The translations under genes and the position numbers were made by a program. A stretch of DNA of 64,000 nt from Nitrospirae bacterium MYbinv3. GTDB lineage: Bacteria; Nitrospirota; Thermodesulfovibrionia; Thermodesulfovibrionales; Magnetobacteriaceae. The stretch spans positions 1 to 64,000 of the forward strand of contig PEAB01000001.1 in the NCBI GenBank assembly GCA_002753395.1, written 5' to 3'. Positions 1 through 64,000 of this stretch are shown here, one piece after another; position 1 is the first letter of the stretch; the number at the start of each line of letters is the position of its first letter. The notes beneath the pieces are model-generated. The model was given only the letters and a program-made list of their open reading frames with translations. It made no database searches and was not told the origin of the DNA.

Positions 1-193
1 GCCTGACATTTACAGGGTCAAGGGAACAAGTTCCCTTGTGGGAGGGTCTAAGGGAGGGCAAAGCCCTCCCTTTTTTCATCTTCACAACCTTAAGTCAACA
101 GCATTAGGTCTGAGGGGAGGGGTTGCGAACCCCTGCGGCAACAGGCAGAGCCTCCCCTTCTTTGACAAAACCCACGACTTTCTTATGCGCCCA
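1..193. repeat. Composite palindromic repeat
   Basis: GGGTCAAGGGAACAAGTTCCCTTG, GGGAGGGCAAAGCCCTCCC, CTTAAGTCAACAGCATTA, GGGGTTGCGAACCCC, CCCACGACTTTCTTATGCGCCC. Confidence 0.75.
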
Positions 194-311
194 TTTCTAA
201 CTATAAGTTGACAATTTTGTAAGGATTATGATTAGATCAAACAACTTGTAATTGTTGAGGGTAAGGGATTTTTAAAACAAGAGGTCATAATAATAAGGAG
301 GTATTTTAATT

Positions 312-1469
312 ATGAAACGTATTTTAGTTATTGGCGGCGGCAGCGCAGGTGTAATGTTTTCTAACAGAATGAGAAACGAATTTAGTCCCGACGAGGTTGA
401 AATCACGGTTATAGAACGTAATACGATGCACGTGTATCAACCTGCCTTTACATTAGTGGTTTTTGATCTGGATGATCCCAAAAATCTACTTAGGCCAATG
501 AAGGATCTCTTTTTTGACGGTATCAAACTTGTCCACGATCAGGCCGTCAAGATAGATGCACCAAACAATAAGGTTATAACAGCTAAGAGCGGTGAGCTTA
601 CATACGACTATCTCGTGGTAGCCACTGGCGCTAAGTTGTTTTTTGAAGAGCCGGAGGGTCTGAAAGAAGGCATAGAGAAGGGTACCAACGTACAAACCTT
701 CTATCAGCTCGATGGTGCAATAAAGTTGAGAGATACGCTTAAGGAGATAGATGGCGGAACGATTGTCATGTCGGTGTGTGAGATGCCTATCAAGTGCCCG
801 GCTGCCCCTATGAAATTTATAATGATGGCAGAGGATACGATGAGGCAGAGGGGCAAGAGGGACAAGTTCAAGTTCATCTTTACAACGCCGATGCCTGCGG
901 TCTTTAGCAGGGAACCCTACGCATCAAAGCTGGTCAATATATTTGGCTCAAGGGGTATAGATACAGTGGCAAACTTTGCCCCGTCTATGGTTGACTATGA
1001 CAAGGGGGTCATTAAGGATTATGGCGGTAAGGAAGTCAAGTTTGACCTTCTGTGCATAACCCCCCCACACGGTGGCGAGGCCGTGATAGAAGAGTCAGAG
1101 GGCGTGGGAGATGCCGCCGGATGGGTTAGCTGCGACAAGAACCTGATGGTCAGCAAGAAGTACAACAACGTCTTTGGTATAGGCGATGCTACCGATTTTC
1201 CAACCTCTAAGACGGCCTCTGGCATAAGGAAGCAGGCCAAGGTACTTGTATCGCGTCTGAAGGCGGATATCAAGGGAGAGACGTCTACGGAGAGATACGA
1301 TGGCGAGATCATCTGTCCAATACTGACCAAGTACAAGAGGGTCATGTTTGCTCACTTTAACTATGAAGAGTCTATCTCGCCTGCTATTGAGAGTTACGGC
1401 AATTGGGTGCTCAAGGTACATATGCTCAGGCCTCTATACTGGAATCTTATGCTTAATGGGTTGATATAG
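312..1469 (+). CDS. FAD-dependent NAD(P)/FAD oxidoreductase, sulfide:quinone oxidoreductase-like
   Basis: 385 aa ORF; N-terminal GGGSAGVMFSNRM dinucleotide-binding motif, DYLVVATGA and IGDATDFPTSKTASGIRKQA typical of SQR-like FAD proteins; RBS aaggagg just upstream. Confidence 0.85.
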   Translation: MKRILVIGGGSAGVMFSNRMRNEFSPDEVEITVIERNTMHVYQPAFTLVVFDLDDPKNLLRPMKDLFFDGIKLVHDQAVKIDAPNNKVITAKSGELTYDYLVVATGAKLFFEEPEGLKEGIEKGTNVQTFYQLDGAIKLRDTLKEIDGGTIVMSVCEMPIKCPAAPMKFIMMAEDTMRQRGKRDKFKFIFTTPMPAVFSREPYASKLVNIFGSRGIDTVANFAPSMVDYDKGVIKDYGGKEVKFDLLCITPPHGGEAVIEESEGVGDAAGWVSCDKNLMVSKKYNNVFGIGDATDFPTSKTASGIRKQAKVLVSRLKADIKGETSTERYDGEIICPILTKYKRVMFAHFNYEESISPAIESYGNWVLKVHMLRPLYWNLMLNGLI

Positions 1470-1518
1470 AATCGGGGAGGTTATAATAAGCACAAATATT
1501 TAGATTGAGGAGTGAGAC

Positions 1519-2595
1519 ATGTCTAAGAAAACAATGATGGCCGTAACAGGTAACGGCGATAGATCGGCAATGCAAGAAAAGATGGCAATGCAGATAGATG
1601 AGATTTACGGCAGACTCAAGCTGGTAGAAAATCTCTACCAGGACATAATGCCAGCCCTGGAAAAGATCCCCAAGGAGATAAACTCTACCTTAAACGAGCT
1701 TAGGACCAGATTTGAACGGGAGGAGACATTGGCCCTCATAAAGGCTGTCGGTGATAACATCCCGACCTTTGTGACCATGATAAAGACTATGGAGGCCTTT
1801 ATCGGTCTGTTCAAGGATGTCGCTCCAGTGGCTGAAAAGGTTGTACATGAGCTGACCCCGACCATAAACTCCCTCAGATATGCCTTTGAAAGAGAAGAGA
1901 CCTTAGAGCTTATCCAAAAAATGGGTGAAAACATACCGATTTTCCTCGAAGGCTTAAAGACGATGGAACACTTTGCCAGCATGTTTAAGGACGTAATGCC
2001 TACGGGTGAGAAAATCATGAAGGAGCTGACTCCAACTATAAACGCCCTGAGGTACGCCTTTGAAAGTGAAGAGACCTTAGAGCTTATCCTAAAGACGGGT
2101 GAGAACATACCGACCTTCCTCGAAGGGTTAAAGATGATGGAGTTTGCTGTTGGCATGTTTAAGGACGTAATGCCTATGGGTGAAAAAGTCTTGACAGAGC
2201 TTACCCCGACTATAAACATGCTCAGGTATGCCTTTGAAAAGGATGAGACACTGGACCTCCTGCAGAAGACGGGTGAAAACATACCAACCTTTATCAAACT
2301 ATTAGACTTCCTGGCACACTTTGAACAGAGCGGGGGACTGGACTACACACTTAAGTCCGCCTCTGTCAAGGAGACTGAGTATATGATCAAAGGTATGGAG
2401 AAGTGTGCCGTCAGGACTATGCAGCAGCTAATGGAGAGACCGCTAAAACCGGGTATGAAGAGCCTCTTCTCATCCATGATGGACCCTGAAGTTCAGAAGG
2501 GGTTTATACTGCTAACAACCTTTGCTCGCAACATGCCCCAGTGTATGCTTGAGACCATCGAAGAAAGCGAAGAGACAATCAAGAAGAAGATATAG
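1519..2595 (+). CDS. DUF1641-like repeat protein, partner of SQR-like oxidoreductase
   Basis: 358 aa; internal ~58-aa repeats (TLELIQKMGENIPIFLEGLKTMEHFASMFKDVMPTGEKIMKELTPTINALRYAFESEE); adjacent to SQR-like gene. Confidence 0.7.
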   Translation: MSKKTMMAVTGNGDRSAMQEKMAMQIDEIYGRLKLVENLYQDIMPALEKIPKEINSTLNELRTRFEREETLALIKAVGDNIPTFVTMIKTMEAFIGLFKDVAPVAEKVVHELTPTINSLRYAFEREETLELIQKMGENIPIFLEGLKTMEHFASMFKDVMPTGEKIMKELTPTINALRYAFESEETLELILKTGENIPTFLEGLKMMEFAVGMFKDVMPMGEKVLTELTPTINMLRYAFEKDETLDLLQKTGENIPTFIKLLDFLAHFEQSGGLDYTLKSASVKETEYMIKGMEKCAVRTMQQLMERPLKPGMKSLFSSMMDPEVQKGFILLTTFARNMPQCMLETIEESEETIKKKI

Positions 2596-2742
2596 AAAGA
2601 TAAATAGGGAGGGCTTTGCCTCTGCCGCAGGGGTTCGCAACCCCCTCCCTAGACCCTCCCACAAGGGGACCAGTCCCCTTGACCCCTTAAAGTCAGGCGT
2701 GGTAGCTTAAGATGTTATGTATGTGCATCAATTAAAAACTAC

Positions 2743-3651
2743 TTATTGTACGTCAATCGTAATAAAGACCTTGTGTTTTTCTAATATCCTTTTGAATTCT
2801 GAACTCTTTCTTAGATTTTTCAGCTCAGTGTCTTTACGCAAGAGATTGTAGTCTGTGAATCCATTCTCCAATGCCTTATCCAGGCTTTCAAGTGCCAGGT
2901 CTGTCGTGTTCTCATCCAATGAATACAGACACGTAAGGTTATAGAATACACTATAGCTATTCGGTAAGAGTCTGGCGGCCGTTTTTAGATCATCTAGAGC
3001 CTTGTTCCGTTTCTTTAGCAGCATATAAGCCGTTCCTCTCTGTTCGTATGCCTTGCCTGTTGTTTGATTGTCATTTGAGTTAATCTCTATGGCCTTTGTA
3101 TACTCATTGATTGCGTTATCAACATACTGCACAAATGCAGCCTTATTGCCTTTATTAACATTTACAAGTGCAATCCAGTGGAAGCCTTCTTCAAGGTGTT
3201 TGATTGCTTCTTGTTTTTTCATTTCGTCTCTGCTATCATTAGCTGGCGGTAACGGTGTCGGAGGGCCGCTAGGCGGGGTAGGAGGGGGTGATGGTTTGCA
3301 TTTCTCTTTTCTTACCTCATCGATGAGTTTTTGTCTATTACTGTCAGATATCTTGTAGCTTTTTGCTATCTTATCTCCTTCAGTGCAGCTTGTATCTCCG
3401 CCTGCGCAGCAATCAATTGTCTCACAGCATTTTTTTAAGGCCTCTTTATACTTTAGTTTAGGTCCATTAGCCATCTTAGACGTCATATAAACTAATAGCC
3501 CAATTAATACTAATGCTGCTACAGCTATTCCAACTATTAACAAAGTCCGCTTATTGTTACCTTTAGGTCTATCGATTCCACATCCTTGACACTTTGTACG
3601 GCTGTCAGGATTAACTGCATTACAACCATTACATGTCCAATTACTGCTCAT
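2743..3651 (-). CDS. Zinc-ribbon (RanBP2-type) / single-TM / TPR protein
   Basis: 302 aa; N-terminal WTCNGCNAVNPDSRTKCQGCG, TM segment LLIVGIAVAALVLIGLLVYM, proline-rich linker, TPR-like C-terminus. Confidence 0.7.
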   Translation of the reverse strand: MSSNWTCNGCNAVNPDSRTKCQGCGIDRPKGNNKRTLLIVGIAVAALVLIGLLVYMTSKMANGPKLKYKEALKKCCETIDCCAGGDTSCTEGDKIAKSYKISDSNRQKLIDEVRKEKCKPSPPPTPPSGPPTPLPPANDSRDEMKKQEAIKHLEEGFHWIALVNVNKGNKAAFVQYVDNAINEYTKAIEINSNDNQTTGKAYEQRGTAYMLLKKRNKALDDLKTAARLLPNSYSVFYNLTCLYSLDENTTDLALESLDKALENGFTDYNLLRKDTELKNLRKSSEFKRILEKHKVFITIDVQ

Positions 3652-6600
3652 TCTTTACCTCCTGTTCAATAGATAATACCTCATCATCGGTCAGTCCTAA
3701 CTTCTTCTGCTTGTCCTTCAGGAAGATTCTATCGTCTTCTATAACCTCACCGAATAGATCATAACAGGATTTAAACGCTTCTTTGTACTGTCTGTATAGC
3801 TCTTTTTTGCCGCCATTCCCTGTTGTTGACAGCGCCTCCAACACTAATCTCTCGGCGTCATCAATACTGAGTCTATGACGATTGATACCTCTGTTTATTA
3901 GCGCGTCCTTATCCCTAATGCCTCTGCTTATTAACAACGTCAAATCATTTCTAAATGAAGAGACGGCTGTATCATCAGGTTTATCCGCATCGCCATGTAA
4001 ATCGAGACGGATTATTTCATGCGGTGATTCTGGCGGCTCTAGGTTAAACTTACGCCTGTAATCTTCTATAATAACCAGTTGTCTATTAAACTCTGGATTG
4101 GCCTCCCTGTCATCGAGTGAGTCCTTTAGTTTATCGAGATACCCTTCAAGCCTTGACCACAGGGCCTCTCTATCTTTCCTCGTTTTAAGAGAAGCTGCTA
4201 TCTTGTCAACAAGTCTTGTTAGTATTTCAAGGGGCGTTTCACTGGCCGTGAGGTTATCTATGTCTTTGCCTGCCTGGATGGTGATTAAGTGTTGTTCGAC
4301 GTCCGTCCAGTTTCTAGACAGTTTAGTATATATCTTTTGTCTGCTTCGCTCATCATGGTACGTTAGATATATGTGGTCGTAACCAGACTCTGCGTCGGTT
4401 CTCTGTATTAGGAAATCAAATATCCTTCCTAGGAGGACGTAGGACTCCGCCTGCCGTTTAATAACATCACTCCAGTTGTCAGGGAAGATATCTGGAAAGT
4501 CAATACTTACATCAGTGCTTGAGGGGTTAACGGCCAGATAGCTCTGTCTGTATTCACCCAAGAGGTTTATCTTATGCAGCGGGAAGGCGAGGTATTCGGA
4601 GGCAAATATGATCCTGTACATATCCGACAGCCTGCTCATATGTGAGAGATTGCCCCCTTGAGCATAGTTTTTTATACTGTAGATGGTCTTCACAAGGGCC
4701 TGAATGTTTGTATCGCCTTCTGGATTAGATGTTCCTAGCCATTCGTGCAAGAGCCCTTCACCCACGTCCGGATCGGCAATCGTGATCATCGGTTTTGACC
4801 TGCGGACATAAGAATACAAGATGTTTGCAATCCCATTGGACGGACTTCTCTGCAATATACTTGCAATAGAAAACCTTCTAATCCCTGAACACCTTTCCTT
4901 ACACTTATTCAACAGGGCATTGATAAAGCCCTCTTGCTGCAGGTCGACAATATTTAATATCCTTATCTCACTGATGGTCTTTCCGCTGTTATCTTTTTTA
5001 GCAAAGTGATAAATCAGGTCATTCATGATGGGTACGGCATAAACAGAGGGGTCGGCTACGATGGACCTGATTACCTCATATAGACTGGTCCTGTTTAGCA
5101 TCAGGTCGTTAAAAGACTTATGGGCAAGTACGACCCCTTCAATGTCTTGTTTTTTGATTGAGAACCTGTCTGAGAGACTAGAGATGCTTTCCTTATATCT
5201 TGAGATACTCCTTCTCAACGTCTCAAGTTCGTCCCTTACTGAGGGCAAGGTGCTGCCATCATCCAGGAGCAGCCCTTTACCACTGAGCATATCGATAATC
5301 ACCCTGTACGCTTCGGCATAAAGGGCGGCCTCGGCATATCCTTTAATGCAGCCATATACCTTATTTATCCAATGGAGCACTGCGAACTTGTCTTTCCCTA
5401 TAGTCTCTCTCAGGACACTAACAGAGGCAGAGAACTTGTTTTGCATAGACGTCATCTCATCCTGAAACGACTTGTGCATCTTCTGTAAGTTAGTCACCTC
5501 TTTATCTATATAACTGGCAATACCGTTTAGGAAGGCATTGGCCATCAGATGACCCTTGTACTGATCTTCTACGGTCTTTAGAGTAACCTCCTTTAGTTTA
5601 TTGACGGTGCCTAATAATTGATGTGTTCCCGTCATTTGTACAGCCCTGGTCAATGCCCCCCAGAGTCTTGGATCTGCGCTAAACTGAAGATCCCTCTTGT
5701 ATTCGTCGAAGTGCATACTTATATTGCCAATCTTGTTGGCGTCTTTCTGTGTAATTGTTTCAGCCTTCTTCTTTTCTATACCAAAGTTTACCTCGTTTAT
5801 TATATTTTTTTTCTCAGGGTTTAGCAGCACCTGAAACAGATTTTTTCTATCTATCTGGTTTAGGATGTCGCTGTCAACAGGGGTTATTGCATCCATGAAG
5901 AGCCACCTTTGAAGAGTTGCCGAGGCCATCTCGTAGGCCATCATCTCTTCAATTTTAAAAACCGGGAAGGACAGAGAAGATAATCCAAAGGACAGGAATG
6001 ACCTAGGTTTATTGGTTTGAGGCTCCAGGTTAATAAAGCCGGGCTGGGACATCTTATCAACCCTCAGCCCTTTCTTGGTATTGGAGATGTCGCTGCTAAA
6101 CTCCAGAAAGAGATTAAAGGCAGCCACCTCCTCTAGTTCACCCCTTATGAGCTGATAGTCGCCAGCGTTCTGTGTTACGATATAGCAAACATCCACAGGG
6201 GAGGTCTTATCGTTTATGATCTTCATAGCGTTTGGATCGGGGTATTCGGCATTGAATGTGGTATTGGGCATGGTGTAGTGTTGAAGCTCCTTTAGGGCGC
6301 TATAACAGTTTGCCCTTTTCGTGGGGTTATCACCGCCAATGATAAAGACTCCTATGACCTTGGATATTGCCTCTACGTTTTCGCTTTTGAGCACCTTGCG
6401 AGTGTTATAGCACAGCTCGATAAAAGAGCCGCTCCCAGTACCCCCCATGAAGGAACACACTATGTATATGTACAGGTTGTTATCCGTAGGTTGTTTTAAG
6501 GTCTGAGACGTCGTTGTGATATTTTCAAGCTGCATTACCTTTCTGATCTTACCGCTTAAGCTCTCTCTAAACGGTATGACATTGTACGTAAAGGCCAGTC

Positions 6601-6955
6601 TGCCAAAAGGTCTTATCCCGCCAGCACCCTCAGGGATAGAGCTTACGTTTAGATTCAGTTTTGGATCAAGCCATCCATTGGTCTTTCTTCTTATTGATTC
6701 AGCGTCGGCTTTAGCTATTCCCCCTGAGAGTTCCACCCTCTCAGCCGCGCTGAAGGTCAGGTTGTTACCTAGATATTCGGTAACGGCGTTTGAACCAGCG
6801 TCGGGGACCAGATTAGTGTGCGTATCCACGTGTAGGAATCCGATGCTAGGCAATAGGTCTAATGAGTCAAACTCCTCAACGATCATCCTTCTTACGTTTA
6901 ATAGAACGCTCTTGCCAACTCCCCCTATTCCAACGATTACTGACTGTGAAAACAT
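3641..6955 (-). CDS. Large tubulin/FtsZ-like GTPase (Tubulin_2-like)
   Basis: ORF 3641..6967; start at MFSQSVIVGIGGVGKSVLLN (about 6955) likely; tubulin signature MGGTGSGSFIEL; ~1100 aa with long C-terminal extension. Confidence 0.8.
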   Translation of the reverse strand: MFSQSVIVGIGGVGKSVLLNVRRMIVEEFDSLDLLPSIGFLHVDTHTNLVPDAGSNAVTEYLGNNLTFSAAERVELSGGIAKADAESIRRKTNGWLDPKLNLNVSSIPEGAGGIRPFGRLAFTYNVIPFRESLSGKIRKVMQLENITTTSQTLKQPTDNNLYIYIVCSFMGGTGSGSFIELCYNTRKVLKSENVEAISKVIGVFIIGGDNPTKRANCYSALKELQHYTMPNTTFNAEYPDPNAMKIINDKTSPVDVCYIVTQNAGDYQLIRGELEEVAAFNLFLEFSSDISNTKKGLRVDKMSQPGFINLEPQTNKPRSFLSFGLSSLSFPVFKIEEMMAYEMASATLQRWLFMDAITPVDSDILNQIDRKNLFQVLLNPEKKNIINEVNFGIEKKKAETITQKDANKIGNISMHFDEYKRDLQFSADPRLWGALTRAVQMTGTHQLLGTVNKLKEVTLKTVEDQYKGHLMANAFLNGIASYIDKEVTNLQKMHKSFQDEMTSMQNKFSASVSVLRETIGKDKFAVLHWINKVYGCIKGYAEAALYAEAYRVIIDMLSGKGLLLDDGSTLPSVRDELETLRRSISRYKESISSLSDRFSIKKQDIEGVVLAHKSFNDLMLNRTSLYEVIRSIVADPSVYAVPIMNDLIYHFAKKDNSGKTISEIRILNIVDLQQEGFINALLNKCKERCSGIRRFSIASILQRSPSNGIANILYSYVRRSKPMITIADPDVGEGLLHEWLGTSNPEGDTNIQALVKTIYSIKNYAQGGNLSHMSRLSDMYRIIFASEYLAFPLHKINLLGEYRQSYLAVNPSSTDVSIDFPDIFPDNWSDVIKRQAESYVLLGRIFDFLIQRTDAESGYDHIYLTYHDERSRQKIYTKLSRNWTDVEQHLITIQAGKDIDNLTASETPLEILTRLVDKIAASLKTRKDREALWSRLEGYLDKLKDSLDDREANPEFNRQLVIIEDYRRKFNLEPPESPHEIIRLDLHGDADKPDDTAVSSFRNDLTLLISRGIRDKDALINRGINRHRLSIDDAERLVLEALSTTGNGGKKELYRQYKEAFKSCYDLFGEVIEDDRIFLKDKQKKLGLTDDEVLSIEQEVKNEQ

Positions 6956-6956
6956 C

Positions 6957-7289
6957 TTACACCTCACTTGGTCTGGTCAATACCAGGTAGACCATGTCAA
7001 AGATTAATGCAAATACCAGGATAACCAGCGCTATTATGGTGCTGTAGAAACCGAGGATGTCTAATGATGCAATATCCCAGGCCAGAATAAAAGAGGCGCT
7101 CAATACCAGTGCCCCGTATTTGGCATTATCTATACGAGAGTTTATCGCATGATATATAATCCGCTTAAGGCCAAAATAGAGTATACCAAAGAACACACTG
7201 AAGGCTATGGCGATAAGGATCTCCTTTGTGGTAAGCTCTAGCGGCGGGGAGACCTCAACAAAGGTCTCCCATAAAAAAATCCTAAACAT
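6957..7289 (-). CDS. Small multi-TM membrane protein in the tubulin-caspase operon
   Basis: 110 aa with 3 hydrophobic segments; located immediately upstream of the tubulin-like gene on the same strand. Confidence 0.6.
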   Translation of the reverse strand: MFRIFLWETFVEVSPPLELTTKEILIAIAFSVFFGILYFGLKRIIYHAINSRIDNAKYGALVLSASFILAWDIASLDILGFYSTIIALVILVFALIFDMVYLVLTRPSEV

Positions 7290-7301
7290 ATCTTTCCTCC
7301 T

Positions 7302-8642
7302 TTATTTTGATTTTGCTAACTTTATGTTCCAGTCCTTTGTATCAGGTACTACCTGCGGATGTTGGTGTTCGTTTCTTTCAGCCCATACCCCATCAGTAAC
7401 GCGTGGTTTAGCATAACTAAAGGCATTAGCTATTTCGCCTTTAGTTTGTTTCAAGCCATCGAGTAAGAAGTAAGTGAAGAAACCGTTTTTAAGTCTTTTT
7501 GACTCAAATGATCTTTCGTTATTTCCACTTGCGCTTATCAAAACCTTCCCCCATCCATCAGATGAAAAGCTGCTTGATTCCTCCAATACTATATCCTTCG
7601 AGCCTATCATTTTTTTTGCCTGGTTTTCGCTTATACCATAGGTTTCATCTTCAACGCCCAGGGATTTTGCTCCTTCAGGATTAAGGCCTTTTATGTTCTT
7701 GTAAGCGCCGCTGCTATAACAAGTATCAAGTATAGCAACAACCCTTTTAGCCCTTATTCCTTGGAAAAAACCACTAAGCTCTGTTGCGGATATAGATGTA
7801 GACCACATTTTGTCTCCTGGTTTTTCAAATACTGTATCGTGAGTTACAATTGGTACATAGCCTTCTTTATCTGGCTTTGTACCATGACTACTTATATATA
7901 AGACCACAAGGTCGTCATCTTGGGCCTTGCTTATTATCTCATCCATGGCATTTTTTATATTAGCCCTTGTAGCTTTTTCACCTATTATGAGGGCGACATT
8001 ATTCTTGGTGAATCCTCCCTTGGCTGAATCAATAAGATATTTATACAGGTCACTTGCATCCTTTTCGGCAAATTCTAATTGTGGCGCTACTCTTTCGTTC
8101 TGAAATCTCCCTATGCCGACTACGAGGGCGTATCTGTTTTTGATCGGGCCCGGAGGACCGGCGCTCTTCTTTACGGCTGGGCTTTGGGCCGCTTTTAGCA
8201 TCATCTCTGAGAGCTTCTTAGACCAGCCTGGTACAACAACATTTTCAGGATCTACGGGTGAAACCCACTTTACGCCTACCGTTGACTGAGCTAGAGAAAA
8301 GGCCTTGTCAACCTCTTCCTCGTTTAGATATGAGCCTTTAAGCTGTATCCGTCCTAACCTGTCTATCTCCACAAAGCCATCCCGCACATTATACTTCTTA
8401 AACAGGTCATTAATCGTGGCTACGTGATGCGATGTAATTGGCGAGGAAGGATTCGTGGCTAATTGCGCAGCAGGACTTGATGCGGTAGCTGATGGTTGCG
8501 AAGGTGTTTCTGGCTGACCATAAGTCATACCTTGCCCTCCAAGCATCCCTAAACCTGTAACAGTTTGTAATGGTATACATTGCATTAGCAATAATGTGAT
8601 TGAAATAAGGCAGACAATAAGCAGTAAATAACTCTTTTTCAT
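7302..8642 (-). CDS. Caspase-like (peptidase C14) lipoprotein
   Basis: 446 aa; lipobox-like LLLMQC; YALVVGIGRFQ, VVLYISSHGTKPD (catalytic His context) and VVAILDTCYSSGAY (catalytic Cys context). Confidence 0.85.
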   Translation of the reverse strand: MKKSYLLLIVCLISITLLLMQCIPLQTVTGLGMLGGQGMTYGQPETPSQPSATASSPAAQLATNPSSPITSHHVATINDLFKKYNVRDGFVEIDRLGRIQLKGSYLNEEEVDKAFSLAQSTVGVKWVSPVDPENVVVPGWSKKLSEMMLKAAQSPAVKKSAGPPGPIKNRYALVVGIGRFQNERVAPQLEFAEKDASDLYKYLIDSAKGGFTKNNVALIIGEKATRANIKNAMDEIISKAQDDDLVVLYISSHGTKPDKEGYVPIVTHDTVFEKPGDKMWSTSISATELSGFFQGIRAKRVVAILDTCYSSGAYKNIKGLNPEGAKSLGVEDETYGISENQAKKMIGSKDIVLEESSSFSSDGWGKVLISASGNNERSFESKRLKNGFFTYFLLDGLKQTKGEIANAFSYAKPRVTDGVWAERNEHQHPQVVPDTKDWNIKLAKSK

Positions 8643-8707
8643 AATAATAAACCTCGTAATTTAAGCTGATGAGGGGGAGCAAGGCTCCGCCCTCTCTTAC
8701 ATGTGAC

Positions 8708-9406
8708 TTAATTCTTAACGCTGACCTCAACCTCGCGCCTATCAGTTTGGTTCTTATATGACACCTCGTAGATGATCTTATATCGTCCCTCTGGCAGCTC
8801 TTTAGGGAGATCGATTGGCCCTTCGATCTTTCTTGTTCCGGGGTCAATCGTCCTTTTCTGGTTGATTGGCTCATTAAGTTTATTAGCATTGCCTTCTTTA
8901 TCGTAATATACAATGTAAAACGACTCCGTTACGCTTAGATCTTTTGTAGTCTCCGGATCCAAAACATAATATTTCCCTATGAGAGTAATCTGCTTTCCTG
9001 GCGCTAGAGTAGAAGGTGAGGCTTTTAACGTCTCAAGTTTCACCAAAGTACCTTTCTTAGGCTCATAGTTGATCGACTTTGCCGTTTCTTTGTAATCTGC
9101 AACCTGCGTATTTGCCACATTAAAGTAGTATGCAATACACTTACCCCATGCCAGGGCAAAGGCTGTAGTACCACCAGCAATGGCGCCCTTAACAGCCCCA
9201 TCCCTGCCTCCAAGTAACCCGCCTACAACCCCGCCTAAAACAGCGCCGCCTACCGTGTTCATGGCTATACACTGATCTTTTGCCGCATTGCGTTCATCAT
9301 CTGTCATGTTAGGACTTGGCTTTGGCAACATTGTGGTACATGATGTAACGAAGAATGCTGTTATTATTAACAGCGCAACGATGTTATACCTCTTACTGAT
9401 CTTCAC
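8708..9406 (-). CDS. Glycine-zipper lipoprotein
   Basis: 232 aa; lipobox FVTSC; GGAVLGGVVGGLLGGRDGAVKGAIAGG glycine zipper. Confidence 0.65.
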   Translation of the reverse strand: MKISKRYNIVALLIITAFFVTSCTTMLPKPSPNMTDDERNAAKDQCIAMNTVGGAVLGGVVGGLLGGRDGAVKGAIAGGTTAFALAWGKCIAYYFNVANTQVADYKETAKSINYEPKKGTLVKLETLKASPSTLAPGKQITLIGKYYVLDPETTKDLSVTESFYIVYYDKEGNANKLNEPINQKRTIDPGTRKIEGPIDLPKELPEGRYKIIYEVSYKNQTDRREVEVSVKN

Positions 9407-9424
9407 TTATCAATTCTCCTTTAT

Positions 9425-10210
9425 TTAACTTCTGTGTTTAAGCTTTATCTCTACTAAAAAAGACTTGTCTTCATCTAATATCCTAGAAGGGATAACTCCA
9501 TAGTTTTCCCCGCTATCGTTCTCTAATTTGATATCCTTGCTGTCTGTACGGTCTATGTTACAATTGGTGTTAGATAAAACGGCATAATTTGAACCAACTG
9601 CATCCTCCACTACGATATCTTTAGAGCTTGCCATAATTGTCTCCGGTTTACAATTAGGCCTACCCCCTACAGGGAGCTTGTCTGATGCACTGGATATCTG
9701 AAAGACTATTGTCTCCGTACCTGGCGGATCGACAATGCGCATGGCACTTTTACTAGGTATTTCTAAAGGGGTATAAGGGCTGACAGGTCCGTTATGCAAA
9801 TAATTAACATTACCTGTTGGTCCTACGTTATACACAGTCAAGTAGCCTGGCCTATTTACCTGTGCTATTATCCTAATCCTGTCGCCAGTTCTAAACACAC
9901 GCTTGTCAGAAACTGGCCGAGGGATCCCATCGTCGGAGATGAGCATTACTGTGTACTTTATCCCAATGTGGGGTGCGGATACGGTTTGTATAACATTTTC
10001 GTTCCTCTCCCTCACAACCTTTGTTTTTGTAGTCACCGTTGTCTTTTTTCGCCTTTCACCATCCTCTGTCTCTACACTTACTTTATTCTCATTATACTCA
10101 AAAAGACCTTTGGCGCCTGTCGGTTCAGCACTGTAAACGCTGATTCCACCTACAAAACACGGCATAACTATTGCAACGGCGCAAATCACCCTATACAATA
10201 TATTCTTCAT
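9425..10210 (-). CDS. DUF4384-like secreted protein
   Basis: ORF 9425..10240; signal peptide start MKNILYRVICAVAIVMPCF with RBS aaggagg; VFRTGDRIRIIAQVNRPGYLTVYNVGPTGNVNYLHNG typical of DUF4384. Confidence 0.7.
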   Translation of the reverse strand: MKNILYRVICAVAIVMPCFVGGISVYSAEPTGAKGLFEYNENKVSVETEDGERRKKTTVTTKTKVVRERNENVIQTVSAPHIGIKYTVMLISDDGIPRPVSDKRVFRTGDRIRIIAQVNRPGYLTVYNVGPTGNVNYLHNGPVSPYTPLEIPSKSAMRIVDPPGTETIVFQISSASDKLPVGGRPNCKPETIMASSKDIVVEDAVGSNYAVLSNTNCNIDRTDSKDIKLENDSGENYGVIPSRILDEDKSFLVEIKLKHRS

Positions 10211-10225
10211 ATTTTTCCTCCTTAG

Positions 10226-10500
10226 TTTTTTGGACAACAATTAAATTTGTTTAATTACACAGGATAATAAAATACGTGTATCCTGTTTTTCTATTAACTT
10301 AGCTGCTAGTAGGTCATATCCACCCCTCCTTCTTTAGGATTACAACAACGCAAAACACCCGTCGTAAATTATTCGTATGGATTTTTTCTGACTTGTTTTG
10401 TGGACAGCAATTAAATGGGTTTATAAATACATTTACCGATTCTATTAACTTAGTTTATCAGTGGGTCATATCCACCTCTTCTTTCTCTGGTTACAGACAT
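10226..10500 (-). repeat. Degenerate direct duplication of a ~110-bp upstream region (about 10226-10340 and 10396-10500)
   Basis: Shared TTGGACAACAATTAAAT / GTGGACAGCAATTAAAT, TCTATTAACTTAG and GGTCATATCCACC blocks in the same order. Confidence 0.6.
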
Positions 10501-10618
10501 TTAAACTGTACCCTCGGTTTTTACCGTATCCTGTCATAACCATAGAAGCTTTTTTTTAGATAAAACAAATCCCATGAGTTTTTATATCATAACTCTGATG
10601 CCTATGTCAACACAATTT

Positions 10619-10800
10619 GGGTGCATAGAAATTAGCGGTTTTTTAGAAATAGAAGGGGAGACTCTGTCTGTTGCCGCATGGGTTAGCAACCCCTCCCCTC
10701 AGACCCCTCCGCAAGGGGACTAGTCCCCTTGCGGAGGGGTCTGAGGGGAGGCTCTGCCTCCCCTTCTTTGAAAACCCCCACGACTTTCTTATGCGCCCCC
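10619..10800. repeat. Family A MITE-like palindromic repeat containing a 60-bp perfect palindrome
   Basis: Termini GGGTGCATAGAAATTAGCGG / CCCACGACTTTCTTATGCGCCCC; palindrome 10692..10751. Confidence 0.75.
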
Positions 10801-10966
10801 TCCGAACCTGCTCTGGCAATAATTTTAATTTTATGCTACAATCAAAAAGCGGTTAGTAGAAGCGCCTAAAACAACAAAGAAATGACAACGATAGCATGGC
10901 AGGACGTACATCAATACTAGAAGTAGAGGGCTTTCCTAAGCTTATTGTTGCCGGAAGGATTATTTT

Positions 10967-11404
10967 ATGATCGACCCGCGTGTTACAGCGATAATAAAAA
11001 AGCGATTCAACACTATGAAGGTCCTGTTGATAGACGACATGATGCCTAACATAAAAAACAACGCTATGCTATTGGATGAGTTAGGCTTCCAAAAGAAAAA
11101 CATAACCTCTGCTTTAAACGGTGCCCAGGCATTTTCAAAGATGATGTTTATCAAGCCAGACCTGATAATAACAGACTGGAACATGCCTATGGTGGATGGC
11201 TTTATGTTTGTTAAGAAACTGCGGGAGATCGAGGCTTATAGAGATATACCTATTATTATGGTTACAGCAGAACCTGACAAAAGCATGGAAGAAGTAGAAC
11301 CATACGTTGACGCATTCCTAAAAAAACCCTATACGATACAATTCCTTGAGGATATGATCTATACTGTTGTTGGGAGAAAAATGCTTAAAGAGCAAAATGC
11401 CTGA
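10967..11404 (+). CDS. CheY-like response regulator receiver protein
   Basis: 145 aa; VLLIDDMMPN, LIITDWNMPMVDG, PIIMVTAE, FLKKPYT receiver motifs. Confidence 0.9.
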   Translation: MIDPRVTAIIKKRFNTMKVLLIDDMMPNIKNNAMLLDELGFQKKNITSALNGAQAFSKMMFIKPDLIITDWNMPMVDGFMFVKKLREIEAYRDIPIIMVTAEPDKSMEEVEPYVDAFLKKPYTIQFLEDMIYTVVGRKMLKEQNA

Positions 11405-11482
11405 CATCTGTAAAGCAGAGAGTCTCTGAGCGAGATAGGTTGCTCTTTACAATAATAAGTTTGATAAGGACAATTATAGGTC

Positions 11483-12904
11483 ATGAGTGAAAAACAAACC
11501 TCTCTGATACAAGAATCGTATAAAAAACAGGAAGAGCTTGAGAAGGAAAACCTTGAGCTAAGACAGATCATTGCCCAACTCAACAAAGAACCACTACAGA
11601 CAAAAAAAGAGCTTCTCGTTACATCAACCATCGCCAGGGTAACAGAATCGTTATTGAATCCTGAGTTGACCTTTTATGATATAGCAAAGATTGTACAGGA
11701 AGAAGCCTCCAGGCTCACGGAGAGCAAACACAGTTTCGTATCAGTTATAGACCAATACACTGGCGATAACTTTGGTATAACCCTCACCGACATGATGGAT
11801 AAGGAATGCAAGATAGCAAAGGAAAAGCAGCAGACAAAATTTCCAAAGGGCCTTGATGGTTACGCTGCGTTATGGGGGCACTCTTTAAACTCAAAAGAGG
11901 GTTTCTATACAAACGCCCCGCAGACACACCCTGTCTTTAGAAACAGTGTCCCGGAAGGGCACGTGCCTATAGAGAGATTCCTGTCTGTTCCGGCAATAAG
12001 CAGGGGAAAACTTATAGGACAACTCAACTTTGCCAACTCAGGTAGAGACTACAACGATAACGACCTAAAGGTTGTAACTCAATTAGCGACCATCTATTCC
12101 ATAGCTGTAGAGCGTAAGTTGATAGAGGATCAGCGAGAGGAACTTAAGAACCACATCCTTTTGTATGCCAACTACCTGGAAAAGACGGTAAGAGAACGAA
12201 CCCAAAAATTAACTCTGACTAATGAACAACTCACGTCAGAGATCCAAAGACGTGAACAAGTGGAAAGGGACATCATGGCGTCCTTAAAAGATAAAGAGAT
12301 ACTTCTTAAAGAGATCCACCATAGGGTAAAAAACAACCTCCAGATTATCTCAAGTCTGTTGAGTCTTCAATCGGAGACTATAACGGATATGAAGCTGCAT
12401 GGCATATTTCAGGACAGCCTTAACCGGATACGATCGATGGCGCTGATTCACGAACATCTTTATAAGTCTGCCGACATGTCAAAGCTCGACTTCTCTGAGT
12501 ACATAGAGAGTATGGCAGGGGAGTTGATTGCCTCATACGGGGCTTATTCTGACACCATCCCCATGCTCAGGCTGGATATAAAGGTTGACTATCTTGACAC
12601 TGATATAGCAATCCCGTGTGGCCTGATTATCTGCGAGCTTATCTCAAACTCCATGAAGTACGCTTTTCCCGGCAGCCGCAGGGGTGAGATCTGCATCGCT
12701 CTGAGCCTTAATACGGATGGCACGTTTATGCTTATTGTCGGCGACAACGGTGTAGGGCTGCCAGAAGACTTTGACTTTAAAAGTACAAAATCGTTAGGAT
12801 TAATGCTAGTACGTGATCTGATAACCAGAAAACTCAGAGGCTCTATGGAGATAGACAGAAACAGCGGTGCAACATTCAAAATGCTATGGCGAAAATTGCC
12901 TTAA
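11483..12904 (+). CDS. GAF-domain sensor histidine kinase (HisKA_2 type)
   Basis: 473 aa; GAF-like region, EIHHRVKNNLQIISSLLSLQS phosphoacceptor, HATPase motifs ELISNSMKYAFP and VGDNGVGLP. Confidence 0.9.
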   Translation: MSEKQTSLIQESYKKQEELEKENLELRQIIAQLNKEPLQTKKELLVTSTIARVTESLLNPELTFYDIAKIVQEEASRLTESKHSFVSVIDQYTGDNFGITLTDMMDKECKIAKEKQQTKFPKGLDGYAALWGHSLNSKEGFYTNAPQTHPVFRNSVPEGHVPIERFLSVPAISRGKLIGQLNFANSGRDYNDNDLKVVTQLATIYSIAVERKLIEDQREELKNHILLYANYLEKTVRERTQKLTLTNEQLTSEIQRREQVERDIMASLKDKEILLKEIHHRVKNNLQIISSLLSLQSETITDMKLHGIFQDSLNRIRSMALIHEHLYKSADMSKLDFSEYIESMAGELIASYGAYSDTIPMLRLDIKVDYLDTDIAIPCGLIICELISNSMKYAFPGSRRGEICIALSLNTDGTFMLIVGDNGVGLPEDFDFKSTKSLGLMLVRDLITRKLRGSMEIDRNSGATFKMLWRKLP

Positions 12905-13083
12905 TTATGGATTTATCGTATCCTCTTAAAAAAGCATGGTAGAGTTTCTTTTGTGGTTTAAAGACATGGATTCCCGCTTTCGCTGGAACGGCAGTAAATG
13001 GCGTATATAGCCCCTCTATGTCATTCCTGAGAAAGCAGGAATCCATAAAGTGCAAAACTATAGTCTATTAGTACCTTTGTTCA

Positions 13084-13217
13084 GGGTGCATAAGAATTTC
13101 ATGGGGGACAATAAAAATTAATGGGGCCAAGGGGACTGGTCCCCTTGTGGGTGGATCTGAGGGAGGGCAAAGACCTCCATTCTATTCCAAAATCCCCACG
13201 ACTTTCTTATGCGCCCC
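13084..13217. repeat. Family A MITE-like palindromic repeat
   Basis: Termini GGGTGCATAAGAATTTCATGGGGG / CCCCACGACTTTCTTATGCGCCCC. Confidence 0.8.
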
Positions 13218-13396
13218 TTTGTTCATAAGTTATTGTGTTTTGGAGAGGATTTATGTCACAATAAGAGCCAGTAATATACTTTAGAAGATATGAAGAAATT
13301 AATAAATCATGGTTAGTATTTTTAAACCATACCGGTGAGGTATTAAGTGCCGGCAAGTTACTGTATTAGGTATTATAGTTAAGGAGTTGATCGTAT

Positions 13397-14917
13397 ATGA
13401 ATGTTAGAAAACCAGTTATTCTCTGTGTAGATGATGAGCCGCTCAACCTTAAGCTATTGAAGACCCTCCTTTTGTGGAGGAACTATGAAGCAATTGCTGT
13501 TGAAGATGGTTACAAGGCACTCGATGCATTGGAAGAACACAAGATAGATGTAGTGCTTTTAGATGTTATGATGCCGGGCATAGACGGTTTTGAGGTTTGC
13601 AAGAGGATTAAGGAGGACGAGCGTTACAAGAATATCCCAGTTGTTATGATCACTGCCCTTACTGACTCTGACAGCCGGATAAGGGGTATCGAAGCTGGTG
13701 CGGAGGACTTTATCTCCAAGCCGTTTGACAAGGCAGAGGTCGTTGCGCGTATAAAGATGCTCCTTAAGATGAAGTACCTAAATGACAGCCTACTAAGCGC
13801 CTATGAAAGCATTAATAACCTGGCCACCTTTGGCGAGGAGATGATCCGTGACTTTGATCCCATTAAATTTGACCTTACTTCAAACGTTGACAACATTGTC
13901 AGCAGGATTATAAGACAAAAAGATGATGATTACGAAAAACCCCAGACAGTTATTATCCATACCGTTGGTGATACTGATAACTGGCTCAGATATGATTTCA
14001 GACAAGGGGCGTTGGTCAGCACACCAATTGACCCTGACATTGTATGTAGTAAGTGTGTGCATTTAAAGCAAAAGGCTCATATGTTATTTTGTGACGACGT
14101 AAGTACCATGAATGAAGCTGACGCCGAGCCTTTTGTTAGGAATTTTGAGAGGATAGGCATAAATGTTCATAATATAATATGGTATCTTGGCGAAAAATTC
14201 TGTGTCTTTGCACTAAATTATGCTAAGAAGGTTACAAAGTACGATACGTCTGTCTTGAAAAACCTTGTTATGCAGGGTCTTTTTCTAAGGTCGCTGTCGT
14301 TGCAGGTCAAGGAGACACAAAGCGCCTTTGAATACGTTATATATGCACTTGCAAGGGCGGCTGAGGCAAACGATGAGGAAACAGGTAATCACATACTGAG
14401 AGTAGGTCACAACTGTGCAGTAATAGCAAAGGCGATGGGCCTGGAGGAGTCTTTTATAGAGAACCTGCGTATTCAAGCCACACTGCACGACGTTGGAAAG
14501 ATCCACATACATCCCGATATCCTAAGAAAACCAGGCAAACTTACGGATGAGGAGTTCACCATCATGAGGCAGCACACCATCTACGGCAATATGATAATTG
14601 GCGATCACAAGCGTCTCAGAATGGCTCGAAACATTGCCCTGACTCACCACGAAAGATGGGACGGCAGTGGCTACCCCAGAGGTCTCAAGGGGGAAGAGAT
14701 ACCGTTAGAAGGGAGAATAATCAATATAGCCGACCAGTACGACGCCTTAAGAAGCCACAGGTCATATAAACCTGCCTTTGATCACAAAACGGCTTGTAAG
14801 ATTATTACAGAGGGTGATGGCAGGACGAAACCGCAGCACTTCGATCCAGCCGTACTTGTAGCTTTTAAAGAGACGACGTCCCTATTAGAAGAGATATTTC
14901 AATGGATTAAGGATTGA
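13397..14917 (+). CDS. Response regulator with HD-GYP domain
   Basis: 506 aa; N-terminal REC ([29 protein letters not shown]); C-terminal HDVGKIHI ... [14 protein letters not shown]. Confidence 0.95.
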
Positions 14918-14924
14918 TTCTCTC

Positions 14925-17900
14925 ATGTTGAAAAGAGTTATGCCTGGAATTAATCATGCTGAGAAGAATCAAGGAGAAACGGGCAGATTTACCCCAATGC
15001 GCAGGTCATTTGCACTGCTTTATGCCTCTGTGCTGTTCGTATTCTTATCGTTTGTCGCAAGCGGTATATGGTTTTCCCGCAGTATCAAGGGGTTTAGCGA
15101 CGCCATAAACCTGGCCGGCTCTGAGAGGATGAGGTCTTTTCAGATAGCGTTTCTTATCAACAGGGCGTCCTACGAGACATCTCCACAGCGAGAAGAGACC
15201 CTCGGTCATGTCAAGATGGAGATGGATCGGTTTGAAGAAATCCTCGGCGCCCTTAAATTCGGCAGCCAAAAGTATAACCTGCAGGATGTTACAGACTATG
15301 AGATCGACAGAGAACTGGATAGGCTCATCAAAAAATGGGAAGAGGTCTTTAAGCCCCAACTCACTGCTATAATGATCAGCTCCCCCGAGGATAGAAAGAC
15401 TATTCTGTTAGAATTTGATAAAAAAATACATGACTTTGTTGAAAACGATATTAATAATATCGTCGTGATGTTAGTAGATAAGGCTAACCGCTCGGAGAGA
15501 ATATTTATTACATGGAGATATACCCTTACTACTATTGGCATACTCTTGATGGGCTCAAACCTCTTTTATGTGAGACGCCGTATACTTAAGCCGATAAGCG
15601 TTTTGATACATGATACGGAGGAGATAACAAGAGGCAATTACCAGTTGTCTACCAATGTTCAAACGTCAAATGAACTTATGCTCCTTGCTCAACGTTTCAA
15701 TACCATGACGGAGGCCATCTCACATTCTTTTAGCAAGATGGAGGAGACGGTTGCAAACAGGACGCACGAGCTGTCTTTCACCAATGCCAGGATGCAGTCG
15801 TTCTTTGACAGCGCCCCTGATGCCATTATATCTATAAAGGCAGAGGACAGAAACATCATCCTGTTCAGTAAGGGCGCCGAGAGTATATTCGGTTACAAGG
15901 CCGAGGAAGTGCTTGGAAAGAATGTAAATGTCCTCATGCCTGAGCCATATCATTCAAATCACGAGACATTTGTCAGAAACTATCTTGAAACGGGTCTAAA
16001 GAAGATTATTGGCAGCATAAAAAGAGTAAAGGCGAGAAGGAAAAGCGGCGATATCTTTGATATTGATGTATCCATAAGCGAGAGCGTAACGCCCACAGGC
16101 CGGATATTCAACGGTATCATCCGCGACGTATCTGATAAGGTGAAGGTTGAGAGAGAGATGCAAAAACTCTTTAATGCAATCGAGCAGTCTGCCGAGTCTA
16201 TTCTCATCACAGACCGTACTGGTACCATAGAGTACATAAACCCCGCCTTTGAGCGGACAACGGGACACAACCGCACCGAGGTTATTGGAAAAAAACCCCG
16301 GATCCTCAAGTCAGGTAGACAATCCAAGAGCTTTTATAAGCAGCTGTGGGATACCATCCTGGATGGCAGTGTCTGGCGCGGTGAACTTATCAACAAAAGA
16401 AAAAACGGCGAACTATACTATGAGGACGCTATCATCACCCCGATAAAAGATGACAGGGGGGAGGTAACCCACTTTGTAGCTATGAAAAATGACATAACGT
16501 CCAGGAAATTAGCAGAGATTGAAGTGGATAAGAAAAAAAGCGAATTAGAGGGAAGGGCGCGTTATGACAAGACGTTTGCCAAAATCTTGGCCTTGTTTAG
16601 TTCCACATTTGACCAAAAGCAGGCGCTTCAAAATATGCTCTCTATCCTGTCAGAGGCACTCTCCTTCCCCTGCTCTGCCTTCTATACATACGATGAGTGG
16701 ACAGGTAAGCTCGTGTATGAGGCATCCTATGGGCTGTCAGGCGCCATAAAGAAAGAATTCGAACTCACCGAGGGGATCGTAGGCCAGTGCGTTATCAACG
16801 GCACCGCCATAGAGATTGAAAGCTCAAAGGATTTCCCTCTAGTAATAGAGACGGGCTTATTTACAATAGCGCCGCATGCAATAGTTAGCCAGCCGGTTCT
16901 TTATCAGAAGAAGATAATAGGCGTGTTGGTAATTGCATCGATATCACCACTAAACGACTACGACAGGGGGTTTGTGCAGCGCCTTGCAGCAAACATAGGG
17001 ATATCTCTTCAGAACCTCAGACAGTACAGCGACATGCAGGAGCTCTCAGCCCAGATCAAGATCAGGGGGGATGAGATAGCACAGAAGAATCTACAGCTAG
17101 AGGAATCCAACAGATTGAAGTCCGAGTTTTTGGCTAACATGTCACACGAGCTGCGTACACCGCTAAACGCAATTATCGGCTTTTCAGAGGTGCTCAAAGA
17201 CGGGATTTTAGGTGACCTCACGGAGGAACAAAGGGACTACATCAACGATATCTTTACCAGCGGACAGCACTTGCTGTCATTAATCAACGACATCCTGGAT
17301 CTGTCTAAGATAGAGGCAGGAAAGATGACCCTGGATCTTGAAAAGGTAACCATGGCCTCTTTGCTTGAAAACAGCCTCTCTATTATCAAGGAAAAGGCGA
17401 TGGCTCACGGTATAAGGCTTACCCTGGATATACAAGAGGGGATAGGGGATATCTACGTGGATGCCAGAAAAACAAAACAGGTTGTATACAACCTCCTGTC
17501 CAATGCCGTCAAATTCACCCCAGATAAGGGAGCAGTGAGTTTAACAGCACGTGTAATATCGGGAAGTGGAGAGAGGTTCTTAGAGATACTGGTTCAGGAC
17601 ACGGGCATCGGGATGTCAGAGGAAGGTATGAAGCGGTTGTTTAGACCCTTTGAGCAAATTGACGGTACCCTTTCGCGCCGGTATGAGGGCACGGGGCTGG
17701 GACTGGCTATGGTCAAGCGGCTGGTTGAACTGCACGGAGGCACGGTAAGCGTTGTAAGCCAGGAGGGCAAAGGCAGTTGTTTTACCGTCAGGCTGCCCTA
17801 TAAAGAGGACAGCAGCATGGATGTCTCAGAGTCCAAGAAGTATGCTGATAGACAAATAGAAATGAAAAACGGTAGTACCTGCAAACGCATAACCGACTCC

Positions 17901-19550
17901 CTGCTTGTGTTGATCGTAGAAGATGACCAGAAGTCGGTAGAACTCATACGCCCTCAGTTGGAGTCAGAGGGTTACAGTATTATAGTGGCCAGCACTGCTA
18001 AGGAGGGCCTTGAGATAGCAGAAATGGAGCAGCCTGACCTCATTACCCTTGATATAATGCTTCCTGATATGAACGGATGGGAATTTCTTGAGAAGATGAA
18101 GAATAACGGAAAGACTGCCCATATACCGGTAGTGATTGTCTCGGTGGCTGCTGATGAGAACAAGGGGTTTTCCCTCGGCGCATCCAAGGTGCTTCAAAAG
18201 CCGGTTTCAAAGGATGATCTGTTGACGGCAATCAGGCAGACAGGCATCCTGTGCGAGGATAGCAGCAAGCCGCTAAAGATACTCGTAGTGGATGACGACC
18301 CCAAGGCGGTGGAGATTGTCTCAAGTTACCTTAAAACTGGAGGCTGTAAGGTACTTCGAGCCTACGGCGGTAAAGAGGCTATTGAGACAGCAAGACGTGA
18401 ACTGCCCGATCTGCTGGTGCTTGACCTGATGATGCCGGAGGTAACCGGTTTTGACGTAGTACACACACTCAAAAACAACCCTGAAACAGCAAATATAAAC
18501 ATCATTATCCTCACGGCAAAGATCATAACCGACGAGGACCGTAATGAACTCAACAGCAGCGTACTAAGGATTGTGCAAAAAGGCAGCTTTAGCAGAACAG
18601 ATCTCATCGCTGATGCCAGACGAGCACTGCGCGGCAAGAGGCTTGAACAAGATACGCCCTCAGATAGCCGATTTTCGGACCCTATCGAGGGGGTAGGAGA
18701 TAGGCCAGCAACTGAGCAGACGTCAGTGGCTAGGCCTAGGGAGAAAGACTATCCAGATAAGGCAGAGCAACCCCCCGCTTCTGGCAACGAAGGACACCTC
18801 ATCTTAGTCGTTGAGGACAACGCGGCTCAGTCTGAGCTTATAAAGCTCTACCTTGAGTCGGAGGGCTATCGGGTCATGCTTGCTGTAAACGGGCGGCAGG
18901 CCCTGGAGTTGATGTCACAGGTCAAACCCGACCTTATCAGTGTTGACCTAATGATGCCGGAGATGGACGGCTTTACCTTTCTTGATGAAAAGGCGTTCCA
19001 TCCTGACTATGCAGATATCCCCGTTATAGTTGTCTCCTCTATTGCTGAGGGAGCCAAGGGTGCATCCCTTAGCGCCAATGCCTTCTTAAAAAAACCCGTT
19101 ACAAGGGCAGAAATCCTTGCTCTTGTACAGTCCCTTGCCGGTACGGTTAAGAAAAACGGTAAACTCAAGATATTGCTTATAGATGACGACCCCAAGGCAA
19201 TAAAGATCATCTCTTCTTATTTTGATGCCAACTCCTATGAAATACTAAAAGAGTACGGTGGCAAGGAGGGCATTTATACAGCAATAGTCAGGAAGCCTGA
19301 CTTCATCGTTCTCGACCTGATGATGCCAGAGATGAACGGCTTTGAAGTCCTACAGCAGCTCAAACAGAACGAGGCCACAAAAGACATCCCCGTTGTTATC
19401 CTGACCGCTAAAGTGCTAACTAAAGAGGAGCGCCAAGAACTCCTCTCTAAGGTGGTAACTATTTTTGAAAAAGGCCAGTCCAACAAGGAGGACTTTCTCA
19501 GAAACATAGAGTCTCTACTACATAAAAAAAGTAAGGCTCCTCCTATTTGA
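14925..19550 (+). CDS. Hybrid histidine kinase: PilJ-type N-terminus, HAMP, 2 PAS, GAF, HisKA/HATPase, 4 REC
   Basis: 1541 aa; LAGSERMRSFQIAFLINRAS, PAS blocks, NMSHELRTPLNAIIGFSE, GTGLGLAMVKRLVELHGG, four receiver domains. Confidence 0.93.
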   Translation: MLKRVMPGINHAEKNQGETGRFTPMRRSFALLYASVLFVFLSFVASGIWFSRSIKGFSDAINLAGSERMRSFQIAFLINRASYETSPQREETLGHVKMEMDRFEEILGALKFGSQKYNLQDVTDYEIDRELDRLIKKWEEVFKPQLTAIMISSPEDRKTILLEFDKKIHDFVENDINNIVVMLVDKANRSERIFITWRYTLTTIGILLMGSNLFYVRRRILKPISVLIHDTEEITRGNYQLSTNVQTSNELMLLAQRFNTMTEAISHSFSKMEETVANRTHELSFTNARMQSFFDSAPDAIISIKAEDRNIILFSKGAESIFGYKAEEVLGKNVNVLMPEPYHSNHETFVRNYLETGLKKIIGSIKRVKARRKSGDIFDIDVSISESVTPTGRIFNGIIRDVSDKVKVEREMQKLFNAIEQSAESILITDRTGTIEYINPAFERTTGHNRTEVIGKKPRILKSGRQSKSFYKQLWDTILDGSVWRGELINKRKNGELYYEDAIITPIKDDRGEVTHFVAMKNDITSRKLAEIEVDKKKSELEGRARYDKTFAKILALFSSTFDQKQALQNMLSILSEALSFPCSAFYTYDEWTGKLVYEASYGLSGAIKKEFELTEGIVGQCVINGTAIEIESSKDFPLVIETGLFTIAPHAIVSQPVLYQKKIIGVLVIASISPLNDYDRGFVQRLAANIGISLQNLRQYSDMQELSAQIKIRGDEIAQKNLQLEESNRLKSEFLANMSHELRTPLNAIIGFSEVLKDGILGDLTEEQRDYINDIFTSGQHLLSLINDILDLSKIEAGKMTLDLEKVTMASLLENSLSIIKEKAMAHGIRLTLDIQEGIGDIYVDARKTKQVVYNLLSNAVKFTPDKGAVSLTARVISGSGERFLEILVQDTGIGMSEEGMKRLFRPFEQIDGTLSRRYEGTGLGLAMVKRLVELHGGTVSVVSQEGKGSCFTVRLPYKEDSSMDVSESKKYADRQIEMKNGSTCKRITDSLLVLIVEDDQKSVELIRPQLESEGYSIIVASTAKEGLEIAEMEQPDLITLDIMLPDMNGWEFLEKMKNNGKTAHIPVVIVSVAADENKGFSLGASKVLQKPVSKDDLLTAIRQTGILCEDSSKPLKILVVDDDPKAVEIVSSYLKTGGCKVLRAYGGKEAIETARRELPDLLVLDLMMPEVTGFDVVHTLKNNPETANINIIILTAKIITDEDRNELNSSVLRIVQKGSFSRTDLIADARRALRGKRLEQDTPSDSRFSDPIEGVGDRPATEQTSVARPREKDYPDKAEQPPASGNEGHLILVVEDNAAQSELIKLYLESEGYRVMLAVNGRQALELMSQVKPDLISVDLMMPEMDGFTFLDEKAFHPDYADIPVIVVSSIAEGAKGASLSANAFLKKPVTRAEILALVQSLAGTVKKNGKLKILLIDDDPKAIKIISSYFDANSYEILKEYGGKEGIYTAIVRKPDFIVLDLMMPEMNGFEVLQQLKQNEATKDIPVVILTAKVLTKEERQELLSKVVTIFEKGQSNKEDFLRNIESLLHKKSKAPPI

Positions 19551-19573
19551 ATCAGGTGAAGGTTTTTTAATAG

Positions 19574-19936
19574 ATGAAGATATTAGTCATAGAAGATAAC
19601 CCATTGAACATGAAGTTAGCGTCGGATGTGCTTAGGCGCGAGGGATACGCGGTGCTTCAGGCTACTGACGCCGATCATGGGATCAACATTGCTATACAGG
19701 AGCAGCCCGACCTCATCCTTATGGATATACAGCTTCCAGGTATGGATGGTCTCACTGCCACAAGGTTCTTGAAAGGCAGTGAAAATACTAAGCACATAAA
19801 GATAATCGCCCTGACCGCCTTTGCCATGAAAGGTGACGAGGAACGGATGATAGAGGCCGGATGCAACGCCTATGTCTCTAAACCCATCCGGTACAAGGAG
19901 TTCATCGCCACCGTCAAATCTATCCTAAAGGAATGA
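19574..19936 (+). CDS. Stand-alone response regulator
   Basis: 120 aa; ILVIEDNPLNMKLASDVL, LILMDIQLPGMDG, CNAYVSKPIRYKEF. Confidence 0.92.
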   Translation: MKILVIEDNPLNMKLASDVLRREGYAVLQATDADHGINIAIQEQPDLILMDIQLPGMDGLTATRFLKGSENTKHIKIIALTAFAMKGDEERMIEAGCNAYVSKPIRYKEFIATVKSILKE

Positions 19937-20144
19937 GGAGGGAGAAGAAGGAAAAGAATAAAAGGGGGAGCTCTGCTCCCCCTCAGACCCCCTCGCAAGG
20001 GGACCAGTCCCCTTGACCCCGTCAACGTCAGGTGTGGGGGGTGTAGATGAAACGGATCTTTTTGTCGGCTGTACGGTAGTGTTTCTATTAATTCAACTTA
20101 TAATCTTGACAGTGTGTGTTCATTATGCTAGGATAAGACACGAT

Positions 20145-21098
20145 ATGAATTATAAAATGAAATATGCTTATGAAGACCTCAGTTCTGAGCAGTTTGAAGA
20201 ATTGGTTGTGGCTATTTGCCAAAAACTGTTGGGTATAGGAGTGCAGAGTTTCTCAAAAGGACCAGACGGAGGGCGGGATGCTATGTTTCAAGGTACAGCA
20301 AACTGTTTCCCAAGTGAAACCGTACACTGGAAAGGAAAAGTGATTATCCAGGCAAAACACACCAACGGCTACAACAAGACGTTTTCGGGGGCTGATTTTC
20401 GTAAGATAATTGAAGAAGAACTACCTAGAATTAAGGAATTACGGGATAATAATGAGCTTGACTATTACATGCTCTTCTCAAATAGACGACTTTCAGGCGA
20501 TATCAACACAGAAATAAGAAGGAACTTATCAAAAGTATCTAATGTTGCTGAGGAGTCTATATATCTTTGCGGTGTTGAGCAAATAAATATTTTTCTTAAG
20601 CGCTTCCCAGAAATAGTCAAAATTGCAAAAATTGACCCGGTGGATTCACCGCTGATTGTAAGTCCTGATGACCTTGCAGATATAATAAATGCGCTTGATA
20701 AAAATAGTGATACTGTAAATTCTGTCTTAGATGCTCCACCTACACAGCGGGTAGATTATAAAACAAAGAATCGACTTAACGATATGTCACAAGACTATGC
20801 CAAAGAACAAAAAAAACGGTATTTGAAAGAAACCAATACCATTGCCAATTTCCTTGCTGCACCAGAAAATCTGGAGCTGCTTAAACAATATAATAGCGTA
20901 GTAGAAGAGTTTCAAAACAAGATAATTGCAAACCGTAGGGATTACCAGACTTTCGATGAGATAATTGAGTATTTAATCGATTTACTCTTTGGTCGTGATC
21001 CAGACCTAAGAAAAAACAAGCGACTTACAAGGGCAGTGCTGTTTTATATGTATTGGAATTGCGATATAGGGAAAACAGAAGATGTTGAGACCAACTAA
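20145..21098 (+). CDS. ABC-3C system effector: Mrr/REase-like N-terminal domain plus ABC-3C C-terminal domain
   Basis: ORF 20013..21098, conserved-looking start MNYKMKYAYEDLSSEQFEELVVAI at 20145; GPDGGRDAMF...KVIIQAKH nuclease motif (D...QxK); C-terminus NSVVEEFQNKIIANRRDYQTFDEIIEYLIDLLF. Confidence 0.75.
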   Translation: MNYKMKYAYEDLSSEQFEELVVAICQKLLGIGVQSFSKGPDGGRDAMFQGTANCFPSETVHWKGKVIIQAKHTNGYNKTFSGADFRKIIEEELPRIKELRDNNELDYYMLFSNRRLSGDINTEIRRNLSKVSNVAEESIYLCGVEQINIFLKRFPEIVKIAKIDPVDSPLIVSPDDLADIINALDKNSDTVNSVLDAPPTQRVDYKTKNRLNDMSQDYAKEQKKRYLKETNTIANFLAAPENLELLKQYNSVVEEFQNKIIANRRDYQTFDEIIEYLIDLLFGRDPDLRKNKRLTRAVLFYMYWNCDIGKTEDVETN

Positions 21099-21345
21099 GC
21101 ACTCACATCCTGATAGAACTGTTATCAGCGTTGCGCTACTTATACTTAAACGCCTCAAGAAGCAGCGAGTTGTTGATTTTGACGATCTGCTCAAACATGC
21201 AAAAAAATCAGTCAAAGGTGGGAATGTTTTGTTTCTACCTGCCTTGAACTTTCTCTATACCCTTGGATTGATTGAATATCAGCCTAAAACGGACGTCATT
21301 GAATACGTAGGTCTACATGAAACTATCTGCCCTTTATTCAAATAA
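21082..21345 (+). CDS. ABC-3C middle component (MC6-like)
   Basis: 87 aa; MLRPTKHSHPDRTVISVALLILKRLKKQRVVDFDDLL...FLPALNFLYTLGLIEY; overlaps both neighbours. Confidence 0.75.
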   Translation: MLRPTKHSHPDRTVISVALLILKRLKKQRVVDFDDLLKHAKKSVKGGNVLFLPALNFLYTLGLIEYQPKTDVIEYVGLHETICPLFK

Positions 21346-23113
21346 ACCTCAGATCTTTGAACCAATTAGCTTTATTTCTAACTTGAATGTTGTACTGGCA
21401 GAAATTCGACTGCCTGAAAACAAGCAAAAAAACACCCACAACCTTGGCAAGACTATCCTTGGTCGTTTGATTGACTTCTGTTTTTTGTCAACACCTAAAG
21501 AAAGTTTTTTCCTTAAAAAGCATAGGGAGTTTTTCAAAGAGTTTATCTTTTTCATGGAGATCGAGCTGTTCGACAACACGTTTGCAACTGTTAGACGTAG
21601 CGTTATTGAACCAACCAAGATAAGTTTTAAGAAACACCTTTATGGAAAACAGGACTTTACGATGCTTTCTGAATCAAGCTGGGACCATCTAAATATACCT
21701 ATGGATAAAGCCAAAAAATACCTGGACGGTCTCCTTGATCTCAGTTCAATGAAGGAGTGGTCTTATCGTTATGGGTTAGATTATTTATTGAGGTCACAGG
21801 AGGATTACAATGATGTCTTTCAGCTCAGGAAATATGTATATAAACAGAGTAGCTGGAAGCCATATCTTGCTCATGTACTTGGATTTAATGATAAACTTAT
21901 TCAAGAACACTATAACAAAGAAGCACATTTATCAGATAAACGTAAGTCTGAGGAAATCATAAAAAAAGAACTTGCTGATTCGGATGATAATCTCAGCGAA
22001 GTCGAGGGTAAGTTGTTTCTTAAACAAAAGGATGTTGAAAAAAAGCAGAAACTACTTGATACCTTTGACTTCCGTGAGCAGGACAAGGAAAAGACTAAAC
22101 AGCTTGTTGATGAGATCAACGAGTCCATCGCTTCGCTAAATACAGAGCGATATTACTTGATGCAAAACAAGAAAAAGATCGATGCATCACTAAATGAGAC
22201 TCAGATACTCTTCAACCCTGATGAGGCACAACAGCTATTTGAAGAAGTTGGCTTGTTCTTTCCGGATCAGATAAAACGTGATTTCGTACAACTAATTGAA
22301 TTCAATAGGGCAATAACTCAAGAGCGCAAAGGATACCTGATTGAAGAACGTAAGGAAATAGACAATCGACTTAAAGATATAAATAACGAACTAAATAATT
22401 TGGGTAAACGCAGTTCCGAAATCCTATTGTTTTTAGGTGAATCTGAAGCTTTCAATAAGTACAAACAGCTTTCCAACGATCTGGTCATTTTAAAAACAGA
22501 CATGGCCTCTCTTGAGCATCATCGCAAGGAACTTCTACGTCTGCAAGAACTACGCAAGGAAATTCGCATACTTGAAAACGAAAAACAACAACTTCAGACA
22601 CTTATAGAAGAAGATATAGAAAAACAAAACTCAGATAAAAACAGTTTGTTTTATTTCATACGTAGATATTTTAATGAGATAATTGAAGAAATCATTGACA
22701 GAGAAGCCCTATTGACAGTAAAAACAAATAAAGAGGGTCATATTGAATTCAAGGCAGATATTTTAGACGACATCGACAATACAACAAGCGCAGACAAGGG
22801 GCATACTTATAAGAAACTTCTCTGTATAGCATTTGACATGGCTGTTCTTTTTGCTCACTCTCAAATTAAGTTTTTGCGTTTCGTCTTTCACGATGGCGTT
22901 TTCGAGTCCTTCGATGATAGAATAAAAGAGAAATTGCTTTATGAAATTAGAAGATATTCAGACTTTGGAATTCAGCACATTATTACGCTCAACGACTCTG
23001 ACCTGCCTGCGCATTTCCTACCAGACGAATCGATGTTCGACGATTCTGAGATTATCCTAAAGCTCCACGACGAAGACGAAAGAGGTCGTTTATTTAAGAT
23101 GCCTACTTGGTAG
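21317..23113 (+). CDS. DUF2326-like ABC/SMC-type ATPase of an ABC-3C system
   Basis: 598 aa; N-terminal NTHNLGKTILGRLIDF degenerate P-loop region, long coiled coil, C-terminal KLLCIAFDMAVL...RFVFHDGVFESFDDR. Confidence 0.8.
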   Translation: MKLSALYSNKPQIFEPISFISNLNVVLAEIRLPENKQKNTHNLGKTILGRLIDFCFLSTPKESFFLKKHREFFKEFIFFMEIELFDNTFATVRRSVIEPTKISFKKHLYGKQDFTMLSESSWDHLNIPMDKAKKYLDGLLDLSSMKEWSYRYGLDYLLRSQEDYNDVFQLRKYVYKQSSWKPYLAHVLGFNDKLIQEHYNKEAHLSDKRKSEEIIKKELADSDDNLSEVEGKLFLKQKDVEKKQKLLDTFDFREQDKEKTKQLVDEINESIASLNTERYYLMQNKKKIDASLNETQILFNPDEAQQLFEEVGLFFPDQIKRDFVQLIEFNRAITQERKGYLIEERKEIDNRLKDINNELNNLGKRSSEILLFLGESEAFNKYKQLSNDLVILKTDMASLEHHRKELLRLQELRKEIRILENEKQQLQTLIEEDIEKQNSDKNSLFYFIRRYFNEIIEEIIDREALLTVKTNKEGHIEFKADILDDIDNTTSADKGHTYKKLLCIAFDMAVLFAHSQIKFLRFVFHDGVFESFDDRIKEKLLYEIRRYSDFGIQHIITLNDSDLPAHFLPDESMFDDSEIILKLHDEDERGRLFKMPTW

Positions 23114-23194
23114 AGATCACATCCAATACACCACTTTTTAATCCGTGTATAAGCAATACGAAGTATGGAACTTTTTATAAATGCATTTGTCTAA

Positions 23195-23806
23195 ATGAAT
23201 AGCGACAAGGCTATTGAAACGCAATATGCTGAGGCAGACGAGGGACTTATTGATGCCTTCAAGTCAGGGCAGGAGTCAGCCTTTGACTCTTTGGTGCTAA
23301 GATACAAGGACAGGGTGTTTAACATGTGTTACCGTATGATGGGCGATTACGAGGAAGCAAACGATTGTGCACAGGATGCCTTTATTAAGGCATACCGCGC
23401 GCTTATGAACTTTAGAGGCGAGTCGTCTTTCTCCACCTGGCTCTATAGGATAGTCATCAACACGTGCAAGAGCAGACTCACCTCCATAAAGTACCTCTTC
23501 TTCAAGAGGATGCTCTCAACAAACACAAAAGATGAAAACACCGAGGGGTCCCTTACGTTAGGTGATATACCCGATGAACGCTTTTCACCCTCAAGACCGC
23601 TTGAGAAACGACAACAGGACGATACCATCCAGAAGGCAATTAAGACGCTGCCCCTGCAACAGAGAACCGTCGTGATACTGCGCGACGTTGAGGGGCTGTC
23701 CTATGAGGAGATTGCCTCGGTAACGGGGCTTAAGCTAGGGACGGTTAAGTCCAAGATAGCCAGGGCAAGGCTTACCCTTAGAGAGAGTCTGAGGGAGAGA
23801 TTATAG
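23195..23806 (+). CDS. ECF RNA polymerase sigma factor (RpoE-like)
   Basis: 203 aa; DCAQDAFIKAYRALMNFRGESSFSTWLYRIVINTC; VVILRDVEGLSYEEIASVTGLKLGTVKSKIARAR. Confidence 0.95.
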   Translation: MNSDKAIETQYAEADEGLIDAFKSGQESAFDSLVLRYKDRVFNMCYRMMGDYEEANDCAQDAFIKAYRALMNFRGESSFSTWLYRIVINTCKSRLTSIKYLFFKRMLSTNTKDENTEGSLTLGDIPDERFSPSRPLEKRQQDDTIQKAIKTLPLQQRTVVILRDVEGLSYEEIASVTGLKLGTVKSKIARARLTLRESLRERL

Positions 23807-23816
23807 GCGCGGTATT

Positions 23817-24986
23817 ATGAAGGACTGTCATATAGTCAGAGAGCATCTCTCCGCATACATGGACGGCAACGTTGATGGCGTATCCAAAAGACAGGTCGAA
23901 GGACACCTGAGTGAATGCAATGATTGTGCGCAACAGTTAAGACTGATGCAGAAGCTCAGCCACAGACTCTCTTCTATGGAGAGGGTCAAGGCCCCAGAGG
24001 ATTTCCTTGGCAGCCTGAGACAGCGCATAGAACAACCACAACGGCAGGGGTTGACTCCTAATGTGCCCCTTGGGATGGTGGCCCTTGCGGCTGTTGTGGT
24101 TATAGCGTTGAGCATCCTGCACAGAGAGCCTCAGATGCGGCACATCTTACAGGACGTCAGGCAGCCAGCCTTAGAAGAGATTGCCCCCCCCAAGGCCAAA
24201 GACACGTCCAATGATGTCTCGGTTAAAGCCAAGGCACAACCGCCTGCACCGGCGAGCTTCCCTGATTCTTCGAAGATGGTAAAAGTGCCAGAAGCGCCAG
24301 CCAAAAAACAGGCATTAATCCAGAAGAGGGCGGAACTGCCTACCAGCCAACTCGCTGACAAACCTGTCTCTGCCCCGTTACAAGCTACCTCAGAAACGTC
24401 TGAGACAGCGCCCGCAGCCCCTGCTCAGTTGAAAGCTCCTGTTGCTGCTCCGCCGATGGAGGCATCCGCAGAGCCTGCTGCTAAGTCTTCTGTACCCGAT
24501 ACTGTACCCGCAGCTCCAAAGGGGTTTGCAGCGCCGGCAGGGAAGCTCAATAGCACAGACGAAATGAAATCAACACAGGAGACTATAAGGCATCAAGAGC
24601 GCATCGTGCTGACCGTGTCTATCCCCCCCTCATTTGCACCATCAAAAGTGCTGGGTGACAAAGACTCACTTGTCACGAAAGAGGAAAATATCTCAGTCCC
24701 AAGGGCGTTACAAAACGCACCTCAACCGGCACACCCTGATGTCTTTGACCGCATAGCAGCCCTGGTAAGTGAAAATGGAGGCAAGATCGTCTCGGACAAG
24801 ATTGCCAGTAAGCAACAGTACATAGATGCCGAGATATCGGTTGAGGCTTATGCAGCCCTCTTAAAAGAGCTTCTTCAGATTGCTAACGTGCAAGAGCTTT
24901 ATGATACAGATAAAGAAGATATTGGTCTACAAAAAGATAGACAAAAGCAGACTAATATCGTGCAATTGCACATAATAATTAAATAA
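23817..24986 (+). CDS. Anti-sigma factor with zf-HC2 zinc finger
   Basis: 389 aa; DCHIVREHLSAYMDGN...VEGHLSECNDC; TM segment; Ala/Pro-rich middle; follows the ECF sigma gene. Confidence 0.85.
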   Translation: MKDCHIVREHLSAYMDGNVDGVSKRQVEGHLSECNDCAQQLRLMQKLSHRLSSMERVKAPEDFLGSLRQRIEQPQRQGLTPNVPLGMVALAAVVVIALSILHREPQMRHILQDVRQPALEEIAPPKAKDTSNDVSVKAKAQPPAPASFPDSSKMVKVPEAPAKKQALIQKRAELPTSQLADKPVSAPLQATSETSETAPAAPAQLKAPVAAPPMEASAEPAAKSSVPDTVPAAPKGFAAPAGKLNSTDEMKSTQETIRHQERIVLTVSIPPSFAPSKVLGDKDSLVTKEENISVPRALQNAPQPAHPDVFDRIAALVSENGGKIVSDKIASKQQYIDAEISVEAYAALLKELLQIANVQELYDTDKEDIGLQKDRQKQTNIVQLHIIIK

Positions 24987-25112
24987 ACAAAGGTATAGCG
25001 TGAATTTTACAGCAACGGCCTATCTCCTGGCAGTAAACAGGATCTTGATTCAAAATTTCATGCCTAATATGCTATATTAATACAGTCGTTAAAAACATTA
25101 AGGATATCAGGA

Positions 25113-25739
25113 ATGGCAATTGAGATAAAAGGCATAACAGTACCGGCTTTACTAGTAAATTTTGATGTATCAATGTCGATTGAAGAGAACATAGAAGAGA
25201 TCCAAAGAAGGATGTCATCGGCATTTTTTCACAACTCGAAGGTTATAATAAACACAAACGGACAGACCCTGAGCGAGGAGGAAAAAAACAATCTATATAG
25301 GATGTTAACCGAGCAGAACGCACATATAGTGGATTTTAAGACGAGTTTTCACTTTGACGGCAGGGAAAAGAAGAAAATAATAGAGCCGTCTAGGGGACAG
25401 GAGCCATCTAGCGAAAAACGGTTGCTTTTTACGATAAACAGGACGATCCGGGGAGGTCAGCGGATTACTCACGATGGTGATCTAATGATAATCGGCAATG
25501 TAAATCCCGGCGCCTATGTAATTGCCACTGGCAACATTATTGTGTTTGGTGTGCTAAATGGCGTAGCCCACGCGGGTGCAGGCGGGGATGAGGGCGCAGT
25601 GGTGATAGCTCTAAGGTTAAAACCGCAGCAGCTTAAGATAGCAGGCATCGTGACAAGACCACCAGATGACGATATTCAGACTCTGTATCCAGAGAAGGCT
25701 TTTGTTGAAAACAAGACCATTCAGATAGAGAAAATCTAA
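25113..25739 (+). CDS. minC: Septum site-determining protein MinC
   Basis: 208 aa; C-terminal GGQRITHDGDLMIIGNVNPGAYVIATGNIIVFGVLNGVAHAGAGG; upstream of minD. Confidence 0.93.
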   Translation: MAIEIKGITVPALLVNFDVSMSIEENIEEIQRRMSSAFFHNSKVIINTNGQTLSEEEKNNLYRMLTEQNAHIVDFKTSFHFDGREKKKIIEPSRGQEPSSEKRLLFTINRTIRGGQRITHDGDLMIIGNVNPGAYVIATGNIIVFGVLNGVAHAGAGGDEGAVVIALRLKPQQLKIAGIVTRPPDDDIQTLYPEKAFVENKTIQIEKI

Positions 25740-25755
25740 TCGTAAGGAGATAAAT

Positions 25756-26538
25756 ATGACAAAGGTTATCGTAATAACCTCCGGAAAGGGCGGAGTAGGA
25801 AAGACAACGATAACTGCAAACCTGGGGACTGCCTTAGCCATGTCAGGGAAGAGGGTGCTAACCATAGACGCCGATATTGGATTAAGAAACCTCGATATGA
25901 TCTTGGGGATTGAACATCGTATCGTTTATGATGTAGTTGATGTAGTAGAGGGCGTTGTTAAGGTAGAGAAGGCCTTTGTTAAGGACAAGAGAGGTTACCC
26001 TCTTTGGCTGTTACCTGCATCGCAGACTAAGAACAAAGAGGCCATCAAGCCAGAACAACTTATCGAGATAGTAGAGAGCGTCTCTGCCAACTTTGACTAC
26101 ATCCTTATCGACTCTCCAGCGGGCATAGAGAGCGGATTCAAAACGGCAGCTATACCGGCGCAGGAGGCCATCGTAGTCGTAAACCCAGAGGTATCCTCCG
26201 TTAGAGACGCCGACAGGATAATAGGTCTTCTAGAGTCTATGGAAAAGGAGAGCATCCAGATGATCATAAATAGAATAAAGATTCATCAGGTCAAAAAGGG
26301 TGAGATGTTGTCAGTTGGAGATATCGAGGAGATCCTACATATAAAGAAGGTTGGTGTTATACCTGATGATGAAAAGATGGTCGATTGCACAAACAGGGGA
26401 GAGCCAATAGTACTTGCAAAAAATAATTCTGTGGCTAAGGCGTTTATGAATGTTGCTGATAGACTTGAGGGGAGAGATATACCATTTAATGAGCTTAACA
26501 CCTCTCAAGGAATAATAGGGTGGTTTAAAAGGAGGTAA
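25756..26538 (+). CDS. minD: Septum site-determining protein MinD
   Basis: 260 aa; VIVITSGKGGVGKTTITANLGTALA; ADIGLRNLDMILG. Confidence 0.98.
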   Translation: MTKVIVITSGKGGVGKTTITANLGTALAMSGKRVLTIDADIGLRNLDMILGIEHRIVYDVVDVVEGVVKVEKAFVKDKRGYPLWLLPASQTKNKEAIKPEQLIEIVESVSANFDYILIDSPAGIESGFKTAAIPAQEAIVVVNPEVSSVRDADRIIGLLESMEKESIQMIINRIKIHQVKKGEMLSVGDIEEILHIKKVGVIPDDEKMVDCTNRGEPIVLAKNNSVAKAFMNVADRLEGRDIPFNELNTSQGIIGWFKRR

Positions 26539-26541
26539 CCC

Positions 26542-26799
26542 GTGGCAATATTTGATTATTTCAGAAAAGGTTCGTCTTCAGATACGGCTAAAGAAAGGCT
26601 CACTATGGTGCTTTCTTACGAAAGGCAGGGACTGCCGCCGAATTTTGCAGAACTTTTACAAAAAGACATTGCCTCGGTCTTTTCCAAATACCACCAGTTT
26701 GATGTAAAAAACATAGAAGTCCTAATAAGAAAGGTTAACAATGCTGACGAACTGATGATCAGTATTCCACTCAGTAGAAAAGGGAAAGAATTACATTAA
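26542..26799 (+). CDS. minE: Cell division topological specificity factor MinE
   Basis: 85 aa; AKERLTMVLSYERQGLPPNF; directly after minD. Confidence 0.93.
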   Translation: MAIFDYFRKGSSSDTAKERLTMVLSYERQGLPPNFAELLQKDIASVFSKYHQFDVKNIEVLIRKVNNADELMISIPLSRKGKELH

Positions 26800-26865
26800 A
26801 AAATAAGTTGCTCTATTTGAGAAATCCCTTTATAAAAAAAATATTGAAATAGGAGATATACCCGA

Positions 26866-28641
26866 ATGTCCTACATGAGTGAGCCTTATACATTTACCAG
26901 AAATAAGGTTGTTTTCGACTATACCGCTGTTTTTTGTAAGACGCACGACGAACTGCTGCAAAGCGAGTTATTTGAAGAGGTGCTAAAACGTTTTGTCAAT
27001 AGGTTGGAGCACAAAGAGAGTCCTTTGTTTGTGTTTTTTAAAAAGAACGTAGAATTTGCTAAGAATGAAGAGCTCGTTGACTTTCTAATAGATTTATTCA
27101 GACTCCTTGTCAGTCATAAGATAGATGAGATTGTTAGGTTTAAGGCTGAATATCTCGCTGTTCTGTCAGACATTGAGAATATGCTTGAGTCAATCGAGGA
27201 ACTCTATAACTTCTGGCGGCGGTTTGAGAGATTTTTGTATATGGAGGCACCTAAACGCTCCCATTATACCAAACAGAGCGTTCATCACGAGCAGTTTATA
27301 CAGTCAAACGTGGATTTAAAAAAGATGGTAATTGGCACTTACAGACACATCCGCGAGAACCTGACGGGTAAAAACCCACGTACCTATAGACAACTGCCAG
27401 CTGGCGTTAATATGGGAATGCTCCTTGAGTCCATAGAATGGGACTGCCCTGATTATCTATCATCCATAAAGAATACACCTTTTGTAAGACTTACCTTAAT
27501 GGAGGCCCCCCTTATCCTCTATCCAACGATGACTAAGCGCAAGGGGGCGTTTCAGGAAATACAACAACTGTATGACGAAATGCTCCAAATACAAGCCAAT
27601 CAATTCATTGTGTTTCCAGCCAAGGTTGGCGAACTGCTCGCATTTATTTACTTCCATTTTGACTTTATATCGCAGGGCTTGTCCTTATGCAATCTCTTTG
27701 AGATAGCCGAGTATGAGGAGATAGACGGCAAGAGACCTGATATTATCCTCCTGTTTGGCGTTGATAACATAAGATATCCTGCCAACACGGTCTTCCTTGA
27801 TGACGATAAGAACACTCTTATGATTGGGTTTGCACGTCATGCAGAGGAGATGGATTACTTTGGATACTTCAAGAAGTTCGCACTCACCATGCACAATCTT
27901 GTAATGATGAAGAGAAACAGGCTCCCTGTTCATGGCGCGATGTTTCATCTAAAGCTCAAGAATGGGTCAACTGCCTCTGTAGTCATAGTTGGAGACAGCG
28001 GGGCGGGAAAATCTGAGACCCTTGAGGCCTTCAGGGCACACTGTGAGGATTATGTCAACGATATAAAGATCATCTTTGACGACATGGGATGTTTGAGAAT
28101 AAACGCTACCCATACCCAGATTGTTGGTTTTGGCACAGAGATTGGGGCTTTTGTAAGATTAGATGATCTCCAGCCCGGCTATGCCTATGAGGAGATCGAC
28201 AGAAGTATATTTATGAACCCAGATAAAACCAACGCAAGACTGATAATCCCCGTAACAACGTATCAAAACATCGTCAAGGGCTTTAAGGTAGACTTGGTTT
28301 TGTATGCCAATAACTACGAAAATGTCTCTGATGATAACAATATCATAGATTTCTTTGACAACGCTAAAGACGCCATTGACGTATTTAGAAGCGGGCAGCG
28401 CCTGGCAAAAGGCACCACTGATGAGAAGGGGATCGTTCGCACCTATTTTGCAAACCCGTTTGGCCCCCCGCAGCGCAAAGACGCCCACGAAGAACTTGCC
28501 AGACTCTACTTCGACAGTTTCTTTGAACTGGGGATAAAGGTAGGTCAGATAAGGACAAGGCTAGGCATCGAAGGGTTTGAACAAGAAGGCCCAAAAGCAG
28601 CAGCACTAGCGTTAATTGATGTCATAAAGGGTCTTAAATAG
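26866..28641 (+). CDS. P-loop protein with HPr-kinase/PEPCK-like ATPase core
   Basis: 591 aa; VVIVGDSGAGKSETLEAF Walker A followed by IKIIFDDMGCLRI; downstream of minE. Confidence 0.5.
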   Translation: MSYMSEPYTFTRNKVVFDYTAVFCKTHDELLQSELFEEVLKRFVNRLEHKESPLFVFFKKNVEFAKNEELVDFLIDLFRLLVSHKIDEIVRFKAEYLAVLSDIENMLESIEELYNFWRRFERFLYMEAPKRSHYTKQSVHHEQFIQSNVDLKKMVIGTYRHIRENLTGKNPRTYRQLPAGVNMGMLLESIEWDCPDYLSSIKNTPFVRLTLMEAPLILYPTMTKRKGAFQEIQQLYDEMLQIQANQFIVFPAKVGELLAFIYFHFDFISQGLSLCNLFEIAEYEEIDGKRPDIILLFGVDNIRYPANTVFLDDDKNTLMIGFARHAEEMDYFGYFKKFALTMHNLVMMKRNRLPVHGAMFHLKLKNGSTASVVIVGDSGAGKSETLEAFRAHCEDYVNDIKIIFDDMGCLRINATHTQIVGFGTEIGAFVRLDDLQPGYAYEEIDRSIFMNPDKTNARLIIPVTTYQNIVKGFKVDLVLYANNYENVSDDNNIIDFFDNAKDAIDVFRSGQRLAKGTTDEKGIVRTYFANPFGPPQRKDAHEELARLYFDSFFELGIKVGQIRTRLGIEGFEQEGPKAAALALIDVIKGLK

Positions 28642-28813
28642 AGAAAAGAAGGGAGAGTTTTCCTCTCCCTCCCTCTCCATTCTAAATTATTTATCCCACA
28701 ATGATTTATGCACCAGCTGTTTTGTCTTTACCCTTATAGATAGAAAGTCTGTTGAAACCTTGCTGCTAAGCACCATCTGTATCACCAAGTGTTGGAAGAT
28801 GACTCAATTAAAT

Positions 28814-28985
28814 CGATAGTTTTGCACCTTCTGGATTCCTGCTTACTCAAGAATGCCCCCTGCTCAGGTCAGGGGCAGGCATAGAACAGCCAAAAATGCT
28901 ACTTGCTGTCATTCCCGCGAAAGCGGGAATCTATTTTCAAGAGCTACATAAAATGCTGGTTTACAAAAAAGTGCAAAAGTATAGT
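28814..28985. repeat. MITE-like element with CATTCCCGCGAAAGCGGGAAT hairpin
   Basis: Imperfect terminal inverted repeats CGATAGTTTTGCACCTT ... AAAGTGCAAAAGTATAG; related sequence at about 12960-13075. Confidence 0.5.
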
Positions 28986-29163
28986 TAAATGTTAAGAGAG
29001 ACATTACATAATGTTAAGATAGAATTAGAAGTAAGTGTGTATCGACAAATTTAAGTAATTATAAGTACGTGTTTTATCTATAGTATATAGTAAGGTTACA
29101 AATATTGGTTTCTGGCATGAAATGTGTAACATCATTGTAAATATTAAGAGTGGAGGCATAAAC

Positions 29164-29451
29164 ATGAAAACGCCAGATGAGATAAACACAGAAAGCAAAG
29201 AGTGTAACGATGCATTAGATGATCTGGCCAGAAAGGTTTCTATAATGGAGGAAATAGCAAGATATAATCTCCTTATTCTGATGTCTGGCATAGAAGAGGC
29301 AGAAACCAAAGGATATGAAAGTGCCATAAAAGTTATGGTGAAGGAACTACATAAACTAGCACAGTGGAGCACTGCCGCCTTTGACAATAAAGAAAACAAC
29401 TTAAAAACCTTGCTTAGCCAAAACCACTTCGTCAAACGCCACACAAATTAA
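29164..29451 (+). CDS. Small hypothetical helical protein
   Basis: Within ORF 29122..29451; start MKTPDEINTESKECNDALDD preceded by a purine-rich gtggag site. Confidence 0.45.
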   Translation: MKTPDEINTESKECNDALDDLARKVSIMEEIARYNLLILMSGIEEAETKGYESAIKVMVKELHKLAQWSTAAFDNKENNLKTLLSQNHFVKRHTN

Positions 29452-29498
29452 CAATTTGTAAAGCTCTAAGAAGGGAGGACAAGACCCCCTCCCTTAAG

Positions 29499-29668
29499 TA
29501 TACTAAACTAAATGGAGTTTGCAAAAAGATTTTGACCTTGACATTCAATAACATGAAAATGTCATTCCTGCGAAAGCAGTAATCTATGCGTATTGACGGG
29601 ATTACGGAGTGGATTGCCGCTTACGCGGGAACGACAAGATTCTTGCAAACCTGACTTATCTTGGTATA
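29499..29668. repeat. 170-bp MITE-like element, copy 1
   Basis: Near-identical to 50519..50688; termini TATACTAAACTAAATGGAGTTTGCAAAAA and the inverse of TATACCAAGATAAGTCAGGTTTGCAA. Confidence 0.75.
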
Positions 29669-29722
29669 AATAAAGTTCTATGTGACAGATATTTGCACTA
29701 AACTGTCACCGTATTAATCAAG

Positions 29723-29796
<74 letters not shown>

Positions 29797-29822
29797 TTCG
29801 TTACATAAAACCTGAGTTGATA

Positions 29823-29900
29823 TGGTCGGGGCAAGAGGATTTGAACCTCCGACCCCCTGCTCCCAAGGCAGGTGCGCTATCCAGGCTGCGCTATGCCCCG
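29823..29900 (-). tRNA. tRNA-Pro (anticodon TGG)
   Basis: Reverse complement CGGGGCATAGCGCAGCCTGGATAGCGCACCTGCCTTGGGAGCAGG...GGTTCAAATCCTCTTGCCCCGACCA; encoded CCA. Confidence 0.95.
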
Positions 29901-29975
29901 ACTCAACTACTATGCTTACCTAGCTACTTAGTATACTATATCCACTAAGCAAATGTCAAACACTCTTTGTTTCAG

Positions 29976-30108
29976 GGGTGCATAAGAAAGTCGTGGGTTT
30001 TGTCAAAGAAGGGGAGGTTCTGCCTCCCCTCAGACCCTTCCGCAAGGGGACCAGTCCCCTTGACCCCATTAGAATATATCATTGTTCCCATGAATTTCTT
30101 ATGCACTC
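29976..30108. repeat. Family A MITE-like palindromic repeat
   Basis: Termini GGGTGCATAAGAAAGTCGTGGG / CCCATGAATTTCTTATGCACT. Confidence 0.8.
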
Positions 30109-30210
30109 ATCTGACAATTACCCCTTGCAGATTATTGTTAGTGGTTTCTGGTAAAATAATATTAATCGTTTGGTGAGAACAAATAGAGACTAAAGGAGGA
30201 AAAAAAAACT

Positions 30211-30663
30211 ATGTGCATGGATCATACCTTTAAGTGTAGTTGTGGTAAGTATGAGGTTAGTATGACCTTTAAGAATGAAATCCTGCCGCCGGAGACACTG
30301 ACCGCCCTGTACTGCCCAAGTTGCTCGGTTGGCGTGAGTTTTAATCCCGATAATATGGTAAGAGACAATAACTGGATTATAGAATACGACATGGAGATAG
30401 CCCGCTTGATGTCCAATAGTATGCCGGTTGAGCACCTGAGACGACTCAACCCTGATGTTATCTTTGTCGAGGACTACTGTTCATGGAGAGGTATCTATCC
30501 TGGCGACCACGTAGACAGCATCAAGGAAAAAGAGTCTATAGTTTCCCTTGCAAAGATTAATCCGAGGAAATACATAGAGGAGATCAAGGATTGGGCAAAC
30601 AAACGCACCGAGCGACTGAGGCAAGAGGGATGGAGAAAGGCACATGAGCGTGTCGCAGTTTAA
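30211..30663 (+). CDS. Hypothetical cysteine-containing (zinc-ribbon-like) protein
   Basis: 150 aa; CSCGKYEV...LYCPSCSVGVSFNP; RBS aaaggagg upstream. Confidence 0.7.
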   Translation: MCMDHTFKCSCGKYEVSMTFKNEILPPETLTALYCPSCSVGVSFNPDNMVRDNNWIIEYDMEIARLMSNSMPVEHLRRLNPDVIFVEDYCSWRGIYPGDHVDSIKEKESIVSLAKINPRKYIEEIKDWANKRTERLRQEGWRKAHERVAV

Positions 30664-30811
30664 AGAAAAGCCTGCTTGCAGCGTAAAAGTACCCGTGCCA
30701 GAGATGATTGCCTGCTCCGGCTGCGGATACGAAAACGAGGTCTGGAACGACGAGGAACAACCGGTATGCGTTAAGTGCGGGGCATCTTTAAAGGCAACAC
30801 GTACCTCGTAG
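30644..30811 (+). CDS. Small zinc-ribbon protein A (55 aa)
   Basis: Not in ORF track; MSVSQFKEKPACSVKVPVPEMIACSGCGYENEVWNDEEQPVCVKCGASLKATRTS. Confidence 0.65.
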   Translation: MSVSQFKEKPACSVKVPVPEMIACSGCGYENEVWNDEEQPVCVKCGASLKATRTS

Positions 30812-30835
30812 AACAACGATAAGGAGGTGAGACAT

Positions 30836-31009
30836 ATGGGTTGTACATGCGGCTGCGGAGCAGGGATAAGCCCTGCTTTAGAGATAGTTCGATGCCCACG
30901 GTGCGGGTACGAAAATGAGGTCTGGAGCGACGACGAACAACCAGCCTGCATTATATGCAAGGGGTTTCTTATACAAGGGGTTTCTAAAAGTGACCAATGT
31001 CACGTATAA
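30836..31009 (+). CDS. Small zinc-ribbon protein B (paralogue of A)
   Basis: MGCTCGCGAGISPALEIVRCPRCGYENEVWSDDEQPACIICKGFLIQ; RBS aaggaggtgag. Confidence 0.7.
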   Translation: MGCTCGCGAGISPALEIVRCPRCGYENEVWSDDEQPACIICKGFLIQGVSKSDQCHV

Positions 31010-31033
31010 TATCTAAGAGAGGCAGAACGAATT

Positions 31034-32254
31034 ATGATTACCATAGAAATAAAACCTGATATCTTTTGGGTAGGCGCTATTGATTGGGCGATGCGTGACT
31101 TTCATGGTATAGCCACACCCACAGGCACCACGTACAACAACTACCTGATAGTTGATGATACGGTAACCCTTGTTGATACAGTTAAGCACGATTTCTTAGA
31201 CGTTGGCATCAGCAACATCAAGGGATTGATTGACCCTAAAAGGATCAAAAACATAGTCATCAATCACATTGAAGACGATCACATGGGGGCGCTTGAGAGC
31301 TATGTCAACCTGATAGGCCCTGAAAACGTCACCATCTACGCCTCGGCAAAGGGCAAAGAGGGGATGAGCAAGTTCTTCGACACATCGAGGTGGAACATCA
31401 AGGCTGTAAAGACCGGCGACGAGCTTAAGATAGGCAAATACACCCTTTTGTTTATCGAGACCCCGATGCTCCACTGGCCTGACTCGATGATGACCTACGT
31501 GAAGGAGGCAAAGCTCCTCATCTCTCAGGACGCCTTTGGACAACACATAGCTACCACCGCACGGTTTGACGATGAGGTCTTAGGTCCCTGCCTAAACGAG
31601 CTTGACGAGGTACTTATCGACTACTACGCCAACATCCTTATGCCCTTTAGCAAGCTCATAAAGGCCAAGATAGAACAGATACAGAAGATGGGACTGGAGA
31701 TCGACATGATCGCCCCAGACCACGGCGTTATATGGCGGAAGTACCCTGAAAAGCCTTTGAAGATGTACATGGACATGGCCAACAGCAAGGCGCTACTTAG
31801 GGTTACCATCATCTACGACACCATGTGGAAGAACACGGAGCAGATGACCCTGCCCATCATGCAAGGGATCAGACAGGAGGGTGTGGACTGTAAGGTCGTA
31901 AAACTAACGACGACACCCATTAGCGTGGCAATCACAGAGTTCTGGAAGTCAAGGGCCTGCCTGATTGGGTCATCAACCCTGAACAACCTCGCGTTACCAT
32001 CGGTTGCAAAGTTTATGTACTTCCTCTTAGGTCTTAGGCCAAAGGACAGGCTTATGGGGGCCTATGGCAGCTTTGGATGGGGCGGAGGCGCCGTTAAATG
32101 GCTATACGATATGTTTGAAACAATGAAACTGCCAACAATCAAGCCTGGTGTACAGATACAGTACCACCCGTCTTTGGATGACGTAAAGACGTGTTTTGAG
32201 TTTGGCCGGAACTTTGCCAGAGAGGTAAAGCAATATAATAAGGGATTTGAGTAA
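31034..32254 (+). CDS. Flavodiiron protein (FprA/rubredoxin:oxygen oxidoreductase family)
   Basis: 406 aa; NHIEDDHMGAL metal ligands, DHGVIWRKYPEK, flavodoxin region TIIYDTMWKNTEQM. Confidence 0.93.
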   Translation: MITIEIKPDIFWVGAIDWAMRDFHGIATPTGTTYNNYLIVDDTVTLVDTVKHDFLDVGISNIKGLIDPKRIKNIVINHIEDDHMGALESYVNLIGPENVTIYASAKGKEGMSKFFDTSRWNIKAVKTGDELKIGKYTLLFIETPMLHWPDSMMTYVKEAKLLISQDAFGQHIATTARFDDEVLGPCLNELDEVLIDYYANILMPFSKLIKAKIEQIQKMGLEIDMIAPDHGVIWRKYPEKPLKMYMDMANSKALLRVTIIYDTMWKNTEQMTLPIMQGIRQEGVDCKVVKLTTTPISVAITEFWKSRACLIGSSTLNNLALPSVAKFMYFLLGLRPKDRLMGAYGSFGWGGGAVKWLYDMFETMKLPTIKPGVQIQYHPSLDDVKTCFEFGRNFAREVKQYNKGFE

Positions 32255-32290
32255 AGAGACGATCCCTGCCTAAAGGAGGTTTAATATTTT

Positions 32291-32419
32291 ATGTATAGGT
32301 GTACAGTGTGCGGTTGGGTATATGATGAATCAAAAGAGGGGACGCGTTTTAACGATCTACCAGACGACTACACATGCCCTGTCTGTAATGCCCCAAAAGA
32401 AGCCTTTGAAGAGGTTTAA
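32291..32419 (+). CDS. Rubredoxin
   Basis: Not in ORF track; [42 protein letters not shown] (42 aa), two CxxC knuckles. Confidence 0.93.
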
Positions 32420-32443
32420 TGTTTTAAGATTTAAGGAGGTAGC

Positions 32444-32821
32444 ATGATGTCAGAGAAAAGCCTGTTTTGTGGAATGAATAGACCTGCTGACCCAAACAAC
32501 CTTACTGACCCGGAGAAGAAACACATGCCGGTGATAGATTGCCCTGATGCAGTAAAGGCAGGCGAACCGTTTAAGGTAAACATCAAGGTAGGGGAGATAC
32601 CCCACGTCATGGACGAAGGCCACCACATCCAGTGGATAGATGTATATTTCGGTCAAAATTTCAACGTCAGGATAGACCTGACACCCGTGTTTACCAAACC
32701 CGAGGTCACCGTGACACTCCTAAAGAGCGGCAAGCATAGGACTACAACACTGCGGGTTGTGGAAAGGTGCAACCTGCACGGTCAGTGGGAAGCAACGAAA
32801 GAGATTACCATTAACGAATAA
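32444..32821 (+). CDS. Superoxide reductase / desulfoferrodoxin-type (SOR)
   Basis: 125 aa; EKKHMPVIDCPD, HVMDEGHHIQWIDVYFG, ERCNLHGQWEATKEI. Confidence 0.93.
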   Translation: MMSEKSLFCGMNRPADPNNLTDPEKKHMPVIDCPDAVKAGEPFKVNIKVGEIPHVMDEGHHIQWIDVYFGQNFNVRIDLTPVFTKPEVTVTLLKSGKHRTTTLRVVERCNLHGQWEATKEITINE

Positions 32822-32899
32822 ACTATAGTGCGGGGCCTTGCCCCCTTATTTCTACTGCAAAGCATATCCCCGGCAAAAATCGGGAAAAGGAGGGGTTAG

Positions 32900-33538
32900 A
32901 TGTCTGAAGATGTAGATTTGGATGATGATTTTGATGTATGTTGTGGGTTGAAAGTTGGCCAGAAGGTACCGGATTTCACTATGGAGACCTATGAGTCGGC
33001 AACAGGACAGTTCGGAGAGTTTTCCTTGAAGGCCCTCAAAGAGGCCGGCAAGTGGACAGTCTTGGTGTTTTATCCGGCCGACTTTACCTTTGTCTGTGCC
33101 ACAGAGTTTGAGGCACTGGCCGAGCGCTATGAGGAATTTAAGAAGCTGGGTGCCGAGGTCATAACAGTCAGCACGGATACCAAGTTTGTACACCTCGCAT
33201 GGCAGAGAGATGAGAAGTCCCTGGCCAAGGTAAAGTTTGTCATGGGGGCTGATCAAACAGCCTTTGTATCGAGGCTCTTTGGCGTATACAACGAGTCTAA
33301 CGGACTTGACGTCAGAGGCACGTTCATTATAAGCCCCGACTCAACACTCCTAAACTCAGAGGTGAACTTCTACAATCTAGGCAGAAACTTTGACGAGGTG
33401 CTTAGAAAGCTCAAGGCCAATACCTACCTGTCACAGCACGGTGAGGAGGCCTGTCCAGCCAAATGGCAAAATGAAGGCGACAAGACCCTTAAACCATCTG
33501 CTGGCCTCGTTGGAAAGGTCTTTGAGGCCCTGCACTAA
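32900..33538 (+). CDS. Peroxiredoxin (AhpC/TSA family)
   Basis: 212 aa; VLVFYPADFTFVCATEFEALAERYEEF; C-terminal EEACPAKW resolving Cys. Confidence 0.95.
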   Translation: MSEDVDLDDDFDVCCGLKVGQKVPDFTMETYESATGQFGEFSLKALKEAGKWTVLVFYPADFTFVCATEFEALAERYEEFKKLGAEVITVSTDTKFVHLAWQRDEKSLAKVKFVMGADQTAFVSRLFGVYNESNGLDVRGTFIISPDSTLLNSEVNFYNLGRNFDEVLRKLKANTYLSQHGEEACPAKWQNEGDKTLKPSAGLVGKVFEALH

Positions 33539-33560
33539 AAGTTCAAATATCTAAGTTGAT

Positions 33561-33724
33561 GCGTGCATAAGGAAAGCATGGGGAACAAGAATGTTTACGG
33601 GGTCAAGGGGTCTTCTTTGTGCCAGGGGTGGCTCACCCCTCCCCTTGTGGGTAGGTCTGAGGGAGGGGGTTGCGAACCCCTGCGGTAGAGGCAAAGCCCT
33701 CCCTTCTATCTTTTTTTGCACCCA
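33561..33724. repeat. Family A-like palindromic repeat
   Basis: GCGTGCATAAGGAAAGCATGGGG start; GGGGTCAAGGGG core; GGGGTTGCGAACCCC and AAAGCCCTCCC modules. Confidence 0.65.
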
Positions 33725-33763
33725 GTTGATGAAATGACTAAAGTAAAAACGGAGGATAACGAT

Positions 33764-33886
33764 ATGGGCGTTGGGAAGACTGGTGAAAACTACAGGTGTA
33801 ACGAGTGCGGCAACGAGGTAACTGTAACGAAGGTTGGCGGCGGGACGCTGGTGTGCTGCGGCGCTCCAATGGAGCTGATAAAGTGA
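33764..33886 (+). CDS. Desulforedoxin-like protein (desulfoferrodoxin N-terminal domain)
   Basis: Not in ORF track; MGVGKTGENYRCNECGNEVTVTKVGGGTLVCCGAPMELIK; RBS ggagg. Confidence 0.88.
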   Translation: MGVGKTGENYRCNECGNEVTVTKVGGGTLVCCGAPMELIK

Positions 33887-34455
33887 GGTTTGTTGCATTT
33901 CAGTCTAGTCCTAGGGCTGGTGGAAACACTGAGATCCTGCTAAATGAGGCCATACGGGCAGTAAAAGATGCGGGAGAGGAGATAACCATCTTCAAACCGC
34001 ATCTTATGAACGTTGCCCCGTGCAGCAACTGCGGCGGCTGCGACCAGACTGGTCAGTGCGTCATCAACGACGACATGGAAGAGGTGTACAAGGCTATCTA
34101 TGAGGGCAGTCGATTTATACTGGCCAGCCCTGTATTCTTCTTTGGGCTGCCGGCACAGGTAAAGGCCGTCATCGACAGGTGTCAGGCATTGTGGTGTAAG
34201 AAATACCTCTTGAACCAGCCAATCAAGGACGACGAGCACATCAGGGAGGGGCTTGTGATACTAGTTGGCGGGATGAAGAAAGAGATCGGGTTTAAATGTG
34301 CTGAGGCCACGGCAACCGCATTCTTTAGAACTATAAGCGTTGGCCGCCATCAGAGCCTGTTCTTCCCTGGGATTGACGCTAAGGGGGCCATAAGAGAACA
34401 CCCTACTGCGTTAAACGACGTCTATACAGCCGCTGTAAAATTAATAGGGAGATAA
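33883..34455 (+). CDS. NADPH-dependent FMN reductase / flavodoxin-like protein
   Basis: GTG start within ORF 33805..34455; MRFVAFQSSPRAGGNTEILLNEAI; overlaps previous stop. Confidence 0.88.
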   Translation: MRFVAFQSSPRAGGNTEILLNEAIRAVKDAGEEITIFKPHLMNVAPCSNCGGCDQTGQCVINDDMEEVYKAIYEGSRFILASPVFFFGLPAQVKAVIDRCQALWCKKYLLNQPIKDDEHIREGLVILVGGMKKEIGFKCAEATATAFFRTISVGRHQSLFFPGIDAKGAIREHPTALNDVYTAAVKLIGR

Positions 34456-34458
34456 GAT

Positions 34459-34722
34459 ATGGAGAAGAAAAACGTTGTTCTCTTAGCCTTAAGCACCTGT
34501 CCTGCTTGCAAGAAGACAAAGGAGTTCCTTAATAAAAATAATATAGAATACTTACTTGTAGAGCTTGACCTGCTTGATATCAACTCCAGGGACAGCGTGT
34601 TAGTCGAGGTAAAGCGGTTTAACCCGCGGGAGACCTTTCCCACGCTCGTCATAAACAAAGGGGAAAGGGTCATTGTCGGCTATGACGAGCCGGCGCTTGA
34701 AATCGAATTTGGAGGGCAATAG
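34459..34722 (+). CDS. Glutaredoxin family protein
   Basis: 87 aa; LALSTCPACKKTKEFLNKNNIEY; ETFPTLVINKGERVIVGYDE. Confidence 0.88.
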   Translation: MEKKNVVLLALSTCPACKKTKEFLNKNNIEYLLVELDLLDINSRDSVLVEVKRFNPRETFPTLVINKGERVIVGYDEPALEIEFGGQ

Positions 34723-34723
34723 G

Positions 34724-35047
34724 ATGGCAGCATTACCATCGAGATACCAGAAACTCAAGGACAAGCACGGGGCGTTCATAAACGCCGTCGAGCAACTGGG
34801 TACCGTTGTAAAGAACGAGGGGCCTTTAGATAATAAAACTGCGCTGCTGATCCAATTAGCAGGAGCGGCCGCTATACGCTCGGAAGGCTCGGTTCACAGT
34901 CACGTAAAAAGGGCGCTGGAGGCAGGCGCTACGAAAGAAGAGATCTCCCACGCTGTTATCCTTTTGGCAAGCGTTATGGGATTTCCACAAGTGGCTGCTG
35001 CATTGTCCTGGATAGAGGATGTATTTGAAACTCAACAGGGGGAATGA
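34724..35047 (+). CDS. Carboxymuconolactone decarboxylase (AhpD-like) family protein lacking the CxxC pair
   Basis: Start MAALPSRYQKLKDKHGAF; AAAIRSEGSVHSHVKRALEAGATKEEISHAVIL. Confidence 0.8.
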   Translation: MAALPSRYQKLKDKHGAFINAVEQLGTVVKNEGPLDNKTALLIQLAGAAAIRSEGSVHSHVKRALEAGATKEEISHAVILLASVMGFPQVAAALSWIEDVFETQQGE

Positions 35048-35058
35048 GAAGAAGACGT

Positions 35059-35238
35059 AATAGTTCAGTATACGATTGAAGCATTGTGCATAAACATGCG
35101 ATATAATGGGGTCAAGGGGACTTCTTTGTGCCAGGGGTGGCTCCCCCCTCCCCTTGTAGGTGGGTCTGAGGGAGGGGGTTGCGAACCCCTGCGGCAGAGG
35201 CAAAGCCCTCCATTCTTAATGCATACGGGTGAACTATT
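35059..35238. repeat. MITE-like element at the 5' end of the FabF-like gene
   Basis: Terminal inverted repeats AATAGTTCA ... TGAACTATT; 12-bp imperfect flanking direct repeats AGAAGAAGACGT / ACAAAAAGACGT (10/12); shared palindromic core. Confidence 0.7.
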
Positions 35239-36492
35239 ACAAAAAGACGTGTTGCTATAACCGGCATTGGTGCAGTAACGCCCCTTGGGGGTAGTTTTAG
35301 ACAATCGTGGGAGGGATTACTCGGCAGCAGAAGCGGATTGAGCATCGTAGATGGCCGGGTTGCCGGCAAGATAAAGGACTTTCAGTGTCAGAGATATCTC
35401 TCAGAAAGGCAGCAAAGACGTCTTGACCCGTTTGTTCACTACGCCGTTGCCGCAGCCTCAATGGCGATTGAGGACAGCCTGCTGGATAGAGACCAGCTCA
35501 AAGGCTACGCCATCATAATCGGGACAAGCAGGGCGGGGATAACACACCTGAGCGAGGCGCTAAAGAATATCAACAGCACACACCGCGGAACAATCACTAC
35601 AGACGCTGCTAAACGGGTGTCGAGTTACCTAATGTCAGCCACAACGGCTGGTATGGCGGCCTCCTATCTCTCTCAGTTGTTTGGCACACGGGGTTATTCC
35701 CTTGGCATTTCAAACGCCTGTGCCTCAGGAGCTAATGCCGTTGGCGAGGCATTCCGCCTGATAGCGGATGGCTATGCAGATGTGGCAATATGCGGTGGCA
35801 CTGAAGCGCCGTTGTGTGATGTGTGCTTTATGGGTTATGAGGCGTGCAGGGCAATGTCACGTAGCAGCTTGGCACGCAGCAGTATGCAAGGGGATGCCCT
35901 TTCAGCATCCAGACCGTTTGACCTCAAGAGAGACGGTTTTGTACTATCTGAAGGGGCGGCAGTCTTGGTCCTTGAGGAGTACAATAGGGCGCACAGACGT
36001 AGTGCCAGGATATATGCCGAGATAGCAGCTTATGCAAACAACTCGGATGGATACGACCAGGTAAGGCCCCACAGCGCTGGACAGGCAAGGGCCATGTTGG
36101 ATGCCATAAGCAGCGCCGGCCTGAGCGCCAATGATGTTGATCACGTCAACGCCCACGGCAGTTCAACCCAGTTGGGCGATATCTCTGAAGCAGCGGCCAT
36201 AAAAGAGGTGTTTAGGGAAAGATTGGCGGAACTGCCCGTAACGGCCAACAAGTCATCAACCGGCCACATGCTTGCCGCCTCCGGGGCGTTTGAGTTAGCC
36301 GTATCGGCCATGACCATTGGGGAAGGCATCATCCCGCCTACGATAAACGTCAATGAGATAGACCCTGAGTGCCCTATAAACCTTGTCAGTGATTATGTTA
36401 AGATACCGGTTAAGACGGTTCTGTCTAATTCGTTTGGCTTTGGAGGGGTTAACGCAGTTATGATACTAAAAAAATGTGAGGACGGCGAATGA
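35236..36492 (+). CDS. Beta-ketoacyl-ACP synthase (FabF-like); non-canonical or displaced start
   Basis: In-frame reading gives (ATT)TKRRVAITGIGAVTPLGGSFRQSWEGLL..., then SNACASGANAVGEAFRLI, NAHGSSTQLGD, NKSSTGHMLAASGA; no ATG/GTG/TTG until 35338. Confidence 0.8.
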   Translation: MTKRRVAITGIGAVTPLGGSFRQSWEGLLGSRSGLSIVDGRVAGKIKDFQCQRYLSERQQRRLDPFVHYAVAAASMAIEDSLLDRDQLKGYAIIIGTSRAGITHLSEALKNINSTHRGTITTDAAKRVSSYLMSATTAGMAASYLSQLFGTRGYSLGISNACASGANAVGEAFRLIADGYADVAICGGTEAPLCDVCFMGYEACRAMSRSSLARSSMQGDALSASRPFDLKRDGFVLSEGAAVLVLEEYNRAHRRSARIYAEIAAYANNSDGYDQVRPHSAGQARAMLDAISSAGLSANDVDHVNAHGSSTQLGDISEAAAIKEVFRERLAELPVTANKSSTGHMLAASGAFELAVSAMTIGEGIIPPTINVNEIDPECPINLVSDYVKIPVKTVLSNSFGFGGVNAVMILKKCEDGE

Positions 36493-37799
36493 GTTTAGTG
36501 CAACGCATACAGGTTAGAGATGCAAGGGTGGGCATAATAGGTCTTGGTTATGTGGGGTTACCACTGCTTATTGAGTTTTTAAAAGCAGGTTTTAACGTTA
36601 CAGGCTTCGATACTGACCAGAGAAAGGTGAGTCTATTAAGAGAAGGAAAGAGCTATATAAAACACATCGACAGCAGCCGCATTGAGCAGCACGTAAACAG
36701 GCAGTTCTTCCCGACAAACGACTTCTCAATGCTTTCTGGGATGGACTGTATAATCATCTGCGTCCCTACACCTCTGAATAAGCACCGAGAGCCAGATCTA
36801 ACGTTTGTCTTTGATTCTACCAAGGTCATAGCCAGGTACCTCAAAAGAGGGCAGCTGGTAGTGTTAGAATCTACCACCTATCCGGGTACAACCAGCGAAG
36901 ACATGAAGGCTATATTAGATGAGACTGGGCTTGTGCCAGGAGTGGATTACTACCTGGCCTACTCGGCAGAACGTGAGGACCCCAATAATACTAATTACTC
37001 TACATCTACCATCCCAAAGGTGGTAAGCGGTCATACCCCTGATTGCCTGAACGTTGTCAAGACCCTCTATGACACAATAATATCCAGGACGGTACCCGTG
37101 TCCTCAACAAAGGTAGCCGAGGCCGCCAAGCTCCTTGAAAACATCTATCGAGCCGTCAACATCGCCCTGGTTAATGAGATGAAGATGCTCTTTGACGCCA
37201 TGGACATAGACATTTGGGAGGTAATAGAGACGGCAAAGACCAAACCATTTGGGTTTCAGGCCTTCTACCCAGGCCCCGGTCTAGGAGGGCATTGTATCCC
37301 CATAGACCCCTTTTATCTAACCTGGAAGGCCAAGCAGTACGAAATCCCAACCAGGTTTATTGAGCTAGCAGGGGAGATCAACACCCACATGCCCTTCTAC
37401 GTAGTTGAGAAGGTCAAAGATGCACTTAACGTCTTAAAAAAATCTTTAAACGGCTCAAAGATACTTGTTCTGGGTGTTGCCTACAAGAAAGACGTAGACG
37501 ACCAGAGGGAATCACCCGCACTGAAGATCATACAGTTGCTCATAAAGAACGGGGCACAGGTGTGCTACAACGACCCCCACGTCAGTGTCTGTCAAGGTCA
37601 TCGACACTATCCCGATATAGATATGACAAGCGTTGAACTATCAGCCGATCTGCTAAGTAAAGTAGACCTGGCGCTCCTGATAACTGACCACAACGCCTTC
37701 GATTATACCTTCATTGAGGAACATGCAAGGTGTATCGTTGATACACGGGACGCCTTTAGACGAAATAACATAAGGAGTGAAAAAGTTTACAGGGCATGA
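36489..37799 (+). CDS. UDP-sugar 6-dehydrogenase (nucleotide sugar dehydrogenase, WbpA-like)
   Basis: 436 aa; RVGIIGLGYVGLPLLIEFLKAGFNVTGFD; GPGLGGHCIPIDPFYLTWKAKQ. Confidence 0.92.
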   Translation: MSLVQRIQVRDARVGIIGLGYVGLPLLIEFLKAGFNVTGFDTDQRKVSLLREGKSYIKHIDSSRIEQHVNRQFFPTNDFSMLSGMDCIIICVPTPLNKHREPDLTFVFDSTKVIARYLKRGQLVVLESTTYPGTTSEDMKAILDETGLVPGVDYYLAYSAEREDPNNTNYSTSTIPKVVSGHTPDCLNVVKTLYDTIISRTVPVSSTKVAEAAKLLENIYRAVNIALVNEMKMLFDAMDIDIWEVIETAKTKPFGFQAFYPGPGLGGHCIPIDPFYLTWKAKQYEIPTRFIELAGEINTHMPFYVVEKVKDALNVLKKSLNGSKILVLGVAYKKDVDDQRESPALKIIQLLIKNGAQVCYNDPHVSVCQGHRHYPDIDMTSVELSADLLSKVDLALLITDHNAFDYTFIEEHARCIVDTRDAFRRNNIRSEKVYRA

Positions 37800-38794
37800 A
37801 TAAAATATTAGTAACCGGAGCAGCCGGTTTTATTGGCTTTCATCTGTGTACGAGATTGCTTGAGATGGAAAGAACCGTTGTTGGCATAGATTGTCTAAAC
37901 GACTACTATGATGTTAACCTAAAGCTAAACAGACTCAAGCAGATAGATGGGGCCACAAACTTCAAGTTTGTAAAAATGGACATAGCTGATAGGGACACTA
38001 TGCAATTGTTATTTCAAGAGGAAAACTTTGACTGTGTTGTAAACCTCGCCGCTCAGGCTGGCGTCAGGTATTCACTGATAAATCCCCATGCCTATATACA
38101 GAGCAATATCAACGGCTTCTTAAACATCCTTGAAGGCTGCAGATTCAACAAGGTCAAGCACCTTGTCTTTGCCTCATCTAGTTCCGTCTATGGGGCAAAT
38201 AAGGAAAAACCCTTTAGCGTCGACCACAATGTAGACCATCCAGTATCTCTGTATGCCGCTACAAAAAAGTCTAACGAATTGATGGCCCACACGTACGCAA
38301 GTCTGTACAGTATCCCCAGTACCGGCCTTAGATTCTTTACAGTCTATGGTCCGTGGGGGCGGCCGGATATGGCGCTTTTTCTTTTCACTGATGCAATCAT
38401 CAAAGACAGACCTATAGACGTCTTTAACTATGGAAAGATGGTAAGAGACTTCACATACATAGATGACATAGTAGAAGGGGTTGTCAGGATAATCGACAGG
38501 GTTGCCCAGCCAGATCCAAACTGGAATGGCAGCGCAGCATCCAGCTTTGCCCCCTACAGGCTATACAACATCGGCAATAACACACCGGTTGCCCTGATGC
38601 GCTTCATAGAGTGCATAGAGGATGCCCTCGGCAAAAAGGCCAAAAAGAACTTCCTGCAGATGCAGGCTGGCGATGTTGAGGAGACATACGCCGATATCTC
38701 CGGCCTGGAGAGAGACGTCGCCTTCAAACCATCAACCCCCATAGAAACCGGTATAAAAGCCTTCATCAACTGGTATACTCAATACTACAAATAA
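37796..38794 (+). CDS. NAD-dependent epimerase (UDP-glucuronate 4-epimerase-like)
   Basis: 332 aa; ILVTGAAGFIGFHLCTRLL, SLYAATKKSNELMAHTY, FTVYGPWGRPDMALF. Confidence 0.92.
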   Translation: MNKILVTGAAGFIGFHLCTRLLEMERTVVGIDCLNDYYDVNLKLNRLKQIDGATNFKFVKMDIADRDTMQLLFQEENFDCVVNLAAQAGVRYSLINPHAYIQSNINGFLNILEGCRFNKVKHLVFASSSSVYGANKEKPFSVDHNVDHPVSLYAATKKSNELMAHTYASLYSIPSTGLRFFTVYGPWGRPDMALFLFTDAIIKDRPIDVFNYGKMVRDFTYIDDIVEGVVRIIDRVAQPDPNWNGSAASSFAPYRLYNIGNNTPVALMRFIECIEDALGKKAKKNFLQMQAGDVEETYADISGLERDVAFKPSTPIETGIKAFINWYTQYYK

Positions 38795-38812
38795 AAGGGG
38801 AGGGGTGAGCCA

Positions 38813-38978
38813 TAATGCTGTTGACTTAAGGATGTAAAGATGCAAAAAAATAGAGAGGGCTTTGCCCTCCCTAGACCCTCCCACAAGGGGACTCGCCCCT
38901 TTGACCCCGTAAATGTCAGGCGTGGCTGCTAAAGATGTTACTTGCTATACATCAATAATGCTTAAGTCAACAGCATTA
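38813..38978. repeat. 166-bp MITE-like element nested in another repeat
   Basis: Perfect 18-bp TIRs TAATGCTGTTGACTTAAG / CTTAAGTCAACAGCATTA; flanked by AGGGGTGAGCCA direct repeats (38801-38812 and 38978-38989). Confidence 0.85.
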
Positions 38979-39094
38979 GGGGTGAGCCACCCCTGGCACA
39001 AAGAAGTCCCCTTGTTCCCATGTTTTGCTTATGCCCTTTATATTTTTTGCTTCATTGACACAATTTGCCGGATTTTGTTAGCCTATAGATATAA

Positions 39095-39493
39095 ATGTCA
39101 AGAAAGGCTGAAAGACGAAAGCAAAGAAGACGGGATGTAAGATTAATTGCAGAGGAGACAGACAAATTCGTCATTGCGGACGTTACTCCACAGATGAAGG
39201 AGGCGCTGACGATGGTGTCTAAGTCAAATCTGACGCCTGAGTGCCTGGAGTCATTAGTGGCGATGTCGGAAAGGAATGCGGAGTTCCTGGATGCCATTGA
39301 GAAATTAGGCCCAGAGGGTATGCTCGTTATGTGTCAGTTGGCTAAGGATGACAACTACGTCTTGACAACCAAGATAACACTCCTTGAGATATTAAACCGG
39401 CTTGGCAGAAAGGACTTTATTCACAGGATTCTGCATAAGCTTGGTGCTGTCATCCAGGCAATTCTCAATCTAAAAGAACTGCTTACATATTAA
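39095..39493 (+). CDS. Hypothetical protein, helical
   Basis: 132 aa ORF with basic N-terminus MSRKAERRKQRRRDVRLIAEE. Confidence 0.5.
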   Translation: MSRKAERRKQRRRDVRLIAEETDKFVIADVTPQMKEALTMVSKSNLTPECLESLVAMSERNAEFLDAIEKLGPEGMLVMCQLAKDDNYVLTTKITLLEILNRLGRKDFIHRILHKLGAVIQAILNLKELLTY

Positions 39494-39524
39494 GTTATTA
39501 GTTTTACAGTAAACATAGGGATTG

Positions 39525-39616
39525 TCTGAACTAGGATTACACGGATTAAAGGATTTACAGGAAAAAGATTTTAATTAATCATGGTAATCCCTTAATCTGT
39601 TAAATAGTGGTTCAGA
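39525..39616. repeat. 92-bp inverted-repeat element, copy 1
   Basis: TCTGAACTAGGATTACACGGATTAAAGGATT ... AATCTGTTAAATAGTGGTTCAGA; second copy at 50728..50819. Confidence 0.75.
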
Positions 39617-39673
39617 TATTTTTTATGGCAACCATATGGAATATGATATTGTCAAATTAGTTATGGAGGAAGG

Positions 39674-41029
39674 ATGGAAAAAACAAAGATAACCCTTGAT
39701 GAAAACGATATACCAAGGCAATGGTATAACATATCAGCGGATATGCCAACACCCTTAAGACCGCCGCTAAACCCTAAAACGCTAAAACCAATAACACCTG
39801 ATGAACTATCTGCCATATTTCCCATGTCTATTATAGAACAGGAGGTGTCTACTCAACGGTGGATAGATATACCTGAGGAGATTATCAACATCTATACGCT
39901 GTGGAGGCCGTCGCCCCTTTACAGGGCACACAGGCTCGAAAGGGCGCTCTCAACACCCTCCAAGATATACTATAAGTACGAGGGGGTTAGCCCAGCCGGC
40001 AGCCATAAGACCAACACCTCCATTGCTCAGGCTTACTACAATAAACAAGCAGGGATAAAGAGGATTGCCACCGAGACGGGGGCAGGTCAATGGGGCTCGG
40101 CCTTGGCTCTTGCAGGTTCCTTCTTTGGCCTGGACATCACGGTGTATATGGTCAAGGTCAGCTTTAATCAGAAGCCCTATAGGAGAATCCAAATGGAATC
40201 GTGGGGGGCCAAGGTAATTCCCAGCCCAAGCGATACCACAAACTCAGGAAGGGCAATACTGCAAAAGGACCCCGACAACAACGGAAGCCTAGGAATTGCC
40301 ATATCCGAGGCCATAGAGGTTGCCGCAACCAATAAGGATACCAACTACTCGCTTGGCTCCGTCCTCAATCACGTGCTCTTGCATCAAACCGTTATTGGGC
40401 TTGAGTGTAAGAAGCAGCTTGAGCTTGTAAATGACTATCCTGATGTTGTGATAGGCTGCTGTGGCGGGGGCAGCAACTTAGGGGGAGTCAGCTTCCCGTT
40501 TTTATATGATAAGATAAACGGAAAGGCCTTGAGGGTTATAGCGGTTGAACCGGAATCCTGTCCCACACTCACAAAGGGTGAGTTCAGATACGACTTTGGC
40601 GACACCGCAGGACTGACGCCGCTTCTGATGCTACACACGTTGGGACACGACTTCATCCCGCCCGCAATCCACGCAGGCGGTTTAAGGTATCACGCCGACG
40701 CCCCGCAGGTCTGCCAGCTCGTACAGGATGGCCTGATTGAGGCACGCGCCTATGGTCAGTTGTCGGTGTTTGAGGCAGCGCTGCTCTTTGCCAAGACCGA
40801 GGGTATAATCCCAGCGCCAGAGAGCTCCCACGCTATAAGGTGCGCTATAGATGAGGCCCTCATCAGCAAGGAAGAGGGTAAGGCCAAAACCATCCTCTTC
40901 AACCTAAGCGGCCATGGAAACCTGGACATGATGGCCTACGCAAGCTACCTCGAAGGCAAGATAAAGGACTACGAATACCCCGATGGGTTGATAAAAGAAT
41001 CTCTATCAAAACTGCCTGTTATATCCTAA
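39674..41029 (+). CDS. Tryptophan synthase beta-like (TrpB2)
   Basis: 451 aa; [53 protein letters not shown]. Confidence 0.95.
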
Positions 41030-41138
41030 TATTTGGAGTCTATCCGATTTACGGGGTCAAGAGGACTGGTCCCCTTGTAGTGGGGTCTGAGGGGGGGCAA
41101 AGCCCCCCCTTCTACTCCTTACTCTTACCTTCCCAGTA

Positions 41139-42059
41139 ATGGAAGTTATCGTAGACAGCGCCGAAGCTGGGCAGCGTCTTGACCAGTTCCTGACAATCAG
41201 GACATCCAAGAGTCGATCGCAGTTAGAGTGCGCTATCAAGGATGGTCTGATAAAGGTCAATGGTTCCGTTAAAAAGCAGGGTTATAGAGTAAAGGCCAAT
41301 GATGTCATAGGATTAATCCTTCAGCCAGAGCCAACGCAGCAGTTACACCCGCAGGATTTACCCCTTGATGTCGTTTATCAGGATGACAGCTTGATTGTGG
41401 TTGACAAGCCTCCCGACATGGTCATGTATCCGGGTGCTGGCCACTCCGAGGGTAGTCTCATAAACGGTATAGCAAATCGGGTACAACACCTGGCGACTGT
41501 GGGGGGGCCTTTAAGGCCCGGTATCGTGCACAGGATTGATAGGGATACCTCTGGCCTGGTGGTCGTTGCCCTCGATGACGCTGCATACTACGGGCTGGTT
41601 GCGCAGTTCAAGGACAGATCGATCAAGCGGAGATACAAGACCATCCTCTACGGTAAACTTAACAAGACCGAGGGTGAGATAGACCTGCCCATTGGGCGCA
41701 GCGATGCAGACAGGAAAAAGATGTCCACGCATACGAGGCGTCCTAAGTCTGCCATAACGAGGTGGCGTCTCATTGAGGAGCTGCGTTGTGCCTCCCTTGT
41801 GGAGGCGGCACTGTCAACGGGTAGGACCCATCAGATAAGGGTTCACTTTGCGGCCATTGGGCACCCCGTCCTTGGGGATAGCACCTACGGCCGGAAGACC
41901 TCAATAGAGATGGGCAGCCGGATCGTACACATAAAACGTCAGATGCTCCATGCAGGCGTACTAGGCCTTGTGCATCCGGTTACGGGACAGTACATGGAGT
42001 TTAAGAGTCCCCCTCCCGCTGATATGGTTGAGGTAATAGACCTGTTAAAGCTGCTATAA
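41139..42059 (+). CDS. RluA-family 23S rRNA pseudouridine synthase
   Basis: 306 aa; S4 domain, GIVHRIDRDTSGLVVVALDD, STGRTHQIRVHFAAIGHPVLGD. Confidence 0.95.
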   Translation: MEVIVDSAEAGQRLDQFLTIRTSKSRSQLECAIKDGLIKVNGSVKKQGYRVKANDVIGLILQPEPTQQLHPQDLPLDVVYQDDSLIVVDKPPDMVMYPGAGHSEGSLINGIANRVQHLATVGGPLRPGIVHRIDRDTSGLVVVALDDAAYYGLVAQFKDRSIKRRYKTILYGKLNKTEGEIDLPIGRSDADRKKMSTHTRRPKSAITRWRLIEELRCASLVEAALSTGRTHQIRVHFAAIGHPVLGDSTYGRKTSIEMGSRIVHIKRQMLHAGVLGLVHPVTGQYMEFKSPPPADMVEVIDLLKLL

Positions 42060-42069
42060 TATAGTTAGT

Positions 42070-42231
42070 ATGAAGCAGAGGGTTACGAGAAAGAAGTTAG
42101 CTACTGACATCAGGCCGTCAGACACCAGGCCCAAGACGATGCCTTGCATAAACCGTGATTGCAAGCTGAGGGTTAAGGGCTGTATGGGGTTTGAGGGCTG
42201 TCCCGGCTATAAAACTATAGCCAAGGAGTAA
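42070..42231 (+). CDS. Small cysteine-rich protein (53 aa)
   Basis: Not in ORF track; MKQRVTRKKLATDIRPSDTRPKTMPCINRDCKLRVKGCMGFEGCPGYKTIAKE. Confidence 0.5.
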   Translation: MKQRVTRKKLATDIRPSDTRPKTMPCINRDCKLRVKGCMGFEGCPGYKTIAKE

Positions 42232-42235
42232 AGAG

Positions 42236-42742
42236 GTGTCAGACGATTACATAATGCAGGACATTGCTGCATTAGCTGAGAGGGTGGTTGAGGCGGCCTC
42301 TAAGAGGTGCAAGACCATCGCCGTTGCGGAGTCGTGCACTGGGGGTATGATTGCGGCTGCGATTACCTCAGTAGCTGGTAGCTCAAGGGTGTTTTTAGGC
42401 GGTGTGGTGTCATACAGTAATGAATTAAAGGAGCTGTTTTTAAATGTTTCACGTGAAACGCTTATATCTCATGGAGCGGTCAGCCCACAAACCGCATTAC
42501 AGATGGTCAGAGGCATAGCGTCAAGGACAAATGCAGATCTCGCCGTAGCGGTAACGGGCATAGCTGGCCCCTCTGGCGGGACGATTGATAAACCTGTTGG
42601 GCTTGTCTACATATCCGTGAAGGGTATTGGCGGGGTAGAGGCGGTACATGAATTTCGATTCACAGACGATCGTCAGGAGATAAGAGGCAAGACTACGACA
42701 GAGGCCCTGCGTCTCCTCTTTGGAGCACTACATAGAGTCTAA
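42236..42742 (+). CDS. Nicotinamide-nucleotide amidohydrolase (CinA C-terminal family)
   Basis: 168 aa; TIAVAESCTGGMIAAAITSVAGSSRVFLGGVVSYSNELK; AVTGIAGPSGGT. Confidence 0.93.
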   Translation: MSDDYIMQDIAALAERVVEAASKRCKTIAVAESCTGGMIAAAITSVAGSSRVFLGGVVSYSNELKELFLNVSRETLISHGAVSPQTALQMVRGIASRTNADLAVAVTGIAGPSGGTIDKPVGLVYISVKGIGGVEAVHEFRFTDDRQEIRGKTTTEALRLLFGALHRV

Positions 42743-43021
42743 GCCTGTTATCTCTACGAGTTTGTTTTTTGAAGTCTCACCTTTGACGATCCTTATGTCT
42801 GATTTTCTTATCTTGTGTTTTGTGCTTAGATACTTATAAAGCACATCGATCAGGAGTCTGTTGGCCTGACCTTCCACTGGAGGGGCTGTTAGTTTTATAC
42901 GCAATGCCCCATCATGGCAGCCGACGACCTCGTTAGTTGAGGCACGCGGAATTACCTTTACGGTTACGACTATACCAGCAGCAGTCTTTCGATAACACGC
43001 TTGCACGCATAACTCTAACAC
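42728..43021 (-). CDS. DUF167/YggU family protein
   Basis: 97 aa; VKVIPRASTNEVVGCHDGALRIKLTAPPVEGQANRLLIDVL; convergent overlap with preceding gene. Confidence 0.88.
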   Translation of the reverse strand: MLELCVQACYRKTAAGIVVTVKVIPRASTNEVVGCHDGALRIKLTAPPVEGQANRLLIDVLYKYLSTKHKIRKSDIRIVKGETSKNKLVEITGLDSM

Positions 43022-43055
43022 AGCACCGGAAGTTTTTCAAGCGTACACACAGGTT

Positions 43056-43265
43056 GGGCACATAAGAAAGTCGTGGGTTTTTCCAAAGAAGGGGAGGCTC
43101 TGCCCACTGTCGCAGGGGTTCGCAACCCCTCCCCTCAGACCTAATGCTGTTGACTTAAGGTTGTGAAGATGAAAAAAGGAGGGCTTTGCCCTCCCTTAGA
43201 CCCTCCCACAAGGGGACCAGTCCCCTTGACCCCATTAAACTCCCCATGAATTTTATATGGAAGTC
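43056..43265. repeat. Chimeric palindromic repeat (family A and B modules)
   Basis: CACATAAGAAAGTCGTGGG start, TAATGCTGTTGACTTAAGG internal, CCCCATGAATTTTATATGG end. Confidence 0.7.
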
Positions 43266-43403
43266 TAAAAATATCCCGCATAATCAATGACTTTCATTGC
43301 TTGTTGAGTCCGTAAGGTCATGTTGGTTCTTATGCACCCCACAGGTTCTGTCAGGGCAAGATAGTGTACAAACAGATTCATTCTGTCTTAGGCAACATGT
43401 TTT

Positions 43404-43475
43404 TGTGAAATTTTGTTCACAAAACAGTATGATTATGTGAAGTTTTGTTCACAAAATAGTGTGATTCTGTGAATA
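43404..43475. promoter_or_regulatory. Operator-like tandem repeat: 32-bp unit, two full copies plus a partial third
   Basis: TGTGAA(A/G)TTTTGTTCACAAAA(C/T)AGT(A/G)TGATT(A/C) at 43404 and 43436, TGTGAATAAG at 43468; inverted repeat GTGAA-N6-TTCAC. Confidence 0.65.
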
Positions 43476-43577
43476 AGATTTCTCTTGTATTTTGTTAAAA
43501 CTTATGTTTAAACTGTTTATCTCTGTTAGTTAGAGTATAAACGTGAAATAAACGGGTTTATTAGGTTATGTGAGCAC

Positions 43578-45101
43578 ATGGAGGTTACGTTGAAGAGAAA
43601 GGTTAGAATAGAAAGGCAGTGTCTTTTGTTTGTTCTGTTGGCGCTGACTTTTGTTGCGGCCTGCAGCGAATCAAATGTCCCTCCTCCTGAAACAGTAAAT
43701 TTAGCGGTAAAACAACCGGCATCGCAAAATATTCACGCAAACGTTTTTCTTGATGTATCCGGTACGATGGAGGGCTTTGTCTATAGAACAGCTTTGCAGT
43801 CAAACTATAAGGATGCGGTAAGACAGGTAGAGTCAGTGTTTCTTGCGAAATGGCCTTCTCCAACAATAAGCTTCTATAAGTTCGCTAGAAGTACTAGACC
43901 AATAGATAGTATCTTTAATGTAACCTCGCCGGATTTTTATAGGGAAAGTAGGTTTTCTGACGCTACCAACATTCACACGGTTTTCGAAGAAGAAGGAGTT
44001 TGTAAAAAAGATACCCTGTCAATAATAATCACAGACCTGGTACCTGATCCTCCTAATACTATTAGGTTAGTTAAAAAGATTAGTGATAAATGTATCTCTA
44101 AAGACTATTCCATAGGGATTGGAGGGTTTACGAGCAGATATCGAGGAAGAATAAGAGATAATGAAAATGATAGCTTAAATATTATCAAAAGTTCAGATAG
44201 GCCATTCTATATAATTGCATTAGGCAGCCATGCCAATATCGAGGAGTTTTTTAACCAAATACTCAAGCAATTTAATAGTTTTGCCTCGAAAGAAACAATG
44301 ACGATCTTCTCACCAGCTATCGTCGAACAGCTTTTGACCTTCTCAGAAAGTTCCGTTGCTTACAGGTCGCCAAATGTCATTGAGACTAAAAGTATCATTA
44401 GATATGGCAGCACGGGCACAACGACACAGAACAAAAAGGTAAAGGATAAAATTATACAGAAAGAAAAGTCGGAGGACAAAAAACCACCGAGTGTAACGCT
44501 GCAGAGTGAAGTAATCAAACAGTTTGTAGTACGTCCTTCTAAAGATACTACAAATACAACCAGTGACACTGACATCATCACCAAACTAAACTACGCTCCA
44601 GTTCAATACAGGGTACCCCTTAAGGAAGACTCTTATATCAAAAAAGATTGGCCGTCTTGCAAAACCGAACTGTTAAAACGATATAAAAACGAACTAATAG
44701 TAAGTAATACGACAGTTGAAAAATATAATGAAATAAAAGGGTTTGAAGAAGTTAAGGGCATTACAAATTCATTTTATGTTAATGCGATGTTATGTGTAGA
44801 TAAGGATCCCAGTAAAGGTGGAAATACCCCTGAGAGGACAAAGCTGTTTCTGCATGTTGGTCTAAATACTAAGGTGTTGAATAATGGCTGTATATACCGT
44901 CTGACAGTAGACATTAAACCTGCTGACAGTGCATTTGATAAAACTGATAAATGGTGGAAGACATGGAATCTTGACAATAATGGATCTATAGGCTCAAAAA
45001 CGCCAAACCTTAATCTGTTTATTAATACCATCGAAGGCGTCACTATTCAACACAAACGACCGTATTTGGGTAGTGTTTATTTCTACTTTAAAAAGGATTA
45101 A
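43578..45101 (+). CDS. vWA-like lipoprotein
   Basis: 507 aa; lipobox FVAAC; NIHANVFLDVSGTMEGFVYR (MIDAS-like DxSGT), SIIITDLVPD. Confidence 0.7.
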   Translation: MEVTLKRKVRIERQCLLFVLLALTFVAACSESNVPPPETVNLAVKQPASQNIHANVFLDVSGTMEGFVYRTALQSNYKDAVRQVESVFLAKWPSPTISFYKFARSTRPIDSIFNVTSPDFYRESRFSDATNIHTVFEEEGVCKKDTLSIIITDLVPDPPNTIRLVKKISDKCISKDYSIGIGGFTSRYRGRIRDNENDSLNIIKSSDRPFYIIALGSHANIEEFFNQILKQFNSFASKETMTIFSPAIVEQLLTFSESSVAYRSPNVIETKSIIRYGSTGTTTQNKKVKDKIIQKEKSEDKKPPSVTLQSEVIKQFVVRPSKDTTNTTSDTDIITKLNYAPVQYRVPLKEDSYIKKDWPSCKTELLKRYKNELIVSNTTVEKYNEIKGFEEVKGITNSFYVNAMLCVDKDPSKGGNTPERTKLFLHVGLNTKVLNNGCIYRLTVDIKPADSAFDKTDKWWKTWNLDNNGSIGSKTPNLNLFINTIEGVTIQHKRPYLGSVYFYFKKD

Positions 45102-45119
45102 TAATAAGGAGGACATGAC

Positions 45120-45605
45120 GTGGCAAAACTAAAACAGATTATGTCAATATCAGGTATCTTGCTTATTGGCGGGTTGTTCTGCTTGTTATCCAACGTAGAG
45201 CTGGAATACATAGTAAACAGGCGTATCACAATCTTTGAAAGCTATGATCTGGAAACGTGGGAAAAGCAATTTATAACCGGAGCTTATATTGTGTGCGCTT
45301 TTGCAGCGTTCATCAGCGTACTGTGGTATGGATTGACGCAGTGGCATTTTAAGGTTGTTGATTGGAAAAGCGTTGGTAAACGACCTCTATGGCTATTTTT
45401 GTTTTTCATTATACCTATAGCAGCTTTTCTATTTGGGCTTGTTTATTTGAAGGACTATGTTGAGCAAGGGATTGGATGGCCAGCTGGGTTCTATGCAATT
45501 AACAGTATGCTTTGCTATTATCTTTCTACGCTATTTTGTTCGCCAGTGGCGTTTAAGTACACCCCAATTGGTGCAACGTTAGTACGATACTGGCTGCACT
45601 ATTAG
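45120..45605 (+). CDS. Multi-TM membrane protein
   Basis: 161 aa; at least 4 hydrophobic segments; between vWA-like and tubulin-like genes. Confidence 0.6.
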   Translation: MAKLKQIMSISGILLIGGLFCLLSNVELEYIVNRRITIFESYDLETWEKQFITGAYIVCAFAAFISVLWYGLTQWHFKVVDWKSVGKRPLWLFLFFIIPIAAFLFGLVYLKDYVEQGIGWPAGFYAINSMLCYYLSTLFCSPVAFKYTPIGATLVRYWLHY

Positions 45606-45637
45606 ATAATTAGATAATTAGAACAGGGAGGAAGAAG

Positions 45638-47185
45638 ATGAAACATTACGCTATAGGGATAGGGGGAACGGGTGCAAAATGTATGGAGGCGTTTGTGCAT
45701 CTGTGTGCTGCTGGCATAATTGATGGAGAGATTTTTAGCCTCTTTATAGACCCTGACAGTGCAAACTATCTCCTTGAGAGGGCAACAAAGGCCTTTAATA
45801 CCTACATTAAATGCAAGGGCACCAACGTAAGCGGCATTGACTTCATGCGTGCTAGGATAAATGCACCAGACCCAATGGTATGGCCGCTCTTTGATACGAA
45901 TGTACAGCCTGACCTCAGCAGCTACTTTCAATACACCAACATGCACAACATCAGAACGGAGGCGGCACACCTGTTTGACACCCTATATACCAAAGCAGAA
46001 AAGGAAACCACACTTGAACGGGGCTTTAGGGGGCATCCTGCAATAGGTGCTGCAATAATGGCAAGCATCGCTCAGACCAAAAACGAACCGTGGGGCACCT
46101 TCTGCGACAGGTTGGTTCAGGACTTAGGCAGCGGCGAAGATATAAAGATCTTTATCTTTGGCTCTGTCTTTGGCGGTACAGGCGCTTCAGGGCTGCCTAC
46201 CATCGCAAGGGTCATAAACAACCTTATAACGGATGGAGGTAGTAAAAAGAGCGCTAAGGGCACTGTAAAGATTGGCTGCGCTATGCTGCTACCTTACTTC
46301 TCTTTTGTGAGCAGTGATAACGACAATGAGTTAAAGGCTAAATCAGAAAATTTTATAGTCAATACTCAAGCCGCCCTCAAGTATTATCATCAGATGAAGA
46401 GAATGGACATCTACGATGCAGTCTATTTGCTAGGGACAGAGACACAAAGTCCCGTATCTGTGGCAAGTACGGGAGGCCGTGAGCAGAAAAACGATCCGCA
46501 TTTTATCGAATTATACGCAGCCCTCGCGGCCTTTGATTTCTTCAAAGCTACGAATTACAACCGTTCAGCCATGTATAGAGTGTTAGGGCGGGAGAAAAAT
46601 AACAGGGTTGACTGGGAGGACCTTCCTGACAACGAAACCCGCTCTATGATAAAAAGCAAGATTCTTAATCTAACACGATTTGCATTTGCCTACTTGAACT
46701 TCTATTACCCTATGTTAGGGGATATCGATAAAAGGGGGGCTTTCTATAAGGCACCGTGGTATGTTGATATATTTGAGAGATGTGGAGAAAAACTGCTTTC
46801 TGATAAAACAAAGGCATCACTGCTTGACTTAAAGGGTTATTCTGAACAGTATTTGTCGTGGTTAGCCAATATACACAAGTCCGCAAGGGATGTGAATGTA
46901 AACCTTATAAATTGCAATGCCTTTTCCTATACGGTAGATGAAAACGGGCGGACGAAGACCGAGCTTTTGGCTGATTTTAGGCGCGAGCATTTTGATGATC
47001 TGTTGTTGCCGGCAACCAACACGCCAACAGACGGTTTAAATGGCCTCTGGCATCGTATATGCGAGACGGCATTAGAAAAAGATAATAGCCTCAATGCTCT
47101 GGGTAGATTTATAAAGGTGCTTTATAATTCTTGTTCAGTAATAAAAAACAACAAACCGCTGCAAGAAAGAGCAAGCACTCGATAG
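45638..47185 (+). CDS. Tubulin/FtsZ-like GTPase (Tubulin_2-like)
   Basis: 515 aa; MKHYAIGIGGTGAKCMEAFVHL, IFIFGSVFGGTGASGLPTIARV. Confidence 0.82.
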   Translation: MKHYAIGIGGTGAKCMEAFVHLCAAGIIDGEIFSLFIDPDSANYLLERATKAFNTYIKCKGTNVSGIDFMRARINAPDPMVWPLFDTNVQPDLSSYFQYTNMHNIRTEAAHLFDTLYTKAEKETTLERGFRGHPAIGAAIMASIAQTKNEPWGTFCDRLVQDLGSGEDIKIFIFGSVFGGTGASGLPTIARVINNLITDGGSKKSAKGTVKIGCAMLLPYFSFVSSDNDNELKAKSENFIVNTQAALKYYHQMKRMDIYDAVYLLGTETQSPVSVASTGGREQKNDPHFIELYAALAAFDFFKATNYNRSAMYRVLGREKNNRVDWEDLPDNETRSMIKSKILNLTRFAFAYLNFYYPMLGDIDKRGAFYKAPWYVDIFERCGEKLLSDKTKASLLDLKGYSEQYLSWLANIHKSARDVNVNLINCNAFSYTVDENGRTKTELLADFRREHFDDLLLPATNTPTDGLNGLWHRICETALEKDNSLNALGRFIKVLYNSCSVIKNNKPLQERASTR

Positions 47186-47206
47186 TAAACTTAGGAGGAT
47201 GATAGA

Positions 47207-50200
47207 ATGGCACATATACTAGCGCCCAAAATGAAAGATGGTGGAGACAATAACACAACCCCAATTACCGAGCGAGGGGTATGGGAGACGAGGGATTATT
47301 CTGAGCTTCACAAACTGAGTGAGAGCCTAAAGATAAGTGATGAGATCGCTAGTTATGTAGAGTTAACCGGTATCCCTGACTTATGGGCTCGTCTGCGTTT
47401 CTTTGATATGGCCTTGTACGACGTGCGTCACCCATTTCACCTCGATGTGATTGGGCAATGGCGCGGGCTTTTGGCTCTTATTGCACTGAACGAAATAAAA
47501 TTAAATAACGGTCTAAAGGCCGTCTCTGTAGACTTGAAAAATACAGCAGGCAAACAGAATTTTGAATTCATTGATGTCAGCATGGCCTTGCTTCCTTCTG
47601 AGGTACTATACCCCAATACGGATTGGTCAGAGCTGTACATATTTCTGTTTAGGAATAAACCGATAGGTATTACGTCGCCTACAACCCTTGTCTGTACGGC
47701 AGCCGATTATATGAATCGCCTAAACAATGTCTCATGGTATAACGGGGTGGTGCTGAAAGACCCAATCCCTTGTCTAAATAGCAAAGAAAAATCTCTTCTG
47801 GCCGGTTGGCTCTCGATGCTTAAGGCCAGCCTGCTTAAAACAGCAGTAGTAGATGACAGACTCATAACTCTGATTGACAACCCGGCTCTCAATCAAAACA
47901 AACCTCGCGGTTTTATACAGGATCTTACCTGTGAGTTTGTGAAGATTGGGTTCAGTAATACGAGTCTTAATATGACAAAGGGGATATACAGGTTTATCTC
48001 AAGGCCTATAGGACCCAAAGGTAAACCTGAATCACACGTGCTCTTAATATCAGACAGGACACCAGAGGCAACGCCCAAGGTTTTGTTTATAGAGGATGAT
48101 ATCCATAGACAATGGGGTTTAGAGCGTCATGACGTCACTCTTTACGGGCACATAACCCTTGACGGGATGCCTTTTGGCGGGGTACAAGAAAACACAAAGA
48201 TGATAGGGGACACCCCGCTGCCAGAGGAGTTCGTAATAAAGAAAAAAGACAGCTTCTTTATGGATAAGATCTATCTCATCGGGGTGCCAGACGCCTTTCC
48301 GGGCGCCTTACCGATTAAGGGAAGCAGTGACCTTAGTCTTCAAGATACACCTCTTACGCCGTTGATACCGTTAAAGGAGGAGATCCTTAAATATATAAGC
48401 CCCTTAGAATTGAGCAAAAGGATACGTTTCCAAAGAGACGGTGTGGATATAAGCGTTACCCTGCGTCTGCCCTTAGCGGGGCCTGATGGAAGAGGCAAAG
48501 ATTATAAGGTTACAAAAACCTTCTTAAAGGCAGAAGGTCAAGTAGATACTAGTATCAATGGCGTGCCTGTGCTGCAGTTGTGGCCAAACTTTATAGTAAA
48601 AGAAAAGGAGAGGGCATGGAACCTCTATTTTTCTTTTTACAGCATGGGCGATATCACAACCTTCCACGCTACGCCATATCATTATAAAGGTCATATTCTA
48701 AAACAAAAGGCGTCGAAGGCAAACGGTCGGATTAAGAGTGAAAACGTACAGATGGATATGTATCCAGAGGCCATGTTATGCAGTTTTGATCCGCTTGGTA
48801 CAGGGAGTGAGATAACGGTGGGCATTGTGCTTCTTAAAGAGCCTCAACCGATAGATGTGCAGCCTTATAAGGTTTGGAGGATCGGGATTGATTTTGGAAC
48901 AACCGGAACGAGCGTTTACTATCGTGAAGGCAAAAGTGAACCCGAGAGGCTGTCCTTTTCGAAGCAGTTACAGGTGAGCATAACTGGGTCCACTGAAGAG
49001 AAGCGCCCTGATTTATATCGGAGTTTTATCCCTGAGGCCTTGATAACCCCACCATTTTTGAGCGTATTTCATATCCTGAATAAAACGGCACAACACCCTC
49101 TATCCCCACTGATTGACGGCAATATTGCTTACGTATTGCAGGGTGGGGGCGAATACGATGCAGGCAAAGATGACATCAAAACGGATCTAAAATGGAGCGA
49201 TAAGATAGATGACAGGGTTTATACTAATGCCTTTTTAAATCAAATATTCCTGCAGTGTTCAGCGGAGGCAGTTTTCAACGGTGTTAGCACTGTAACGTGG
49301 AAATACTCTTACCCTGTTAATTTCTCTATGGATGAAGCGTTTATGGCTACATGGAAAGGTATTCTTCAGACTTATTCTGGTTTGATCTGTTTAAAGACGG
49401 ATGATAAGTATCCAGGCTTTATAGGAGAGAGTGAGAGTGTGGCATCGGGGATGTACTTCGGAGAACATCCCCGATATGGGGCAACTTCTAAGGCAAATTT
49501 TGTTAAAGGGGTGATCTGTTTTGATATAGGCGGTGGTACTACTGACATTTCTATCTGGCATAAGGATAATAAGCTGCTTTATCAAACGTCAGTGCTTTTA
49601 GCCGGAAGAAATCTGTTTCTCGATATCTTATATTTAAGGACAGATATAATAGATCTCTTTGCACAAGACAGAAAACAAGTGGATTTGATTAAAGAGAAAA
49701 CCGATAGAAGGATCTTTTATTCTCAAGCAGATGCCTTGATTATGAAAGAAGGCGAAGCATGGCTTAACGAAAAACTTAATGCTATTTCAGGAAGTGAAAA
49801 GTTTAAGGAGTTAAAGAGGCTCATCGCTATTGGTATAAGCGGGCTATTTTACTACGTCGGCTTAATCTTTAAAGGTTTAATGACAGAGAACACAAGGCTT
49901 CCTGGCATTTACGCAGGCGGCAATGGTTCAAAGCTATTTCATTGGATTGCAGGCTCTCAATACAGTAAAGATAGTGTTATCAACAAACTTTTAAGAGGGG
50001 CACTCATCGGTTTGCCTTACAATGAAGCAGATAGTCTTAAGGCAGCGGAAAACCCTAATGATTTTGTAGTAAACCTAAGTATGGATCCCAAGGCAGAGGC
50101 TGCATATGGTTTGGCCATCAGTGATGCCGCTTATCTCAGAGATGATAAGGCAGCTCAGCGTAAAGAGGTATTCTCGGGCGCTAAATACTACTATGAATCG

Positions 50201-50497
50201 GTTATGCAGGGCTGCAATACCATGCTCTATGAGGACATGTTTATTAAAGGCATTGAGATAGACAGAGAGTTGCTAAATCTCAAGGAATTTGTTGAGATTT
50301 TCAACAGTTATGCAGAACTAAGTAATCTGCAGCAGATAAATGTTGACGAGGGTATCTATGGCAGGATAGCAGACAATGTGTCTCAAAAACTCACGAACCA
50401 TAGAGCTATGAAAAAGGGAGAAATAAGACTTGAGCCTTTATTTATATTAGAGTTAAAAGAACTTCTGAGGTTAGAAACAGAGGCATGGACAAACTGA
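47207..50497 (+). CDS. Large actin/Hsp70-fold ATPase
   Basis: 1096 aa; VWRIGIDFGTTGTSVYYREG (phosphate 1), GVICFDIGGGTTDISIW (phosphate 2), LPGIYAGGNGSKLFHW (adenosine-like). Confidence 0.8.
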   Translation: MAHILAPKMKDGGDNNTTPITERGVWETRDYSELHKLSESLKISDEIASYVELTGIPDLWARLRFFDMALYDVRHPFHLDVIGQWRGLLALIALNEIKLNNGLKAVSVDLKNTAGKQNFEFIDVSMALLPSEVLYPNTDWSELYIFLFRNKPIGITSPTTLVCTAADYMNRLNNVSWYNGVVLKDPIPCLNSKEKSLLAGWLSMLKASLLKTAVVDDRLITLIDNPALNQNKPRGFIQDLTCEFVKIGFSNTSLNMTKGIYRFISRPIGPKGKPESHVLLISDRTPEATPKVLFIEDDIHRQWGLERHDVTLYGHITLDGMPFGGVQENTKMIGDTPLPEEFVIKKKDSFFMDKIYLIGVPDAFPGALPIKGSSDLSLQDTPLTPLIPLKEEILKYISPLELSKRIRFQRDGVDISVTLRLPLAGPDGRGKDYKVTKTFLKAEGQVDTSINGVPVLQLWPNFIVKEKERAWNLYFSFYSMGDITTFHATPYHYKGHILKQKASKANGRIKSENVQMDMYPEAMLCSFDPLGTGSEITVGIVLLKEPQPIDVQPYKVWRIGIDFGTTGTSVYYREGKSEPERLSFSKQLQVSITGSTEEKRPDLYRSFIPEALITPPFLSVFHILNKTAQHPLSPLIDGNIAYVLQGGGEYDAGKDDIKTDLKWSDKIDDRVYTNAFLNQIFLQCSAEAVFNGVSTVTWKYSYPVNFSMDEAFMATWKGILQTYSGLICLKTDDKYPGFIGESESVASGMYFGEHPRYGATSKANFVKGVICFDIGGGTTDISIWHKDNKLLYQTSVLLAGRNLFLDILYLRTDIIDLFAQDRKQVDLIKEKTDRRIFYSQADALIMKEGEAWLNEKLNAISGSEKFKELKRLIAIGISGLFYYVGLIFKGLMTENTRLPGIYAGGNGSKLFHWIAGSQYSKDSVINKLLRGALIGLPYNEADSLKAAENPNDFVVNLSMDPKAEAAYGLAISDAAYLRDDKAAQRKEVFSGAKYYYESVMQGCNTMLYEDMFIKGIEIDRELLNLKEFVEIFNSYAELSNLQQINVDEGIYGRIADNVSQKLTNHRAMKKGEIRLEPLFILELKELLRLETEAWTN

Positions 50498-50518
50498 TGC
50501 CAAGCAGCATTAGCTTAA

Positions 50519-50688
50519 TATACTAAACTAAATGGAGTTTGCAAAAAGATTTTGACCTTGATATCCAATAACATGAAAATGTCATTCCTGCGAAAGCAGG
50601 AATCTATGCGTCTTGACGGGATTACGGAGTGGATTCCCGCTTACGCGGGAATGACAAGATTTTTGCAAACCTGACTTATCTTGGTATA
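50519..50688. repeat. 170-bp MITE-like element, copy 2
   Basis: Near-identical to 29499..29668 with the same TATAC...GTATA termini. Confidence 0.78.
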
Positions 50689-50727
50689 GAATAAAGTAAT
50701 GTCAGATGTATGTAAACATTGAGATTG

Positions 50728-50819
50728 TCTGAACTAGGATTACACGGATGCAAGGATTTACAGGAAAAAGCGGCTGCGTAATCCTGACAATCCTTAAATC
50801 CGTTAAATCATGGTTCAGA
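50728..50819. repeat. 92-bp inverted-repeat element, copy 2
   Basis: TCTGAACTAGGATTACACGGAT ... AAATCCGTTAAATCATGGTTCAGA. Confidence 0.78.
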
Positions 50820-50837
50820 TTAAAAGGATGGTAATTT

Positions 50838-51992
50838 ATGAAGAACAAGTTATACTTAAAACAAATAACTCTATTTTTATCTATTTCAATCTTTACAGTA
50901 TTACTTGTGAACCTATGTAGTGGGTTGAAAGATTTTGCCTATGCTGAGGATCCTAAAGATGCGGTTAAAGCTGAGGTAAAGCCAAAAAAAGGCGAAAAGA
51001 AAGAATCTACAAAAAATGATACGCATAAGCAACCATCACCTTCGCCAAAGCCACAAGGCAATGCAACTACTTTGCCTCCAAAAGTAAATGTTAGCGATGA
51101 ACTCTACAGTATAAAAAGTACATTGTCCAATATTGAATTGAGATTGGAAGCGATAAAAGAGCTTACAATACAACTTAAAGATACTCATCAAACAACGAAT
51201 CGTTATGATAAAGAAAACCCATCTTCTTCTACCGACGATTTTTTTCTGTGGACTATTATAAACATTGTTGCTTTAGTTGCTTTTTTTGTTTCCTTGTTAC
51301 TTATTCTTGATCATAAGTTAGATAAGTTGTTGATAGATATAGTCGATAGACATAAGCAGGAATTAAGTAAATTACAGCATAATTATAATAGTGAAAAAGG
51401 TAAACCTACTAGTAGAAAAGATGATTTTGACTTTGAACAAGAGATTAAAAATCTGAATGTTCAATTGACAACAATAGATTCAAAGATTCAAACGATTCAT
51501 AACCTTTTAGCCAGGTTTGTTAAAAGTAATAGTTCTAATGAAAATGAACCAAGCAACCAATGTCAAATAGGCTATGATAAGCCGAAGAATGAATCGGTCT
51601 CAGCGCGGATTGAAAGATTCATCAATGACTATAATAATAATAATAGACCTGATTCTTTTAAAGATAGCTATACTCCCCAAAAATTAGGAATAAAAAATAC
51701 TGAAGAAAGGTACAAAGATCCAAACATACAGCCCAGAATTTCTGAAGCAGGAAACGGTTGGTATTGGGGTGTTGATCTCAATGATGACGGAAAACTGTAC
51801 GTTGTCCCCATACATGGGGCTCAGATAAGTGAACAGGGATATAACACCCACGCATTAGATTCCTTTTATGATAGCAATTTTACACCAAACGCATATTTTC
51901 GTAATATCAAACTTATCAAACCCGCACGTTTAAAAAGTTCGGCAGGAAACGAGTGGGTGATAGATGAAAAAGGTAGACTGGAACTAAGCTAA
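50838..51992 (+). CDS. Membrane-anchored coiled-coil protein
   Basis: 384 aa; N-terminal signal/TM, second TM FFLWTIINIVALVAFFVSLLLIL, coiled coil, globular C-terminus GWYWGVDLNDDGKLYVVP. Confidence 0.65.
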   Translation: MKNKLYLKQITLFLSISIFTVLLVNLCSGLKDFAYAEDPKDAVKAEVKPKKGEKKESTKNDTHKQPSPSPKPQGNATTLPPKVNVSDELYSIKSTLSNIELRLEAIKELTIQLKDTHQTTNRYDKENPSSSTDDFFLWTIINIVALVAFFVSLLLILDHKLDKLLIDIVDRHKQELSKLQHNYNSEKGKPTSRKDDFDFEQEIKNLNVQLTTIDSKIQTIHNLLARFVKSNSSNENEPSNQCQIGYDKPKNESVSARIERFINDYNNNNRPDSFKDSYTPQKLGIKNTEERYKDPNIQPRISEAGNGWYWGVDLNDDGKLYVVPIHGAQISEQGYNTHALDSFYDSNFTPNAYFRNIKLIKPARLKSSAGNEWVIDEKGRLELS

Positions 51993-51993
51993 C

Positions 51994-53844
51994 TTGACCA
52001 ATATAGTCACATATATCAGGAGTTTAATGGGCGTAACCAACTTTTTAGAAACGCTTGTATCATATCTGAGGCCTTCAAATACAATAGCCATGTCTGTGGT
52101 GATGTTTCTTATCATATTATTTGTTATATGGCTGCTTGCCTTGTCCTTTCAAGCAATCACGATAATAAGGAAACGGAGGTTAATCAATAAACTGTCTTAC
52201 GTCGATGCCCTCGCAAGTTTCCGTGAGGGATATACATACGTTAAAAAGCAAAATAAACATGAAAAAGCATTTGAACTGTTCCTAAGCGATAATAAGGTAT
52301 CGAGAAACTCCATTATCGCCAAACACATACACACTATATTTGAGGCCGGTATTAAAGGCTCCCAACTAGAGATTGCCTCCCTCCTAAACCACACCAACCA
52401 CCAACTGTTTGCCGCCAATAACCTTTTGAAAAACGTCCTGAGCGTCTTTATCATCATCGGCCTCCTGGGTACCCTGTTTGGTCTGGCCGACAGCCTTGCC
52501 CACCTCTCGCTTATAACCGACGTAAATGACACTAAACAGTTTAAGAATGACATCTCGTTTGCCTTACGAGACCTCCTGGTTTCCCTGAAAAGCGCCTTTG
52601 CACCAAGCATATGGGGTGTCATGTTTACCATCGCGGGTGTCTTTGCCTATGGACTGTACATCAACTTTTCCTGCAACCCCCTAAAGACCTCCCTCGAATA
52701 TAAGACATTAAACGTCTGGCTTCCTGAACTCTACCCCACCACCACCCAGGAACTCTATAAGACTCTACAACAGAGCGAACAACACATGCGAGAAAACTTT
52801 AAGGCCGCTAAAGAAGTCGCAAACCTGGCACAATCCATTAAAGATGAGACAGGCGATTTTAAACAAAACCTCAAGAGCGCAAACTCACTCTTAGTGCCCC
52901 TTAGTATAACTACAGAACAATTGAATACCACCTCACAGTTATTAGACAAGGACTTCTGCAATAGATTAATGCTCTTTACGAGTGAATTTGCCAAGAGCGT
53001 AAACTCCCTGACGTCTTTTCAGGCCGAGTTACGAACCTTATACGACCAGATGATCAAAGGCTCTGAAACCCTAGAACAGAATCTGACACGCTCTCTGTCT
53101 GTCCAACAAGCAGAGATCCATGATATTATATTCAGCATTAAAAAATATGAGAAGTCATTCCTGGAATTACAAGAAAAACTTGACACGAACGTCTTAGCTT
53201 TTATCAACGAGGCAAAAGAGGCCACCACAAGCGTAAGCAAAAGCAACAGAGATATCGTCGAACAGAACCTTAAAAACCTCACAGCCAGTCTGAATGAGTT
53301 GAATTATATCCTACAAACAGGACTAATCAGCATATTGGAACGATTTAATAGATTCGATACCCCTGTCAAAGGCGCGGCTGATAAGATTGAAAGTAACTTT
53401 GAAAACTACAACAAGCTCATTCAGGGTATGCTCTCTGAACTGCAAAAGGAGATCATTCAGCAGGGTGCAAGATACAGCCAACATCTCACAGAAGGCAACG
53501 AACTAAAAGATCGGATCGAAAAACTTTTCACACAAGTAGATATAAACAGCGCCAAACAGATAACGTCCATTGATGGTTTTGTTAAAAACGTCGAGTCGCT
53601 TAATGCTACGGCAGCCAAACTGCTCCAAGGTACAGAGAATATGCTCACAGCGCTTCAACACAGCAGCGACGCCAACTCCCTGTCCAACAACATCCCAAAA
53701 CTGACAGCAGCCATCAATGACCTGATTCAACTTATAGCAACGGGTCTCTCCATAGATGTTGTAAGACCCTCAGTTTCTATGCCTTCAGATGGCAGTGGAA
53801 GCAAAATAAATAAGATAATGGATAAGCTTAGACGGAAATTATGA
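51994..53844 (+). CDS. MotA/TolQ/ExbB-like (ZorA-like) channel protein with long coiled-coil tail
   Basis: 616 aa; SVFIIIGLLGTLFGLADSLAHLS and SAFAPSIWGVMFTIAGVFAYGLYI followed by long helical region; start codon is TTG. Confidence 0.68.
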   Translation: MTNIVTYIRSLMGVTNFLETLVSYLRPSNTIAMSVVMFLIILFVIWLLALSFQAITIIRKRRLINKLSYVDALASFREGYTYVKKQNKHEKAFELFLSDNKVSRNSIIAKHIHTIFEAGIKGSQLEIASLLNHTNHQLFAANNLLKNVLSVFIIIGLLGTLFGLADSLAHLSLITDVNDTKQFKNDISFALRDLLVSLKSAFAPSIWGVMFTIAGVFAYGLYINFSCNPLKTSLEYKTLNVWLPELYPTTTQELYKTLQQSEQHMRENFKAAKEVANLAQSIKDETGDFKQNLKSANSLLVPLSITTEQLNTTSQLLDKDFCNRLMLFTSEFAKSVNSLTSFQAELRTLYDQMIKGSETLEQNLTRSLSVQQAEIHDIIFSIKKYEKSFLELQEKLDTNVLAFINEAKEATTSVSKSNRDIVEQNLKNLTASLNELNYILQTGLISILERFNRFDTPVKGAADKIESNFENYNKLIQGMLSELQKEIIQQGARYSQHLTEGNELKDRIEKLFTQVDINSAKQITSIDGFVKNVESLNATAAKLLQGTENMLTALQHSSDANSLSNNIPKLTAAINDLIQLIATGLSIDVVRPSVSMPSDGSGSKINKIMDKLRRKL

Positions 53845-53855
53845 CAGAGGGTGAG

Positions 53856-53985
53856 GGGTGCATAAGAATTTCATGGGGGACAATAAAAATTAATGGGGTC
53901 AAGGGAACTGGTCCCCTTGTGGGTGGGTCTGAGGGAGGGGGTTGCGAACCCCTGCAACATTAGGCAAAGCCCCCCCTCTAGACTA
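53856..53985. repeat. Family A MITE-like repeat, right end truncated or degenerate
   Basis: GGGTGCATAAGAATTTCATGGGGGACAATAAAAATTAATGGGG, near-identical to the 13084 copy at its left end. Confidence 0.7.
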
Positions 53986-53996
53986 GAAGAATGTAT

Positions 53997-55856
53997 TTAT
54001 GGTTGTAACTCCACAAATGCCCATGCTGTTTCTTTATTAGCATCCTTTATGGTGATGATTACGCGTACCCCAGCGGTAACAGTCTTGAGGGTTGTAACCG
54101 TAAGCGTACTGGCTGCATCATCAAAGGAGGCGCTAACGAGGTCTGGTCTGCTAACGTTAAACGTGTAAGGGGCCTCGCCGCCATCAACCTCAAATGTAGC
54201 AGTTGTACCTACCGCAGGGGTTGTGAGGGTCTGTTTTCCCGGTGTCACGTTCACCTTTGATGTGGTAAACACAAACCAATCGGGATCATCAACCGAGCCT
54301 AAAGAACCTCCCTTAACGATAATCGCTCCATCCATAAGCCACATGTAGAGCTGCCCCATTGTCTGGTTCTGCCATAGGATGTCAAGTTTGCCATCACCGT
54401 TATAGTCTCCAACCCTGACTATATTCCAATCGAAATCATCTACGATAGCAACAGACTTGGCGTCTTTTATGTTTGCACCATCCATAAACCAGAGAGCCAC
54501 TTGACCGGTTTTCTGATTTCTGTACAGGATATCGCCCCTGCCGTCACCGTCAAAGTCGCCTACCCGAACAATTCGCCACTGAGGGTCTTTAAGATCAGTC
54601 ACTTTAGCGAATTTCTTTATCTTTTCACCGTCCATAAGCCACATGGCAAGTGCTCCCATCCCCTCGTGTCTGAAGAGGATATCATCTCTACCATCGCCAT
54701 CGAAATCAGCTACACCGGCTACATCCCACGACCTTGGCACCTTTACGTCAATATACTTAGCGTCTACGACGTCTATACCATTCATAAACCATATGACCAT
54801 ATCGCCCTTTTCTTTGTGTCTCCATAGGAGATCGGTCATACCATCACCGTTGAAGTCTCCAACTGCCTTTAAGTACCAATTCTTCTTTTCTATCTTATGT
54901 TTCACATGACCGTGGCTGGCTATATTTAATCCATCCATCAACCAGATATACAACGATCCGTCACGTTTGTTTCTCCAGACAATATCGGCCTTGCCATCCC
55001 CGTCAAAGTCCCCAACACCATCAATTACCCATTCAAGAGGAACCCTGCCAGGTGAACCGGATTTTGTTACATTGTCGCTATTCATCAACCATATAGCAAC
55101 GTCCCTTGTTTTCTGGTTATGCCAAAGGATATCGCTCATGCCGTCGCCGTCAAAGTCGTTTGTTACCTTACGGCCAACGCCGCCTAGGCCTATGAAAGTA
55201 GCAACAACATTCCTGCTTGCAGTCATTTTTACCGTACAGATACCGTTTGTTGCATTATCGCTTGTTACGTTATCGCTTGCAGGGTCGCAGCCTGACCATC
55301 CACTAAACGTAGAACCTGTATCCGCAGCAGCCGTAAGCGTTACGACTGTGTCCTTTAAATACGGAGCGGAACACGTCAAACCACAACTGATGCCTGCTGG
55401 CGAACTTGTAACCGTGCCCTTGCCGCTTCCAGACTTACGTACAGTCAGCGTAATGCCGGTGGTTGCCCCCTTGCTAAACTTAGCCGTTACAGTCTTTGCC
55501 TCAGACATTTTTACCTTACATTTGTTGGCGTCATCTCCACCGTTTGAATTTGGATCATCGGTGCCTGTTTCACAACCACTCCAGCCGCCAAACGTAGAGC
55601 CTTGGTCTGCTTTGGCTGCAAGCATCACGATAGTGCCCTGAGGATACTGCGCTGAACACGCACTGCCACAACTTATACCCTGAGGGGTGCTCATTACCAT
55701 ACCACTGCCGTCGCCACTCTTATTCACTGTCAGCTTAATACCTGCATCTTCTGAATACGCTGGTTCAACTGACAGCGCTATAAAAGAAAGCAACACGCTT
55801 AACACTGCAATAGCATACACCGTACGACTATTCAACGACCTACTAAAGTAACTCAT
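53997..55856 (-). CDS. Secreted VCBS/FG-GAP repeat protein with bacterial (InlB_B_2-like) repeats
   Basis: Signal peptide; GTVTSSPAGISCGLTCSAPYLKDTVVTLTAAADTGSTFSGWSGC repeats; multiple DFDGDGKADIVWRN-type repeats. Confidence 0.85.
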   Translation of the reverse strand: MSYFSRSLNSRTVYAIAVLSVLLSFIALSVEPAYSEDAGIKLTVNKSGDGSGMVMSTPQGISCGSACSAQYPQGTIVMLAAKADQGSTFGGWSGCETGTDDPNSNGGDDANKCKVKMSEAKTVTAKFSKGATTGITLTVRKSGSGKGTVTSSPAGISCGLTCSAPYLKDTVVTLTAAADTGSTFSGWSGCDPASDNVTSDNATNGICTVKMTASRNVVATFIGLGGVGRKVTNDFDGDGMSDILWHNQKTRDVAIWLMNSDNVTKSGSPGRVPLEWVIDGVGDFDGDGKADIVWRNKRDGSLYIWLMDGLNIASHGHVKHKIEKKNWYLKAVGDFNGDGMTDLLWRHKEKGDMVIWFMNGIDVVDAKYIDVKVPRSWDVAGVADFDGDGRDDILFRHEGMGALAMWLMDGEKIKKFAKVTDLKDPQWRIVRVGDFDGDGRGDILYRNQKTGQVALWFMDGANIKDAKSVAIVDDFDWNIVRVGDYNGDGKLDILWQNQTMGQLYMWLMDGAIIVKGGSLGSVDDPDWFVFTTSKVNVTPGKQTLTTPAVGTTATFEVDGGEAPYTFNVSRPDLVSASFDDAASTLTVTTLKTVTAGVRVIITIKDANKETAWAFVELQP

Positions 55857-56562
55857 AACATTTCCTCCTTGATAGTTAATACTGTTTTTATACACATCAC
55901 TCTGATAACCATTCCATCCGCTACAACCATAGTACAGACATAGTTTGTCATCCTCCTTCTCTATAGATCAAAGTCAACTTATAGTCTATGTCTCTATTAT
56001 TAGTATAATTAAATATATAAATCTGTCGTCCTGGTGACAGTTCTTAAAATATTTTCGTATCTTGTATCTTTTTTGGTAGTCCTGCGCAAGTAGTGGTGAC
56101 AGTAAACTTAACACCCTCCCCTAACCCCTCCCATCAAGGGAGGGGGAATGAATATCACTACCTCTGCATGACTACCTCTTTTTTATATTTCATGGAAAGA
56201 AGGGAGGGCTTTGCCTCTGCCGCAGGGGTTCGCAACCCCCTCCCTCAGACCCACCCACAAGGGGAGGGGTGAGGCACCCCGACCACAAAGAAGCCCCCTT
56301 GACCCCGTAAAATGCTTAATCCTAATTTATGGATATATTTATGTTCTTCTACTTACCATGTTTTTTAAAGAGGAGACAGATTCTCCTTCTATATTTTAAC
56401 GGACTATGAAGTGTTTAACTCTGTTTATATTAGCACTAAATTCCCGTTACGTCAAGGGGCGCTGCCTTTGCAATAATATAACATACAGCACTATCTTAAA
56501 TATTGTAGATACAACTATTAAAATAATACTAATTCTAACCTCATGTGTTTTATAATAACACT

Positions 56563-57192
56563 ATGAATTCGGTGATAGACGAGAGAGTACGTAATAAGAT
56601 CATCAAGATCTTGGAGCAGCGTGGTATAAAGCAGCGAGAGCTTGCTGAGATGATTGGTGTTATGCCGCAGAATCTTAATGCTTACATGACGGGCAAGCGG
56701 GGGTTCGGCAAGAAGAACATCGCACGGATAGCCAAGGCCTTAAACATACCGGAGGAGTCTTTTTATAGCGACCCAAGTGTAAACCGTTCGCGGATCAAGA
56801 AGGCAAGAAGGATACCCCTTTTATCTTGGACCAATGCAGGGGTCTGGCACGAATCAGTTGACATCTTTCGGGAAGGCTACGCTGAGGATTGGCTGGCATA
56901 TGATGCTACGGATCCATATGCCTTCGCTGTGCGTGTAGCGGACAACTCTATGGAACCAGAGTTTAGACCTGGCGACTTGACGATCGTATCGCCCTCGCTA
57001 ACACCAGCTACCGGAGACTTCGTCGTGGCCAGAAGCGGCAATAACGTAGTCCTGCGGAGGTTAAAGCACCTCGAACATGCCATTTTACTTAAACCTATTA
57101 ACCACGATTACGACGACATGCACATAGCCAATAAGGACAAAAAACTCTTACGCCTTATTGGCAAGGTAATTGCCAAGATTGTTAAATACTGA
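56563..57192 (+). CDS. XRE-HTH / S24 LexA-like transcriptional repressor
   Basis: ORF 56545..57192; RGIKQRELAEMIGVMPQNLNAYMTGKR HTH; VADNSMEPEFRPGDLTIVSPSL, GDFVVARSGNNVVLRRL. Confidence 0.88.
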   Translation: MNSVIDERVRNKIIKILEQRGIKQRELAEMIGVMPQNLNAYMTGKRGFGKKNIARIAKALNIPEESFYSDPSVNRSRIKKARRIPLLSWTNAGVWHESVDIFREGYAEDWLAYDATDPYAFAVRVADNSMEPEFRPGDLTIVSPSLTPATGDFVVARSGNNVVLRRLKHLEHAILLKPINHDYDDMHIANKDKKLLRLIGKVIAKIVKY

Positions 57193-57488
57193 TCTGCTTT
57201 TCACAACTAAACAGTATAGATATCTCTTAATTAGTTATTTCTATAACTGATATTAATTATAATAATTATTTAATAGTTCACCCTCATCGTTTATATGCCG
57301 TTTCCTTTGGGGTTCTCGACGGATATCGTTGGAGTTTCCAATGAGTTTCTATGTTGTTTCCCATGCGTGTACAGACCATTCCCCTGTTAAGCACAAACAG
57401 TCACCTTCTAAGCATTTATGATGCTCATCTGCGTTTCCCCCTTCCTTGATGATAGGGGCTAGGGGAAGGGTGTACCGCCCCCCCATCG

Positions 57489-57839
57489 TTATGTCAGCGG
57501 TCTATTTTCCTCAGACAATACCACAATCTTAGGTTGATAGTCCTTTATGTCTTCCTCTTTCACGTAGCAAAAGCTAAAAATGATAACCCGGTCGCCTGCG
57601 ACACCCTTCCTTGCTGCTGCTCCGTTTAGGCAGATCTGTCTGGAGCCACGCTCCCCCGGTATAAGATATGTCTCAAACCTCTCGCCATTGGTGACGTTGC
57701 TGACCATGATCTTCTCATACGCAACCATGCCCGTTAGATCCATCAGATCCTCATCCACGGAGAGACTGCCACTATAATTGATATTGGCCTCGGTCACCTT
57801 AGCCATATGTATCTTGGCCCTTAACATACATCTATACAT
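57489..57839 (-). CDS. panD: Aspartate 1-decarboxylase
   Basis: 116 aa; MLRAKIHMAKVTEANINYSGSLSVDEDLMDLTGM with self-cleavage Gly-Ser; NGERFETYLIPGERGS. Confidence 0.95.
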   Translation of the reverse strand: MYRCMLRAKIHMAKVTEANINYSGSLSVDEDLMDLTGMVAYEKIMVSNVTNGERFETYLIPGERGSRQICLNGAAARKGVAGDRVIIFSFCYVKEEDIKDYQPKIVVLSEENRPLT

Positions 57840-57904
57840 AACTCTTCCTCCCTTTCCTTATATTAACACGATCTTCACTTTTATGCAAATCCGCCTTTTC
57901 TCAG

Positions 57905-58027
57905 GGGTACATAAGAAATTCATGGGGGGGTTAATGGGGTCAAGGGAACTCGTCCCCTTGTAGGAGGGTCTGAGGGGGGACAAAGTCCCCCATTCTTTTA
58001 AAAAACCCACGGTTTTCTTATGCACCC
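57905..58027. repeat. Family A MITE-like palindromic repeat
   Basis: Termini GGGTACATAAGAAATTCATGGGGG / CCCACGGTTTTCTTATGCACCC. Confidence 0.8.
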
Positions 58028-58041
58028 TTTTCTCAGCCCTT

Positions 58042-59103
58042 TCAAGCCCCATCTTCTTTGATCAGCTCAATCAGGGCGTCTATTAGGCTGGCCTCCGGCA
58101 CTCTGCCCACGAGATGCCCCTTCTTAAACAACAGACCCATCCCCGTACCGCTAGCGATACCATAGTCCGCCTCCTTGGCCTCGCCAGGGCCGTTGACCTC
58201 ACATCCCATGATCGCCACCGTTATATCCCTATCAATGACTGCCAGCCTGTTCTGCGCCTCCTCAACGAGCTTTAAGAGATCAACACGTGTACGGCCACAC
58301 GTGGGACAGGAGACCAAGTTTATCCCGTGTTGTCTGATACCAAGCGCCTTTAATATCTCATAGGCCACGCGTACCTCCTCCTGCGGGGGCGCAGTTAGAG
58401 AGACGCGCATGGTGTCGCCTATACCCTCTTGCAGGAGGATGCCAAGCCCGACGGCACTCTTGATGATGCCGGTAGAGGGTGGTCCAGCCTCGGAGATCCC
58501 TATGTGCAGCGGGTAGTCATACCTGGCTGAAAACTGCTCGTATGCCTCAACCGTCATCGGAACATTCGAGGCCTTCAGGGATACCTTTATAAGCCCAAAG
58601 TCCAGCTCCCTCAGTATATCAATGTGGCGTGTGGCGCTCTGAACAATGGCCTCCGGCGTGGGGCCCCCATGCTCCTTCAGTATGTCCTTTGGAAGGGAGC
58701 CGGCGTTGACCCCGATGCGTATCGGTATGGCTTTATCCTTGCAGGCGTTAACCACCTCCTTGACCTTCCAAGTTGCACCGATGTTTCCCGGATTTATGCG
58801 CAGGGCGTCAATCCCTCCGGCAATTGCCATTAAGGCCAGTTTGTAGTCAAAGTGTATGTCGGCAATCAGCGGGATGCTGACCTGCCCCCTGATAGCGCTG
58901 AGGCATTGTGCTGCCTCCTCGTTGAGGACGGCCAGGCGTACCAGCTCACATCCTGCCCGTTGAAGCGCCAATATCTGAGCTACCGTTGAGGGCACATCTA
59001 TGGTATCGGTCTTTGTCATTGACTGGATGCTAATGGGGGCGCCTCCGCCTATTGCAACGGATCCTATGACAACCTGTCTGGTCAGTTTAGGGTTGTGAAT
59101 CAT
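58042..59103 (-). CDS. ispG: 4-hydroxy-3-methylbut-2-enyl diphosphate synthase (flavodoxin)
   Basis: 353 aa; VGGGAPISIQSMTKTDT, CPTCGRTRVDL, MGCEVNGPGEAKEADYGIA. Confidence 0.97.
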   Translation of the reverse strand: MIHNPKLTRQVVIGSVAIGGGAPISIQSMTKTDTIDVPSTVAQILALQRAGCELVRLAVLNEEAAQCLSAIRGQVSIPLIADIHFDYKLALMAIAGGIDALRINPGNIGATWKVKEVVNACKDKAIPIRIGVNAGSLPKDILKEHGGPTPEAIVQSATRHIDILRELDFGLIKVSLKASNVPMTVEAYEQFSARYDYPLHIGISEAGPPSTGIIKSAVGLGILLQEGIGDTMRVSLTAPPQEEVRVAYEILKALGIRQHGINLVSCPTCGRTRVDLLKLVEEAQNRLAVIDRDITVAIMGCEVNGPGEAKEADYGIASGTGMGLLFKKGHLVGRVPEASLIDALIELIKEDGA

Positions 59104-60166
59104 TTATGTACTCCTTTGAGAAGTGTTTTTGATATCTATTTACGGCCTCCCTGTGCTCCCTGTACGTCGTTGAAAAGTGGTGTGTGCCATCGTTTTTTGC
59201 CACAAAGTACAGATAGGGGAGGTTTGAAGGGTTAATGGCTGCTGATATGGAGCTTAATGATGGCGAGGCAATGGGACCTGGGGGCAGACCCGCTATCTTA
59301 TAGGTGTTGTAGGGGTTATCATTGCGCAGATCGGCAGCCTTAACGCCTTCCTTAGCGCTTTTCAGACCGTAGATGGCAGTAGGGTCTGCCTGCAAGGGCA
59401 TCCTGCGCCTTAGCCTGTTATGATACACGGCCGAGATAATAGACCGTTCAACGTCGCGTTGAGCCTCCTTCTCTATGATAGAGGCCAGGGTCAGCACCTC
59501 GTGTTCAGACATACCCAGAGTCTGCGCCTTTGAAGTAAAATCCCGCGGGTAGCGCATCCTTAAAAGCCGCACCATCATAACAACGGCCTCCTTCACAGAC
59601 ATCCCCTTCTCGATTATGTATGTCTCAGGCAGCAGGTAACCCTCCACAGAGGGGGCGTCGATATGCAGCTCTGCCATAAGCTCCATGTCCGTGCAAACAG
59701 CCTCAAAATCCTGCATGGTGGATAAACCGCTGTTGATCATAGCTAATCTTATCTCGCGCAGGCTATATCCCGGTATGATGGAGAGCTTTATCTTAACAGT
59801 ATCTCCACGGTTGAATTTATCCAGTATCTCAAGTGGGGTAATGTAGTCAGAAAGCTTGTTCCAACCCGGCTTTAATCTCCTGTCCACCCCCTTAAGGCGT
59901 CCAATTACATACAGCACGGTCAGGTCACGCTGCCCAGAGTTCTGCGATAGTATGGCAATGGCTTGCTTAAAGGAGCTCCCACGCGGTATGTTTATCTCCT
60001 TTGAGTTGTCCTTAAACCGCAGCGGCATAAATAGCTCCAAAGAAATATGGGTTGAAAATATAAGGAGGGCAACGCCAAGGAACAAAACGACCTTTCTAAT
60101 AAGGCGGTCTCCAGCTATGGAAATATCTATCCATAGCGATAGTTCCCCCAACAGTGACGTGTCCAT
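59087..60166 (-). CDS. mltG: Endolytic transglycosylase MltG
   Basis: ORF 59087..60193; LPETYIIEKGMSVKEAVVMM, ASIIEKEAQRDVERSIISAVYHNRLRRRMPLQADPTAIYG, PYNTYKIAGLPPGPIASPS. Confidence 0.93.
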   Translation of the reverse strand: MDTSLLGELSLWIDISIAGDRLIRKVVLFLGVALLIFSTHISLELFMPLRFKDNSKEINIPRGSSFKQAIAILSQNSGQRDLTVLYVIGRLKGVDRRLKPGWNKLSDYITPLEILDKFNRGDTVKIKLSIIPGYSLREIRLAMINSGLSTMQDFEAVCTDMELMAELHIDAPSVEGYLLPETYIIEKGMSVKEAVVMMVRLLRMRYPRDFTSKAQTLGMSEHEVLTLASIIEKEAQRDVERSIISAVYHNRLRRRMPLQADPTAIYGLKSAKEGVKAADLRNDNPYNTYKIAGLPPGPIASPSLSSISAAINPSNLPYLYFVAKNDGTHHFSTTYREHREAVNRYQKHFSKEYINDSQP

Positions 60167-60668
60167 AGAGGATTGATAGTTGATTATCTGCAACGTTCTT
60201 TGATTCGTTATCTACAACGACTTTCCACATTGCCGATACAAGCCCTGACCTGTCAGCGCCCGCTTTACAGTGTATGAGTATGGGGCGCGGGGCGTGTTGA
60301 AAGATATCTAATATCTTGACGGTTTCCTCAGGTGTGGGCTCTCTTGTGGCCGACAAGGCAACGTCATAGTGTGTGATGTTATGTTCAGCGCTGAATCTAA
60401 CCTCATCTACGTACCACTGATTTTGGGAGTTTTTACCACGCAGGTTCAGTATGCTCTTTATCTTGTACTTATCGGTATAGTAATGCAGTTGACTCCGGTT
60501 TAACTGTGCAGAGCGATAGGCCTCACCCGGCGTGATTGTGTGGAAGTTGCCCGATGCAATTGCATAGCCTGCGTAACTCCACAACAGGATGTATAACAAC
60601 GTTACATCTGTAAATAGAATTACTCTATTTTTACGCTGCCCAGGTTGTCTTAAATTCTCTCGCCACAC
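60096..60668 (-). CDS. Dual-specificity/tyrosine phosphatase-like protein
   Basis: 190 aa; PILIHCKAGADRSGLVSAMWK (HCx5R); overlaps mltG 5' end. Confidence 0.85.
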   Translation of the reverse strand: MWRENLRQPGQRKNRVILFTDVTLLYILLWSYAGYAIASGNFHTITPGEAYRSAQLNRSQLHYYTDKYKIKSILNLRGKNSQNQWYVDEVRFSAEHNITHYDVALSATREPTPEETVKILDIFQHAPRPILIHCKAGADRSGLVSAMWKVVVDNESKNVADNQLSILYGHVTVGGTIAMDRYFHSWRPPY

Positions 60669-60925
60669 TGAAATAAAAACACCATCTTTTATTTTAACAC
60701 AAATCGGTAGAGAAGGGGGAGAGCAAAAGGGGAGGCTCTGCCTCCCCTCAGACCCCTCCGCAAGGGGACTGGTCCCCTTGACCCCGTAAATGTCAGGCGT
60801 GGCTGCTAAAGATGTTACTTGCTATACATCAATAATACTTAAGTCAACAGCATTATTGATCTTTTGGAATTAAATGTATAAAATAAATCTAATAATATTG
60901 TTTATCTATGGAGGTGCTATAATTT

Positions 60926-62830
60926 ATGTCAACAGAGACGCTCGAGTTTAAGACAGAGGTAAATCAGTTACTTGATCTCGTCATACACTCGTTGTATTCG
61001 CACAAGGAGGTGTTCTTGAGGGAGTTGATATCCAACGCCTCGGACGCCATTGACAAGAGACGTTACGAATCGCTTGTCAACACTGAGCTTATCAGAAGCA
61101 GTGAAGATGGAAAGATAATGATTACTGCTGATAAGGTCAATGGCACGCTAACGATAAGCGACAACGGTATAGGGATGACGCGCCAGGAGATAGTAAAGGA
61201 ACTTGGAACAATTGCACGTTCAGGGACAACGGAGTTCCTCAAGTCTTTAAAGGATAGGGATATAAAGGACAATCCAGAGCTTATAGGTCAATTTGGGGTA
61301 GGCTTTTACTCTGCCTTTATGGTGGCCGACAAGGTGACGGTGATCTCAAAGAGCGCTCTTGCCAAGGACGACACAGCCATTAAATGGCAGTCTGAGGCAA
61401 AGGGCGATTTTACAATTGAAGATACGCAGAAGCCTGCCATTGGTACAGATGTTATCCTTCATATGAAAAAAGAAGAAGAGAATTTTATAGATGAATGGGA
61501 GATAAAGACCCTCGTCAAAAAGTACTCTGATTATATTGCTCACCCTATCGTAATGGAGGTTGAGAGGGAAAAGGACAGCTCTTTAGACAAGTCAAAGAAG
61601 GTTAAGGTCAAGGAAGAGGAAGTACTCAACTCGATGAAGGCCATATGGCTTAAGGATAAGACGGAGATAAACGAGGGTGAGTACAACGAGTTTTATAAAC
61701 ACATCTCCCATGATTTTAGCGATCCCTTAAAGGTTATACATTATAAGGCAGAGGGTACGTCGGAATTTACGTCGTTATTGTACATTCCCTCGATGCTCCC
61801 CTTTGACATATACTTTGATAAGTTTAAGACCGGCACGGCCCTTTACGTCAAACGAGTTAAGATCATGGATAATTGTGAAGAGCTCTTACCCAAGTATCTG
61901 AGGTTTATAAGGGGTGTTGTCGACTCCTCTGACCTGCCCTTAAATGTATCCAGGGAGCTGCTTCAAAACAACCGGCAGGTAGACATCATAAATAAGAACT
62001 TGACTAAGAAGGTGCTTGATACCCTTGGCGATATGAAGCAGAAGGAGGCTGACAAGTACGAGGAGTTCTTCAAGACATTCGGCAAGGTGCTGAAGGAAGG
62101 TGTACACTTTGACTTCAACCGCAGGGAAGCCATAGCCGATCTGCTGCTATTTAAGTCTATCAATACGGACAAGGATAAGTTCATCTATATCAATGATTAT
62201 ATTGACAACTTCAAAGAGGGTCAGGAGGAGGTCTATTACATTACCTCAACGTCAGTTGCCGAGGCGCTAAGCTCTCCATATATTGAAACATTCAGGGACA
62301 AGGGATATGACGTCCTTATAATGCTTGATGATTTCGATGACATCATCTTCAACAACTTTGAATACAAAGGTAAGAAGTTCAAGTCTGTAGTCAAGGGCGA
62401 CATAAGGTTAGACAATAAGGAAGAGGCTGATAAGAAAAAGGAGACAACCCAGAAGTATAAAAAGCTCATAGACATGATAAAGGAGCGTTTAATTGACGAT
62501 GTCAAGGACGTGCGTCTTTCAGGCAGATTAAAAGATTCTCCCTGCTGCTTGGTCTCTGAAGAAAACGCACTGGATCCGGCTATGGAACGGCTGCTTATGA
62601 CAATGGGGAAAGAAGTGCCCAAAAGCAAGAGGATCCTTGAACTTAATCCAGACCACCCGTTGATTGTGGCTATGGAGAGGGTGTTTAACGACAACGCCAC
62701 CAGCGAAAGGTTAAACGAGAGCATAAAGCTACTCTACGATCAGGCTGTACTATTAGAAGGCGGCAAGCTCAAAGACCCTGCCGCATATACAAAAACGGTC
62801 GCAAAACTCATGGCCGCAAGCCTGGGCTAG
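60926..62830 (+). CDS. htpG: Chaperone protein HtpG (Hsp90)
   Basis: 634 aa; LEFKTEVNQLLDLVIHSLYSHKEVFLRELISNASDAIDK; NVSRELLQ. Confidence 0.98.
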   Translation: MSTETLEFKTEVNQLLDLVIHSLYSHKEVFLRELISNASDAIDKRRYESLVNTELIRSSEDGKIMITADKVNGTLTISDNGIGMTRQEIVKELGTIARSGTTEFLKSLKDRDIKDNPELIGQFGVGFYSAFMVADKVTVISKSALAKDDTAIKWQSEAKGDFTIEDTQKPAIGTDVILHMKKEEENFIDEWEIKTLVKKYSDYIAHPIVMEVEREKDSSLDKSKKVKVKEEEVLNSMKAIWLKDKTEINEGEYNEFYKHISHDFSDPLKVIHYKAEGTSEFTSLLYIPSMLPFDIYFDKFKTGTALYVKRVKIMDNCEELLPKYLRFIRGVVDSSDLPLNVSRELLQNNRQVDIINKNLTKKVLDTLGDMKQKEADKYEEFFKTFGKVLKEGVHFDFNRREAIADLLLFKSINTDKDKFIYINDYIDNFKEGQEEVYYITSTSVAEALSSPYIETFRDKGYDVLIMLDDFDDIIFNNFEYKGKKFKSVVKGDIRLDNKEEADKKKETTQKYKKLIDMIKERLIDDVKDVRLSGRLKDSPCCLVSEENALDPAMERLLMTMGKEVPKSKRILELNPDHPLIVAMERVFNDNATSERLNESIKLLYDQAVLLEGGKLKDPAAYTKTVAKLMAASLG

Positions 62831-63036
62831 AACATGGCATATATGTAGTATCCCCGCTCCCTAATGGGGTCAAGGGGGCTGGTCCCCTTGTGGGTGGGTC
62901 TAGGGAGGGCAAAGCCCTCCCTTCTTTATACATAAGGGTGAACTGTTACCAAAAAGGTTATTTACTTTATTATAGATATTGTTGTACACTCGCTTAATGC
63001 CAGAAATAATTGGGTTGACCTATATACTTTGCTCTT

Positions 63037-64000
63037 ATGTATTCTGAAAGGATATTAAGACTCAAAAGGGAGTTAAGGAAGAAGAGAAAGAGCGCCTGTC
63101 TAATCACTAGCCTTACAAACATAAGATACCTGGCGGGTTTTACCGGTTCCTACGCTTGTCTGCTTTTGTGCGATAGGGAGGATGTCCTCTTTACCGATTT
63201 CAGATACCAGGAGCAGTCTGCCAGGGAGGTCAGCACCTGCAGATGTGTGATAACAAGCAAGGATCTTTTCGTTTTTATAGCCAGCTATGCAAAAAAACTT
63301 GGAATAAAAGACCTGTCACTGGAAGACACGATTATATACAAGCGCTACGAGTATTTGTCTAGGCACTTTAGCCTTACGATGCTGTCCGATGTGGTAGAGG
63401 ACTTGCGGATTGTCAAGGACGCCTCTGAGATAGAGCTGATCAAGGAGGCCATAAAAAAGGCAGAGGACGCCTTCATCAAGATCAAGGGGCACATAAAGGC
63501 GGGTGTTACGGAACGCTCTATTGCCTTGCGCCTTGAGGAAAGCATGAAACACAACGGCGTGGACAAGATCGCATTTGACACGATAGTGGCATCAGGGAAG
63601 AATTCGGCCTTACCCCATGCCAAACCCACGCAAAAAAAACTCGAAAAGGGCGACCTCGTAGTGATAGACTGGGGAGGGGAGAGCGGCGGGTACTTCTCCG
63701 ATATGACAAGGACGCTGCTAGTTAAGGGACCCAATATAGAAAAGCAGAAGGAGATATACGACGTAGTGCTTACGGCTAATACCAGCGCCATAGAGGGCAT
63801 AAGGACGGAGTTGACAGCGCCTCAGGTGGATGCTATCGCCCGGCAGGTGATCACAGATGCCGGGCACGGTCAGCGCTTTGGACATGGCACCGGGCATGGC
63901 GTGGGCCTTGAAGTCCATGAAAAGCCCCGCGTATCGGCAAAGGCCCCCAAGCTGCTCATTAAAGACGGGATGGTATTCACCGTGGAGCCAGGCATTTACA
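63037..64000 (+). CDS. M24 family Xaa-Pro peptidase, truncated by window end
   Basis: MYSERILRLKRELRKKRKSACLITSLTNIRYLAGFTGSYACLLL...; ...GHGTGHGVGLEVHEKPRV; no stop before the end of the window. Confidence 0.9.
   Translation, partial: MYSERILRLKRELRKKRKSACLITSLTNIRYLAGFTGSYACLLLCDREDVLFTDFRYQEQSAREVSTCRCVITSKDLFVFIASYAKKLGIKDLSLEDTIIYKRYEYLSRHFSLTMLSDVVEDLRIVKDASEIELIKEAIKKAEDAFIKIKGHIKAGVTERSIALRLEESMKHNGVDKIAFDTIVASGKNSALPHAKPTQKKLEKGDLVVIDWGGESGGYFSDMTRTLLVKGPNIEKQKEIYDVVLTANTSAIEGIRTELTAPQVDAIARQVITDAGHGQRFGHGTGHGVGLEVHEKPRVSAKAPKLLIKDGMVFTVEPGIY

Follow-up and report, generated by a model that had tools for sequence, protein, structure and literature searches.

A six-gene cassette in Candidatus Magnetobacterium

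The window analysed here, 64,000 nucleotides of DNA from the genus Candidatus Magnetobacterium (Nitrospirota), carries at 2743-10210 six closely packed genes on the minus strand (Table 1). In transcription order these encode a secreted DUF4384 protein, a glycine-zipper lipoprotein, an exported C14 caspase, a membrane protein with three transmembrane (TM) segments, a Tubulin_2/FtsZl1 GTPase-like protein (Tub2) and a zinc-ribbon/TM/TPR protein. All six open reading frames are present as given in a preliminary description of this DNA, whose coordinates of 2743-10240 hold for the genes and the strand, with two starts revised. Gene 1 most likely begins at ATG 10210 (261 aa), ahead of which lies the ribosome binding site aaggaggaaaaat, and not at TTG 10240 (271 aa); gene 5 most likely begins at ATG 6955 (1104 aa) rather than at GTG 6967 (1108 aa, as first read), because the orthologues start at that point. 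The spacing from gene 1 to gene 6 (18, 65, 12 and 1 nt, with the last pair overlapping by 11 nt) is operon-like, and the flanking genes read around the cassette are ordinary chromosomal ones. An Rfam element in the operon leader was rejected, as the miRNA-model matches there are chance matches owing to a perfect palindrome.

Table 1. Features of the cassette in transcription order, with positions in the window
Feature	Position	Strand	Basis
Leader region of operon	10211..10483	-	Degenerate duplication, ~150-170 bp spacing (repeat families D1-D3)
Gene 1, secreted DUF4384 protein (P0006)	9425..10210	-	Pfam PF14326 1.5e-7; signal peptide
Gene 2, glycine-zipper lipoprotein, 232 aa (P0005)	8708..9406	-	Lipobox VTSC; PF05433 5.8e-4, below cut-off
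Gene 3, exported C14 caspase-like peptidase, 446 aa (P0004)	7302..8642	-	Pfam Peptidase_C14 PF00656, E 6e-16; His/Cys conservation; Foldseek
Gene 4, 3-TM membrane protein, 110 aa	6957..7289	-	Three hydropathy segments; alignment of 7 homologues
Gene 5, Tubulin_2/FtsZl1 GTPase-like protein (P0002)	3641..6955	-	Pfam PF13809; AlphaFold2 (AF2) and Foldseek
Gene 6, bitopic zinc-ribbon/TM/TPR protein, 302 aa (P0001)	2743..3651	-	Pfam TPR match; weak RanBP-type Zn-ribbon match; TM

The first assignments of genes 1, 4 and 6 agree with the matches and hydropathy listed in Table 1; the zipper match of gene 2 lies below the cut-off. Orthologues of gene 1 occur at ~64% in 3 relatives and those of gene 2, whose C-terminal domain has no significant Pfam match, at 61-71%, L023 included (tblastn). 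The gene 6 product runs from an N-terminal zinc ribbon through a single TM (36-54) and a helical mini-domain to a Pro-rich linker and the TPR part, and its mini-domain is related to the tail of the gene 5 product (hhalign 79.7% versus 0.1% for the reversed control).

Tubulin-like and caspase-like folds

The gene 5 product consists of an N-terminal tubulin/FtsZ domain with the motifs GIGGVGK (T1) and GGTGSGS (T4), a long helical/coiled-coil middle and a helical C-terminal mini-domain. It had been called tubulin-like from these motifs, and both Pfam (Tubulin_2, E=3e-56, 191.6 bits against a cut-off of 27) and Foldseek, where the AF2 model (pLDDT 78.9) has FtsZ, CetZ, TubZ and tubulin as its top solved matches (E from 4e-5), bear this out; at the sequence level, no significant match was found among solved structures. 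Long helices in the model at 439-468, 474-522, 527-561 and 577-615, followed by a mixed part and the helical tail, correspond to the extended coiled coil and mostly helical C-terminal domain of FtsZl1, with the coiled coil being read from the AF2 helices. G13, G15, G16, G18 and G175-G180 are invariant across 31 sequences; GTP binding and filament formation are predicted properties.

The gene 3 product begins with a signal peptide and a disordered linker, followed by region 71-122, which as a fold guess is alpha-beta-beta-alpha and BON-like, and a caspase domain at 170-432. Its dyad, His253/Cys308, is invariant in four orthologues, and its model, though poor (pLDDT 51), finds metacaspases and MALT1 as best solved matches (E from 5e-7). 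The tubulin and C14 folds both agree with the first proposal. Its description as a caspase lipoprotein stands as to fold, dyad and export signal; the lipobox LMQC, however, is atypical because Gln precedes the invariant signal-peptide cysteine, Cys22. Proteolytic activity is putative. The protein shares the His/Cys dyad and caspase fold of prokaryotic metacaspases/orthocaspases (C14), from which it differs in being exported, in its BON-like N-terminal region and in having a tubulin-like gene in its operon. In orthocaspases of cyanobacteria, DUF4384 is known to occur as an accessory domain (PMC7475262), whereas here it sits on a separate protein.

Conservation and gene neighbourhoods

The six-gene order is kept in four of four genomes of the genus (the window genome and three others) and cassette pN/pS is 0.24-0.43, reflecting purifying selection; together these exclude a chance arrangement. 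Tub2 proteins from Magnetobacterium and lineages L025, L157 and L027 form one clade (support 100/98), and in all four the 3-TM gene is directly upstream of Tub2 and DUF4384 genes are nearby. In two of the three lineages outside the genus, both of those whose contigs extend that far, Tub2 is followed by the zinc-ribbon gene. Searches of between 5 and 395 genomes around L025, L027 and G839 found no clade members beyond the known ones.

The peptidase type varies across the clade, from the C14 caspase of Magnetobacterium to an M48-CHAT fusion in L157, CHAT being caspase-superfamily, and a candidate in L025, a secreted protein with an HExxH motif spotted by eye; the L027 contig terminates within a TPR gene. 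No caspase was seen on the short contigs of L025 and L027. Caspases do occur elsewhere in the L025 genome, each on a contig other than that of Tub2 and in one case next to genes of flagellar type, and none is an adjacent partner of Tub2. In 5 lineages a DUF4384 gene is found no more than 10 kb from Tub2, where 0.14 would be expected. This association test is partly post hoc; without the window's genus, it gives 4 lineages against ~0.13 expected for DUF4384 (P ~1e-5) and 2 against ~0.2 for the caspase alone (P ~0.02), and the caspase link is therefore the weaker. Genome-wide domain counts are lower bounds, since a PF00656 search of the host genome failed to recover the window's caspase, which hmmscan recovers. 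The first reading had been staked on Tub2 homologues co-occurring with caspase and DUF4384 genes in other genomes and was not refuted on this point, and Tub2, DUF4384 and a caspase-superfamily or other peptidase are supported as a recurring unit. That two separate units happen to be neighbours, one made up of the 3-TM, Tub2 and zinc-ribbon genes and the other, upstream, of those for DUF4384, the lipoprotein and the caspase, is the least probable of the readings considered: the peptidase is not the same between lineages and DUF4384 and caspase domains are commonly associated regardless (PMC7475262), but DUF4384 adjoins Tub2 in the four clade lineages and in L134, and the cassette is closely spaced without an internal break.

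Tubulin_2 scores above the cut-off in 4 of 296 genomes of the phylum, a patchy distribution that disfavours a core division role. We consider it improbable that the polymer places a septal or envelope protease in division or morphology, as might be proposed from HetF of Anabaena, a membrane CHAT protein that belongs to the divisome, makes contact with FtsI and is required for septal peptidoglycan synthesis (PMC8406250), and from the CHAT domain of L157. HetF likewise sets a caspase-superfamily membrane protein beside a tubulin-family polymer, but it is of another protease family and architecture, its partner is FtsI at the FtsZ divisome rather than FtsZl1, two-hybrid tests showed no binding of HetF to FtsZ (PMC8406250), and FtsZl1 proteins are generally found alongside FtsZ (PMC2875224).

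A defence or stress-death function had also been suggested, in which the GTPase would assemble upon sensing invasion and the caspase would execute the cell or activate an effector. Indeed, the NTP-dependent conflict systems described by Kaur et al. 2020 (PMC7159879) include caspases, as well as tubulin-superfamily proteins with vWA, membrane and zinc-ribbon partners, and the window contains, at a distance of 33 kb, another locus that is tubulin/ASKHA/vWA/ZorA-like. None of the six products, however, is a DO-GTPase, GAP1, EACC1 or known effector; gene 3 reaches 81.5 bits with the EACC1-caspase model NF047832 (cut-off 140), and PADLOC gives a single match among the six, to a caspase model of generic type (41.6 bits) without a system partner. 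As no defence genes occur among the flanks read and the cassette is retained throughout the genus, this reading lacks support, and the export signal on the caspase, the purifying selection and the OmpA domains added in relatives also make it unlikely. Phage origin was rejected because 50,697 phage records yielded no match, as was plasmid origin, with four distant plasmid matches (23-30% identity); viral contigs gave no relative, and the phage, viral and plasmid collections no full-length one.

A model linking a cytoplasmic polymer to the envelope

We propose, with about even confidence, that the cassette represents a variant of the FtsZl1 (Pfam Tubulin_2) envelope system that is equipped with a peptidase and ties a cytoplasmic polymer to periplasmic proteolysis. 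The tubulin-like protein is probably able to bind GTP and to form a polymer on the inner membrane at its cytoplasmic side, where the 3-TM and zinc-ribbon/TM proteins would anchor this polymer. Through its periplasmic helical/TPR part, the zinc-ribbon/TM protein would signal to the other side of the membrane whether the polymer is assembled. The same part may bring in the caspase together with the DUF4384 protein and the glycine-zipper lipoprotein, and assembly or disassembly would thereby switch on or localise proteolysis. The outcome would most plausibly be envelope remodelling or repair by a peptidoglycan-side module, a function that we infer solely from the partners. Of the options first raised, envelope remodelling fits best, given the export signals and the OmpA-type peptidoglycan-binding domains on the DUF4384 partner of relatives (fusions in L157, L027 and L134), which indicate the envelope, and a peptidoglycan-binding domain in the run of L160.

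As described by Makarova & Koonin 2010 (PMC2875224), FtsZl1 operons were predicted to act in membrane remodelling, with membrane association proposed, and most but not all contain a vWA gene. The cassette shares with them an N-terminal tubulin/FtsZ GTPase domain, long coiled coil and helical C-terminus, as well as TM and secreted/OmpA-type proteins alongside. It differs in having no vWA gene (Pfam, six products), kinase or separate GTPase and in carrying the caspase, DUF4384, the glycine-zipper lipoprotein and the specific pair of 3-TM and zinc-ribbon/TM proteins; caspases, peptidases and zinc are absent from the main text of that paper, and the literature searched gave no description of this combination, in line with the preliminary description. 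Three points count against the model: the variable peptidase, the FtsZ T6-H7 elements, difficult to recognise in FtsZl1 (PMC2875224), and the helical mini-domain common to Tub2 and the TM protein, which under the assumed topology would lie on opposite sides of the membrane.

This partnership, which recurs among giant magnetotactic bacteria and in a small number of distant relatives, suggests a little-known machine linking an internal filament to an envelope protease. FtsZl1 has been known since 2010, and a clade with fixed membrane partners and an exported peptidase provides a concrete, testable link, raising the question of whether a polymer of the tubulin family acts across the inner membrane to position or switch a protease of the caspase type. 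If so, this would be a new bacterial use of both superfamilies and a way into the biology of the envelope in giant, uncultured magnetotactic cells. The bolder version, a trans-envelope machine in which GTPase assembly directly controls the periplasmic protease, with interchangeable peptidase modules across phyla, is possible but doubtful.

Conservation and context of the cassette

The cassette is a packed minus-strand run (gaps of 18, 65, 12 and 1 nt, with the last pair of genes overlapping by 11 nt), and its gene order and products are as stated in the preliminary description, its upper limit lying at 10210 rather than 10240. The six-gene order is identical in 3/3 other genomes of the genus (Nitrospirota; its members include Candidatus Magnetobacterium casense MYR-1 and two MAGs, nDJH13bin1 and nMYbin3; at locus L023 the glycine-zipper gene was found by tblastn), with proteins 50-73% identical, pN/pS of 0.24-0.43 and the caspase catalytic His253 and Cys308 invariant in the orthologue alignment. 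The cassette is real and conserved. A response-regulator gene cluster adjoins it in the window, whereas an mtnA-like gene (named by eye) does so at two compared loci, L015 and L016; the surroundings of the insertion have therefore altered one or more times.

The leader contains a degenerate duplication, each copy with GGTGGATATGACC and, after a purine-rich, ribosome-binding-site-like stretch, a three-codon ORF (MTY*, MTH*). A perfect 60-bp palindrome, REP/MITE-like, sits in the interval separating the cassette from the divergent response-regulator gene, and its core recurs in the window and on L020, another contig of the same genome. A gene adjoining that of an FAD/NAD oxidoreductase encodes 'LELI..GENIPTFLEGLKTME' repeat units with a C-terminal DUF1641 match.

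Coordinates of the features discussed (L020, L157: other contigs)
Feature	Position	Strand	Content
Repeat-unit protein	1519-2595		
Cassette	2743-10210	-	In transcription order: 1, DUF4384 secreted protein; 2, glycine-zipper lipoprotein; 3, exported C14 caspase; 4, 3-TM protein; 5, Tubulin_2 protein (Tub2), 1108 aa; 6, zinc-ribbon/TM/TPR protein
Helical mini-domain, gene 6	3290-3460		By hhalign
Helical mini-domain, gene 5 tail	3641-3800		By hhalign
Leader	10211-10483		
Palindrome	10692-10751		
Palindrome core, again	60744; L020:11054		
Second tubulin-like locus	43578-53844	+	Lipoprotein with MIDAS-like DVSGT motif; 515-aa Tubulin_2-like protein (33 bits); 1096-aa protein with HSP70/actin-type motifs IDFGTTGTS and FDIGGGTTD; TM protein; MotA/ExbB protein (weak ZorA similarity)
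M48-CHAT protein	L157:3150-5216		
Second caspase gene	L020:5272-6915		

Relatives and partners of Tub2

The tubulin fold claimed for the 1108-aa protein is borne out by its model (pLDDT 78.9, 31 sequences), which matches PDB structures of FtsZ, CetZ, TubZ and tubulin across about 340-375 columns before a long helical, coiled-coil-like middle region. The claimed C14 fold also held, as the caspase core matches metacaspases and MALT1 despite a poor overall model (pLDDT 50.7, four sequences); in that model an alpha-beta-beta-alpha unit (residues 71-122) might, as a guess, be BON-like. In sequence and in architecture Tub2 has the features that define FtsZl1 (PMC2875224) and is therefore a member of that family; the cassette is without the vWA gene typical of FtsZl1 operons (PMC2875224).

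Scanning 84,980 species genomes yielded two full-length Tub2 relatives beyond the genus: L025, from the magnetotactic deltaproteobacterium YD0425bin50 (PMC5955933; 34% identity), and L027 (NC_groundwater_1020; about 25%, reading frame broken); genome searches added the N-terminal part of a third, L157 (G839; 33%). The L025 locus encodes 3-TM, Tub2 and zinc-ribbon/TM proteins, a 266-aa secreted protein with a HERIH (HExxH) motif and DUF4384; L027 the end of the 3-TM protein, Tub2, zinc-ribbon/TM/DUF4384, TPR/OmpA/DUF4384 and a secreted TPR protein truncated where the contig stops; and L157 TPR, lipoprotein, M48-CHAT, OmpA-DUF4384 and 3-TM proteins, with Tub2 at the contig end. The 3-TM protein is alignable in all four lineages. 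In the secreted L157 fusion of an M48-like region to a CHAT domain, the M48 part has AREIAY and thus lacks an intact HExxH.

Together with the four genus members, these three form one clade of seven (support 100/98) in a tree of 47 Tubulin_2 domains, and the tree's 12 chromosomal cyanobacterial members form a separate one. A vWA-like gene (by eye) lies upstream of Tub2 in 6/6 cyanobacterial loci with listed neighbourhoods, a Pfam search of one such product giving no match, and vWA genes occur in several Tub2 operons outside the seven-member clade. Two of these also have a caspase within one strand run, L134 (caspase-FGE fusion, OmpA-DUF4384) and L160 (caspase, glycine zipper).

Across 30 lineages, DUF4384 lies within 10 kb of Tub2 in 5 (0.14 expected) and caspase in 3 (0.21 expected), the window's genus, as starting point, being included, CHAT left out, and the genome-wide counts being minimum values, since the caspase of the window itself escaped the first-look filter. 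When that genus is left out, the DUF4384 link still holds strongly and that of the caspase is no more than suggestive. Linkage of the tubulin-like GTPase, the membrane pair (3-TM, zinc-ribbon) and DUF4384 is firm, as is caspase membership within the genus; beyond it, the caspase belongs more loosely to a peptidase theme. The window's genome has a second caspase gene, on L020; its frame also matches DUF4384, and it is unlinked to any tubulin-like gene.

A proposed model and comparison with known systems

The last 50 residues of Tub2 are related to the post-TM segment of the zinc-ribbon protein (hhalign probability 79.7% versus 0.1% for a reversed control); this mini-domain occurs twice in the L025 Tub2 tail, and the L025 copy matches TerB weakly, below the cut-off. 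Probably the zinc ribbon faces the cytoplasm and the TPR/DUF4384 end the periplasm, given that the L027 zinc-ribbon protein bears DUF4384 and the gene 6 product has paired cysteines after the TM; the two mini-domain copies would then apparently lie on opposite sides of the membrane. Given this topology, we propose a model in which a membrane-tethered tubulin-type polymer would recruit or release a periplasmic peptidase module, while OmpA-type domains on the relatives' DUF4384 partners suggest peptidoglycan anchoring. For the cassette we infer GTP binding, polymerisation, contacts and proteolysis. A functional precedent is HetF of Anabaena, in which a member of the caspase superfamily is found next to a tubulin-family ring (PMC8406250).

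A DO-GTPase/GAP1 or EACC1 conflict system is ruled out for the cassette by the features tested. Text searches of the openly accessible literature gave no description of a Tubulin_2-caspase operon, and the cassette is an apparently undescribed variant of a known system. The second tubulin-like locus of the window is distinct from the cassette; no DO-GTPase was seen there, and it recalls tubulin/HSP70 conflict systems.

What the first reader, a model, noticed from the sequence alone, without database searches (positions are those of the whole stretch)
43578..53844. Candidate cytoskeletal-envelope machine: vWA lipoprotein, tubulin-like, actin/Hsp70-like, coiled-coil TM and MotA/ZorA-like channel
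Seen: six co-directional genes. They encode a lipoprotein with DVSGT MIDAS-like motif, a multi-TM protein, a 515-aa tubulin-like protein (GIGGTGAK, GGTGASG), a 1096-aa protein with both actin/Hsp70 phosphate motifs (IDFGTTGTS, DIGGGTTDIS), a two-TM coiled-coil protein, and a 616-aa protein with MotA/ExbB-like TM segments and a long helical tail. Knowledge: ZorA of the Zorya defence system is a MotA-like stator with a long cytoplasmic tail. Tubulin- and actin-family NTPases rarely share a compact operon. Inference: an envelope-anchored, proton-channel-driven machine with two different cytoskeletal NTPases, possibly an undescribed conflict or envelope system.
Basis: partly seen in the sequence, partly recalled or inferred. 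Interest (0 to 1): 0.88.

Follow-up and report, generated by a model that had tools for sequence, protein, structure and literature searches.

The report
Envelope operon pairing tubulin, actin, motor
A compact set of bacterial genes, found in many distantly related bacteria and on mobile DNA, combines a tubulin-like protein, an actin-like protein and (in one large branch) an ion-driven motor like that of the Zorya anti-phage system, which points to an undescribed membrane-anchored machine whose job has not yet been tested.

Summary
In detail: six co-directional genes with tight spacing. The 1096-aa protein (ActL) has an actin/Hsp70 ATPase fold. The 515-aa protein (TubL) belongs to Pfam Tubulin_2. 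The 616-aa protein (MotL) is a MotA/ExbB-type channel with a long tail. The lipoprotein carries a conserved MIDAS, though no profile or fold confirms vWA.
The same order, vWA–TM–TubL–ActL–TMcc–MotL–MotB, recurs in Nitrospirota, Acidobacteria, KSB1 and Poribacteria. Cyanobacteria carry the core without the motor. TubL and ActL trees are strongly congruent. In 79 Poribacteria-phylum genomes TubL and MotB co-occur (10 of 11 each, p=8e-11).
The window copy lacks the MotB gene that should follow MotL; a paralogous MotL2–MotB pair lies on another contig of the same genome. MotB keeps the membrane aspartate and an OmpA domain. It resembles ZorB, but ZorC/D/E were not seen, so this is Zorya-like in parts, not Zorya.
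The operon is accessory, AT-rich, and found on plasmids, a phage-like contig and a mobilisable element; single relatives contain conflict modules.
Best reading: an envelope-anchored, NTPase- and ion-driven machine of the predicted FtsZl1/vWA kind, probably for conflict or envelope stress. Function is untested.

The parts
43578..45101 (+). Lipoprotein with vWA-type MIDAS (DVSGT at residues 59-63, TD at 152-153), 507 aa, lipobox Cys29
   Evidence: family alignment A8 with MIDAS residues conserved in 29-30 of 31; no Pfam/PDB profile hit
45120..45605 (+). Small multi-TM protein (TM161), 161 aa
   Evidence: 3 hydrophobic segments, 4 in the L014 relative; relatives adjacent to TubL in 70 of 82 loci
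45638..47185 (+). TubL, tubulin/FtsZ-like GTPase of Pfam Tubulin_2, 515 aa; T1 GIGGTGAK, T4 FGGTGAS
   Evidence: Pfam PF13809 4.3e-8; T4 motif in 30/30 relatives; predicted fold matches tubulin/FtsZ
47207..50497 (+). ActL, 1096 aa: about 550-aa N-terminal region of unknown identity plus actin/Hsp70-type ATPase domain (IDFGTTGTS, DIGGGTTDIS)
   Evidence: profile A5 vs PDB: MreB 3.4e-8; Pfam MreB_Mbl in 23/37 and FtsA in 19/37 relatives at E<=0.01; AlphaFold + Foldseek
50838..51992 (+). TMcc384: signal/anchor, TM at residues 139-157, coiled coil, C-terminal signature domain
   Evidence: C-terminal domain conserved in all lineages aligned
51994..53844 (+). MotL, 616 aa, TTG start: MotA/ExbB-type membrane core with conserved GLLGTLFGLADSL and K.AFAPSIWG motifs, long helical tail
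   Evidence: Pfam MotA_ExbB 2.9e-5; weak PADLOC ZorA 2e-4, family members up to 3e-18; invariant core residues
53845..53996 (+). Place where MotB follows MotL in relatives; no MotB remnant found here
   Evidence: tblastn of MotB against 53701-56600 gave nothing significant

Best explanation
The operon encodes an accessory, envelope-anchored machine. Shown by sequence: a lipoprotein with a MIDAS metal site; a small multi-TM protein; a tubulin-type GTPase (TubL); a large protein with an actin/Hsp70-type ATPase (ActL); a membrane adaptor with a signature C-terminal domain (TMcc); and a MotA/ZorA-type channel subunit (MotL). MotL's partner MotB has a single TM with the motor aspartate and an OmpA/peptidoglycan-binding domain; it is encoded in the same operon in other phyla and elsewhere in this genome. 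Inferred: the lipoprotein and MotB monitor the periplasm and cell wall. On a disturbance MotB grips peptidoglycan, ions flow through MotL-MotB, and the long MotL tail transmits movement or a conformational signal to a TubL/ActL assembly at the inner membrane via TMcc. The two NTPases act as nucleotide-timed switches or short filaments that set the threshold and build a local scaffold. Because the operon is patchy, mobile and sometimes linked with known conflict modules, the likeliest purpose is response to invasion or envelope damage rather than housekeeping.
For: Conserved order in several phyla. ActL adjacent to TubL in 60 of 80 loci, median gap 22 bp; TubL/ActL tree distances r=0.95, 0 of 2000 permutations. 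Actin fold of ActL; tubulin fold of TubL. MotB with invariant FNFWPSF[AS]DxML and OmpA domain; MotB profile hits MotB 7e-11, ZorB-like 8vvn 1.7e-9 and 8qyd 8e-7, and PADLOC ZorB models 2.7e-19. TubL and MotB co-occur in 10 of 11 Poribacteria-phylum genomes each, p=8e-11; 9 of the 10 lie about 7 kb apart on one contig by the coordinates. Accessory: TubL in 6 of 177 order genomes and 11 of 79 Poribacteria; absent beside the syntenic right flank in G001 and G002; operon GC 40.9% versus 45.4%. Mobile: cyanobacterial plasmids, contig with phage terminase, element with relaxase. Conflict modules: iSTAND, MoxR-type AAA and CoxE-type vWA between TubL and ActL in L105, AAA_35 and WD40 proteins in L107, TIR-like in L034.
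Against: No experiment. Each conflict-module association is one locus. The window copy lacks MotB, so its own motor may be incomplete or served in trans. Cyanobacteria and Selenomonadaceae lack MotL/MotB, so the motor is not needed for the core. None of the window operon proteins other than MotL matches a PADLOC defence model. Envelope morphology or motility would also fit the anatomy. Filament formation by either NTPase is unproven, and TubL's match to tubulin is confined to the GTPase part.
Confidence: 0.5

Rival explanations
1. A membrane-remodelling or envelope-trafficking machine (the hypothesis of Makarova and Koonin 2010 for FtsZl1/vWA operons): the NTPases shape or move membrane and the motor couples this to the ion gradient, as a housekeeping or adaptive function and not as immunity.
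For: Same TubL family and vWA partner as in PMC2875224; most partners carry TM segments or a lipobox; the OmpA domain of MotB fits their OmpA-like partners.
Against: Patchy, mobile distribution and occasional conflict modules inside the operon are unusual for housekeeping.
Confidence: 0.3
2. A gliding or cargo-transport motor like the Myxococcus Agl-Glt machine, where MotAB-like AglRQS works with the actin MreB along the envelope.
For: MotAB-like motor beside an actin-fold protein; AglRQS is a known motor of this superfamily (PMC3858216 found; AglRS listed among non-flagellar MotAB relatives in PMC12505986). The MreB link is background knowledge.
Against: The core operon occurs without the motor in cyanobacteria and Selenomonadaceae. 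No outer-membrane adhesin or Glt-like gene is a constant member. MotL and MotB resemble ZorA and ZorB in PADLOC scans.
Confidence: 0.1
3. Two unrelated units that happen to be neighbours: a TubL-ActL-vWA system and a stand-alone MotL-MotB motor.
For: MotL2-MotB stand alone on contig C72 of this genome and in a same-genus genome without a detected TubL; cyanobacteria have the core without it.
Against: Operonic linkage in four phyla and 10-of-11 co-occurrence in Poribacteria; exactly one such MotB per genome in the ten motor-bearing genomes searched, at the TubL locus in nine (the tenth, G441, is split between contigs).
Confidence: 0.1

Closest known systems
FtsZl1/vWA predicted membrane-remodelling operons (Makarova and Koonin 2010, PMC2875224; Pfam Tubulin_2)
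   Same: TubL belongs to Tubulin_2; vWA-type partner; OmpA-domain and TM partners; patchy distribution across bacterial phyla
   Different: The main text names no actin-like or MotA-like partner (supplements not readable here). TubL is short (about 500 aa) without the long coiled coil of typical FtsZl1. ActL, TM161, TMcc and MotL/MotB are constant here or in one branch
Zorya anti-phage system (ZorA-ZorB; PMC11890865)
   Same: MotA-type subunit with long cytoplasmic tail, MotB-type subunit with TM aspartate and peptidoglycan-binding domain; PADLOC ZorA/ZorB models match the family
   Different: No ZorC, ZorD or ZorE match among the window genes or the neighbours scanned; NCBIfam ZorB1 equivalog cut-off (400 bits) missed by far (26-50 bits); partners are TubL, ActL, vWA
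DO-GTPase/GAP1 and MoxR-vWA conflict systems (Kaur et al. 2020, PMC7159879)
   Same: NTPase-plus-vWA logic; one GAP1-N2 theme pairs tubulin with vWA, another carries HSP70; an iSTAND-MoxR-vWA set lies inside the operon in L105
   Different: No DO-GTPase, GAP1 or GASH gene recognised; ActL is not HSP70 (no HSP70 Pfam match in 37 members); presence of MotA/MotB
Agl-Glt gliding machinery of Myxococcus (AglRQS with MreB)
   Same: MotAB-like motor together with an actin-fold protein at the envelope
   Different: No tubulin-like or vWA partner known to me; different gene set

Membership tests
FtsZl1/Tubulin_2-vWA operons | Tubulin_2 GTPase with T1 and T4 glycine loops | tested here: met
   PF13809 4.3e-8, cut-off passed; T4 in 30/30, T1 in 29/30 relatives
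FtsZl1/Tubulin_2-vWA operons | vWA-domain partner in the operon | tested here: inconclusive
   MIDAS residues conserved but no Pfam or PDB profile match; fold not predicted
FtsZl1/Tubulin_2-vWA operons | Long C-terminal coiled coil in the majority of FtsZl1 proteins | tested here: not met
   TubL is 515 aa and its model shows no helix longer than about 30 residues; typical FtsZl1 have an extended coiled coil. A 1108-aa homologue lies at 3641-6967
Zorya | ZorA: MotA-type core with long cytoplasmic tail | tested here: met
   PF01618; PADLOC ZorA matched by all 14 family members, best 3.4e-18, window member only 2.3e-4
Zorya | ZorB: TM Asp plus peptidoglycan-binding domain, beside ZorA | tested here: inconclusive
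   Present in relatives and on contig C72 of this genome, absent from the window operon; NCBIfam ZorB1 cut-off not reached
Zorya | ZorC/ZorD or ZorE effectors | tested here: not met
   No match in the window operon or in the neighbours scanned; the whole genome was not searched for them
Zorya | Anti-phage activity | not testable with these tools
   needs phage challenge
DO-GTPase/GAP1 conflict systems | TRAFAC DO-GTPase and GAP1 proteins | tested here: not met
   No Pfam match in any operon protein
Actin/Hsp70 (ASKHA) superfamily, ActL | Two phosphate motifs in an actin-type fold | tested here: met
Filament-forming actins and tubulins | Nucleotide-dependent polymerisation | not testable with these tools
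   needs biochemistry or imaging

The most novel reading that the evidence does not exclude
A motor-driven cytoskeletal immunity or stress machine: an ion-powered ZorAB-like motor anchored to peptidoglycan drives or triggers a joint actin-like plus tubulin-like assembly under a vWA lipoprotein sensor, forming a new class of envelope-sensing anti-invader system spread by plasmids, phage-like elements and mobilisable elements across bacterial phyla.
Probability: 0.35. Interest if true: 0.93.

Novelty: new variant of a known kind. Interest (0 to 1): 0.78.

Why it matters
Tubulin-family and actin-family NTPases are seldom encoded as one conserved unit; here they co-evolve (r=0.95) over many phyla. 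The link to a ZorAB-like motor suggests that Zorya-type motors are modules with more than one output, and gives the FtsZl1/vWA prediction of 2010 a concrete, testable parts list, including copies on plasmids of cultured cyanobacteria.

Tried and rejected
Single-protein PDB searches of MotL, TubL and ActL gave nothing useful; family profiles were needed. A single-sequence genome-contig scan found nothing; the alignment-based scan worked. The MotL membrane core profile found no motor in PDB, and full-length MotL hits are mostly coiled-coil noise, so ZorA kinship rests on PADLOC and Pfam. The TubL family profile found no convincing PDB match either, so the tubulin fold rests on Pfam and the predicted structure. 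I looked for a MotB remnant after MotL and found none. Phage records hold no L030-type TubL. Filing it as Zorya was rejected (no ZorC/D/E; NCBIfam cut-off failed). Filing it as a DO-GTPase system was rejected (no GTPase/GAP1). Coincidental neighbours were rejected on co-occurrence statistics.
Full report
WHAT IS THERE. The window is part of a 3.7 Mb draft genome. A close relative of the operon, from the same family, lies in a Nitrospirae MAG (G014 = L031), so the organism is very probably Nitrospirota. Six + strand genes run from 43578 to 53844 with gaps of 18, 32, 21, 340 and 1 bp. Pfam places the 515-aa protein (TubL) in Tubulin_2 and the 616-aa protein (MotL) in MotA_ExbB, both above cut-off; the other four have no significant family alone.

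THE 1096-AA PROTEIN. Built into a 37-member family, ActL hits MreB structures at 3.4e-8, through both phosphate motifs in the alignment shown. 23 of 37 members hit MreB_Mbl and 19 hit FtsA at E<=0.01. The predicted structure is confident (pLDDT 85) and Foldseek returns MreB, BeeR, ParM and Hsp70, best E 7.5e-9, probability 1.00. TM-scores are modest because the ATPase is about half of the protein; the N-terminal half (roughly 1-550) has no identified relative.

THE TUBULIN-LIKE PROTEIN. T4 FGGTG[AS] is in 30/30 relatives and T1 in 29/30. The model (pLDDT 83, pTM 0.89) matches only tubulins and FtsZ at E<1e-3, but with low TM-scores: the GTPase core is tubulin-like, the remainder is not.

THE LIPOPROTEIN. 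DVSGT, a following T/S and a TD pair are conserved in the manner of a MIDAS. No profile supports vWA, so this remains a motif-level claim.

CONSERVATION. A pattern scan of 85,462 species genomes found 484 TubL relatives; the best 80 were studied, which biases the sample towards near relatives. Order vWA-TM-TubL-ActL-TMcc-MotL-MotB recurs in Nitrospirota, Acidobacteria, KSB1 and Poribacteria; Aminicenantes contigs show it in part. Cyanobacteria have TM-TubL-ActL-TMcc repeats with the vWA gene often divergent, and no MotL/MotB; many Selenomonadaceae loci have TM and TubL without ActL. ActL adjoins TubL in 60/80 loci with room, TM in 70/82. TubL and ActL distances correlate at r=0.95 over 55 loci, 0/2000 permutations; shared species history contributes to this. 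TMcc proteins share a C-terminal signature domain in all lineages.

THE MOTOR. MotL has invariant core motifs (G-L-[LF]-G-T-L-F-G-L-x-D and K-x-A-x-A-P-S-I-x-G). In relatives it is followed by MotB with an invariant intramembrane Asp (WPSF[AS]D) and an OmpA domain. Its profile hits MotB and Zorya ZorB structures (that 8vvn and 8qyd are Zorya entries is my own knowledge) and PADLOC ZorB models (2.7e-19), but falls far below the NCBIfam ZorB1 cut-off. In Zorya, ion flow, peptidoglycan binding and the tail are all needed for defence (PMC11890865). The window operon has no MotB and no remnant of one. The genome does encode one, with a paralogous MotL2 (46% identical, sister branch, support 1.0) on contig C72. 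A same-genus genome has this orphan pair and no detected TubL. So here the motor may work in trans, or MotL may act without its usual partner; mis-binning of C72 is not excluded. In 79 genomes of the Poribacteria phylum TubL is in 11, the close MotB in 11, both in 10 (p=8e-11); the two exceptions lie near contig starts.

ACCESSORY AND MOBILE. 6 of 177 genomes of the order have TubL. The right flank (FG-GAP gene, XRE regulator, panD, ispG) is conserved in two same-genus genomes without the operon beside it. The operon is AT-rich (40.9 versus 45.4% GC). Relatives lie on cyanobacterial plasmids, where TubL is annotated at best as tubulin-like and the partners as hypothetical proteins, on a contig with a phage terminase and beside a relaxase. 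Within or beside single operons are an iSTAND, MoxR-type AAA and CoxE-vWA set (L105), AAA_35 and AAA_35-WD40 proteins (L107) and a TIR-like protein (L034).

HOW IT MAY WORK (inferred). The lipoprotein and MotB report on the periplasm and cell wall; ion flow through MotL-MotB moves or reshapes the MotL tail; TMcc links the membrane to a TubL/ActL assembly whose nucleotide state sets threshold and output. Conflict or envelope stress is favoured over housekeeping by mobility and module sharing; the evidence is associative.

LITERATURE. FtsZl1/vWA operons were predicted in 2010 as membrane remodelling (PMC2875224). Tubulin-vWA and HSP70 themes occur in GTPase-centred conflict systems (PMC7159879). 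I found no description of the tubulin-actin-motor combination in the open-access library searched; subscription papers and supplements were not available.

Noticed in passing
window 3641-6967 (-), with 2743-3651, 6957-7289, 7302-8642: A second, classical FtsZl1 locus in the same window: 1108-aa Tubulin_2 protein (2.2e-57) next to a zinc-ribbon/TPR-like protein, a small TM protein and a caspase-like (by eye) lipoprotein.
   Followed up: partly
L112 9811-12587 (contig C72 of this genome) and L117 5495-7782: Stand-alone MotL2-MotB pair conserved in the genus, outside any TubL operon.
   Followed up: yes
L016 145-3081 and L017 9790-14688: ActL-like proteins without TubL in another genus of the family: one followed by a split Hsp70-like gene (by eye), one 1632-aa form near a metallophosphoesterase-like gene.
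   Followed up: no
L032 4827-9959: A 1710-aa RHS-repeat protein sits between the TM gene and TubL of an Acidobacteria operon.
   Followed up: partly
L053 18323-20521: Cyanobacterial operons can carry a second, short ActL (732 aa) and several proteins with the TMcc signature domain, one with an N-terminal zinc-ribbon-like motif.
   Followed up: partly
L069, L070, L075, L085 and other Selenomonadaceae loci: TubL with its TM partner but no recognisable ActL downstream; what replaces it is unknown.
   Followed up: no
L049 11646-13619: A Gloeobacterales locus has a divergent MotB-like gene, with a MotA-like gene (by eye) beside it, on the opposite strand near the operon.
   Followed up: no
window 53997-55895 (-) and L122: FG-GAP/InlB-type repeat gene next to the operon; in a same-genus genome this spot holds several paralogous repeat proteins, so it may be a variable site.
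   Followed up: partly
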